A stretch of DNA of 38,411 nucleotides from positions 1 to 38,411 of the forward strand of contig DUCS01000012.1 of assembly GCA_012959695.1 (NCBI GenBank). The letters run 5' to 3'. A program made the translations under genes and the position numbers. The notes under the pieces were generated by a model. It made no database searches. It worked only from the letters and a program-made list of their open reading frames with translations, and was not told the origin of the DNA. Source of the DNA: Cycloclasticus sp. GTDB taxonomy: Bacteria; Pseudomonadota; Gammaproteobacteria; Methylococcales; Cycloclasticaceae. This document shows positions 1 to 38,411 of the stretch, piece by piece (the first letter of the stretch is position 1; the number at the start of each line of letters is the position of its first letter).

Positions 1-354
1 GGTGGGGAATGTATCGGTGAGGGCTATAACCTTCCCATAAAAAATTGTGACCCAACAGCGCACGCTGAGATTGTTGCTATACGCGCTGCGAGTCAAACGG
101 TTCAAAACTACCGCTTAGTTAATTCCACTTTATATGTAACGCTCGAACCATGCGTGATGTGCATGGGGGCGATCCAGCACGCGCGTATTAAACGAATTGT
201 ATTTGCAGCTAAGGATCCTAAACGTGGTGCGGTGTGCAGTGCCTTGTCATTAACGGATGCTGATTATAGCAACCACCACGTTGAATGGTCACAAGGTGTG
301 CTGGGTGATGAATGCGCTACACTGTTAACATCTTTCTTTAAAAAAAAACGCTAG
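1..354 (+). CDS. tadA: tRNA-adenosine(34) deaminase TadA, 5' truncated by window edge
   Basis: Deaminates A34 to inosine in the tRNA-Arg(ACG) anticodon. The reading frame is open from base 1, so the N-terminus lies outside the window and about 117 residues remain. The zinc-dependent deaminase signature is visible: an HAE triad (zinc His plus catalytic Glu, about residues 21-23 of the fragment) and a PCVMC motif about 30 residues later, which supplies the two zinc Cys. The MCMGAIQHARIKRIVF stretch is typical of TadA rather than of cytidine deaminases. The C-terminus is a Lys-rich tail, as is common in TadA. It lies 73 bp before the next co-directional gene. The family call is confident; only the start is missing. 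Confidence 0.93.
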   Translation, partial: GGECIGEGYNLPIKNCDPTAHAEIVAIRAASQTVQNYRLVNSTLYVTLEPCVMCMGAIQHARIKRIVFAAKDPKRGAVCSALSLTDADYSNHHVEWSQGVLGDECATLLTSFFKKKR

Positions 355-427
355 TTGTGCCATGATGTAGGCGGGCATAGAAAGCGATGGCTGGGTCTTA
401 ACTAAAGCATAATAAAAAGGCGGTTAA

Positions 428-1264
428 ATGGCGGTAACTCACAGTGAGACACAATGGGTAGCGTGTGATGGCACAGCAATGCATGCTGTTAGGTGGCTGC
501 CTGATAGTGAGACTAAGATGGTGATTTGTCTTATTCATGGACTAGGCGAGCACAGTGGCCGTTATCAAGAAATGTCCGAATACTACGCGTCTTTTGGTGT
601 AGAAGTCGTGTCTTTTGATTTACGAGGGCACGGTAAATCAGATGGGCAACGTGGGCATTGTCATGACTTTCAACAGCTGATTAGAGACATTGACCGTTTC
701 CTTAATGAAGCATCAAAAATCGATTTAGATAAACCACACTTTATATATGGACATAGCTTGGGCGCAACACTGGCGCTTAAATACACCTTGGCCCATCCAG
801 GTGAATACAAAGGGGTTATTTTAAGCGCGCCGATGTTAAAGCCAGCATTTGAACCGCCTAAATGGAAAGTAATGTTGGGAAAAAAATTACAATCTTTGTG
901 GCCGACATTGTCTCTATCTAATGAGGTTGATATCAATACCTTGTCTAGAGATAAAGACGTGTTGAGAAAGAATAAAGAAGATCCGCTAACGCACGATAGA
1001 ATTTCAGCCAAGCTTGGAACGCAAATGCTAGAGGCCGGTGAACAGCTATTAAAAGATGCGTCACAGGTGGATTTTCCAATGCTAATGATGCACGGTGATG
1101 CAGATGAACTGACGTGTCATAAGGCGAGTACCTTGTTTTCTGAATGTGCGGGTGAGCTGTGTACGCTGAAGATTTGGGAGGATTTTTATCACGAGCTTCA
1201 TCACGAACCCCAGAAAGAAGACGTCCACAACTATTGTATAGATTGGATGAAGCGCCAGTTATAA
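428..1264 (+). CDS. alpha/beta hydrolase, monoacylglycerol lipase / lysophospholipase family
   Basis: A 278-residue serine hydrolase without a signal peptide, so probably cytoplasmic or membrane-associated. The family signature HGLGEHSGRY (residues 37-46) holds the oxyanion-hole region. The nucleophile elbow GHSLG places the catalytic Ser at residue 110. HGDAD (222-226) supplies the acidic residue and FYHELHHE (253-260) the catalytic His, giving a complete triad in the usual order. Members of this family cleave monoacylglycerols or lysophospholipids; the actual substrate cannot be read from the sequence. The start is supported by a purine-rich AAAAAGGCGG stretch just upstream. The stop codon overlaps the convergent mltF by 6 bp, so the two genes meet tail to tail with no room for a shared terminator. 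Confidence 0.88.
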   Translation: MAVTHSETQWVACDGTAMHAVRWLPDSETKMVICLIHGLGEHSGRYQEMSEYYASFGVEVVSFDLRGHGKSDGQRGHCHDFQQLIRDIDRFLNEASKIDLDKPHFIYGHSLGATLALKYTLAHPGEYKGVILSAPMLKPAFEPPKWKVMLGKKLQSLWPTLSLSNEVDINTLSRDKDVLRKNKEDPLTHDRISAKLGTQMLEAGEQLLKDASQVDFPMLMMHGDADELTCHKASTLFSECAGELCTLKIWEDFYHELHHEPQKEDVHNYCIDWMKRQL

Positions 1265-2680
1265 CGCAGGTAACTGCATATTAAGCGCATCTTCTGCTTG
1301 TTGGTTGTTTTCTTGGCTCACGTCAGCGGGCTCGAGCTGCTTAAGCATTTCAATGTATTGCCGAACGTTTACTATGTAGGTGACTGGTTCATTGCCCCGT
1401 GCGTAGCCGTGTTTCGTTTGTTTGTACCACTTCTTTTGCGCTAATAGCGGCAGCCGTTCTTTAACATCTACCCATCTATCCGGATTACCGCCTTGCTTCT
1501 CAGTTAAAACCCTAGCGTCTTCCAAATGCCCATAGCCAATATTGTATGAAGCGAGTGCCATCCATGTTTTGTCCGGCTCTTGTATTCTTTCGGGGATTTT
1601 TTTAATTCGAGTCGCTAAGTAATGAGCGCCGCCGTCAATACTTTGTTGTGGGTCGAGGCGATTGTTTATCTTCATTTGTTTGGCGGTGTCTCGCGTTAAC
1701 ATCATGATGCCGCGTACACCGGTAGGGGAAACGGCGTGACGATTCCAGTGGGACTCTTGATAGGCAACAGCAGCCAATAAGGTCCAATCCAGCTGGTATT
1801 TTTCAGCCGCCTGATGAAAAAACGGTTTTAATGCGGGTAGTCGGCTTTTAACGTGTTGCCTAAAAGTACAAATGCCCACGTAGTTTAGGTGTTTCGAATA
1901 ACCAAAGTACTTGTCTTGTAGTTGGCTCAGTACGCCAGTTTGTTTTAGCCCATTAAGAAATTTAACGGCCTCATTGTACAAACTGTTATCGGCCCCTTTA
2001 GGAAAAGCCCATGCGATTTTTTCAGGTTCTGATATATCAAAAGCAACGTTTAATTGCGGAAATTGACTGCGAAATATCTGAAACTGGTTGGAATCAGCGA
2101 TGGTGTAATCAAGCAGGCCATTGTTGACCATGGACACCAATTCCAAAATATTCGTGTCATAGGCTTCGTTCCACGAAAGGCTTGGTTTGCTTTTTTTAAG
2201 CCGCCTTAGGTTTTCCGCGTGGCTCGTGCCAGCAAGCACTTCAAAGAAAGAGTCTTTAAGGTATTTAATAGACTTGGGTCGGCGCGATCGGTAGTGATAA
2301 ACAACTTGCTGAGTTACTTCATAATAAGCAGGGGTAAACTTTATAACTTGCTGGCGATTCGGTGTAACACTAAGACCCGCAGCTGAAAAGTCAGCTTCAC
2401 TGTTGCTCGATAATTGCAAAATGTGATGGAACTGTTTCGGCAAAGCAAAGCGCACGCGCACGCCAAGTTGTTCAGCAAATAACGACGCCAATTCGTATTC
2501 AAAGCCCTGTTGCTTACCTGAATCATCAAGACTGTATGTGGTTGGATCAACGCGAGTGAAGACGACTAATTCACCGCGTTGCATAACCCTTTGCAAAGCA
2601 GACGGCGGTGTTGAACAGCTAGACAGCAAGCTTAAAGAAATGCAGATAACGACATACTTAAGAAAAGTAAAATTTAGCAT
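1259..2680 (-). CDS. mltF: membrane-bound lytic murein transglycosylase F
   Basis: Cleaves the MurNAc-GlcNAc bond of peptidoglycan non-hydrolytically, forming 1,6-anhydro-MurNAc; it is expected to be anchored in the outer membrane. The 473-residue protein starts with a lipoprotein signal whose lipobox LSSC puts the lipidated Cys at residue 22. Residues about 35-265 form a solute-binding-protein family 3 domain (VFTRVDPTTYS, then AGLSVTPNR). Residues about 285-430 form the SLT lysozyme-like domain, with the catalytic Glu in AYQESHW (E309) followed by GVRGIMMLT and the ASYNIGYGH motif. This two-domain order and length are those of MltF. No clear Shine-Dalgarno is visible. It is transcribed convergently with the lipase gene and divergently from the monooxygenase block. 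Confidence 0.93.
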   Translation of the reverse strand: MLNFTFLKYVVICISLSLLSSCSTPPSALQRVMQRGELVVFTRVDPTTYSLDDSGKQQGFEYELASLFAEQLGVRVRFALPKQFHHILQLSSNSEADFSAAGLSVTPNRQQVIKFTPAYYEVTQQVVYHYRSRRPKSIKYLKDSFFEVLAGTSHAENLRRLKKSKPSLSWNEAYDTNILELVSMVNNGLLDYTIADSNQFQIFRSQFPQLNVAFDISEPEKIAWAFPKGADNSLYNEAVKFLNGLKQTGVLSQLQDKYFGYSKHLNYVGICTFRQHVKSRLPALKPFFHQAAEKYQLDWTLLAAVAYQESHWNRHAVSPTGVRGIMMLTRDTAKQMKINNRLDPQQSIDGGAHYLATRIKKIPERIQEPDKTWMALASYNIGYGHLEDARVLTEKQGGNPDRWVDVKERLPLLAQKKWYKQTKHGYARGNEPVTYIVNVRQYIEMLKQLEPADVSQENNQQAEDALNMQLPAL

Positions 2681-3200
2681 GCGCTATAGAATAGTTCAGA
2701 TTTGGCACATCAGGTAAGATAATTTGTAAAAATAGAGATGCCGAAGGGGTTATAACGGCATAAATTCGAAATTGATCGGTGCTTTATTGGGCGAGTGGGT
2801 GCTAACCCCGCCCTACGCCGGCAGGCATCAAAAAATAAATAATGCATAATATTGGAGACTGTCAAAGCAATAAAAACAAATGTATTCAAACGCTCGATGA
2901 TTACTAGTTGCAAACAAGTTTTCTAAGGGAGTTGCTGTACGTATGGGCTACAAGCAAAGAAGCATAAAGAAGTGCCGGCGTACATATAACAAATAGTTAT
3001 AAATGTAAGAAAAAAGAACGAAAATAAGTTTGCAAATAATTGAACTATAGCGAATTGCCTAGGACTAAGAATCAAGCTCAGTGAGCTGTGTTGCAAGCTG
3101 GGCTTGTTGAATCCCCCCAAAGGGTGTTATCATCCCGCGGTCGGAAACGACACTTTTTTGCAAAAAAGTAATTTTAATTTTAATTAATGAGGAAAATATT
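2681..3200. other. 520-bp AT-rich intergenic leader between mltF and pmoC
   Basis: No convincing protein gene lies here; short frames on the minus strand have neither ribosome sites nor recognisable protein character. Visible structure: a GC-rich patch around 2795-2825 in otherwise AT-rich DNA; a 13-bp palindrome AGCTCAGTGAGCT at 3075-3087; a weak sigma-70-like pair TTGTTG (3104-3109) and TATCAT (3128-3133) with an 18-bp spacer; an 18-bp perfect palindrome at 3152-3169; and a Shine-Dalgarno GAGGAAAA just before pmoC. The region is presumably the promoter and long 5' leader of the highly expressed pmoC gene, but the exact promoter is a guess. Confidence 0.5.
3152..3169. repeat. 18-bp perfect palindrome in the pmoC leader
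   Basis: ACTTTTTTGCAAAAAAGT is a perfect inverted repeat centred 40 bp upstream of the pmoC start. In RNA it would form a weak 8-9 bp A-U stem with almost no loop, so a protein-binding operator or a DNA-bend site is more likely than a hairpin. It lies about 20 bp downstream of the putative -10 element TATCAT, in the early transcribed leader. Its function is unknown. Confidence 0.5.
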
Positions 3201-3992
3201 ATGAGTACACCTTCAGTAGAAATGGGTGGCGATGTTTCTAAAAGCCTAGTTGGCTGGAAGAGAATCACTGTCATCATTCTTTCAGTAACAGTCGTTATGG
3301 CTGCATGGCGCATTTACCAGCAGTTATTTGCTTGGGACATGGGCATGGATTCTTTCGAACCTGAATTCCAAACATATTGGATGGACCTTCTATACGCACA
3401 GTGGATTATTGAGTTCACATTAGCGGCAGTTATTTGGGGCTACATCTTAAAAACACGTGATAAAGACGTATTTAACATCACACCGCAAGAAGAATTAAGA
3501 CGTTACTTTACATTGTTAGCTTACTTAGTATGCTACGTATTTATTGTATACTGGGCTGCTAGCTTCTTCGCAGAGCAAGACGCATCTTGGCACCAAGTAA
3601 CAGTACGTGATACTGACTTTACACCAAGTCACATCGTATTGTTCTACGGTACTATGCCTGCTTACATTTTGGCTGGTGTTGCTGCATTCTTATATGCTCG
3701 TACACGTTTGCCTCAGTTCGCTGAAAACATCTCAATTCCTTTCGTAATTGCAGTTGTTGGTCCTTTCATGATTCTTCCAAATGTTGGCTTGAACGAATGG
3801 GGTCACACATTCTGGTTTATGGAAGAACTGTTCACAGCACCGTTACATTGGGGCTTCGTAGTTCTAGGATGGACAGCGTTAGCACTAGGTGGTCTATTAA
3901 TTCAAATCATCTTACGCTTAATTGCATTAACTAAGCTTGATGATGAAGTATTAGTAACAGAAGATATGAATGACGATGGAAGTTCTTACTAA
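3201..3992 (+). CDS. pmoC: particulate methane/hydrocarbon monooxygenase subunit C (PmoC/AmoC family)
   Basis: Integral membrane subunit of the copper monooxygenase that inserts O into methane or short alkanes (or ammonia in the AMO branch). The 263-residue protein has about six membrane segments and the hallmark block RDTDFTPSH. By alignment with Methylococcus PmoC, the CuC ligands are all present as Asp127, His131 (EQDASWH) and His144 (TPSH). The CuD ligands are present as Asn198, His202 (NEWGH) and His216 (APLHWGF). The catalytic copper architecture therefore appears intact. The start has a GAGGAAAA ribosome site. A strong terminator follows, so pmoC is largely its own transcription unit. 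Clade membership (alkane, methane or ammonia) needs a tree; the absence of canonical neighbours and the gene content favour a hydrocarbon monooxygenase. Confidence 0.93.
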   Translation: MSTPSVEMGGDVSKSLVGWKRITVIILSVTVVMAAWRIYQQLFAWDMGMDSFEPEFQTYWMDLLYAQWIIEFTLAAVIWGYILKTRDKDVFNITPQEELRRYFTLLAYLVCYVFIVYWAASFFAEQDASWHQVTVRDTDFTPSHIVLFYGTMPAYILAGVAAFLYARTRLPQFAENISIPFVIAVVGPFMILPNVGLNEWGHTFWFMEELFTAPLHWGFVVLGWTALALGGLLIQIILRLIALTKLDDEVLVTEDMNDDGSSY

Positions 3993-4024
3993 GAACTAAT
4001 TTGTAAACGTCATTTGACGATTAG

Positions 4025-4052
4025 AAAAGGGTGCTTCGGCACCCTTTTTTTT
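4025..4052 (+). terminator. rho-independent terminator after pmoC
   Basis: A stem GGGTGC/GCACCC closes a TTCG tetraloop and is extended by AAAA pairing with the start of an eight-T run. It begins 32 bp after the pmoC stop codon and precedes a 185-bp gap to pmoA. It should end most pmoC transcripts, which would give higher pmoC than pmoAB mRNA unless a separate promoter drives pmoA. Confidence 0.88.
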
Positions 4053-4133
4053 GCGTAAGATAATGTTATTTAAAATAGAGAATAATTTAGGGATGAAACG
4101 TTAGGTAATACTTGGAATTTAGAGGCTTAGTAG

Positions 4134-4162
4134 TTGCTTTGGGTGTTGAATACGTATATTAT
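4134..4162 (+). promoter_or_regulatory. candidate sigma-70 promoter for pmoAB
   Basis: TTGCTT (4134-4139) and TATTAT (4157-4162) are separated by 17 bp, between the pmoC terminator and the pmoA start. A transcript would have about a 65-nt leader ending in the strong AGGAGG ribosome site at 4226-4231. The call rests on motif match and position only. Confidence 0.45.
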
Positions 4163-4236
4163 GACGCAAGCATTATGCTCAATGGCTTGGGTGTGGTACG
4201 AAAAAGAGATTTTTTTACAATAATTAGGAGGTCAAG

Positions 4237-4980
4237 ATGAGTGCAGTACAGTCGGCTATTACAACAGCTGAGCAACAGCATAGAATTTACAAAGCTTTCG
4301 ATTGGGTCGTTATTCCAATCGTTATTTTGGTTATTACGGGTGCATTCCATATTCACGCCATGTTAACAATGGGCGATTGGGATTTTTGGATTGATTGGAA
4401 AGATAGACGTTGGTGGGTAACAGTAACGCCAATTTCGTTAATTTTCTTCCCAGCAGCACTTCACTATTTACTATGGACTAACTTTAGGCTTCCATTTGGT
4501 GCAACACTAAGTTGTTCAGTATTGTTGATTGGTGAATGGGCTAATAGAACAGCAAACTTTGTTGGTTGGGCTTATTTCCCATTAAACATGGTTGTTCCTG
4601 CTGAAATTATTCCAATGGCACTGTGTTTGGATGCGATTCTGCTAATTAGTAGAAGTTTAACCATTACAGGTATTATTGGTTCAATGGTTTGGGGTGTTAT
4701 CTTTTACCCTTCAAACTGGGCGCTGATTGCTCCGTACCATGTGCCCATTGAATACAATGGCGTGATGATGTCAGTGGCTGATTTAATCGGTTACAACTAC
4801 GTTAGAACAGGCACACCAGAATACATTCGTATCATTGAAGAAGGCACCTTACGTACCTTTGGTGAGGACGTAACGCCGGTATCTGCATTCTTTGCAGGCT
4901 TTATATCAGTATTTATGTATTTTATCTGGTTAGGTATTGGCGCTTGGTTCGCTAAAACGACTTGGGCAAAACGAATTTAA
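4237..4980 (+). CDS. pmoA: particulate methane/hydrocarbon monooxygenase subunit A (PmoA/AmoA family)
   Basis: Integral membrane subunit packed against PmoB and PmoC. The 247-residue protein has the diagnostic block GDWDFWIDWKDRRWW (about residues 46-60), the classic pmoA/amoA primer region, followed by PISLIFFPAALHY and the NRTANFVGWAYFP segment. About seven hydrophobic helices are visible. The region normally reading GKDVAP in methanotrophs is GEDVTP here, fitting a divergent clade of the family such as the alkane-oxidising pHMO group (inference). The start is well supported by AGGAGG six bases upstream. The gap to pmoB is 79 bp with no terminator, so the two genes are probably co-transcribed. 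Confidence 0.93.
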   Translation: MSAVQSAITTAEQQHRIYKAFDWVVIPIVILVITGAFHIHAMLTMGDWDFWIDWKDRRWWVTVTPISLIFFPAALHYLLWTNFRLPFGATLSCSVLLIGEWANRTANFVGWAYFPLNMVVPAEIIPMALCLDAILLISRSLTITGIIGSMVWGVIFYPSNWALIAPYHVPIEYNGVMMSVADLIGYNYVRTGTPEYIRIIEEGTLRTFGEDVTPVSAFFAGFISVFMYFIWLGIGAWFAKTTWAKRI

Positions 4981-5059
4981 ATTAAATTATTGTTAATGGC
5001 GCCTATAAGCGCCGTTAACAACTTAATTTAATTACATTTAATAAAGATTGAGGAAGGAA

Positions 5060-6295
5060 ATGTTAAATATTAAAAAAACAATATTGATGCTTATTGCGTT
5101 TATGATTGCATGTATTACATTGTATGCAGCACCAGCAATAGCTCATGGTGAGAAATCACAAGCAGCTTACTTAAGAATGCGTACACTATTATGGTACGAC
5201 GTAGACGTATCGACGGTTAAGCTTAAAGTAAACGAAGAATTAACAATGACAGGTAAGTTTTACTGGTTTTACGACTGGCCAAACAACATTGCTAAACCTG
5301 AAGTTGCATTCTTAAACATCGGTATTCCAGGCCCCGTATTCGTACGTAAAGCTTCGTATATCAATGGAGTGTCTGGTACAAACTCAACACGTTTTGACAT
5401 TGGTGAAACGTATGAGTTTAAAGTGATACTTAAAGCACGTCGTCCAGCTCGCGTTCATATGCATGCATTAATGAACGTTAAAGAAGCGGGTCCATTAATT
5501 GGCCCTGGTCGTTGGGTTGAAGTAACAGGTAATCAAGCTGACTTCATAAATGAAGTGACAACATTAACCGGTGAAACGATTGATCTTGAAACGTACGGTT
5601 TGGCTAATGCAGTTAAATGGCACATCTTCTGGGGTGTTATTGCGGCGGCTTACCTTCTCTATTGGATATTCCAAGGCCCAATCTTAATTCCACGTTACAA
5701 GAAAGTGAAATTATTGGGTGACAATGCAGATGATATGATTAGTACAACAGATCGTATGGTTGGTTTAGTTATGCTAATTGGTACATTTGTAGTGGTTACG
5801 TGGAGTTACTTCAATGCATATAAAGAGTACCCAGTAACCATTCCGTTACAAAGTGGTCAAATCACAATCCCAGCGCTACCAGATGCTGCTCGTGGTGTGA
5901 ATGCTGAAGTAATAGACGCTAAGTACCGTGTTCCAGGTCGTGCGTTAGAATTTAGCTTAAAAGTAACCAACAACACGAATTCACCCATTAAATTAGGTGA
6001 GTACACAGCAGCTAATATTCGTTGGATGAATCCTGAAGTGTCTACAGCTGAGCCTGCAGATAGTCATGATCCTGTAGCGGTCGCTGGTCTCACTTATGAA
6101 GGTGGATCTGTTATGCCGGGCGAAACTAAACTTCTTAAAGTGACATGTACTGATGCTGCTTGGGAAACATACCGTTTAGCTAAATTGATCTATGATCCAG
6201 ATAGCCGTTTCGGTGGTTTAGTCTTCTTCTTCGACGAAGAAGGTAACCGCTCAGTAGTTGCTATTGGTGGTCCTTTAATTCCTGTGTTTATCTAA
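5060..6295 (+). CDS. pmoB: particulate methane/hydrocarbon monooxygenase subunit B (PmoB/AmoB family)
   Basis: Periplasmic copper-binding subunit with two cupredoxin-like domains joined by two membrane helices. I chose the ATG at 5060 (411 residues) because AGGAAGG lies three bases upstream; a TTG at 5048 is less likely. The signal peptide ends AIA and leaves His29 as the new N-terminus in HGEKSQ, equivalent to Methylococcus PmoB His33. His133 and His135 (RVHMHALMNV) correspond to His137/His139, so the CuB site is complete. The residue equivalent to His48 is Leu44 (TLLWYD), so the bis-His CuA site seen in Methylococcus is absent. Membrane helices lie near residues 190-208 and 234-256, and a second cupredoxin domain runs to the C-terminus. 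Confidence 0.93.
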   Translation: MLNIKKTILMLIAFMIACITLYAAPAIAHGEKSQAAYLRMRTLLWYDVDVSTVKLKVNEELTMTGKFYWFYDWPNNIAKPEVAFLNIGIPGPVFVRKASYINGVSGTNSTRFDIGETYEFKVILKARRPARVHMHALMNVKEAGPLIGPGRWVEVTGNQADFINEVTTLTGETIDLETYGLANAVKWHIFWGVIAAAYLLYWIFQGPILIPRYKKVKLLGDNADDMISTTDRMVGLVMLIGTFVVVTWSYFNAYKEYPVTIPLQSGQITIPALPDAARGVNAEVIDAKYRVPGRALEFSLKVTNNTNSPIKLGEYTAANIRWMNPEVSTAEPADSHDPVAVAGLTYEGGSVMPGETKLLKVTCTDAAWETYRLAKLIYDPDSRFGGLVFFFDEEGNRSVVAIGGPLIPVFI

Positions 6296-6314
6296 CAGGT
6301 AATTGATGTAAGTT

Positions 6315-6346
6315 AAAAAAGCCCCGCTTTGCGGGGCTTTTTTTTT
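6315..6346 (+). terminator. rho-independent terminator after pmoB
   Basis: A seven-bp GC stem GCCCCGC/GCGGGGC with a TTT loop is preceded by an A run and followed by nine T residues. It lies 20 bp after the pmoB stop and separates pmoAB from the downstream copper-protein genes. Confidence 0.93.
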
Positions 6347-6376
6347 AAATTGTGAATCTGACAGAACTAAATGAAT

Positions 6377-6416
6377 TATAATATGTCCTATTGTTTTAAC
6401 TTATTGGAGATGGTCA
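6377..6416 (+). promoter_or_regulatory. candidate -10 box and ribosome site for the downstream copper-protein operon
   Basis: A consensus TATAAT at 6377-6382 follows the pmoB terminator. No good -35 hexamer sits at 16-18 bp, so the promoter may need an activator. GGAG at 6406-6409 is a well-spaced ribosome site for the ATG at 6417. Confidence 0.4.
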
Positions 6417-7013
6417 ATGTATAAGATGGTATATGCAGTTGTATTAATGATGATTAGTACCGTGTCTTGGGGACACGGTGGTGTGATGAACGAAGGTAAT
6501 GAGTGTAAATTACGCGTGGGACCTTATGTGATGAACTTTTCTGGTTACCAATTACAGAAAAATGCGCCGATGCAGTTTTGTGATGATTTGCCGACAGTTG
6601 GTGAGTCATACATCGTATTAGATTTTGTCGATAATAAGCTTCGTGATATGACGGTGAATTTTCGAGTTATACAAGCCGATCAACCAGCGTTAGGTACCGC
6701 GGAAGATGGTATCGTCATTGACTCTGAATTAGCTCAAACGCCTTTTTTTGAAATACCAGCTAAACGTTATCCTCAAGGAACAATGAAGATTACACAAAAG
6801 TTTGAAAAAAAGGGTCATTTTGTCGGTTATGTGATTGTTGAAGGTGAGAATGAAAAGTACATTTCACGTTTTCCATTTTCTGTAGGCTATCCACAAGCGG
6901 GTATCCCAGAATCACTCAAAATTCCCATTGCAGTATTTTTAGTGGTTATTATCTTTATGATTTGGTTAGCGCGTAGAAAACCCGTTGAATTGAATGAAAA
7001 GAGAGACGATTAG
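6417..7013 (+). CDS. periplasmic membrane-anchored protein of unknown function, linked to pmoCAB
   Basis: I do not recognise this 198-residue protein. It starts with a signal peptide (hydrophobic stretch to about residue 19, TVSWGHGG), which leaves a His-Gly-Gly N-terminus. A periplasmic domain of about 145 residues follows with two Cys (NECKL near 29, QFCDD near 55) that could form a disulfide or bind metal. One C-terminal membrane helix (about 167-185) and a short charged cytoplasmic tail complete it. The same layout of periplasmic domain plus C-terminal anchor occurs in PmoD/AmoD proteins, but I see no CuA-like Cys-x3-Cys motif, so I do not call it PmoD. It is the first gene after the pmoB terminator and lies upstream of two copper proteins, which suggests a role in monooxygenase assembly, copper delivery or electron transfer. 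Confidence 0.75.
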   Translation: MYKMVYAVVLMMISTVSWGHGGVMNEGNECKLRVGPYVMNFSGYQLQKNAPMQFCDDLPTVGESYIVLDFVDNKLRDMTVNFRVIQADQPALGTAEDGIVIDSELAQTPFFEIPAKRYPQGTMKITQKFEKKGHFVGYVIVEGENEKYISRFPFSVGYPQAGIPESLKIPIAVFLVVIIFMIWLARRKPVELNEKRDD

Positions 7014-7084
7014 CATCGTAACGTTCTAATCAACAGACCTAAAATTTTACCCATTGGGTATAAGAGATATTGATAGACTTACAA

Positions 7085-8791
7085 ATGAAAAAATTCCCGG
7101 TTTTAGGATTAATTTTAAGCGCAGTAATACTCAGTATTATTGCGCTTTTTCTTTATAATCCTTATTTCATTTATTCTCAGTATTATGAATACACGGGCAT
7201 GCCAGCCTATGAAGCAGCCCCGCCACCAAAACCAAAAGCTGAATTAGCAAAGCCAGTTATGTGCGATGAGGATTATCCTGAATGGCGCAAGGCCTACACA
7301 ATAGGCGGTATGGATATTCAAGCTTCAGATGCTTGCAACCCTGACAATCCTTACGAAGTAGCAGCCTTTGTTAGGGGGACCAACAATATTATTATGCCGG
7401 TGTTGATGCGTACCCAGTTATCGGATGATGCAGTGGTTAAAACGGATGACCTTGATGGCGACGGTGATCCTGACAACATTACAATCAGAATTGAAGTGGC
7501 GGAGCTTAATGGCCGCTCACCCGATGAGCTAGGCTTTATTCCTGGCTTTGAAATAGCACCGGGTGTTAAGCCAGGAGCATGGGTGTTTGCGCCTAAAAGT
7601 CGCGGCATGTCGACTGTGAATCGTGAAAATTTAAATGCCAATCATTTATTAAGACTTCCATCCGCACCTATTCGTGTTGAAGCGGGTGATAACATCACGT
7701 TAATTTTAGAAAATACGCACTATTTCCCACATACAGTACATTTGCACGGTGTTGATCATGTGTTTTCGAACAATGATGGAGTGCCGCAAACCAGCGAGCA
7801 AATGACCATGCCGGGTGAGCAGCACCTGTATAAGATGAAGCCGCGTCACGCAGGCACTATGATGTACCACTGTCATGTACAGGTGCAAGTGCATATGATG
7901 ATGGGCTTACAGGGTTTGTTTATTGTAGAAGAAAATAAGCCGAATAATTGGGTGCAAACCTTTAATGTCGGTGCAGGTAAAGTAAGGCACCCATCGGTCG
8001 GCGTTCGCGAAGATTACGTGCAAGAATATGATTTGCACTATCAAGCGATTGATACATCGCTCAATAATTTAATCCAAACTACCAATGACCCACGTCAGTT
8101 GGCGAAAAAAATGAACCGCCTGTACGATATTACTGATGGGACCGATGATTACTTTATGCTGAATGGCCGCTCGTTTCCCTACACGTTACGAGAGTCATTA
8201 ATAACCGTAGAGCCTGATCAGCACGTTAAATTGCGGGTACTAAATGGTACGCCAGAAGTGATTGCGCTACACACGCATGGGCACAAAGCGACCATTACAG
8301 CCTATGATGGGGTAGACGTTAACCCTGCTGCGAAAATAACACGGGACGTTTATACTATTGCCTCCGCACAACGCATTGATTTGGACTTGTATACCAAAGA
8401 TGATGGATTGCATAGCTACGGTGAAGGTGCTTGGTTAATGCATGATCATGCGGAACGAGCCATCACCACTAATGGTATCAACCCCGGTGGCAATGTGTCG
8501 CAAATTGTTTATAGAAAGTACCTGAATAAAAATGCGATGCCGAATGTAGAAGGTGTGAGTATTATGCCGTACTTTAGCCCAGAATATTATAAAGGTGAGT
8601 TACCGACGTGGAGCGCCTCCGATGCGTTTGGTTGGTGGGATGATGTGGCGGGAAAAAGTGTTCAATCCTATAAAGATGTTATTTTATTGATTGTTCTCGG
8701 CATGTTGGCAGGCGTATTGTTTTTATTATTTAACGTGATGTACAGTTTTTTACATGACGTTGCTGTTAAATTAAAAGATAGAAGTCGATGA
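7085..8791 (+). CDS. membrane-anchored multicopper oxidase with type-1 copper motif in the first conserved cupredoxin domain
   Basis: A 568-residue multicopper oxidase anchored by an N-terminal helix (about 7-26) and a C-terminal helix (about 532-555), so the body faces the periplasm. Trinuclear-site motifs are HTVHLHG (H219, H221), HCH (H262, C263, H264), HTHGH (396-400) and MHDH (H453, H455). The only type-1 Cys motif is in the N-terminal part (YHCHVQVQVHMMMG); the C-terminal motif reads HDH with no Cys. Compared with the usual HCHxxxHxxxxM, the motif has two extra residues and Leu275 appears to replace the axial Met. The ATG at 7085 gives a classic MKK start; an in-frame TTG at 7070 is possible and neither has a strong ribosome site. 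The stop overlaps the next gene's start by 4 bp (translational coupling). Confidence 0.85.
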   Translation: MKKFPVLGLILSAVILSIIALFLYNPYFIYSQYYEYTGMPAYEAAPPPKPKAELAKPVMCDEDYPEWRKAYTIGGMDIQASDACNPDNPYEVAAFVRGTNNIIMPVLMRTQLSDDAVVKTDDLDGDGDPDNITIRIEVAELNGRSPDELGFIPGFEIAPGVKPGAWVFAPKSRGMSTVNRENLNANHLLRLPSAPIRVEAGDNITLILENTHYFPHTVHLHGVDHVFSNNDGVPQTSEQMTMPGEQHLYKMKPRHAGTMMYHCHVQVQVHMMMGLQGLFIVEENKPNNWVQTFNVGAGKVRHPSVGVREDYVQEYDLHYQAIDTSLNNLIQTTNDPRQLAKKMNRLYDITDGTDDYFMLNGRSFPYTLRESLITVEPDQHVKLRVLNGTPEVIALHTHGHKATITAYDGVDVNPAAKITRDVYTIASAQRIDLDLYTKDDGLHSYGEGAWLMHDHAERAITTNGINPGGNVSQIVYRKYLNKNAMPNVEGVSIMPYFSPEYYKGELPTWSASDAFGWWDDVAGKSVQSYKDVILLIVLGMLAGVLFLLFNVMYSFLHDVAVKLKDRSR

Positions 8792-9438
8792 TGAAAGCTC
8801 TTAACGTTGCAGTATTAGCCTTATTACTCGTTATAACTAGCATCGCTCAAGCAGAAATGAGCCATATGGGGATGCGGATGGGTGAGTGGGGCATGGTGAT
8901 GAATGAAAACTTACAAGACTTGCCGCAAGGATGTTTGAAAATAGCAGGGGTTCAAAAAATCACAATCAAAGCGGGTAGAGAGTACGCTAAACCCTTCCCG
9001 GGTACTATTTTTGGTTATAGTCAGCACGAATTTAATCTACCAAAGTGTACACAGATTAATGTTACGTTTATAAACGAAGATAATATCCGCCATCAATTTA
9101 TGATCCATGGTTTGCCAACGTATTTGCATCCTCAAGGGATGTTTCATATGGAGTTATATGCGAAGGGTGAAGTGAAAGGTACGTTTATAACGCCCAGTTC
9201 TGATAAAACATATTTAGCTCATTGTGATGTTGCACAGCATATGGAAAAAGGCATGAAAGCACAGGTTAAAGTGGGGGATGGTAGTGGTAATTTGCCGTCA
9301 ATCCCTGGGGTTTCTGGGCAGCTTAATAAAGATGTTTACGCGTTGGATTTAAGCGTTGCGAACATTATTCTCGTCATCTTATTATTTTTTCTTGGCTTAG
9401 CTAGCTGTTTATTTTTCTTTATTTGGCGCAAGCACTAA
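8788..9438 (+). CDS. Met-rich, membrane-tethered cupredoxin
   Basis: A 216-residue blue-copper-type protein. The signal peptide ends near residue 22 (IAQA) and is followed by a Met-rich segment MSHMGMRMGEWGMVM, a likely Cu(I)-binding string. The cupredoxin domain (about 55-163) supplies a plausible type-1 site: His102 (NIRHQF), Cys146, His151 and Met156 (HCDVAQHMEKGM). That is C-x4-H-x4-M, the spacing used in multicopper oxidases and nitrite reductases rather than C-x2-H-x4-M of plastocyanin. A C-terminal helix (about 190-212) ending in WRKH anchors it in the inner membrane. It is translationally coupled to the multicopper oxidase, which suggests that the two exchange electrons or copper. Nothing in the sequence shows the direction of electron flow. 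Confidence 0.85.
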   Translation: MMKALNVAVLALLLVITSIAQAEMSHMGMRMGEWGMVMNENLQDLPQGCLKIAGVQKITIKAGREYAKPFPGTIFGYSQHEFNLPKCTQINVTFINEDNIRHQFMIHGLPTYLHPQGMFHMELYAKGEVKGTFITPSSDKTYLAHCDVAQHMEKGMKAQVKVGDGSGNLPSIPGVSGQLNKDVYALDLSVANIILVILLFFLGLASCLFFFIWRKH

Positions 9439-9452
9439 GTCAATAAAACAGT

Positions 9453-9887
9453 ATGTTTGATGAATGGGTGGAAGCATACGGTGCGTTAGGCTTATTTGTA
9501 AGTGCCTTTGTCTCTTCCACACTTGCACCAGGGGGTTCAGAGGCGGTGCTAGCGTATTTAATTATCAATGATGAACATGTGCCACTATTTCTGGTTTTGG
9601 TGGCGACAGTTGGTAATACCTTAGGCGCGCTAACAACGTATTATGTTGGTTACCTTGCCTCATCTAAATTCCCTCCAAAAAACACCAACCTAAAACATTT
9701 TGATAAGGCCAATGTGGCCATTCAGCGATATGGTAGCATCGCTTTGTTAATGAGTTGGCTGCCTATTATCGGCGATGTTCTGTGTTTAGTAGCGGGGTGG
9801 GTTAGGCTTAACTTAATTAAATCCATTTGTTTTATTATGTTGGGTAAATTAGCCCGCTATTCATTAATTTCTTACATGCTCAGTTAA
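9453..9887 (+). CDS. YqaA-like DedA-family (VTT domain) membrane protein
   Basis: A 144-residue integral membrane protein resembling YqaA: an N-terminal LFVSAFVSSTLAPGGSEAVL segment followed by NTLGALTTYYVG and a second half with RYGSIALLMSWLPIIGDVLC. The family shares the fold of DedA/VTT proteins, some of which are lipid scramblases or undecaprenyl-phosphate transporters; the role of YqaA itself is not established. It starts 14 bp after the cupredoxin stop and ends 4 bp before the methyltransferase, so it is in the same transcript. Its place behind copper proteins may simply reflect operon growth. Confidence 0.8.
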   Translation: MFDEWVEAYGALGLFVSAFVSSTLAPGGSEAVLAYLIINDEHVPLFLVLVATVGNTLGALTTYYVGYLASSKFPPKNTNLKHFDKANVAIQRYGSIALLMSWLPIIGDVLCLVAGWVRLNLIKSICFIMLGKLARYSLISYMLS

Positions 9888-9891
9888 TTTT

Positions 9892-10797
9892 ATGCCTAAT
9901 GATTTAATAACAATTGAAAAGGACGTCGACCACCGTACCGAAGTACGCGATGACTTACTGAGCGACATTGCTGATTATTACGATCAAAGTTACTGGGATT
10001 ACCGGACCTCGTGGCTTAACAGTAAAAACCTTGCGATTCATTATGGTTATTGGTCTGACAAGACGCAGTCACACAGCGATTCGTTAATTGAAATGAACAA
10101 AGTGCTAGCGGACCAATTGGACTTAAAACCGGGTGATCACGTGCTCGACGCGGGTTGCGGTATAGGCGGTAGTTCTATCTGGTTAGCTGAGCATTATGGC
10201 GTTAAAGTAACAGGTATCACTATTTCTCCTACGCAAATTGAACAAGCGAATAAGAATGCTAAGAAACGCGGCGTTGATCATTTAGTGACGTTTAAATTGC
10301 AAGATTACACGCATACTTCGTTTGCGGATGAGACATTTGACCATGTCTGGGGCCTTGAAAGTATTTGCTATGCGTTAAAGAAATCTGATTTCGTTACAGA
10401 GGCGTTTCGCGTGTTAAAAAAAGGCGGTTGTTTTGCTGTGGCAGATGGGTTCGCAAATAAGCGAGAATTAACTAAAGTCGAATGGAAGCATGTTTTAAAA
10501 GTACTTAATGGCTGGTCGATGCCAAATATGTCGATGCCCAGTGAGTTTGAGTCTTTTATGAAAGACAGCGGTTTTAGTGATATCTATTATCGAGACATCA
10601 CAAATAATACCTTGCCATCATCTAAGCGTTTGTATTACACGGCATTGCTAACGTACCCCATGGAAAAAATCATGAGCTGGTTACGTTTAAGAACCAGCGT
10701 ACAAAGTGGTAATTTCAATGCCTGTTTTGGCCAATACCACGTGCTGCACGATGGCATTGGTTGCTATGGTTTGTTTTCGGCTAGAAAAAGTGCCTAA
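9892..10797 (+). CDS. class I SAM-dependent methyltransferase (tocopherol / CFA-synthase-like)
   Basis: A 301-residue Rossmann-fold methyltransferase. Motif I is VLDAGCGIGGSSIWLAE (about residues 84-100), followed by the VTGITISPTQIEQA block that binds the adenosyl ribose. The GLESICYALKKSDFVTEA and VLKKGGCFAVADGF stretches are typical of the group with gamma-tocopherol, sarcosine/dimethylglycine and sterol methyltransferases and distant cyclopropane synthases. No membrane segment or signal peptide is visible, so it is cytoplasmic. The substrate cannot be deduced; a quinone, lipid or small amine are all possible. It is the last gene of the run that starts at 6417. A short inverted repeat TAACGTT/AACGTTA overlaps its stop codon but has no T tract. 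Confidence 0.8.
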   Translation: MPNDLITIEKDVDHRTEVRDDLLSDIADYYDQSYWDYRTSWLNSKNLAIHYGYWSDKTQSHSDSLIEMNKVLADQLDLKPGDHVLDAGCGIGGSSIWLAEHYGVKVTGITISPTQIEQANKNAKKRGVDHLVTFKLQDYTHTSFADETFDHVWGLESICYALKKSDFVTEAFRVLKKGGCFAVADGFANKRELTKVEWKHVLKVLNGWSMPNMSMPSEFESFMKDSGFSDIYYRDITNNTLPSSKRLYYTALLTYPMEKIMSWLRLRTSVQSGNFNACFGQYHVLHDGIGCYGLFSARKSA

Positions 10798-10835
10798 CGT
10801 TTAATAGCAACGTTAAAGAGATATAATAGAAAAAT

Positions 10836-11399
10836 TTAGAACCTAATCAGAGTTATTTCTTTTTGACGTTTTCGCCATTCCCTAAAGGCCAATAAACTTA
10901 GCGCCGTATCTTGGTAAGTCATAACCAGTTGCAGTTGCTCTGGTGAGGTTGACCTTTCACATTCGATGGTTATTTCACGTTGATTAGACTCGCGAATTTT
11001 CCATTTGTTATTTTCTTGAGTTATTCTGAATTCAGACGTATCGCCGAGTGCATTAAGCGTTTGTTTTATGAGCGCATCTTGTTGGGCTAGGCAGTCTTTT
11101 TTTGCCAGCTCTAAGGGACTTTTAGTCTTAATACCGTAAATGATGTGTGACTTAGGGGTTGTAGAGTATTCGTATTTAACAAATCGCTTATCGGTCTTAT
11201 TGGCAGTAAAAGTAATCTCCTTATTCTCTATGGCATACCCTGGTGGTAGGTCTTCGTCAACGGTACCAATCTTGATACCAAAAATTTCACTGATGGCAAA
11301 TTCTTCAGTTAAATCGATGTCATTGTCATCATTTGCTTCACTGCAGCCCAATAGCAGGGTTAGTAAAGCGAGGCCTAATAAAGTCTTGATAATATTCAT
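10836..11399 (-). CDS. putative lipoprotein, paralogue of the next gene
   Basis: An unrecognised 187-residue protein with a lipoprotein signal; the lipobox LLLGC places the lipidated Cys at residue 19, followed by an acidic linker. The mature domain shows FGIKIG, LPPGYAIENK, FTANKTDKRF and HIIYGIK blocks, all of which recur in the neighbouring lipoprotein, so the pair arose by tandem duplication. A conserved Cys pair further on (KKDCLAQQ and IECERS) also matches the paralogue and could form a disulfide. It lies convergent to the methyltransferase gene. No function can be assigned. Confidence 0.75.
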   Translation of the reverse strand: MNIIKTLLGLALLTLLLGCSEANDDNDIDLTEEFAISEIFGIKIGTVDEDLPPGYAIENKEITFTANKTDKRFVKYEYSTTPKSHIIYGIKTKSPLELAKKDCLAQQDALIKQTLNALGDTSEFRITQENNKWKIRESNQREITIECERSTSPEQLQLVMTYQDTALSLLAFREWRKRQKEITLIRF

Positions 11400-11457
11400 A
11401 AATAGTTAATTGTGTGTGTTTTAGGCTTAAGTTTAAATTAAGTGACGTTTGTGACAA

Positions 11458-12015
11458 TTATTGTGGTTTAGTTATGTCATCTTGATGCTTTGACCATTCG
11501 ACGTAACTTAACTTACTTAAAGAGGTATCGCTGACTATCATCACCAATTGACGGGTCTTTGGCGTTAAAGCAAGTTCACAATCTATGATAATGGAGCGCT
11601 GATTATCTTCACGAATTTTCCATTGATTACCATCTTCGGATACTTTAAGGGCGGATGTGTCGCCAAGTGTCGCTAGTGTTTCTTTCACTATTTCATCACG
11701 TTGTTCCTTACAGCTTGTTTTGCTAAGGTCTGACGAGCTTGTCATTTTAATGCCGTAAATCATGTGTGTGTTGGGTGTCACTGAAATCGTATACGAGTTA
11801 AAGTTTTTATGCGCAGTATTAGGGGTGAAGTCAAACGGCTTGTTGTCATTGATATAGCCACTGGGTAGGCCTTGGCCTTTGTCACCTAATTTAATGCCGA
11901 AGACGCCAGTGATTTTAAATACTTTGTCAGAGTTTGATGTGGCGTTGTCATCGCCGCATGCTGACAGTAATAATGCGATTGAAAAAATGGCGAGTATATT
12001 TTTAAGTGTATTCAT
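11458..12015 (-). CDS. putative lipoprotein, tandem paralogue of the downstream gene
   Basis: A 185-residue lipoprotein with lipobox LLSAC (Cys20). The mature part parallels the neighbour at 10836-11399: FGIKLGDKGQGLPSGY, FTPNTAHKNF, HMIYGIKMTSSSDL, TLGDTSALKVS, WKIREDNQRSIIIDCE and LVMIVSDTSLSKL all have counterparts there in the same order. The copies have diverged well beyond half of their residues, so the duplication is not recent. It starts 10 bp after the stop of the upstream sugar-dehydrogenase-like gene and is probably co-transcribed with it. The function is unknown; a small outer-membrane or periplasmic lipid-anchored domain is all that can be said. Confidence 0.75.
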   Translation of the reverse strand: MNTLKNILAIFSIALLLSACGDDNATSNSDKVFKITGVFGIKLGDKGQGLPSGYINDNKPFDFTPNTAHKNFNSYTISVTPNTHMIYGIKMTSSSDLSKTSCKEQRDEIVKETLATLGDTSALKVSEDGNQWKIREDNQRSIIIDCELALTPKTRQLVMIVSDTSLSKLSYVEWSKHQDDITKPQ

Positions 12016-12025
12016 AAGGGATATT

Positions 12026-13174
12026 TTAATGTTCTTTTATGGTTGATATTTTGTAAATTCTACCGGTATAGTCATCGCTTAAGTAGATATTTCCTTGCTT
12101 ATCTTCGGTTAGGTCTACGGGGCGGCCAATAACCGTTTCATTGTGTTCAAAACCCGTTATAAAGTCACGTTCGGTAATATCACCGTTAGTTGAAAAAGAT
12201 AAGGCGACAACTTTGTACCCGGATTTTTCAGATCTGTTCCAAGAGCCGTGTAAGGCAATCAAAGCAGTATTGCGCATTAGAGGGTTATGTTTTAGGAATA
12301 ATAGACTAAGCGGTGCGCTGTGAGCAGTTAAATTGTAGCTAGAGGGGGAGGTCTTTAAGCCAGGCGGTTTTTTATCATTATCAGAGATATTTTTGCCGTA
12401 TTCATATGGCCAACCATAATGTGCTCCCTGATTAATTTGATTTAACTCTTCTGGTGGAAGGTCATCGCCGAGCATATCACGTCCGTTATCAACGCCGTAC
12501 AACAGCTGCGTTTTTGGTTGCCAATCGAATCCAACGGTATTTCTTAATCCGCTTGCGTAAACAACTTCATTTTTACCATCTAAATCATATTGAATAATGC
12601 TGGCACGTTTGGATGTGTTTTCGTTGCAGACATTGCAACTGGAACCGACGCTAACGTATAACTTGTTATCTGGGCCAACTTTAACGGTTCTAGATGAATG
12701 ACTTCCGCCGCCAGGAAAACTATCTCTAATAATGTAGTGCGGTGTTCCAATAAATTTACGTTCTTTGGCGTCGAAACGAATACGCAAAACAGCGTTTGTT
12801 TCGGCAACATAGAGCCAACCTTCATGTAAATGAATGCCATGGGGCCTATTTAAACCTTTAAGTAAGAGCTTACTTCCATCGGATACGTTGTCTTGATTGG
12901 TGTCTTTGTAGACAAGTCTCAATGAGCCATCGTTAGGTATGGATACGATCAGGTCGCCTGTTTCTGTGATGGCCAATGCACGTGCGCCTGAGATGTTTTC
13001 AGCAAAAGTAGAAATGTTAAAGTGCTCATCGGTTACTAATCGGGCGATGGTTTCTTCAGCGGTAATCGAGTTGGCAAACTGAATTGGCGTGTTGAACGTA
13101 TATCTTTCTGGCAAAAACAACCAAAACAAAACACCAGCAATGGCCATATACAGAATGCTTTTAAGGTGATGCAT
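12026..13174 (-). CDS. PQQ-dependent sugar (aldose / sorbosone-type) dehydrogenase family protein
   Basis: A six-bladed beta-propeller protein of 382 residues. I placed the start at the ATG of MHHLKSILY, 4 bp after the stop of the upstream esterase gene, because longer readings run through that gene. An N-terminal hydrophobic segment (about 5-20) serves as a signal anchor. Family motifs include ARALAITETGDLIVS, NRPHGIHLHEGWLYVAE, DNKLYVSVGSSCNVC, VYASGLRNTVGFDW, HGSWNRSEKSGYKV and GRPVDLTEDKQGNIYLSDD. Soluble aldose dehydrogenases of this group oxidise sugars at the periplasmic face using PQQ. No PQQ biosynthesis gene is present in the window, so actual cofactor use is unproven. The CNVCNE Cys pair could form a structural disulfide. 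Confidence 0.82.
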   Translation of the reverse strand: MHHLKSILYMAIAGVLFWLFLPERYTFNTPIQFANSITAEETIARLVTDEHFNISTFAENISGARALAITETGDLIVSIPNDGSLRLVYKDTNQDNVSDGSKLLLKGLNRPHGIHLHEGWLYVAETNAVLRIRFDAKERKFIGTPHYIIRDSFPGGGSHSSRTVKVGPDNKLYVSVGSSCNVCNENTSKRASIIQYDLDGKNEVVYASGLRNTVGFDWQPKTQLLYGVDNGRDMLGDDLPPEELNQINQGAHYGWPYEYGKNISDNDKKPPGLKTSPSSYNLTAHSAPLSLLFLKHNPLMRNTALIALHGSWNRSEKSGYKVVALSFSTNGDITERDFITGFEHNETVIGRPVDLTEDKQGNIYLSDDYTGRIYKISTIKEH

Positions 13175-13178
13175 CGGG

Positions 13179-14024
13179 TTATTTTGATTGCTTAAAAAAA
13201 CCGACCAGCATAGCGTTTTTATTGGGCCATGTTGAATGTCCGCCCAAACCTTCGCAATAGTAGGTTTTAGATGTTGTCGGGCAGTTTTTATAGGTGCTGC
13301 AACCATGTTGGTCTGGTGGGGACATTTCGCCACTGCATTGATTGCAATTTGCCCACCAATCGGCAGATTGCTTACCAAATCCATCAAAGTGCGAGTCGTC
13401 CCTATTATGGAAAACCATGACAGGCAATGGGGATGGGCAAGCATATTGCTTCAAGCTTTCTGCATCCATCCCCGCTGCACTGGGTGCAATTGCGGTTGGC
13501 TTGTTTGGTATGGAGGGTAAAAAAGTGAGCGCATTTGCTATGGTGCCACCGTCTGAATGGCCGGTGTAGTAGATGCGGTCTGAATCAATGCACCACTTCT
13601 TCTGAATATCGTTTGGAATAGAGGCTAATTTCTCAATGGCTTTAACGGACATTCGCAAGTTTTTAGCATAGGCGATAACAAAGCCAGCTTCCGTCGCTGT
13701 TTTAGTTAAATGAACATGACGCTCTGATTTACTTGCGCTTGTGCCGGCGGGCGCATAGACCACGATTAACGGGTGTTCCACCGACTTATTATAATTACTG
13801 GGTGTGCGAAGGTTGTACGTTGCGCCTTCTTTAGTTTCTATGTCTTCCGAAATACCTAATGATCCCGTATTGGCGCCAGTGGGGCAGCTCGTATGGTTTG
13901 ATGTCGGGTATTGAAATTCAGCTGGCTTCAACAAAGTAGGGTCTACAGGCGGCCCAATAAAGAAGGTAAAGGCGAGTATTGCCGATAGAAAAACAACAAC
14001 AGTAATGAAAATATATTGACGCAT
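13179..14024 (-). CDS. PHB-depolymerase / feruloyl-esterase-like (LpqC family) secreted hydrolase
   Basis: A 281-residue alpha/beta hydrolase with an N-terminal hydrophobic segment (about 5-25) that acts as signal peptide or anchor. The nucleophile elbow GHSDGG gives the catalytic Ser, HNRDDSHFDGFG carries the Asp region and GGHSTWP the catalytic His. RIYYTGHSDGGTIANAL and VMVFHNRDD are typical of the esterase family that includes extracellular PHB depolymerases and CE1 feruloyl esterases. It is rich in Cys, consistent with disulfides in the periplasm. It lies directly upstream of the sugar-dehydrogenase-like gene on the same strand. The two phasin genes nearby suggest PHA metabolism, but the substrate could equally be another ester. 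Confidence 0.78.
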   Translation of the reverse strand: MRQYIFITVVVFLSAILAFTFFIGPPVDPTLLKPAEFQYPTSNHTSCPTGANTGSLGISEDIETKEGATYNLRTPSNYNKSVEHPLIVVYAPAGTSASKSERHVHLTKTATEAGFVIAYAKNLRMSVKAIEKLASIPNDIQKKWCIDSDRIYYTGHSDGGTIANALTFLPSIPNKPTAIAPSAAGMDAESLKQYACPSPLPVMVFHNRDDSHFDGFGKQSADWWANCNQCSGEMSPPDQHGCSTYKNCPTTSKTYYCEGLGGHSTWPNKNAMLVGFFKQSK

Positions 14025-14042
14025 TATTGAAACCCAATGTAC

Positions 14043-14091
14043 AAAAAATATTAGAGCGGTTTACAAGAAAAAAGTTTCATATAAACCGCTC
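14043..14091 (-). terminator. rho-independent terminator after fba
   Basis: A 10-bp perfect inverted repeat GAGCGGTTTA/TAAACCGCTC with an 18-nt loop occupies 14054-14091. On the minus strand it begins 10 bp after the fba stop and is followed by TAATATTTTTTG, a slightly offset T tract. It separates fba from the esterase gene. The loop is longer than ideal. Confidence 0.6.
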
Positions 14092-14100
14092 GTCTATCAT

Positions 14101-15165
14101 TTAGGCGATGACTTGATCCAGTTCGCCTGAGTCATAACGTAATACCATCGCTTCTAAATCAATCGGTTTAATGTTGCTTGCTTGCCCCGATGTGCCAAAG
14201 GAGTTCATTCGTGCTTCACAAATACTTTGCATCGCTTCGGTTGAAACAGCTAAGAATTTTCTTGGGTCAAAGTTCTTAGGGTTTTCGAGTAAATGGCGAC
14301 GGATAGAACCGGTGCTAGCTAATCGTAAGTCGGTATCGATATTAACTTTTCGCACGCCGTACTTAATGCCCTCTTGAATTTCTTCAACCGGGACGCCATA
14401 GGTTTGACCTAAATCGCCGCCGTGATCATTAATAATTTTAAGCCAATCTTGTGGAACAGATGACGAACCGTGCATCACAAGGTGGGTGTTGGGTATGCGT
14501 GCATGAATGTCCTTTATGCGCTGAATCGCCAACGTGTCACCCGTTGGCGGTTTGGTGAATTTGTACGCACCGTGGCTAGTACCGATGGCAATAGCTAATG
14601 CATCAACACCTGTTTTCTTAACAAAATCAGCCGCTTCCTCTGGGTCTGTTAGCATTTGTTTGTGGGTTAAAATGCCCGCCGCGCCAACGCCATCTTCTTC
14701 ACCCGCTTCGCCTGTTTCAAGTGAACCTAGGCAACCGAGTTCGCCTTCAACAGATACGCCACAAGCGTGCGACATTTCAACGGTTTTCTGAGTAACTGCC
14801 ACGTTGTATTCGTAGCTACTGGGTGTTTTGCCATCTGCTTCTAAAGAGCCGTCCATCATCACAGATGTAAAGCCTAATTGAATAGAGCGCTGACAAATAG
14901 CGGGGCTGGTGCCGTGATCTTGATGAAACACAACGGGGATATGTGGGTATTGTTCAACAGCTGCAATGATTAGATGACGTAAAAAAGATGAACCAGCGTA
15001 TTTACGTGCGCCTGCAGAGCCTTGAATAATCACCGGGCTGTTAGTTGCATCTGCGGCTTGCATAACGGCGTGAACCTGTTCCATGTTGTTCGCATTAAAT
15101 GCAGGCACGCCGTAGCCATTTTCTGCAGCGTGGTCGAGTAATTGGCGTAGAGAAATTAAAGCCAT
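14101..15165 (-). CDS. fba: class II fructose-1,6-bisphosphate aldolase
   Basis: Catalyses the reversible aldol cleavage of fructose 1,6-bisphosphate to DHAP and glyceraldehyde 3-phosphate, with zinc as Lewis acid, in glycolysis, gluconeogenesis or the Calvin-type ribulose cycle. The 354-residue protein has the class II motifs: [13 protein letters not shown] at the N-terminus, [10 protein letters not shown] (zinc/catalytic region), [42 protein letters not shown] and [15 protein letters not shown]. It belongs to the longer subgroup that includes CbbA enzymes. AAGGGGAT supplies a strong ribosome site. It is monocistronic: a terminator follows it and the phasin terminator lies upstream. Confidence 0.95.
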
Positions 15166-15272
15166 TTGAAATCCCCTTATTGGTCTATTGATTTACAACG
15201 AAAGTGTTTCGTCTATCTGCATAGTTTAACTTTTATAAGGATTGGATTCTATTTTAATAATGCTTATGGCAT

Positions 15273-15300
15273 AAAAAAGCCGCTACCTTTTGGTAGCGGC
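15273..15300 (-). terminator. rho-independent terminator after the first phasin gene
   Basis: A 9-bp stem GCCGCTACC/GGTAGCGGC with a four-base loop lies 24 bp downstream of the phasin stop (minus strand) and is followed on that strand by six T residues. It insulates fba from phasin transcription. Confidence 0.9.
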
Positions 15301-15323
15301 TTAAATAATGTCTTAAAACGTGT

Positions 15324-15647
15324 TTAGCTTTTAGGTGTAAACGCTGTTGTGCTTTCTTTAACTAAGTTTAATACTTCTTCGTTGTAGGCTTTCGTGTCTT
15401 CGAATAAAGATTTGGCATCAGCAACAACTTTTTCAAGGCCTGTTTGCGCTAGTTCAACCTGCTCTTTAGCAAATGCGTTGAATGCTTCAGGGTCTTTAAT
15501 GCCTGACGCTGCTTTGATGCGAGCTTCTGTCAGCTCAACGTAGTTTTTAGCCGCTACTTGTTGTGCCGCAGCCATTTTTTCAAATTGCGCTTTGTTTAAT
15601 TCGATAAGCTTCGTGATTGGTCCTGCAAATGCGTCAAAGTTGTTCAT
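15324..15647 (-). CDS. phasin family protein
   Basis: Small amphipathic protein that coats polyhydroxyalkanoate granules. I chose the ATG at 15647 (107 residues, MNNFDAFAGP) because GGAG lies seven bases upstream; an ATG four codons earlier contains that ribosome site. The sequence follows the phasin_2 pattern: a segment with LIELNKAQFEKM, then AAAQQVAAKNYVELTEARI, a GIKDPEAFNAFAKEQ turn and a final helix with LFEDTKAYNEEV. It is all-helical, Ala/Glu/Lys-rich and lacks Cys. A strong promoter lies just upstream and a terminator just downstream, so it is expressed on its own as well as possibly by read-through from pyrF. No PHA synthase gene is in the window. Confidence 0.88.
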   Translation of the reverse strand: MNNFDAFAGPITKLIELNKAQFEKMAAAQQVAAKNYVELTEARIKAASGIKDPEAFNAFAKEQVELAQTGLEKVVADAKSLFEDTKAYNEEVLNLVKESTTAFTPKS

Positions 15648-15682
15648 GTTGTTCTCCATTAGGGTTTATTTAAGTTAGGTGT

Positions 15683-15713
15683 AGTATAGCAAACACTTTG
15701 TTGCCGTGCAACA
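15683..15713 (-). promoter_or_regulatory. phasin promoter with overlapping inverted-repeat operator
   Basis: On the minus strand TTGCAC (15711-15706) and TATACT (15688-15683) are spaced by 17 bp, a strong sigma-70 promoter. The -35 overlaps a TGTTGC-ACG-GCAACA inverted repeat (15699-15713). PHA regulators of the PhaR type are known to bind TGC/GCA-rich palindromes in phasin promoters, so this is a candidate repressor site; that identity is inferred. Confidence 0.6.
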
Positions 15714-15741
15714 TAAATAGTAACTAATTTAAATAAATCAG

Positions 15742-16086
15742 TTACTTGCCTGTTTCTTTTTTGATTTCTTCTTTTAATTGAACAGTGCTTTCTTGAAATA
15801 ACTGAATGACGTCGGCGTTATAGCCGGTCATCGATTCAAACATGACTCGGCTATTGCCAACCATTTTTTCATAACTGCTTTGCGCGAGAGCCATTTGGTC
15901 TGTCACAAAGCTTGCTAAAGCAACGGGATCTTTAATATCCGAAGCAGACTGCATGCGTGATTGTACGAGCGCGCGATAATCGTCAGCGGCTTTTTTTTGT
16001 GCAGCCATTAAGGTGTCAAAGTGCTGAGTGTTTAATTCAACCAGTTTTGATATAGGTTGGGTGAAACCTTTAACATTTTTTACCAT
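15742..16086 (-). CDS. second phasin family protein
   Basis: A 114-residue paralogue of the downstream phasin with the same layout: GFTQPISKLVELNTQHFDTL, AAQKKAADDYRALVQSRM, a SDIKDPVALASFVTDQM turn and MFESMTGYNADV. The last helix ends in Lys/Glu residues. AGGGGGT five bases before the ATG gives a strong ribosome site. It begins only 17 bp after the pyrF stop, so it must be co-transcribed with pyrF, unlike the first phasin, which has its own promoter. The two copies differ at most positions, so this is an old duplication or two separately acquired phasins, possibly with different granule or expression roles. Confidence 0.87.
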   Translation of the reverse strand: MVKNVKGFTQPISKLVELNTQHFDTLMAAQKKAADDYRALVQSRMQSASDIKDPVALASFVTDQMALAQSSYEKMVGNSRVMFESMTGYNADVIQLFQESTVQLKEEIKKETGK

Positions 16087-16103
16087 CAGAACCCCCTAGT
16101 ACG

Positions 16104-16826
16104 TTAATTATTAAAAACATTGCGAATGCTTTGCTGTATATCCATTGCAGCTTTCCTAGGGTCGTTTGCATCTCGAATAGGTCGGCCAACAACAATATGG
16201 TCAGCTCCATTGTAGAATGCTTGTTCAACACTAACAACTCGTTTTTGGTCATCTTCGGGGCGGTTGTCTACAGGGCGGATACCGGGTGAGACAACAAGGA
16301 AGTTTTGTCCCAATGATTCACGCAGCCCTGGTGCTTCTAAACCGGAGGAGATCACGCCGTCACAACCCAGTTCAATGGCACGTTTGGCGCGTGAAGTGAC
16401 CAATTTCTCAACGTCGCATTGAAAACCTAAGTCGTCTAAATCGCCGCGGTCAAGGCTGGTCAGAACAGTTACGGCCAGTACTTTTAAGTTCCCTTTGTTT
16501 TCAGCCGCCGCCTGCATAATGGCGTTATTACCGTGAATGGTGACAAAATCTATTTTTTTATCGCTTAGTTGTTTTACCGCACGGCCAACGGTGGCCGGAA
16601 CGTCGAAAAACTTTAAGTCCACGAAAATGCGTTTGTTTTGTTCGTTCAGCCAATCAATCAGTTCAAAGTAGTTGCCTGACATAAACAGCTCAAGGCCTAT
16701 TTTGTAGAACACTACGCTGTCGCCAAGGGTGGTGACCAATGTTTTGGCGCTTGGGATATCAGGCACGTCAAGTGCAACAATTAGGCGTTCATCAACGGGG
16801 ATGGGTTTACTTGAAATCCAAGACAT
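16104..16826 (-). CDS. pyrF: orotidine-5'-phosphate decarboxylase
   Basis: Last step of UMP synthesis, OMP to UMP plus CO2. I chose the ATG at 16826 (240 residues, MSWISSKPIP) with GGAG nine bases upstream; a TTG 15 bases further up is an alternative. The TIM-barrel signature is complete: LIVALDVPD near the N-terminus, the catalytic DLKFFDVPATVGRAV block (Lys and Asp of the D-x-K-x-x-D array), FVTIHGN, AVTVLTSLD, DGVISSG, LVVSPGIRP and DHIVVGRPI. Its length is usual for the bacterial short form. It is followed at 17 bp by a phasin gene. Confidence 0.95.
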   Translation of the reverse strand: MSWISSKPIPVDERLIVALDVPDIPSAKTLVTTLGDSVVFYKIGLELFMSGNYFELIDWLNEQNKRIFVDLKFFDVPATVGRAVKQLSDKKIDFVTIHGNNAIMQAAAENKGNLKVLAVTVLTSLDRGDLDDLGFQCDVEKLVTSRAKRAIELGCDGVISSGLEAPGLRESLGQNFLVVSPGIRPVDNRPEDDQKRVVSVEQAFYNGADHIVVGRPIRDANDPRKAAMDIQQSIRNVFNN

Positions 16827-16876
16827 GCAGAGCTGCTCCAAAAATTTAAGAATGAATCCGTATTATAACGGGGTGA

Positions 16877-17329
16877 ATAGGGTTTCAGTATGATTTAGAC
16901 CCTAAATACCTTGAGTTAGAAGTGACAGAAACAATGGTGCTAGAAAATATAGACACCATGTTGGAGAAATTAAATACAATAAAAGCGATGGGTGTGAACA
17001 TATCCATTGATGATTTTGGCACTGGCTACTCGTCTTTCAGTTACATCAAACAACTGCCGGCCAATACCTTGAAATTAGATATGGATTTCATTAAAGATAT
17101 TCCGGAAAACAAAGCAGATATGGCGGTGGTTGACGGTATGATTATGTTGGCCCATAACCTCGGGATGAAAGTCGTGGCAGAAGGTGTCGAGTCTCAAGAG
17201 CAATACGATTTTCTTACTGAGCATAATTGCGACTTAATCCAAGGGTATTTTATTAATAAGCCGTTATCAGAAGAAAGGTTTGTAGCAGAGTACATGTCGA
17301 AAGAAAAAGAAACGAGTAGCGCCCATTAA
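16877..17329 (+). pseudogene. C-terminal remnant of an EAL-domain (c-di-GMP phosphodiesterase) protein
   Basis: The frame opens immediately after a TGA at 16874 and runs to 17329. It reads as the second half of an EAL domain: LELEVTET (second metal-ligand Glu), ISIDDFGTGYSSFSYIKQLP, LKLDMDFIKDI, KVVAEGVES and LIQGYFINKPL. The first half of the domain, including the EAL and LLR motifs and the Asn metal ligand, is missing, and no ATG with a ribosome site is present; the GTG at 16922 lies inside the LELEVTE strand. What remains cannot hold a full active site. The deletion joint must lie around 16860-16880, close to the 5' end of pyrF. I treat it as a truncated pseudogene; a translated regulatory stump cannot be excluded. 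Confidence 0.8.
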
Positions 17330-17410
17330 AGGCTACCAATAACGCTATAGAGATGGCGGACCTGCAACGGGTCGGTTATCCTAGCGCTTTATTTTGATGA
17401 TGGGTTTTCA

Positions 17411-17989
17411 GTGCACGTTATTTATCTACACGGGTTTTGTAGTTCAGCCGCTTCGTTTAAAGCGCAACTGGTTAAACAGTATGTTCAGCGCGATGAAAAA
17501 CACAGCGTATTTTTAATTGATTTACCGTATTCACCTAACGAGGCAATGGCACGTGTTGAATCGCATATTGCTACATTAAAAGGTCAGCAATGGGGCTTGA
17601 TAGGCAGTTCGCTTGGCGGCTTCTACACAACTTACCTGAGTGAGAAATACGGCAAGAGAGGCGTGCTAATTAACCCCGCTGTTTACGCGCATCAATTATT
17701 ATCACGCTTATTAGGTGAGAATAAGAACTATCATAGCGGCCAGGTGTTTGAGTTTACTGAATCGCATTTGCAACAATTAGAGGCCATGTATCTTCCGCAA
17801 CTCAGTCATGCGAAGAACTTGTTGCTGTTGACCCAAACAGGTGATGAAGTGCTAGATTATAAACAAGGCGTTGAGTATTACCGTAACAGTCAACAAGTCA
17901 TCATTGACGGCGGCGACCATGGTTTTGCCGATTATGAAAACTATTTAGACAAAACATTCGAATTCTTAGAAGGACAGACAGATGATTGA
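17411..17989 (+). CDS. yqiA: YqiA-type esterase
   Basis: A 192-residue small alpha/beta hydrolase. The GTG start at 17411 fits the conserved N-terminus HVIYLHGFCSSAASFKA. IGSSLGGFYTTYLSEKYG holds the nucleophile Ser, VLINPAVYAHQLL follows, LLLLTQTGDEVLDY holds the acidic residue and GGDHGFADYENY the catalytic His. This matches E. coli YqiA, which has palmitoyl-CoA and ester hydrolase activity in vitro but no firm physiological role. Its 3' end overlaps the next gene by 8 bp, so the two are translationally coupled. Confidence 0.9.
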   Translation: MHVIYLHGFCSSAASFKAQLVKQYVQRDEKHSVFLIDLPYSPNEAMARVESHIATLKGQQWGLIGSSLGGFYTTYLSEKYGKRGVLINPAVYAHQLLSRLLGENKNYHSGQVFEFTESHLQQLEAMYLPQLSHAKNLLLLTQTGDEVLDYKQGVEYYRNSQQVIIDGGDHGFADYENYLDKTFEFLEGQTDD

Positions 17990-18800
17990 AGGCCACGTAA
18001 AAAAAATGCACGCAACGCTTGGTTCGCCAGTGGAATACTCGCTGCCTATTGATGAGGAACTAGTACCACTTAACCCGTATATAGGCAAAAAAATCAAGCT
18101 AACCCACCCTGGAGACATTCATTGTTCGAACTGCGGTAAACGAACAAAAAAGAGTTATAGCCAGGGTTTTTGTTACGTCTGCATGACCAAATTGGCACAA
18201 TGTGATTTGTGCATTATGAAACCGGAAACCTGTCATTACCATTTAGGAACGTGCCGTGAACCACAATGGGGCGAACAGTTTTGTTTTCAAGATCATTTTG
18301 TGTACTTGGCAAACTCGTCAGGCCTAAAGGTTGGGATTACTCGGCATACTCAAGTGCCAACGCGTTGGATTGATCAAGGCGCTATTCAAGCGCTGCCTAT
18401 TTTTAAAGTTAAAACGCGCCTACAGTCCGGTGAAGTAGAAATGGCATTAAAGCAATATGTATCCGATAAAACGGATTGGCGAAAAATGCTTAAGGGCTTG
18501 GCCGAACCTAAAGATATGTACGAAGAGCGAGATCTGTTATTAGCCACCGCGCAAGACGCGATAAGCGCCGTGCAAGCTGATAATAACGACGGCGATATTC
18601 AATTTTTAACAGACGCCAAACAAGTGGATATTGAGTACCCCGTGCTTGAATACCCTGATAAGGTCAAATCGTTTAACTTTGATAAAACACCGGTAATAGA
18701 AGGGGTGTTAAAGGGCATTAAAGGGCAATATTTAATTCTCGATAATGGCGTATTAAATATTCGCAAATTCACCAGCTACAACTTGCAGTTTGATGCCTGA
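17982..18800 (+). CDS. DUF2797 family protein with Cys-rich zinc-finger-like N-terminal part
   Basis: A 272-residue cytoplasmic protein of a conserved uncharacterised family. Residues about 48-95 carry many Cys: CSNCGKRTKKSYSQGFCYVC, then CDLC and further single Cys (ETCHYHLGTC), which suggest two zinc-binding knuckles. The middle holds VYLANSSGLKVGITRHTQVP and TRWIDQGA, which is reminiscent of the GIY-YIG-like nuclease fold reported for related proteins (from memory, not verified). It overlaps yqiA by 8 bp and cinA by 8 bp, so the three genes form one translationally coupled run. The biochemical function is unknown. Confidence 0.82.
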   Translation: MIEGHVKKMHATLGSPVEYSLPIDEELVPLNPYIGKKIKLTHPGDIHCSNCGKRTKKSYSQGFCYVCMTKLAQCDLCIMKPETCHYHLGTCREPQWGEQFCFQDHFVYLANSSGLKVGITRHTQVPTRWIDQGAIQALPIFKVKTRLQSGEVEMALKQYVSDKTDWRKMLKGLAEPKDMYEERDLLLATAQDAISAVQADNNDGDIQFLTDAKQVDIEYPVLEYPDKVKSFNFDKTPVIEGVLKGIKGQYLILDNGVLNIRKFTSYNLQFDA

Positions 18801-20013
18801 AAAAAACCGCCCTAAGGTGGTCATCTTTTCGCAAGGCGATGAAGTGATAACTGGCGCAACCATCGATACCAATGCGGCGTATTTAGCGGATCATTGTCGC
18901 ACGCTTGGCTTTGATATTATTCGCCATATCACCGTGGCAGATGAACTTGATGATTTGGTTCAAGTGCTTAAAGACATTGATGCGCTAGCGGACATTTGTT
19001 TATGTACCGGTGGTTTAGGGCCAACGCAGGACGATTTGACGACACAAGCGTATTCAAAAGCATTTAACACCCCGCTAGTATTTGACGATATCGCCATGAC
19101 GATGATGCGAGGCTTTTTCGATAAGCTCAATATTGATATGCCTGAGGTAAACCGCAAACAAGCCTTGTTACCTGAAAATTCAACGCGCATTGATAATCTC
19201 TGGGGCACAGCAGCAGGGTTTATTGGGGAAACGAACCGGTGTCGGTTTTATTGTATGCCCGGCGTTCCTTACGAAATGAAAAACATGATGCAGACCACCG
19301 TGTTAGATGATTTACGTGCCTGCTTTAAGGTTCAAAAACCGAGGCTTATTACCTTACGCACGATGGGAATGGGCGAGTCTGCTATTCAGCAGGAAGTAGA
19401 TAAGCTGTCGTTGAGCGATGATATTCGAGTGAGTTTTCGGGCGGGCCTACCAGAAAACGAACTAAAGCTGATTTTTCCTAGTCATTACGTCGATGATGCA
19501 GTCCAGCGTTGTATTAAAGAAGTACAGGGTGTTCTTGGCGGTAGTGTTTTCGCCATCGATGGATTTGGTAAAGCGGTCAAAAATTTACCTGATTGCGTGC
19601 ATCAATTAATGATTGAAAAACAACAGACATTGAGTGTGATTGAAACCATCTCGCAAGGCGGTATTGCGCGTCAATGTGATGTCGGTTGGTTGCAACAATC
19701 GATGGTATCGCCGCGCGTATCAGCTATACTCTCGCGCTTTGGAATTGATAACGCTGACATTACTGAGTCATTAGCCGTTGAAATAGCGACTAAAGAACAC
19801 GAGCAGAATGACTCAAATATCACGCTTGTGCAGTTACATCATAATGATGGAGATGACGTTATTGCAGTAGTCGCCGTTGTGAGTGATACGTCGCACACGT
19901 CAGCATCAAAAAAACTAACGGGGCGACTAGAGCGCAAACAAATTAACGCGTCTGCACAGGCGCTTAACTTACTTCGAAAACACTTAATAGAAAACGATTA
20001 TGCCACTCATTAA
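18793..20013 (+). CDS. cinA: CinA-like protein (MoCF domain plus degenerate C-terminal CinA domain)
   Basis: A 406-residue protein. The N-terminal molybdopterin-binding-fold domain (about 8-175) has FSQGDEVITGATIDTNAAYL, LCLCTGGLGPTQDDLT-like and YCMPGVPYEM motifs of CinA/COG1058. The C-terminal part (about 255-400) lines up with the PncC/CinA deamidase domain, which in active enzymes hydrolyses nicotinamide mononucleotide. Here the usual VAESCTGG signature is replaced by VIETISQGGIARQ, so the Ser/Cys-containing active-site loop is not recognisable and activity is doubtful. The ATG at 18793 overlaps the DUF2797 gene end by 8 bp, and the stop overlaps uup by 14 bp. Confidence 0.85.
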   Translation: MPEKNRPKVVIFSQGDEVITGATIDTNAAYLADHCRTLGFDIIRHITVADELDDLVQVLKDIDALADICLCTGGLGPTQDDLTTQAYSKAFNTPLVFDDIAMTMMRGFFDKLNIDMPEVNRKQALLPENSTRIDNLWGTAAGFIGETNRCRFYCMPGVPYEMKNMMQTTVLDDLRACFKVQKPRLITLRTMGMGESAIQQEVDKLSLSDDIRVSFRAGLPENELKLIFPSHYVDDAVQRCIKEVQGVLGGSVFAIDGFGKAVKNLPDCVHQLMIEKQQTLSVIETISQGGIARQCDVGWLQQSMVSPRVSAILSRFGIDNADITESLAVEIATKEHEQNDSNITLVQLHHNDGDDVIAVVAVVSDTSHTSASKKLTGRLERKQINASAQALNLLRKHLIENDYATH

Positions 20014-21874
20014 ACTCGACAATGTCAGCGTTGCTTTTGGTCTGAAGCCCGTGCTGGACCTCGCTAATTTGCAAATAGATGAGCAAGAACGCGTGGGCTT
20101 GATTGGTCGCAATGGCGAAGGGAAGTCGACGTTATTGAAAGTGCTCGCTGAAGAAATATTACCGGACTCTGGGCAAGTGTGGCTGCAGGCTGGCGTTGTT
20201 GTTTCCACGTTGGAACAGTCACCGGAGTTACCTGAATCGTCAACAATATATGAAGCGGTGTCAGATAGCTTGGGAGAGATTGGGCATATCATTGCCCAGT
20301 ATCATGAACTTTTATTAGACCCAGACGTCGATTTAGATGCATTAGGAACATTACAACATCAACTTGAGGCTCAAGACGGTTGGTCGTTACAGCAACGTGT
20401 GGAATCGGTGCTGAGCAAATTAAATTTACCCGCGGATAAAAAGATAAATGAATTGTCGGGCGGTTGGAAACGCCGCGTTGGTTTAGCCCGTGCTTTAGTG
20501 GTTGAACCGGATGTACTGCTGCTTGACGAGCCAACTAATCACTTGGACATGGAAACCATCGTTTGGTTGGAAAAGCAGTTAGAAACGTTTAGAGGGGCTG
20601 TTGTTTGTATCACCCATGACCGTGTTTTTCTACAAAATATCGCCAAGCGGATTATCGAGATCGATAGGGGTCAGTTAACCAGTTGGTCGTGCAGTTACGA
20701 ACAATATCTTGAGCGTAAAGCGGCAGCCTTAGAGTCCGAAGCAAAAACTCATGCAGAGTTTGATAAAAAACTGGCGCGTGAAGAAGTTTGGATTCGCCAA
20801 GGCATTAAAGCCCGGAGAACCAGAAACGAAGGCCGTGTACGCGCATTAGAACAACTGCGCAGAGATAGAGCAGAGCGGAGAAGTCTAGCGGGGCCGGCCA
20901 AAATAGAAGTAGAGCGTGGTGAAAAATCAGGTAAGTTGGTGATAGAAGCAGAAGATATATCCGTTGCGTACGATGGCCGCCACATGGTGCGTGACTTTTC
21001 ATGCCGTCTTATGCGGGGCGACCGCGTGGGGTTAGTTGGGCCAAACGGCATCGGTAAAAGTACGGTGATAAAAGCCTTGTTGCAAGAAATAGAATTGGAC
21101 TCAGGCATTGTGAAACATGGCACAAAGTTGAAAGTTGCATATTTTGATCAACACCGTGATGCCTTAGACTTAAATAAAACTGTGATAGAACTCGTGTCAG
21201 ATGGGCGAGATAGCGTGACCATTAACGGACGCGATAGACACATTATCAGCTACTTAGGCGACTTCTTATTCGCGCCAGAGCGTGCACGTTCACCCGCCAA
21301 AGTACTGTCGGGCGGCGAAAGAAACCGCATATTATTAGCAAAGCTATTTAGCCAACCCGCCAATTTCATCGTCATGGATGAACCCACCAATGATTTGGAC
21401 GTGGAAACCTTAGAGCTGTTAGAAGAGTTACTGGTTGAATATGACGGCACGCTCATTCTTGTCAGTCATGACCGTAAATTCTTAGAAAATGTTGTCACCA
21501 GTTTTTGGTTTTTCGAAGGTGACGGCGTGATAACCGAATACGTGGGTGGTGTGCCTAATTGGGCAAAAATGTTAAAAGACAAAGCTCAAGCCGGGCAAGT
21601 AAAAAAGAAGTCAAGTGACGTAAATACGGCTAAGAAATCAGTCAAGACAGTGAAGTTAAGCTTTAAGCTTAAAAAAGAACTAGAGCAACTCCCGCTTGAA
21701 ATAGAAACGTTAGAAGAAGCATTAACTGAGTTACAGCAATTAACCAGTTCTGCTGATTTTCACTCAGGTAATCGAAAAACGGTACAGGCCAAAATGGGTG
21801 AGCTCAGTGATATTGATAAAAAATTACAGAGTAAATACCAGCGTTGGGACGAACTAGAGTCCATGACCGAATAA
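20000..21874 (+). CDS. uup: ABC-F family ATPase Uup
   Basis: Soluble tandem ATPase of the ABC-F group; Uup acts on ribosomes or branched DNA and affects precise transposon excision in E. coli. The 624-residue protein has two ABC domains. The first carries Walker A GRNGEGKST (about 36-44), signature LSGGWKRRVGLARAL and Walker B LLLDEPTNHLD. The second carries GPNGIGKST (about 350-358), LSGGERNRILLAKL and FIVMDEPTNDLD. Between them lies the charged P-site-tRNA-interaction linker (KARRTRNEGRVRALEQL). The C-terminal 90 residues form a Lys/Glu-rich coiled coil, characteristic of Uup rather than EttA. A weak stem AAAACGC/GCGTTTT at 21917-21939 follows and may double as its terminator. Confidence 0.95.
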   Translation: MPLIKLDNVSVAFGLKPVLDLANLQIDEQERVGLIGRNGEGKSTLLKVLAEEILPDSGQVWLQAGVVVSTLEQSPELPESSTIYEAVSDSLGEIGHIIAQYHELLLDPDVDLDALGTLQHQLEAQDGWSLQQRVESVLSKLNLPADKKINELSGGWKRRVGLARALVVEPDVLLLDEPTNHLDMETIVWLEKQLETFRGAVVCITHDRVFLQNIAKRIIEIDRGQLTSWSCSYEQYLERKAAALESEAKTHAEFDKKLAREEVWIRQGIKARRTRNEGRVRALEQLRRDRAERRSLAGPAKIEVERGEKSGKLVIEAEDISVAYDGRHMVRDFSCRLMRGDRVGLVGPNGIGKSTVIKALLQEIELDSGIVKHGTKLKVAYFDQHRDALDLNKTVIELVSDGRDSVTINGRDRHIISYLGDFLFAPERARSPAKVLSGGERNRILLAKLFSQPANFIVMDEPTNDLDVETLELLEELLVEYDGTLILVSHDRKFLENVVTSFWFFEGDGVITEYVGGVPNWAKMLKDKAQAGQVKKKSSDVNTAKKSVKTVKLSFKLKKELEQLPLEIETLEEALTELQQLTSSADFHSGNRKTVQAKMGELSDIDKKLQSKYQRWDELESMTE

Positions 21875-21951
21875 AATAATTTGTACAGCGGATAGCTGAT
21901 ATAATTTAGCGCCTAAAAAACGCATGGCCAGAGCGTTTTATAATAGTTTCA

Positions 21952-22039
21952 GGAGAGATGTCAGAGTGGCCGAATGAGCACGCTTGGAAAGTGTGTGTAC
22001 CTTACGGTACCGTGGGTTCGAATCCCACTCTCTCCGCCA
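21952..22039 (+). tRNA. tRNA-Ser (anticodon GGA)
   Basis: An 88-nt tRNA with CCA encoded. The acceptor stem GGAGAGA (21952-21958) pairs with TCTCTCC (22029-22035), followed by discriminator G and CCA. The anticodon loop reads CTTGGAAAG with anticodon GGA (codons UCC/UCU). The long variable arm GTACCTTACGGTAC is typical of class II tRNA-Ser, and the T arm GTGGGTTCGAATCCCAC is canonical. A TATAAT box at 21939-21944 lies eight bases upstream and is a likely promoter -10 element. The accessory cassette begins right after the CCA. Confidence 0.97.
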
Positions 22040-22050
22040 TTTACCTATAT

Positions 22051-22107
22051 AAACCAATAAGTTAGAGATGATTTATTGGTTTACCCCTCATACTGCCCCT
22101 CATTTTG
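22051..22107. repeat. inverted repeat and tandem 12-mers directly downstream of tRNA-Ser
   Basis: A perfect 10-bp inverted repeat AAACCAATAA/TTATTGGTTT (22051-22060, 22073-22082) has a 12-nt spacer. It is followed by two tandem 12-mers, CCCCTCATACTG (22084-22095) and CCCCTCATTTTG (22096-22107), identical at 10 of 12 positions. Short direct repeats next to a tRNA 3' end are commonly arm-type or excisionase binding sites of integrative elements. No integrase gene is present, so this would be a relic attachment region (inference). Confidence 0.5.
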
Positions 22108-22144
22108 GAAATGATTAAAATTTCCGTAAAAAACAACATAAATA

Positions 22145-22885
22145 TTAGTGAACCATGTCGTTTGATGCCGATAATAAACGATAAGCTAGCCATTTGTATA
22201 CTGCTTTTTTCGTGACACGTGGCGATGTGTAATAACGCTGAAGCCACTTCCAATCAGCGGCCTCTAACGTAGGCGTGTGTGCTGAATGGATGCCGTTCTC
22301 AGTAAAAAATGTAGTAATACTGCGCTGTACTATCGGAGGGTAATCATCAAATGCATGCTTATCGACTGTCACAACATCAAGACGGCTTAGGAGTGTAGTA
22401 GGGATTTGCTTTACTGAATTAGCCGTACAAATCCATGTTATTCGAGAGAAATCACAACTACCACTTAAATATTCGTCGAAAAAGTTCTTTGAGGATGTGG
22501 GCTCAAATAATGTAAGCAAAGTATCAAGTGCGCGACCATTGTGATCTGATCCGCCACACTTATCGACCTCGTCGACCAACACAATAGGGTTGCCTACCTT
22601 ATGTTCATTTATCAATTGAATCATCATGGAAGGGTGACCTGTACCCCAGCCTCGGGAAGTTCCAGCGAGATCGCGATTATCGTTCTTTCCTGCAAGTGAA
22701 ATGGCTCGAAAGGGTACTTGCATCAATGCACTGAATCGTAATGTATAAGTGGTCTTTCCAACCCCTAGATCACCTAAAACTAATAAAGGTGGAATGAAAA
22801 AGTCACCATTTCCAAGCAACCTAAGTTGCAATGAAGAAATTAGCTTTTGTGTTAATTTGTGAAACCAGGGGAATTCTTTATCCAA
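22145..22885 (-). CDS. Lon-like AAA+ ATPase, main (3') frame of a frameshift-split gene
   Basis: This frame encodes 246 residues starting LDKEFPWFHKLTQ. It has a full AAA+ core: Walker A GDLGVGKTT, Walker B IVLVDEVDKCG, sensor-1 region ITWICTANS and an arginine-finger-like LLSRLD. The layout resembles the ATPase part of Lon, but there is no Ser/Lys protease domain and only about 100 bp remain before the tRNA. The frame's first codon is TTG with no ribosome site; it is most likely expressed by fusion to the overlapping upstream frame (22852-23097) through a -1 shift on the A7 run at 22888-22894, giving about 317 residues. The sequence could equally be a disrupted gene or carry a homopolymer error. 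It lies in a cassette with a tiny Cys-motif protein and an XRE regulator. Confidence 0.8.
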   Translation of the reverse strand: MDKEFPWFHKLTQKLISSLQLRLLGNGDFFIPPLLVLGDLGVGKTTYTLRFSALMQVPFRAISLAGKNDNRDLAGTSRGWGTGHPSMMIQLINEHKVGNPIVLVDEVDKCGGSDHNGRALDTLLTLFEPTSSKNFFDEYLSGSCDFSRITWICTANSVKQIPTTLLSRLDVVTVDKHAFDDYPPIVQRSITTFFTENGIHSAHTPTLEAADWKWLQRYYTSPRVTKKAVYKWLAYRLLSASNDMVH

Positions 22886-23097
22886 GGTTTTTTTACAATA
22901 TTCAAATCACCAATTCGAACTAAGGTAACAGGAGTTGTTACCAATTCTTCATATTTTTCGCAAACCGTACGCACACTTCTATCTCCTGAAGGCTCAATAG
23001 ATTGTATGGCTCGTATCCCGCCAATTTGTTTAGTTAAATCGTCTGTTATTGAACTGAGTACATGCTTCAAATCAGAGCTATCGCTGTCAATGAGCAT
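22852..23097 (-). CDS. N-terminal (0-frame) part of the split AAA+ ATPase gene
   Basis: I start this frame at the ATG at 23097 (MLIDSDSSDLKHVL) because it overlaps the stop of the upstream small gene by 11 bp, a classical coupling arrangement; a GTG at 23178 would lie deep inside that gene. The frame reads 70 residues to the A7 run, with a helical, acidic start and a VTTPVTLVRIGDL strand region, then continues out of frame for about 11 codons to a stop at 22852. Shifting back one base at GTA-AAA-AAA joins it to the ATPase frame as VKK-TLDKEFPW. The N-terminal region has no recognised domain and could act as substrate or partner adaptor for the ATPase. Confidence 0.65.
   Translation of the reverse strand: MLIDSDSSDLKHVLSSITDDLTKQIGGIRAIQSIEPSGDRSVRTVCEKYEELVTTPVTLVRIGDLNIVKKPWIKNSPGFTN
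22888..22894 (-). other. A7 slippery run at the frame junction
   Basis: On the minus strand the two overlapping frames share GTA-AAA-AAA-CCT. The heptamer A-AAA-AAA fits the X-XXY-YYZ rule for -1 ribosomal frameshifting, and a -1 shift here gives exactly the downstream ATPase frame. I see no obvious strong pseudoknot downstream by eye. A homopolymer error in the assembly is the main alternative. Confidence 0.6.
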
Positions 23098-23305
23098 CCA
23101 AAATTGACCCACATAGGCATCGAATATTGACCCTCCTTCGGCCCTTACTTTTTTTAGTATAAGTATGAGTTTCTCCACAATTTTTGCATTTTATTGTGGT
23201 TGTCTTATCTGACGTAGGAGCAGGGAGTAGCAATAGTTGCTTTGTGCCAAGTTCAGTTGTTATTGCTCTTGATAGTGGGTTTTTAGTTATATTTAAAGTT
23301 GTCAT
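23087..23305 (-). CDS. 72-residue protein with zinc-ribbon-like Cys motifs
   Basis: An unrecognised small protein. The ATG at 23305 (MTTLNITKNP) is preceded by GGAG six bases upstream and is preferred over an in-frame start six codons earlier. Residues about 38-66 carry CKNC (C40, C43) and CLC (C63, C65) flanking a basic stretch KKSKGRRRVN, a pattern suited to one zinc ion and nucleic-acid or protein contact. The N-terminal 35 residues are low in charge and may be flexible. Its stop overlaps the proposed ATPase start by 11 bp, so the two are probably made in fixed ratio. A near-consensus promoter and two operator-like repeats lie just upstream. Confidence 0.65.
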   Translation of the reverse strand: MTTLNITKNPLSRAITTELGTKQLLLLPAPTSDKTTTIKCKNCGETHTYTKKSKGRRRVNIRCLCGSILDAH

Positions 23306-23318
23306 TGTAATCTCCATA

Positions 23319-23336
23319 AACACCTAGTGTGCATTG
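23319..23336. promoter_or_regulatory. operator-like site 1 of the cassette
   Basis: AACACCTAGTGTGCATTG matches the other two sites (shared pattern AACACnnAGTGTGyrTTr). It begins 14 bp upstream of the small Cys-motif gene and overlaps the region just before its ribosome site, in the early transcript from the promoter at 23373-23401. Confidence 0.6.
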
Positions 23337-23372
23337 ATAGTTAAATAAAAACTGGCTGATCCAGTGAGAACA

Positions 23373-23401
23373 ATTAAAGAACACTAAGTGTGCATTGTCA
23401 A
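23373..23401 (-). promoter_or_regulatory. near-consensus sigma-70 promoter with operator-like site 2 in its spacer
   Basis: On the minus strand TTGACA (23401-23396) and TTTAAT (23378-23373) are spaced by exactly 17 bp. The spacer is occupied by operator-like site 2, AACACTAAGTGTGCATTG (23380-23397, plus-strand sense), whose core ACACTAAGTGT is a perfect palindrome. A protein bound here would block RNA polymerase. The promoter drives the Cys-motif protein and ATPase genes; the likely repressor is the adjacent XRE protein. Confidence 0.75.
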
Positions 23402-23408
23402 GTCTTGA

Positions 23409-23615
23409 TTAAAACTTTGGTGGGAAGGGGATGTTGCATTTAATGCAAAAAAGCTCAATGAGCCCTATAGTAACCTTGCGATGGTTAGGTTGATCAATAG
23501 GCGTTTCCCATGATTGCCAAGTACGCCTCGATACATAGACTACCTTCCCAGCTTCTTCTTGGGTTAGGTTAGCTTTCAACCTAAGTTTATTGATCTGCTG
23601 TGGAGTAATTTGCAT
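23409..23615 (-). CDS. XRE-family HTH transcriptional regulator (small)
   Basis: A 68-residue protein that is almost entirely one helix-turn-helix domain: INKLRLKANLTQEEAGKVVY, then VSRRTWQSWETPIDQPNHRK, where the recognition helix lies around SRRTWQSWE. The C-terminal IELFCIKCNIPFPP adds a Cys pair of unknown use. It lacks a ligand domain, as in phage Cro or C-protein-like regulators. An operator-like repeat lies 36-53 bp upstream, and two more control the downstream genes, so autoregulation plus control of the cassette is likely. An upstream ribosome site is not obvious. Confidence 0.85.
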   Translation of the reverse strand: MQITPQQINKLRLKANLTQEEAGKVVYVSRRTWQSWETPIDQPNHRKVTIGLIELFCIKCNIPFPPKF

Positions 23616-23650
23616 CTGTTTTATTTTGAATAATGGTCAAAAATAACGAT

Positions 23651-23675
23651 AACACATAGTGTGTGTTAAATTATA
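23651..23675 (-). promoter_or_regulatory. operator-like site 3 and -10 box of the XRE gene
   Basis: AACACATAGTGTGTGTTA (23651-23668) is the third copy of the cassette repeat. A TATAAT box (minus strand, 23675-23670) lies immediately upstream, so the repeat covers the expected transcription start of the XRE gene. The -35 is weak (CTTAAT). The arrangement fits negative autoregulation. Confidence 0.55.
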
Positions 23676-23711
23676 AAGCAAAATGACACACCATTAAGTT
23701 CGTATTGTTTT

Positions 23712-23930
23712 TTACTTTGGCAATATTGAAGATAGAGTTATTGGCTCTTCTGTAGTGTTAACATTACATTTAGTAATGATGCGTGAAATTTCTGTTTCGG
23801 CAGGTGTTTTGCCAATATCTATTCCTGCTTTGTCACAGAGCTCGCCCCATGTTTTAAGTTTTTCTTTCATACTATGTTTGACTTCGATAATTTGGTCGTT
23901 GGTTTTACAGTGGTAATCGTAAGTAGGCAT
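23712..23930 (-). CDS. FmdB-like putative regulatory protein, last gene of the hydrogenase run
   Basis: A 72-residue protein starting MPTYDYHCKTNDQIIEVKHS, the N-terminal pattern of FmdB-type zinc-ribbon proteins, followed by KLKTWGELCDKAGIDIG and a TPAETEISRIIT stretch. Only single Cys residues (C8, C32, C54) are present, so the usual CxxC knuckles are missing and the ribbon may be vestigial. It is 36 bp downstream of the nickel transporter on the same strand, which makes it the final gene of the hydrogenase maturation operon. Related proteins occur beside hyp genes in other bacteria (from memory). No activity is established. Confidence 0.7.
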   Translation of the reverse strand: MPTYDYHCKTNDQIIEVKHSMKEKLKTWGELCDKAGIDIGKTPAETEISRIITKCNVNTTEEPITLSSILPK

Positions 23931-23966
23931 TAGTGATTTTATCCGGTCGGTTTTTTAAATTTATCG

Positions 23967-24680
23967 TTAATGGAATACATTAAATTGCAAATAGTCATTA
24001 ACCATCATACTGCCAATGGTGACGGTGCATAAGGATATGGCTATATGTAAGGTGTTATATACATGCGTTAGTTTATGTGAAGAATAACGTAAGGGGATGG
24101 CAATAATACAAGACAAGATTGCCATACCTAAGATTGAGCCAATGCCAAATAATGAGATATAAATTAATGCGGTAGCAGGTGTTTGTACGGTTTTGACTGT
24201 TAGGATAATTAATGCCGCTGAGCCTGCCATGCCGTGCATAAGGCCAATGAGTAGTGCGCGTTTTGGAAAGGCTTGTGTGTGTTCGTGCTGATGTGCGTTG
24301 GTGTTATGGGTTTCGTCTTTATTATGTGCGTGAGCATGAAAATGTTTGATGTCTTTGCCGTGTTTATGAGCATGAAAGTGAATGCGTTTTTTGTATAAGC
24401 GATAGAGAACATCTAAACCAAGAAGCACGAGCATGATGCCAACTGCAAATTCTAAGGCTGCAGAAATGTTATTAGGGACAATGCCGTCAATTAGTAAAGC
24501 AATAGAACCGAATAAGAAGAGTGTTAGCGTATGGCCAAGGCCCCAAACAGCACCTTGCATGACCGTTCCTCTTAAGCTGTTATTCCCGGTAGCTAAACTG
24601 GCGACTGCTGCGACATGATCCGCTTCAAGCGCGTGCCGCATGCCGATTAGAAAGCCTAAAAATAGTAAGTTAAGGTCCAT
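23967..24680 (-). CDS. nickel/cobalt transporter-like membrane protein (UreH/HupE-type)
   Basis: A 237-residue integral membrane protein with about six helices. The first helix carries MRHALEADHVAAVAS, close to the HX4DH signature of NiCoT permeases. A second conserved segment reads LIGLMHGMAGSAALIILT. Between helices 3 and 4 is a very His-rich loop (FHAHKHGKD, HFHAHAHNKDETHN, HQHEHTQ) suited to bind Ni2+. It overlaps hypE by one base (stop/start), so it is the nickel supply gene of the hydrogenase operon. The direction of transport (uptake) is inferred from this context; some relatives are exporters. Confidence 0.85.
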   Translation of the reverse strand: MDLNLLFLGFLIGMRHALEADHVAAVASLATGNNSLRGTVMQGAVWGLGHTLTLFLFGSIALLIDGIVPNNISAALEFAVGIMLVLLGLDVLYRLYKKRIHFHAHKHGKDIKHFHAHAHNKDETHNTNAHQHEHTQAFPKRALLIGLMHGMAGSAALIILTVKTVQTPATALIYISLFGIGSILGMAILSCIIAIPLRYSSHKLTHVYNTLHIAISLCTVTIGSMMVNDYLQFNVFH

Positions 24681-25738
24681 TAGCAGATTCGAGGCAGTTG
24701 TTCGCCAACTAGCATATCAACGATGCGCTCCCCACCGAAGGATGTTTGTAAAATAACTCTGCCAGAAGGCTTCTCCGAGACTTTTCCAATGATGGCGCTA
24801 TGTTGCCCCGCTGGATGCTGTTGCATAGTGGTTAGTAATGTCTCTGCCTGCTCAGCAGGAACAATGGCAAGCAACTTACCTTCGTTTGCAAGGTACAGCG
24901 GATCAAGGCCCAAAATTTCACACATGCCTCGAACTTCTGCACGTACAGGAATGGCGTCTTCTTGAATGGTAATGCCTACATCGCTGGATTCAGCAAACTC
25001 ATTTAATACGGTGGCAATGCCGCCGCGAGTGGCGTCACGCATGCAATGAATATCTGGGCAGACGTCAAGCATGCTGCTAATTAATGTATTGAGCGTCGTG
25101 CAATCGGACTCAATGGTGTTTTCTAATGACATATCACCACGTGCATCAACAATTGCTGCACCGTGATCACCGATATAACCATTTAAAATGACGACATCGC
25201 CAGGTTTAGCGCGATTAGCGGTTATGTTGATGTTATTAGGTATAACGCCAACGCCAGCGGTATTAATAAATAGTTTGTCTGCAGCGCCTCTATGAACAAC
25301 TTTCGTGTCTCCAGTGACAATGGTTACACCCGCTTCATCAGCTGTTTTTTTCATGGAACTAACAATGCGTCTAAGTTCATCGATAGGGAACCCTTCTTCG
25401 ATAATCATGCCACAGGTTAAATAAAGCGGTTTGGCGCCACCAACAGCAAGGTCATTAACAGTCCCTGTGACAGCTAGTTTTCCAATGTCACCGCCGGGGA
25501 AAAACAAAGGGTCGACAACATAGGAGTCTGTTGTCATCGCCAAACGGTCGCCTAGGGCCGTTAAAGCGGATAAGTCAAACCGTGCCTGATCTTCTAATAA
25601 TGATAAATGTTCATTGGCAAAACCGGCGACAAAAACATCTTCGATTAAATCGCGCATGGCTTTACCACCGCTGCCATGCGCCAGGGTGATGCTGGTAACA
25701 CTGGAGTTTAATTTTCTAAGCGGCTTAGCTGAACTCAT
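24680..25738 (-). CDS. hypE: hydrogenase maturation protein HypE (carbamoyl dehydratase)
   Basis: Converts the carbamoyl group received from HypF on its C-terminal Cys to a thiocyanate, the CN source of the NiFe(CN)2CO site. The 352-residue protein has the expected ITLAHGSGGKAM N-terminus, MTTDSYVVDPLFFPGGDIG, GTVNDLAVGGAKP, ATP-binding VTGDTKVV and the DATRGGIATVLNE signature. It ends in the diagnostic PRIC, with the acceptor Cys as last residue. It overlaps hypD by 4 bp. Confidence 0.97.
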   Translation of the reverse strand: MSSAKPLRKLNSSVTSITLAHGSGGKAMRDLIEDVFVAGFANEHLSLLEDQARFDLSALTALGDRLAMTTDSYVVDPLFFPGGDIGKLAVTGTVNDLAVGGAKPLYLTCGMIIEEGFPIDELRRIVSSMKKTADEAGVTIVTGDTKVVHRGAADKLFINTAGVGVIPNNINITANRAKPGDVVILNGYIGDHGAAIVDARGDMSLENTIESDCTTLNTLISSMLDVCPDIHCMRDATRGGIATVLNEFAESSDVGITIQEDAIPVRAEVRGMCEILGLDPLYLANEGKLLAIVPAEQAETLLTTMQQHPAGQHSAIIGKVSEKPSGRVILQTSFGGERIVDMLVGEQLPRIC

Positions 25739-26892
25739 GCTGCATCACCTTCGATACTTTTTGATCGTTTGGCGAGTAATTCTGGCAGATTTCCAAAATT
25801 ATAATACGCTGCGCATGCGCCTTCTGATGAGACCATTAACGCCCCCATTGGAGTTTCGGGTGTACATGTGGTGCCAAAAACTTTACATTCCCAAGGGCGA
25901 ATAACTCCTTTTAGGACTTCACCGCATTGGCAGGATTTTGGGTCGGCAATTTTTAAATTCGGCAACTTAAACTTCATTTCGGCATCAAACTGACGAAAGG
26001 CGTCTTTCATTTTTACACCGGAGTGATCAATGGAGCCGAGTCCACGCCATTCAAAAAACTCGCGAATTTCGAAAACGGCATCAATGGCAGCAAGTCCTGC
26101 AGCGTTTCCATCAGGTGGAACAATACGTGAGTATTGATTTTCTACTGTGCAACGTTTGTCAGCGAGTTGTTTTAAGGCCATCCAAATGGATTGTAAGATG
26201 TCTAGCGGTTCGAAGCCCGTTACAACGATTGGTTTGTTGTAGGTGCTGGCAACAAAATCAAAAGGGCGCTCGCCAACCACCATGCAAACATGTCCCGGCG
26301 CAAGAAAAGCATCAATTTGCATTTCAGGGGAGTCAAGAATAGCTTTTATGGTTGGGACGGTTGTGATGTGGTTGCAGAACAAAGAGAAGTTAGTGACACC
26401 TTCGCGCTCCGCTTGTAAGACGGTGAGCGCGGTACTTGGCATGGTGGTCTCAAAACCTAGGCCAAAAAAGATAACTTGTTTATCTGGGTTTTTACGCGCA
26501 AGTTCTAGCGAATCCATTGGCGAATAGGTCATGCGTATATCGGCGCCATCAGCTTTAGCTTGCAGCAAGCTTTTCTTTGAGCCGGGTACTCGCATGGCAT
26601 CGCCAAAGGTTGTGAAAATAACGTCAGGTCTTTCTGCTAAAGCAACACAGTCATCTACTCGCCCCATAGGTAATACGCAAACAGGGCAGCCTGGGCCATG
26701 CACGAGCTCTAGCCAATTAGGTAGCATTGGCTCAATGCCGTAGCGGAATATAGTATGTGTATGCCCGCCGCAAAACTCCATTAGTTGTATGGGTTTCTTC
26801 TCGTTGGCATTGAGGCTATCTTTTAACCCATTAATATTAGCGATTAATGCTTTGGCTTTTGCTGGATCGCGGAATTCATCTACATATTTCAT
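25735..26892 (-). CDS. hypD: hydrogenase maturation protein HypD
   Basis: Iron-sulfur scaffold that, with HypC, assembles Fe(CN)2CO. I start at the ATG at 26892 (385 residues, MKYVDEFRDP); the longer frame reads through the upstream gene. Conserved motifs: MEFCGGHTHTIFRYG, LVHGPGCPVCVLP, TFGDAMRVPGS, ADIRMTYSPMD and FFGLGFETTMPST. The C-terminal [4Fe-4S] cluster Cys array (CQCGEVLKG, WECKVFG, TTCTPETP, GACAAYYNF) is complete. It overlaps the SIS-domain gene by 4 bp upstream and hypE by 4 bp downstream. Confidence 0.97.
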   Translation of the reverse strand: MKYVDEFRDPAKAKALIANINGLKDSLNANEKKPIQLMEFCGGHTHTIFRYGIEPMLPNWLELVHGPGCPVCVLPMGRVDDCVALAERPDVIFTTFGDAMRVPGSKKSLLQAKADGADIRMTYSPMDSLELARKNPDKQVIFFGLGFETTMPSTALTVLQAEREGVTNFSLFCNHITTVPTIKAILDSPEMQIDAFLAPGHVCMVVGERPFDFVASTYNKPIVVTGFEPLDILQSIWMALKQLADKRCTVENQYSRIVPPDGNAAGLAAIDAVFEIREFFEWRGLGSIDHSGVKMKDAFRQFDAEMKFKLPNLKIADPKSCQCGEVLKGVIRPWECKVFGTTCTPETPMGALMVSSEGACAAYYNFGNLPELLAKRSKSIEGDAA

Positions 26893-27587
26893 AGTGTTTC
26901 TTCTTGTTGTTTGCCAAGCAAACCACGTTGGTCTGCCAATAAGGTATGTACGAGGTCCCAAAGAATGTGATAACACGCTACATGGGTTTCTTGCACTCGG
27001 TGTATGGAGTCACTGTCTACCACGAGGCAATGGTCTACTAAGCCGCTACTTTTCATGTCGCCACCGTCACTACCCGCAAAGCCAATGGTGGTCATCCCAA
27101 GGTCTTTGGCCTTACTAAAAGCGGCTAATAAATTTTCTGAATTTCCACTCGTAGAAAAACCAACAAGTAAATCATTATCACGTGCATGTGCGCCCAGTTG
27201 GCGAACAAAGACGTGCTTAATCCCAATGTCGTTACTGACGGCTGAAATCATTGCTGTGTCGATGCATAAATTAATGGCAGGAAGAGCAGGGCGGCCAGCT
27301 GTTACTGGGTGCTGAAACTCGACAGCAAGGTGGGCGGCATCACAGCTTGAACCACCATTACCCATAGTGAATAAACGGCCATTATTGTTGTATGTATCAG
27401 TAATGGATTGAGCAGCATCAATGAGCTGTTCAGCATTGTTTGAAAAGAAGCGTCGCTTCACATCAATAGAATCGTCTGACTTTTGGCGAATTGATTCCAG
27501 TAAGGCTTCTTTTTCACTAGCAGCATCTTTTTTTTGGCCATGCAAAAAAGGGTATAAGTCATGTAGTGGGTCGTTAGTATTACTCAC
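26889..27587 (-). CDS. SIS-domain protein, GmhA-like, within the hyp operon
   Basis: A 232-residue sugar-isomerase-domain protein related to sedoheptulose-7-phosphate isomerase GmhA. The SIS core has LFTMGNGGSSCDAAHLAVEF, a phosphosugar-binding FSTSGNSENLLAAFSKAK and TIGFAGSDGG, and ends with QETHVACYHILWDLVH. GmhA makes the heptose precursor of lipopolysaccharide, but here the gene is wedged between hypC and hypD with 1-bp and 4-bp overlaps, so it is translated with the hydrogenase maturation proteins. The N-terminal 30 residues are charged and not part of the SIS fold. A link to hydrogenase maturation is suggested only by position. Confidence 0.85.
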   Translation of the reverse strand: MSNTNDPLHDLYPFLHGQKKDAASEKEALLESIRQKSDDSIDVKRRFFSNNAEQLIDAAQSITDTYNNNGRLFTMGNGGSSCDAAHLAVEFQHPVTAGRPALPAINLCIDTAMISAVSNDIGIKHVFVRQLGAHARDNDLLVGFSTSGNSENLLAAFSKAKDLGMTTIGFAGSDGGDMKSSGLVDHCLVVDSDSIHRVQETHVACYHILWDLVHTLLADQRGLLGKQQEETL

Positions 27588-27871
27588 TAATTTGCACCAG
27601 CGCTCGTTTGCATCGCATTAATTTCTTCTTGAACTTCGCCAAGTTCCTCTAATAAAGCCAGCGTTTTTATTGCTTCTTCTTCATCAATAATGCTCATGGC
27701 AAAACCCACATGAACAAGTACCCAGTCACCTATGCAGTCTTGAGCTGTGTGATCGTCAGAAACAATGCAAGCTATGTTAACAGGGCGTTTAACACCGGCG
27801 ACATCTACTTTAGCTAGTAAGTTGTCGGCATCTATTATTTCAATGATTTGGCCAGGAATGCCTAAGCACAT
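27587..27871 (-). CDS. hypC: hydrogenase assembly chaperone HypC
   Basis: Small chaperone that carries the Fe(CN)2CO unit with HypD and delivers it to the large-subunit precursor. It has 94 residues and starts MCLGIPGQI, where the essential Cys2 is exposed after Met removal. DWVLVHVGFAMSIIDEEEA is the second family block. The tail beyond residue 75 (VQEEINAMQTSAGAN) is longer than in the minimal family. It overlaps hypF by 10 bp and the SIS gene by 1 bp. A second HypC-family gene, hupF, lies at 36338-36697. Confidence 0.95.
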   Translation of the reverse strand: MCLGIPGQIIEIIDADNLLAKVDVAGVKRPVNIACIVSDDHTAQDCIGDWVLVHVGFAMSIIDEEEAIKTLALLEELGEVQEEINAMQTSAGAN

Positions 27872-30267
27872 GGTTGAACCTCTTTATGTTTTATAAGTTT
27901 AGCCAGTGCGATAGTGGCTTGGCCTAAGCAAAGGCCGCTATCGTTAGCTGGAATAGTTGAATGAGTCAGCACTTTATAGCCTAACCCTGTTAGTTTTTCA
28001 TCGGTATAACGTAGCAATAATGTATTTTGAAAAACACCACCAGTCAGTGCGACGGTCGCTGTTATACGTTTCCCTGCCTGCTCTGTTATCCGGCAGATCA
28101 TATCGACTGTTGCGTTAATAAGGGCATGGTGGAAACGGGCAGACATGATATGCGGAGGCACGTTGTTATTGATATCGACTAATAAACTGTTCCATAAGGG
28201 GCTGCTGTCGATAACAGGTATGTCATTTTCATTAGATTGGCAAATATCAAATTTATACGCGCGTGATACTTCATCGGCCATAGCTTCTTTAGTCACACAG
28301 GCTTCAAGCTCGATAGCAGCTTGGCCTTCATAGTGAATGTTTTCACGGCATATACCAATGGCAGCGGCAACAGCATCAAATAAACGACCGCATGAGGAGC
28401 TAAGCGGCGAGTTTAAGTTCTTTTCTAACATGCTGTTAAGGGTTTTTAATGGCTGCTTATTTAAAGCTGATAATAAGTCGTGTTGAGGGTACGTGTTATT
28501 TAATTCATCCCAGTCAAAGTGCGCTTTTAATTGTGCATAAGTATTGCGCCAGGGCTGATAAATGGCTTGAGAACCACCCATTAACGCGGCTTGTTTCATT
28601 GACCCTAGTCGTTCGTAGCCAGAGTAATCACCAAGCAAAAATTCACCGCCCCATAAGGTATTGTCTGCACCTAAACCTAGGCCATCAAAGGTAACTCCAA
28701 GCACTTTGCCGTCATTAAGTCCCCATTGGTTATCCGCTAAACAGCTCGCAAAGTGCGCATGGTGGTGATGGACGGTGATAAGCGGACAGTTGGTTTCTTC
28801 AGACAGGGCCTGGCCATATTTACTGGATAGGTATTCAGGATGTGCGTCTATAACAATAGCGCTGGGTTCGTGTGCGTAGAGTGCTTGATATAAATTCTGA
28901 TTCTTTTCGTAATCAGCATAGGTTTGTGCGTTCTCTAAATCTCCCATGTGTTGGGAAATAATCGCTTTTCCATCCTTAACAAGGCAAAAAGTGTTTTTTA
29001 GTTCTGCACCACAAGCGAGTATGTCGGGTGATTTCTCAAATCCAGCGGGCAATCTAATGGAGGTGGGCGCATAGCCACGTGAACGCCGTAAAACACGGGG
29101 TTTGTTTTGTATAACGCGAATTACAGAATCGTCAACACGGTTAGTAATATCTCTATTATTTAATAACCAATAATCAGCAATACCCTGTAGTTTTTCAATG
29201 GCATCATTATTGTCAATGCATTGAGGAATACCACTGGGGTTCCCTGATGTCATCACAAGCGGTGTGTTAATGTCTTGTAATAAAAGATGATGCAAAGGTG
29301 TGGTTGGAAGCATAAAACCGAGCGTGTTTTGTTTGTCGGCTACCTCGTTAGCTAAACTCAACGAGCTTTTTTTATCCAGTAAAACAATCGGGCCCGCAGA
29401 TGATTTTAATAAATCAGCTTCAGCCGTATTCACTAAACAATATTGTTTGATAATCTTAATGTTTCTAGCCATCAATGCAAAAGGCTTTGCTTTGCGGTTT
29501 TTACGCTGGCGCAAGCGAGCAACGGCAGTGTCATTGCTTGCATCACAGACTAAATGAAAACCTGATATACCCTTAATGGCTAAAATAGAACCTTGTTTGA
29601 TTAAATTAGCGGCCACGTTAATGGTATTTGTTTCGCTCTTTTCAACAGCCGGTTCCAGCCAAACTTTAGGCCCACAGCTTGGACAGGCAACAGGCTGTGC
29701 GTGAAAGCGGCGATTTGCAGGGTCGTTATATTCATTGTCACAATCGGGGCACTTTTTAAACGAAGCCATGCTGGTGTTTTGCCGATCGTAAGGAATGGTG
29801 TTAATGATGGATAGGCGTGGCCCACAGTGCGTGCAGTTTGTAAAAGGGTAGTTGTAATATCGGCTATTCGGCTCAAGTGTTTCAGATATACAGCTAGAGC
29901 AACTTGCGGCATCAGGAGCAATGCCAGTATGTGGCCTGGATAAGTCACTGGTGATAATGGAAAAGTCAGTGGGTGCCAGTTGCTCAAGATGAGTGTGCTC
30001 AATACTATCAATACTATCAATACGCGCCAGAGGAGGGCAGTTTTGTTCTATGTCTGAAATAAATTGAAGTATCTGGTCTTCGCTGCCAAAGGCATGTATT
30101 AACACGCCATCTCCATCGTTTAAAACATGGCCGGTTAACCTTAAATCTTGAGCAAGCCGCCAAACAGTAGGGCGAAAACCAACACCTTGCACCAATCCTT
30201 TAACACGCAAGGCGCGGCCGACAATGGTTAGCTCAGTATTAATTTTTTGAACAGTGTTAAGTAGCAT
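27862..30267 (-). CDS. hypF: carbamoyltransferase HypF
   Basis: Makes carbamoyl-adenylate from carbamoyl phosphate and ATP and transfers the group to HypE. The 801-residue protein shows all domains in order: acylphosphatase (VKGLVQGVGFRPTVWRLA, about 24-41), two Zn-finger repeats (CSSCISE, CTHCGPRLS, CPDCDNEY, CPSCGPKV), a YrdC-like domain (AIKGISGFHLVCDA, TTPLHHLLL, MTSGNPSG) and a Kae1-like domain (HHHHAHFASCLADN, GVTFDGLGLG, VALTGGVFQNTLL). Length is normal. It starts 14 bp after the regulator gene, with a poor ribosome site. Confidence 0.97.
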   Translation of the reverse strand: MLLNTVQKINTELTIVGRALRVKGLVQGVGFRPTVWRLAQDLRLTGHVLNDGDGVLIHAFGSEDQILQFISDIEQNCPPLARIDSIDSIEHTHLEQLAPTDFSIITSDLSRPHTGIAPDAASCSSCISETLEPNSRYYNYPFTNCTHCGPRLSIINTIPYDRQNTSMASFKKCPDCDNEYNDPANRRFHAQPVACPSCGPKVWLEPAVEKSETNTINVAANLIKQGSILAIKGISGFHLVCDASNDTAVARLRQRKNRKAKPFALMARNIKIIKQYCLVNTAEADLLKSSAGPIVLLDKKSSLSLANEVADKQNTLGFMLPTTPLHHLLLQDINTPLVMTSGNPSGIPQCIDNNDAIEKLQGIADYWLLNNRDITNRVDDSVIRVIQNKPRVLRRSRGYAPTSIRLPAGFEKSPDILACGAELKNTFCLVKDGKAIISQHMGDLENAQTYADYEKNQNLYQALYAHEPSAIVIDAHPEYLSSKYGQALSEETNCPLITVHHHHAHFASCLADNQWGLNDGKVLGVTFDGLGLGADNTLWGGEFLLGDYSGYERLGSMKQAALMGGSQAIYQPWRNTYAQLKAHFDWDELNNTYPQHDLLSALNKQPLKTLNSMLEKNLNSPLSSSCGRLFDAVAAAIGICRENIHYEGQAAIELEACVTKEAMADEVSRAYKFDICQSNENDIPVIDSSPLWNSLLVDINNNVPPHIMSARFHHALINATVDMICRITEQAGKRITATVALTGGVFQNTLLLRYTDEKLTGLGYKVLTHSTIPANDSGLCLGQATIALAKLIKHKEVQPCA

Positions 30268-30281
30268 GGCTTAATAGCGAC

Positions 30282-31730
30282 TTAGGCGACACCGGTTAAG
30301 GTTTTAACGGATGAGTTTTGCTCAAGCCCGTACCGTTCCATTTTGTTTCTTAAGCCGACCCGTGATAAGCCAAGCTCTTCAGCGACTTTGGTTTTATTCC
30401 AGCGTAATCGCATAAGGGTTTCTTTAATAACGATGGACTCTAAAGATTCAACTCTTTCTTTTAGTGAGCCTTCAATGCCCGTTAGCATATTAATGTCTGC
30501 AACGGACTCCTCAGGCGTTGCTTGTAAAATCTGTGGTGATAGCAGGTTAGCAGATAAGTAATCTTCTTGGCAAAGCACCAACATGCGCGTTACTTCATTT
30601 TGTAGTTCTCGTATATTGCCTGGCCAGTGGTATTCCGTTAGCGATTCTAACGCTTCATTAGTGATGCCTTTTACATGTTTTCCCAACTGCTCCATGACAT
30701 TATTTAAAATATTAATGGCCAATGGAACGATGTCTTCTTTACGTTCTCTTAAGGGAGGTGTGTGTATTTCAAAGGTGCTTAAACGATAGAATAGGTCTTG
30801 GCGAAACTTGCCGTTGATGACGTTATTTTTAAGGTCTTGGTTGGTTGCAGCTATCACCCTTACATTAATTTGGCGGGGTGATCCCTCACCAATTGGTCGA
30901 ACAACGCCTTCTTGAATAACGCGTAACAATTTTGCTTGAACAGCAGGAGACGTTTCGTCAATCTTATCTAAAAAAATCGTGCCGCCATCAGCTTGTTCAA
31001 AAAGTCCCACTTTGTTTTCTGTAGCACCCGCAAAAGAACCTTGTTTGTGGCCAAATAATTCGCTCTCTAGTAATTCATCAGATAGGGCCGCGCAGCTCAC
31101 AGTAGTAAATGTATTGCTTTGGCGAAGACTATTGTAATGAATCGCTTGAGCACATAACGCCTTACCCGTGCCAGATTCGCCTGAAAATAGTACGTTGACA
31201 TCAAAAGGGCCGACGTTATGTATCAGGCTGCATACACCATTCATGACACTGTCAGGGCTTCTAATGATGCCGGAGTCCCAGTCAAAACGTGCTTTTAAAG
31301 CCTGTCGTTTTTCAACCATCGCTTTATCAATGGTGTCAGGCTTAAGTTTTAGTTCTACTGCTAAGCGTTCGACGTCGCGTTGTAGATTGAAAACATGTAG
31401 TGCGCTTTTAAGTTTTACGCTGATGTCGTTTGTGTTCCAAGGCGGGCAAATAAAATGTTGTGCTTCGGAGTTGTTAATAGCTTTTAACGCATCTTTTTGA
31501 GAGTTTTCATCGGACAGCACCAACCAAATTATGTCTGAAAATTTTTCATCAATAATCGCAAGTTTTTGCTTGGATATGAAGACTTGAATCCATTGTTGTT
31601 GAAGCACGCACTCTGCCTGCTTTATATCATTGGCAATATGAACGTCAAAAGCATCGGATATAAGCGCTTTTATTGACGATAGTGTCTCTGTGTTTTCGTC
31701 AAAAATGAGAATGCTGGGCTGCGATTGCAT
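30282..31730 (-). CDS. NtrC-family hydrogenase transcription regulator (HoxA/HupR-like) with degenerate key motifs
   Basis: A 482-residue activator-type protein with receiver, AAA+ and Fis-type HTH domains. Its place between hypB and hypF matches HoxA in other hydrogenase loci. The receiver (1-115) lacks the phosphoacceptor: the expected Asp position reads VFISKQK (Ser53), and the conserved Lys region reads CPPW. The AAA+ domain has Walker A GESGTGK (184-190), but the GAFTGA loop is GSFAGA (231-236) and Walker B reads IFLDKID, with Lys256 where the catalytic Glu is usual. The sensor and arginine-finger regions (FRQDLFYRLSTFEIHTPPLRER) look normal. The C-terminal helix-turn-helix KTKVAEELGLSRVGLRNKM is intact. 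It may act without phosphorylation and perhaps without sigma-54. It overlaps hypB by 1 bp (TAATG). Confidence 0.9.
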   Translation of the reverse strand: MQSQPSILIFDENTETLSSIKALISDAFDVHIANDIKQAECVLQQQWIQVFISKQKLAIIDEKFSDIIWLVLSDENSQKDALKAINNSEAQHFICPPWNTNDISVKLKSALHVFNLQRDVERLAVELKLKPDTIDKAMVEKRQALKARFDWDSGIIRSPDSVMNGVCSLIHNVGPFDVNVLFSGESGTGKALCAQAIHYNSLRQSNTFTTVSCAALSDELLESELFGHKQGSFAGATENKVGLFEQADGGTIFLDKIDETSPAVQAKLLRVIQEGVVRPIGEGSPRQINVRVIAATNQDLKNNVINGKFRQDLFYRLSTFEIHTPPLRERKEDIVPLAINILNNVMEQLGKHVKGITNEALESLTEYHWPGNIRELQNEVTRMLVLCQEDYLSANLLSPQILQATPEESVADINMLTGIEGSLKERVESLESIVIKETLMRLRWNKTKVAEELGLSRVGLRNKMERYGLEQNSSVKTLTGVA

Positions 31731-32626
31731 TAGGCTGTTTTAACGTTTTCTTCGGATTGTGTTTGCGGATTAAAGCCAATCATTTTGCTCTGACGTGATA
31801 GTCGTATCCATTGATACCAATCGTCCATACCTTCACCGCTTTTGCTGGAGACCTTCAGTACTTGAATGCCAGGGTTTACGCGACGAGCATACTCAATGCA
31901 TTTATCCATATCAAAATCTAAATAAGGCAGTAAATCTATCTTATTGAGTAGTAATAAATCGGCAGCGTGGAACATATCAGGGTATTTAATGGGCTTATCT
32001 TCACCTTCTGTTACCGATAAAATAGCAACTTTGTGAGCCTCACCTAAGTCGAATGCAGCCGGGCAAACAAGGTTGCCAACGTTTTCGATAAAAAGTGTCG
32101 TCGTATCTTCAGGTGACAAATGTTGTATGGCATGGCCCACTTGATGAGCATCGAGGTGACAGCCTTTGCCTGTATTGATTTGAATAGCGGGAACACCCGT
32201 TTCTCGTATCCGTTCGGCATCGTTACTGGTTTCTTGGTCGCCTTCAATAACAGCCATTGGCAACTCACCTTTTAATGCTGTTAGCGTTTCTGTGAGTAAG
32301 GTGGTTTTGCCTGATCCAGGGCTGGACACAAGATTTAAGGTGAGCATGCCTTTGCTGGCGAATAACTGCCTATTTTCTTGGGCATATTCATTGTTCTTGC
32401 CGAGGATATCCTGTTCTATTTGAACCATTCTTGTTTGGCTCATGCCGGGCGCATGCGCATGGGCAGGGCCGTGACCATAGTGATGATCGTGACTTGAAGT
32501 CGTTTCATGCTCATGAGTGTGCTCATGGTCATGATCGTGGGTATGAGGGTGTTCATGACTATGTTGCTGGTCTGCCTCACCTTCAATTCTTGTCTCACCG
32601 TCACCGCATCCGCATACTGTACACAT
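31730..32626 (-). CDS. hypB: hydrogenase nickel incorporation GTPase HypB
   Basis: GTP-dependent nickel insertase for the large subunit. The N-terminus [11 protein letters not shown] carries the high-affinity Ni-binding CxxCGC-type motif. A His-rich nickel-storage stretch of about 40 residues follows ([20 protein letters not shown], then [16 protein letters not shown]). The G domain has [11 protein letters not shown] (P-loop), VIEGDQET, a metal-site [16 protein letters not shown] and [12 protein letters not shown]. It comprises 298 residues. Both junctions are 1-bp TAATG overlaps with hypA and the regulator. The heavy His tract matches the His-rich loop of the nickel transporter in the same operon. 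Confidence 0.97.
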
Positions 32627-32967
32627 TACTCTACCTCCAATTCTTTTATTTTCATTTCTTCACCACCCGTTACTTGTAATTGGTAACTGCCGCAGTCAGG
32701 ACATTCGTCAAATCGTTTTTTTATATTCACTTCTTTACTGCATTTCATACACCAGGCCGAACCCGGGGTGTTAACAATGCAAAGCTTAGAACCGTCAGCT
32801 AATGTATTACGTGTTACTACGTCGTAACTAAAAATCATCGCCTCAACCTCAATGCTCGAAAGCTCTCCAATTTCAAGAGTGACCGTTTTAACGCGCTTGA
32901 AACTCTGGGTTTTAGATTCAGTTTCTAGCACTTGCAAAATGCCTTCACAAAGTGACATTTCATGCAT
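32626..32967 (-). CDS. hypA: hydrogenase nickel metallochaperone HypA
   Basis: Delivers Ni to the large subunit together with HypB. It has 113 residues and starts MHEMSLCEG with the Ni ligand His2. The zinc site is formed by CMKC and CPDC separated by 13 residues ([10 protein letters not shown] between them). [20 protein letters not shown] is the conserved central strand-helix block. It overlaps hupK by 8 bp and hypB by 1 bp. Confidence 0.96.
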
Positions 32968-34132
32968 GCTGGATACTCAAGTTATAACCAACACAAGGGT
33001 CTATGGAATTCACGACAAGGTGGGCTATATTTTCAACTTGTTTGCTATTGCTGATGTTTTCTAAGCACTGTTTGATAAGGCCTTCAGGGTGAAAATTCCA
33101 CTCAGTAGGGGCAAGTATTTGATATTGGTTAATTAAACCGTTTTCAATAGTCACTCGATGAACCAATAGACCTCTAGCGGCTTCTACTTGTGCAAGTTCT
33201 GTTGTAGCGGCACTATCTGTTGTGTCGCTAGGCTGCGCCTTTTTTAACTGTTGTAACAAGTTACGCAACTGCTGGGGGATCCTCGCTAATTCAGCAAGCC
33301 TCGCCGTCCACCGTGTAATTAAACCGGTGCCAAATTCATTATTTAAAGACTTAATGATTGGGTGTGATAATTGGCGGCTTAATACGGTTGTTTCATAACA
33401 ATTACCTTCCCACTGTGGAGATTGGATGAAGTGATGAGCGTCATCGTCATTAAACCGAGTAAGTAATGATTGTTCATTAAATTTAGGCAACTGTGAACAA
33501 GAGCTTACTCCTTGAGATAACCAGTCATTTTTGACAATGGAAGCGATACTCGACATGGCGGTGGTACTTTGTTTTTCAGTCCAGCTTAAAAGTGTTTCGA
33601 TGTTGCCATCTTGACACCAGCTGTTGGGGGTCTGTTGAAAAACGGTGGCTTCTAAATAGTTATCAAGTTCGTTAATGAGTGTCTCAACGTGTAAATAGTT
33701 AGTATTAAGAGAGCTATCAAGTTGAAACGCGTGGTTATCAAATAATGTCTTTTCAAAGAGGGAGGTGAGCTGGCTTATATAGGGCAATGTTTTGCTTGTG
33801 ATGGGAAAGCCAAACAGCTTTGGCCAATTTAATTCAATTTTCAGCAGGTGCTCTTTAGAATTTTCAACGAGTAATAACATGTCCCGTGCAATTTCGTGCT
33901 GAGCCTTGGGTGTTATGCTCAGGCATTGTTGAATGGCTGATAAAGAAGCGCGTGACTGAGCGACACCGCAAATATTAAATAATAAGGGAACAACAGATAA
34001 AACTTGCTCAGGTGTTTTGCCAATAAAAATTTTGCAGGCTTGGGTAGGGCGATTGGAGGTAATATTAACAATGGGCTTAGAGCCAGTGTCTAGGCGCATT
34101 TCAATGTTAATGTGTCCCTCAGTGATGCTCAT
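32960..34132 (-). CDS. hupK: HupK/HoxV hydrogenase assembly protein (inactive large-subunit-like scaffold)
   Basis: A 390-residue protein distantly related to the NiFe large subunit and thought to carry the Fe(CN)2CO precursor during maturation of O2-tolerant or uptake hydrogenases. Two large-subunit landmarks are recognisable in degenerate form. The N-terminal RxCGxC becomes NICGVAQSRA (Cys55 retained, second Cys lost). The C-terminal DPCxxC becomes IDPCVGYNLS (Cys380 retained, Tyr383 in place of the second Cys), followed by only eight further residues. It overlaps hypA by 8 bp and hupJ by 4 bp. Confidence 0.88.
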   Translation of the reverse strand: MSITEGHINIEMRLDTGSKPIVNITSNRPTQACKIFIGKTPEQVLSVVPLLFNICGVAQSRASLSAIQQCLSITPKAQHEIARDMLLLVENSKEHLLKIELNWPKLFGFPITSKTLPYISQLTSLFEKTLFDNHAFQLDSSLNTNYLHVETLINELDNYLEATVFQQTPNSWCQDGNIETLLSWTEKQSTTAMSSIASIVKNDWLSQGVSSCSQLPKFNEQSLLTRFNDDDAHHFIQSPQWEGNCYETTVLSRQLSHPIIKSLNNEFGTGLITRWTARLAELARIPQQLRNLLQQLKKAQPSDTTDSAATTELAQVEAARGLLVHRVTIENGLINQYQILAPTEWNFHPEGLIKQCLENISNSKQVENIAHLVVNSIDPCVGYNLSIQHA

Positions 34133-34794
34133 TTCACTTCATCTTTGTTGAGAAAAGCACCTCGCAACAATTCTCTGCGACTCATAGGTTCATGCATACG
34201 TTCTTCTAATGTCATCGTTGCTACTGGTTCTGCTTCTTCAGAGAGGGCGGTTTCTGGAGCAGTTTCACCATTTGTTAGCTCCCCATCTCTTATGCCTTCA
34301 GGCAAAGGTTCTTCTCCTTCCCATATGCGTTGAATTTGCTCACTATCAATATCAGTTGTCTCAATGTTTTCATCGTTCATCAGCTCGGTTATAGCGGCTT
34401 GCGCCGTTTCTATCGCAGCTTGATTGTCCGCAAATTCAAACATTGGAGAGAAAAGCGAACAGGTTTGATACTTGCCAATGTCAGGTTCAAACCCCGTCAA
34501 AAATTTGTAATTTCCAGAAGGAAATACATGTTTTTCACTGCTGAGTTCAGGAATTTCACTCCATCCATCAGCTTGGTTGGGCAGTAAAATGATGTTCATA
34601 AACCAAGGTGTTACCAAAATACCAAGGTAGTTACCGTTCCACTCTTGTAGGCCAATAAGGCTAACGCTTAATTTATGATTGATGATGGGAACATCGTTCA
34701 TACGTTCAGTGTGGATGGTGTTAAATACACTAACGACTTGAACGCGTTTTTGTTCAAGCAATTGCTCATCAATTGTTGCAAGTGCTTCGGGCAT
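34129..34794 (-). CDS. hupJ: HupJ/HoxT (HybE-family) hydrogenase assembly chaperone
   Basis: A 221-residue protein of the [NiFe]-hydrogenase assembly chaperone HybE family. The domain (about 15-160) has WNGNYLGILVTPWFMNIILL, a SGNYKFLTGFEPDIGKYQTC block and SLFSPMFEFADN. The C-terminus has a long acidic linker rich in Glu, then MSRRELLRGAF, a Tat-like twin-Arg phrase characteristic of HupJ tails. Proteins of this family are thought to bind the small-subunit precursor before Tat export. It is coupled to hupI by a 1-bp overlap and to hupK by a 4-bp overlap. Confidence 0.85.
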   Translation of the reverse strand: MPEALATIDEQLLEQKRVQVVSVFNTIHTERMNDVPIINHKLSVSLIGLQEWNGNYLGILVTPWFMNIILLPNQADGWSEIPELSSEKHVFPSGNYKFLTGFEPDIGKYQTCSLFSPMFEFADNQAAIETAQAAITELMNDENIETTDIDSEQIQRIWEGEEPLPEGIRDGELTNGETAPETALSEEAEPVATMTLEERMHEPMSRRELLRGAFLNKDEVK

Positions 34795-35012
34795 TAAAGA
34801 ATCACCATAAAGTCGATGCTTTTGCCATCACATTCTGGGCAGGTCCAGTGTTCAGGCAGTTCAGAGAAAGGTGTGCCTGGCTCAATTTGCCAATAATCAT
34901 CGCCTTTCTCAGGGTCGTACACATACCAACAAATTTTGCACTCAAGCTTTGTATCGTTGTTTATTTTGTTGGTATCGCCGCCAAAGGAGCCGGGTAGTAT
35001 TGCGTCATCCAT
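34794..35012 (-). CDS. hupI: rubredoxin HupI/HoxR
   Basis: A 72-residue rubredoxin with two iron-binding Cys knuckles: CKIC (near residue 26) and CPEC (near residue 59), with WYVYDPEKGD and GTPFSELPEHWTCPECDG between and around them. An N-terminal extension of about 22 residues is present, as in hydrogenase-linked rubredoxins. In HupI/HoxR systems it is needed for small-subunit maturation under oxic conditions. It lies 11 bp after hupH. Confidence 0.93.
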   Translation of the reverse strand: MDDAILPGSFGGDTNKINNDTKLECKICWYVYDPEKGDDYWQIEPGTPFSELPEHWTCPECDGKSIDFMVIL

Positions 35013-35023
35013 TATTGTTTTTC

Positions 35024-35884
35024 CTAGCGGTATAAACTGAGAATTTCATTTAACCGTTCAGCGCTGTCTTCAAGGTCCTCGTTTGATGCAATGGCAACTT
35101 CAGGTACTTTACTTATTTCGATGGTGTTTAAAATTAAGGTGTCTTGAGAGTTGAAATACTGTACCCACCAAACATTTTTGGTACCGGTGCTGCTAATTCG
35201 GCAATTACCGTAACCCCTAGAAAGGATAATCGTCGGTCCAATGCCTAAGCTATCGGATAGGAATTCAATGTCTTCTTCGGTATGAGGGAGCAATGAAAGG
35301 TTAATGACGTGAGGCTCGTCACCGGGCTTGTAATTGGGCAATTTATCGCTAATCTCAACCAGTAAAGGCGGAGCGTTGTAGACAGTTTCAGGGATGTTTA
35401 AAGCGTCAACATCCAAGTTTTCTTGAGCGTTTCGGAAGGTCATTTCGCTAATAATGCCAGGGATAGCCGCTACTTCCATCGTGTCTCGGATAATGTTTTT
35501 ATTGTCATCCAAATAATGCACGCGCCACAAACCGGCCAGTACCGACTCTTGAATTTCAGCATTGATATCGCCACCACATTGGGCGCTTACTTCGCCGTTA
35601 CCCAGCAATTGGTCCATAAACGTTTTATTGTTTTGGTCTAGCGAATCAAGTTCAAACACGATAGCTTTTTTATCAGCCGTCTGTTTATTTAGTGCCTGAT
35701 GAATATCTTCAGCAAGTGCAATGGCTTTTTCCATGCCAACCGTTTCTTCTGGCTCAGGAATAATTGGAGCAGCGAATGTCGTCATGCCAGATGGCATGGC
35801 CATAAAAGTCATTTCGGCGCCATCTTCATCAGCGGGTTGAGAGCCTGGGCCAACGACAGTGACAGGGATATGTATATTTTTCAT
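35024..35884 (-). CDS. hupH: HupH/HoxQ hydrogenase expression/formation protein
   Basis: A 286-residue member of the HupH/HyaF family, small-subunit assembly factors. FMAMPSGMTTFAAPIIPEPE near the N-terminus and the two repeated halves typical of the family are visible: LGNGEVSAQCGGDINAEIQES with LWRVHYLDDN, and ILSRGYGNCRISSTGTKNVW with VQYFNSQDTLILNTIEISKVP. It lacks a signal peptide or membrane segment, so it works in the cytoplasm. It sits in the usual order between hupG and hupI, with gaps of 20 and 11 bp. Confidence 0.93.
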   Translation of the reverse strand: MKNIHIPVTVVGPGSQPADEDGAEMTFMAMPSGMTTFAAPIIPEPEETVGMEKAIALAEDIHQALNKQTADKKAIVFELDSLDQNNKTFMDQLLGNGEVSAQCGGDINAEIQESVLAGLWRVHYLDDNKNIIRDTMEVAAIPGIISEMTFRNAQENLDVDALNIPETVYNAPPLLVEISDKLPNYKPGDEPHVINLSLLPHTEEDIEFLSDSLGIGPTIILSRGYGNCRISSTGTKNVWWVQYFNSQDTLILNTIEISKVPEVAIASNEDLEDSAERLNEILSLYR

Positions 35885-35904
35885 TATATGTTCCTAAGGT
35901 GAAG

Positions 35905-36336
35905 TTAGCTGCAGCCTGAGCCAGATGATGCTTGTACAACGGGAATACCAATACCTGGTGTAGGCTTAGGAGCAGAGGTGAGTAGTTTGTTAATTTCTAG
36001 AATGTAATCGTTCCAATCTTGAACACGGCTGATATGGCCTAAATACTCGCCTTTACGAAGAAAAACCAATGTTGGCCATTCTCTAAAGCCGAAGCGACCT
36101 TGCAACTTGCGCTGTGATTTTTGATCGATGACAGCGGCAGCAAAACGGTTCCCATACTCAGAAACAAGCTCAGGCAGAATCATTGCAACATCATCACTTT
36201 CAGGAAAGCGTGTTGGGTTTTCTGTGAAAAACAAAACTGATTCTTGTTGAGCGTTAATGAACTCATCAATGGATGCTTCATTAAGAACAGGGTAGTTGTA
36301 TTGTTCGATCATACTTTCGATCAATGGGGATGGCAT
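35905..36336 (-). CDS. hupG: HupG/HoxO thioredoxin-like hydrogenase chaperone
   Basis: A 143-residue thioredoxin-fold protein without the CxxC redox motif, of the HyaE/HupG family that is thought to hold the Tat signal of the small subunit. I chose the ATG at 36336 (MPSPLIESMIEQYN) with GGAG six bases upstream; the longer frame overlaps hupF. The block SVLFFTENPTRFPESDDVAM corresponds to the thioredoxin active-site region with Cys absent, and FREWPTLVFLRKGEYLGHIS is the cis-Pro region. The C-terminal GSGCS is Cys-bearing. It starts one base after the hupF stop. Confidence 0.9.
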   Translation of the reverse strand: MPSPLIESMIEQYNYPVLNEASIDEFINAQQESVLFFTENPTRFPESDDVAMILPELVSEYGNRFAAAVIDQKSQRKLQGRFGFREWPTLVFLRKGEYLGHISRVQDWNDYILEINKLLTSAPKPTPGIGIPVVQASSGSGCS

Positions 36337-36337
36337 A

Positions 36338-36697
36338 TTACTCTCCGTTAAGTTTACGTTGGCTTTCTTCAAACGCGATAAGTGAAGGGGGTTTTGGTGG
36401 TTCTCGGTCAATCAGGTCGGCAAACAAGGCGTCTATGGCGTTTTCTTCCATACCTTGCGTGGCTAATTGCCCATTCTCGCTCATTATTAAATCAACGGCG
36501 GTGACGGCATCGGTTATTTTTTTTGCATCCTCGGGAGTGAGCACCTCTCTGGCGCTTTCAAGAAAGATCAGTACCCATGTTCCAACAGGTTGTTCGCCAA
36601 TGAGTAACGTGTCGACTGTTCTTTTTACACCCATGCCTTCACACTTTGCGTAACCAAAACCGGTTTCAATTATTTGCATAGGAAGTCCAATACACAT
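36338..36697 (-). CDS. hupF: HupF/HoxL HypC-family hydrogenase chaperone
   Basis: The second HypC-family protein of the operon, dedicated to stabilising the large subunit under oxygen in related systems. It has 119 residues from the ATG at 36697 and starts MCIGLPMQI with the key Cys2; GTWVLIFLESAREVLTPEDA matches the second HypC block. A C-terminal extension beyond residue 80 (DALFADLIDREPPKPPSL) is typical of HupF and absent from HypC. It begins one base after the hupD stop. Confidence 0.92.
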   Translation of the reverse strand: MCIGLPMQIIETGFGYAKCEGMGVKRTVDTLLIGEQPVGTWVLIFLESAREVLTPEDAKKITDAVTAVDLIMSENGQLATQGMEENAIDALFADLIDREPPKPPSLIAFEESQRKLNGE

Positions 36698-36698
36698 A

Positions 36699-37391
36699 TT
36701 AGTATTTGCCTCGGTGGTCGACGTCACAGCTGATAACTTCTTCTTGTTCAAGCGGGTGTGGTTTGTATTCAATATGAAACGCTTTTGAATGAATAACCCG
36801 GTCATCGCCAGTGCGGCTAGCCAATTCGGCTGAAGGGCGGTCGTTTTCGTAATTATCCATACTCACTTCATGGCCAGATAGCGAGTGTTCTGGCGCTATA
36901 GGCTCTACTCTTTTTGTTGCATAGATATCAAATTGCTTTAACCAATCAAGCGCAGCGTTAATGGCCGGCTCAATTTGTTGGCGCGTTTTCTCTCTTAAAC
37001 TGCCGCCGAAGTCTTCAAGCTCGACAGGCTGAACGCCGACAAGTAAGAGATGACTCGGGTAGCGTTCTAGCATGTCAGCCATCATTAGCACTTCTTGGAA
37101 GCCAGTTTGGTGAAGGCTCATTTTTTTAGCACCCATATATTTAGGTACGTCACCACCTTCAATTAGTTTCATTTCGCCAGGTTCAAGACCGTAATCGATG
37201 GCGTCAAAAACAACTAAAATGTCCGCTTCTTCAACGTATTGGACTAAATAAAGGCCTTGTGTGCCGCCGTCCATCAGCGTTACATTTTCATCGAATTGGT
37301 GAGTTTCATTAAGGTGTTCAACAGTCCGTACACCAAAACCTTCATCAGCCCATAAAATATTGCCGATGCCTAAGATGAGAGTTTTATTCAT
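36699..37391 (-). CDS. hupD: hydrogenase maturation endopeptidase HupD/HoxM
   Basis: Nickel-sensing endopeptidase that removes the C-terminal extension of the large subunit after NiFe insertion. The 230-residue protein has the family motifs: LILGIGNILWADEGFGVR (with the metal-ligand Glu), LMDGGTQGLYLVQY, DAIDYGLEPGEM and the metal-ligand His in MSLHQTGFQEVL. GVQPVELEDFGGSL follows. The last 55-60 residues, with a polar PSAELASRTGDDR stretch, extend well past the usual protease end. It is the first gene of the minus-strand accessory operon and diverges from hupS. The ribosome site is poor. Confidence 0.94.
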   Translation of the reverse strand: MNKTLILGIGNILWADEGFGVRTVEHLNETHQFDENVTLMDGGTQGLYLVQYVEEADILVVFDAIDYGLEPGEMKLIEGGDVPKYMGAKKMSLHQTGFQEVLMMADMLERYPSHLLLVGVQPVELEDFGGSLREKTRQQIEPAINAALDWLKQFDIYATKRVEPIAPEHSLSGHEVSMDNYENDRPSAELASRTGDDRVIHSKAFHIEYKPHPLEQEEVISCDVDHRGKY

Positions 37392-37611
37392 TATTTTTTA
37401 TGTCTTAAGTAACGTTAGATTGGAAAGAATAATTGCACTAAACGACAAAAATGTACATATACTTTGCAAAAATAGCTGCCTATAACTAGGCGATATATCT
37501 ATATATAAAAATAAAAGAGTTTCTTAGAAAATAATCTTTTGTTTTTAAAATTAAGGGAGTAAGTTCTATCAAAAGAAAGATATTTAATAAATAAGGAAAG
37601 GGGATAAGCCG
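37392..37611. promoter_or_regulatory. 220-bp divergent intergenic region between hupD and hupS
   Basis: Very AT-rich, consistent with a control region for both hydrogenase directions. Visible elements: an inverted repeat GCCTA-TAAC-TAGGC at 37478-37491; TAACGTTA at 37410-37417; long A/T tracts suited to bending or IHF binding; and AAGGAAAGGGGAT just before hupS as a strong ribosome site. No clear sigma-70 pair and no correctly spaced sigma-54 -24/-12 element is visible on either strand. Confidence 0.5.
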
Positions 37612-38411
37612 ATGGCAATGGTAGAGACATTTTATGACGTAATGCGTAGGCAGGGTATCACTCGCCGAAGCTTTCTGAAGTTTTGCGGGTTAACAGCGGC
37701 TGCAATGGGATTAAGTCCGGCTTATGCAGGGAAAATAGCCCATGCAATGGAGACTAAACCACGTATTCCTGTGCTTTGGCTACACGGTCTAGAGTGTACG
37801 TGTTGCTCTGAATCTTTTATCCGTTCTGCTCACCCATTAGCTAAAGACGTTATTCTTTCCATGATTTCGCTGGATTATGACGATACGATTATGGCAGCGG
37901 CTGGTCATCAAGCTGAAGCGATTATTGAAGAAACAATTGAGAAGTATAGTGGTAATTATATTCTAGCGTGTGAAGGTAACCCAGGCCTTGAGCAAGAACA
38001 TACGGGTGGTATGTCTTGTATTATTGCTGGTAAGCCATATACCGAACAACTGCGTCACGCGGCTAAACATGCGAAAGCAATTATTTCATGGGGTTCGTGT
38101 GCATCTTGGGGCTGTGTACAAGCAGCTTCACCAAATCCAACGGGTGCAACCCCCATTCATAAGGTGCCAGACTTAGGTAACGCACCTATTATTAAAGTAC
38201 CAGGTTGCCCTCCGATTGCTGAGGTAATGACAGCAGTCATCACTTATATTTTGACATTTGAAAGACTTCCTTCACTTGATAGGCAAGGTCGTCCAAAAAT
38301 GTTCTACAGCCAACGTATTCACGATAAGTGTTACCGCCGCCCACATTTTGACGCCGGTCAATTTGTTGAAAAATGGGATGATGAAGCAGCTCGAAAAGGC
38401 TACTGCTTATA
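37612..38411 (+). CDS. hupS: uptake [NiFe] hydrogenase small subunit, 3' end outside window
   Basis: Iron-sulfur subunit that passes electrons from the NiFe site to a membrane cytochrome b. The ATG at 37612 has a GGGGAT ribosome site; the frame stays open to the last base (266 residues seen). The N-terminus holds a Tat signal [16 protein letters not shown] with cleavage probably near the AHA of GKIAHAME. The mature part starts [19 protein letters not shown] and continues with [35 protein letters not shown] and the distal-cluster region [15 protein letters not shown]. The ECTCC and SWGC motifs supply the two extra cysteines of the proximal [4Fe-3S] cluster found in O2-tolerant group 1d enzymes such as Ralstonia HoxK. 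The hupL and cytochrome genes should follow beyond the window. Confidence 0.97.

Follow-up and report, generated by a model that had tools for sequence, protein, structure and literature searches.

What lies between the tRNA-Ser gene and the hydrogenase-side gene block of this Cycloclasticus genome, a small working cassette or the remains of a larger one? The question was addressed in the 38,411-nucleotide stretch of contig DUCS01000012.1 as a whole (hereafter the window) and in related genomes and loci, numbered G and L, respectively. The first-pass annotation had described a compact, self-contained and repressed unit with a tiny adaptor-like protein, a description that fails because the nuclease is truncated and the ATPase broken. 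What the window contains is the remnant of a nuclease-ATPase operon that is rare and apparently uncharacterised. It very probably represents the decayed tRNA-proximal end of a tyrosine-integrase island that had integrated at the 3' end of tRNA-Ser, with a deletion and a frameshift having broken its nuclease-ATPase cargo. This reading is drawn from comparison: from homologous genes, from the breaks, from the att end and, in an island of genome G001, from an integrase and a far att repeat. The main features are as follows.

21952..22039, plus strand: tRNA-Ser(GGA), the putative integration target (ARAGORN)
22025..22144, no strand assigned: putative island attachment end, with the tRNA 3' end (att core), a hairpin-like repeat and two arm-type sites (CCCCTCA, 22084 and 22096)
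22145..22885, minus strand: only the C-terminal half, with the AAA+ module, of a Lon-type ATPase without a protease domain (83% identity over 246 codons to the 500-aa ATPase of G001)
22852..23097, minus strand: what is left of the ATPase N-domain, from its end, in a different frame from the AAA+ module (shift at the A7 run, 22886-22892)
23087..23305, minus strand: truncated N-terminus (zinc ribbon) of an HNH/endonuclease VII-type nuclease (full-length relatives match the phrog_3322 endonuclease)
23409..23615, minus strand: XRE/Cro-type repressor of 68 aa in an open frame (49% and 52% identity to the XRE proteins of G010 and G023)

A broken nuclease-ATPase locus beside tRNA-Ser

On the minus strand, an XRE-like ORF, a Cys-motif ORF, an ORF ending at 22852 and an AAA+ ORF follow one another between tRNA-Ser(GGA) and the hydrogenase-side gene block. 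The adjoining tRNA-Ser and the XRE regulator were both correctly recognised in the first-pass annotation, the latter as an open frame with weak HTH matches. The supposed 72-residue Cys-motif protein exists as an ORF (72 aa, or 78 aa from a GTG, ending at 23087) and is the N-terminus of a nuclease of about 215 aa rather than a protein of its own. It aligns with the first ~50 residues of the 211-218 aa zinc-ribbon nuclease of relatives, and its last ~15-20 residues are out-of-frame ATPase sequence past a deletion of about 1 kb. In the comparison with L021, a contig of G001, the interval from 23145 to 23074 of the window measures 71 bp and its counterpart (17584 to 18674) 1090 bp, and the alignments place the window already in the ATPase N-domain by ATPase residue ~189 at the latest. 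Judged from these alignments, the loss of ~1 kb joined the start of the nuclease directly to the N-domain of the ATPase, and the catalytic C-terminal part of the nuclease is absent from the window copy, having been deleted. The ORF with the internal ATG at 23097, which stops at 22852, 81 aa past that ATG, overlaps the Cys-motif ORF by 11 bp. This overlap had been taken as a sign of gene coupling; it arises because the deletion junction runs into out-of-frame ATPase sequence.

The AAA+ region (22145-22885, minus strand) matches PF00004 (E 4.8e-13) and the TIGR00763 lon profile (E 1.8e-27), with no protease family among its Pfam matches. A Lon-type AAA+ module with Walker A/B is thus present by profiles and, for the Walker motifs, by eye, and residues that we take to be the Walker A/B and sensor-type motifs are retained in the window by eye. 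The C-terminal Ser-Lys protease domain of Lon is absent by Pfam: the Lon-profile matches stop inside the AAA+ module and the ORFs end soon after. The earlier description as a Lon-like ATPase lacking a protease therefore stands for the module and not for the gene, which is truncated, frameshifted and spread over more than one ORF. The AAA+ module lies in a different frame from the upstream ORF after the A7 run, and the N-terminal helical domain is missing, the relatives being ~500 aa in a single frame. The sole other ATPase match in the same genome (~80% complete) is a full-length Lon. Against G001, the AAA+ part has a low dN/dS of 0.08 with dS (1.3) near saturation: the ATPase family was under purifying selection, and the value gives no date for the breaks. 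The low value was counted against the relic reading, as it would mean that decay was recent or not total.

Two other explanations of the breaks were weighed. The first is a unit that is reduced and yet works, made up of XRE, a microprotein with a zinc ribbon and an AAA+ motor acting alone, in which a programmed -1 frameshift at A AAA AAA C bridges the change of frame. By eye this heptamer occurs in the correct register, and Lon-like AAA+ ORFs as short as 250-379 aa are common among the fetched loci (64 ORFs). However, the full-length ATPases of G001, G010 and G023 keep a single frame across this position, the upstream ORF is a truncated N-domain fragment and the Cys-motif ORF ends out of frame, leaving such a unit very improbable. 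Programmed frameshifting was rejected as the cause of the split ATPase because the full-length relatives do not need it. The second explanation holds that the breaks are assembly or sequencing errors and that the living cell has an intact operon. The genome is a draft of 44 contigs and ~80% complete, and the frame change falls in a homopolymer, where a sequencing error is possible; this, the open XRE frame and the retained motif residues of the AAA+ module count against a relic. Yet a deletion of ~1 kb is atypical for a base-calling error and degraded copies are common at similar sites in G015, G016 and G017, so that errors of this kind are very improbable as the explanation. The window copy is, as a decayed remnant, probably dead.

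The evidence for an island lies at the tRNA side. From the tRNA 3' end to the ATPase stop (22025-22144), the window is identical to the tRNA end of the L021 island in 115 of 123 alignment columns, and degenerate repeats resembling this end were also seen by eye at the tRNA-Ser loci L024, L027 and L028. No second copy of the att core with up to 2 mismatches was found from 22040 to 24000, so the island origin of the window copy depends on a single end. Inspection by eye of ORFs of at least 110 aa gave no integrase in the window copy; of an integrase and two att copies, as expected of a tRNA-integrated island, it has the tRNA-side att end only.

Other genes in the window were noted in passing. 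An FmdB-like 72-aa ORF (23712-23930) was rejected as a fourth cassette gene because it and the adjoining transporter-like gene (together 23712-24680) have a paralogous pair elsewhere in the same genome (G000:C9:146717-147682; 75% and 81% identity). In the other 17 genomes of the genus the FmdB-like ORF has 0 matches and the transporter-like gene 2. Positions 3201-9438 carry pmoC/pmoA/pmoB-type membrane monooxygenase-like subunits followed by a multicopper oxidase, and a tandem pair of small genes that resemble each other lies at each of 10836-12015 and 15324-16086, the genes being lipoprotein-like and phasin-like (all named by eye).

Intact operons and the island of G001

The same genes are linked in the same order elsewhere, as the first-pass annotation had proposed to check. 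The ATPase is encoded in one frame in G001 (500 aa), G010 (497 aa) and G023 (511 aa), in each case directly downstream (gap 13-15 bp) of a nuclease gene of 211-218 aa. The operon reads XRE-HNH-ATPase in G010 and G023, where an XRE of the window's kind (49-52% identity) precedes the nuclease, and HNH-ATPase in G001, which has no match to the XRE profile and, by eye, another small, divergent HTH-like ORF.

All three intact nucleases match phrog_3322 (E 1.4e-27 to 1.8e-31) and endonuclease VII phrog_1035 (E 1.3e-13 to 1.4e-15), as well as HNH families and, more weakly, anti-sigma families; Pfam lists no HNH family for them at E 0.5. They also resemble phage proteins such as the PaMx28 gp09 endonuclease, whose gene adjoins the portal gene. 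They differ from these phage endonucleases in that their gene lies directly upstream of an AAA+ ATPase gene, and the window keeps the first ~50 residues only. AF2 modelled the nuclease poorly (mean pLDDT 43.2). For the ATPase, modelled with a mean pLDDT of 81.8, it predicts an all-helical N-domain. The AAA+ module of the LonA protease (endopeptidase La) is the best match of the ATPase in both sequence and fold (TIGR00763, PDB profile search and Foldseek, in which the best hits are Lon structures). Unlike LonA, this ATPase has no protease domain, appears to have a shorter, all-helical N-domain and is encoded beside a nuclease gene.

In G001 the pair lies on L021 (L038 in the collection scan), a 19,761-bp contig that is apparently a complete 19.7-kb island. 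A 17-bp direct repeat (att) occurs at 67-83 and 19707-19723, the latter in the 3' end of a tRNA-Ser; no tRNA gene was called on L021 because the contig ends inside the tRNA, which was recognised by its 3' sequence. The integrase gene (251-1543) encodes Arm-DNA-bind_3 and Phage_integrase domains, and a second Phage_integrase-like ORF falls below the Pfam cut-off. Integrase, att direct repeats and a tRNA target, cut by the contig end, are therefore all present. The cargo includes HsdR and an Xre/RES pair, together with HsdM-like, HsdS-like and NTPase-like ORFs named by eye, and the nuclease-ATPase pair is the tRNA-proximal cargo at the att end. The suspected mobile accessory at a tRNA is thus supported: the intact pair belongs to an integrative island, in the company of type I restriction genes and the Xre/RES pair. 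On L136 and L140 (Acidiphilium plasmids), as on L021, a Lon-like ATPase has an Xre/RES toxin-antitoxin pair no more than a few kb away.

L021 shares with known tRNA-integrating tyrosine-integrase islands an arm-binding integrase, att direct repeats at a tRNA 3' end and restriction-type cargo. It differs from typical ones in that the ATPase-nuclease pair, not the integrase, adjoins the tRNA, and the window copy has neither the integrase nor the far att site. The history of the window is then most probably as follows. An island with a tyrosine integrase would have inserted at the 3' end of tRNA-Ser, carrying at its tRNA-proximal end an intact cargo of an XRE repressor, a zinc-ribbon HNH/EndoVII-type nuclease and a ~500-aa protease-less Lon-type AAA+ ATPase. 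In the window, a frameshift would have separated the AAA+ module from the rest of the ATPase, and neither an integrase nor a far att site is left.

Distribution of the nuclease-ATPase pair and of Lon-like ATPases

ATPase-family sequences other than Lon are present in 6 of the 18 Cycloclasticus genomes (G000, G001, G010, G015, G016 with two loci, and G017). All 7 loci lie ~105-220 bp from a tRNA 3' end, 5 at tRNA-Ser and 2 at tRNA-Glu; in G010 it is the XRE end of the operon that faces the tRNA. Two of the loci are intact (G001, G010) and five are degraded, with stops or fragments in the ATPase loci of G015, G016 (both) and G017. At L028 (9211-10712, G016) two degraded ATPase copies follow each other next to tRNA-Ser(TGA), giving the appearance of two hits on one site. 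Beyond Cycloclasticus, the operon is intact in G023, where the 20 kb that were read contain no called tRNA. Downstream of tRNA-Ser(GGA), the 14 other readable genomes show 13 different neighbours by eye, one being shared by G005 and G013. This survey leaves out G002 and G003, whose sequence stops too close to the tRNA, and G006, which gave no match. An ATPase remnant follows the tRNA in G015 and restriction-like genes follow it in G004 (both by eye). This variety fits an integration hotspot, and general rearrangement would look the same.

To gauge the wider spread, 84,980 species genomes were scanned with two peptide patterns, which gave 264 ATPase relatives, Lon-like proteins included. Among the best 80 of these, a nuclease stands beside the ATPase in at least 4 (L035-L038), a lower bound since several contigs are short. 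Co-occurrence in unrelated hosts is thin: besides two Cycloclasticus genomes, the HNH-ATPase pair was found in a single Methylococcaceae MAG and on a single contig of 4 kb with the label Opitutaceae (L037), on which the ATPase is split into two ORFs of one frame and an integrase lies downstream. Matches of the profiles to their own source loci occur by construction, the one for the nuclease deriving from the proteins of G001, G010 and G023 and the one for XRE from those of the window, G010 and G023; L037 gave the only independent strong nuclease match, and the XRE profile found no independent XRE. A nuclease search in the class matched 2 of 369 genomes at E 1e-8, with no Lon-like ATPase seen by eye among the ORFs of their 1.5-kb flanks. 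Viral contigs contained no relatives of nuclease or ATPase (tblastn, E 1e-3). Matches to the ATPase occur in 9 phage records and 132 plasmid records, and no match spans more than 80% of the protein.

A different partner recurs among the wider ATPases. A same-strand metallophosphoesterase-like ORF lies within 1.5 kb of 9 of the 45 protease-less Lon-type ATPase ORFs of 380-700 aa, compared with 1 of the 64 ORFs of 250-379 aa and 0 of the 14 ORFs of more than 700 aa. This count is descriptive: the 1.5-kb limit was chosen after inspection, the profile was seeded from ORFs of the same set, ORFs rather than independent lineages were counted, and 40 locus ids had been removed beforehand as duplicates or tRNA-site loci. 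The loci concerned are L023 (1409-2008), L050 (6514-7347), L138 (5898-7401), L146 (587-1402), L147, L148 (2382-3419), L157 (656-1399), L158 (2439-3188) and L066. The neighbour is downstream in 8 cases and upstream only in L147, and the two ORFs overlap or abut in L050, L148, L157 and L158. Pfam supports the identity in both loci tested (L023, L050), and L138 is annotated so.

Control region and possible role of the intact module

The following elements flank the XRE gene of the window.

23320..23331, no strand assigned: operator-like palindrome ACACCTAGTGTG, before the nuclease start
23351..23365, minus strand: terminator-like hairpin between the promoter-like site and the nuclease start (equivalents at L022 11885-11900 and L023 4808-4823)
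23373..23401, minus strand: promoter-like site TTGACA-17-TTTAAT with an operator in its spacer (by eye)
23381..23392, no strand assigned: operator-like palindrome ACACTAAGTGTG
23652..23663, no strand assigned: operator-like palindrome ACACATAGTGTG, upstream of XRE

The repeated operator sites of the first-pass annotation are real repeats: the palindrome ACACNNAGTGTG has three exact copies, all flanking XRE, and no other exact copy anywhere in the window. Once one mismatch is tolerated, the count is 6 against 1.93 expected, a number reached in 4 of 100 shuffles. Among 140 loci the exact palindrome occurs in 2, both from G000, the window's own genome, and different palindromes stand at equivalent places in L022 and L023 (by eye). 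The claim that the genes have their own promoters fared worse, as 3 promoter-like sites on both strands, against 1.5 +/- 1.3 in shuffles, are indistinguishable from chance, and the scans were not above shuffles in the other scanned loci either. The scan omits the site at 23373..23401, its rule requiring an A at position 2 of the second hexamer. By eye, the layout of the XRE-nuclease gap is common to all three XRE-bearing loci (window, L022, L023): a -35 of TTGAC type comes with a palindrome inside or adjoining the spacer, a terminator-like hairpin follows, and another palindrome precedes the start of the nuclease. The scan found the leader hairpin in these three loci and did not list it in L021; it found a leader promoter in L023 (11/12) and in L021, which lacks XRE (10/12), and none in the window or L022.

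In the intact module, XRE may repress its own gene and the nuclease-ATPase operon via the paired operators, and the leader hairpin could insulate the operon from XRE transcription or shape the mRNA 5' end. The ATPase ring might unfold or remodel a partner to license the nuclease. In the window only XRE and the operators look intact, and no activity is expected beyond possible DNA binding by XRE.

Because of the nuclease, the motor and the restriction neighbours in G001, defence-type cargo is tentatively considered the most likely role of the intact module. PADLOC gave weak matches only (best E 0.0018, a value obtained both for the window XRE and for the G001 ATPase, the latter against PDC-M37B), none amounting to a catalogued anti-phage system. 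In having an ATPase gene beside an HNH nuclease gene, the pair resembles defence systems such as Septu, whose ATPase is not known to be Lon-like. Instead of defence, the pair could be a selfish homing or integration accessory that aids the spread or persistence of the island, in keeping with the kinship of the nuclease to phage endonucleases, such as the one beside the PaMx28 portal gene, and with the position of the pair at the att end in G001. The restriction and Xre/RES neighbours in G001, as expected of defence cargo, and the G023 operon, for which no tRNA was called in 20 kb of sequence, speak against this, and such a homing or maintenance role, the main rival to defence, is unlikely.

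The combination of XRE, EndoVII-like HNH and protease-less Lon AAA+ did not appear in the titles and abstract openings covered by a literature search, and to that extent the intact module is apparently uncharacterised. As a more speculative and rather doubtful proposal, the intact operon may be a module for immunity or island maintenance, so far undescribed, whose Lon-type ring has shed its protease and controls a phage-derived nuclease, with the wider Lon-like ATPase family coupled in other lineages to a calcineurin-like metallophosphoesterase.

In summary, recognising the relic in the window prevents a shortened nuclease and an ATPase broken by a frameshift from being annotated as a new system of three genes, one of them encoding a microprotein adaptor. 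The intact operons of the relatives are defined, testable constructs for a nuclease-AAA+ pair beside Cycloclasticus tRNA genes, and the metallophosphoesterases that recur next to Lon ATPases lacking the protease point to a family of ATPases not yet characterised.
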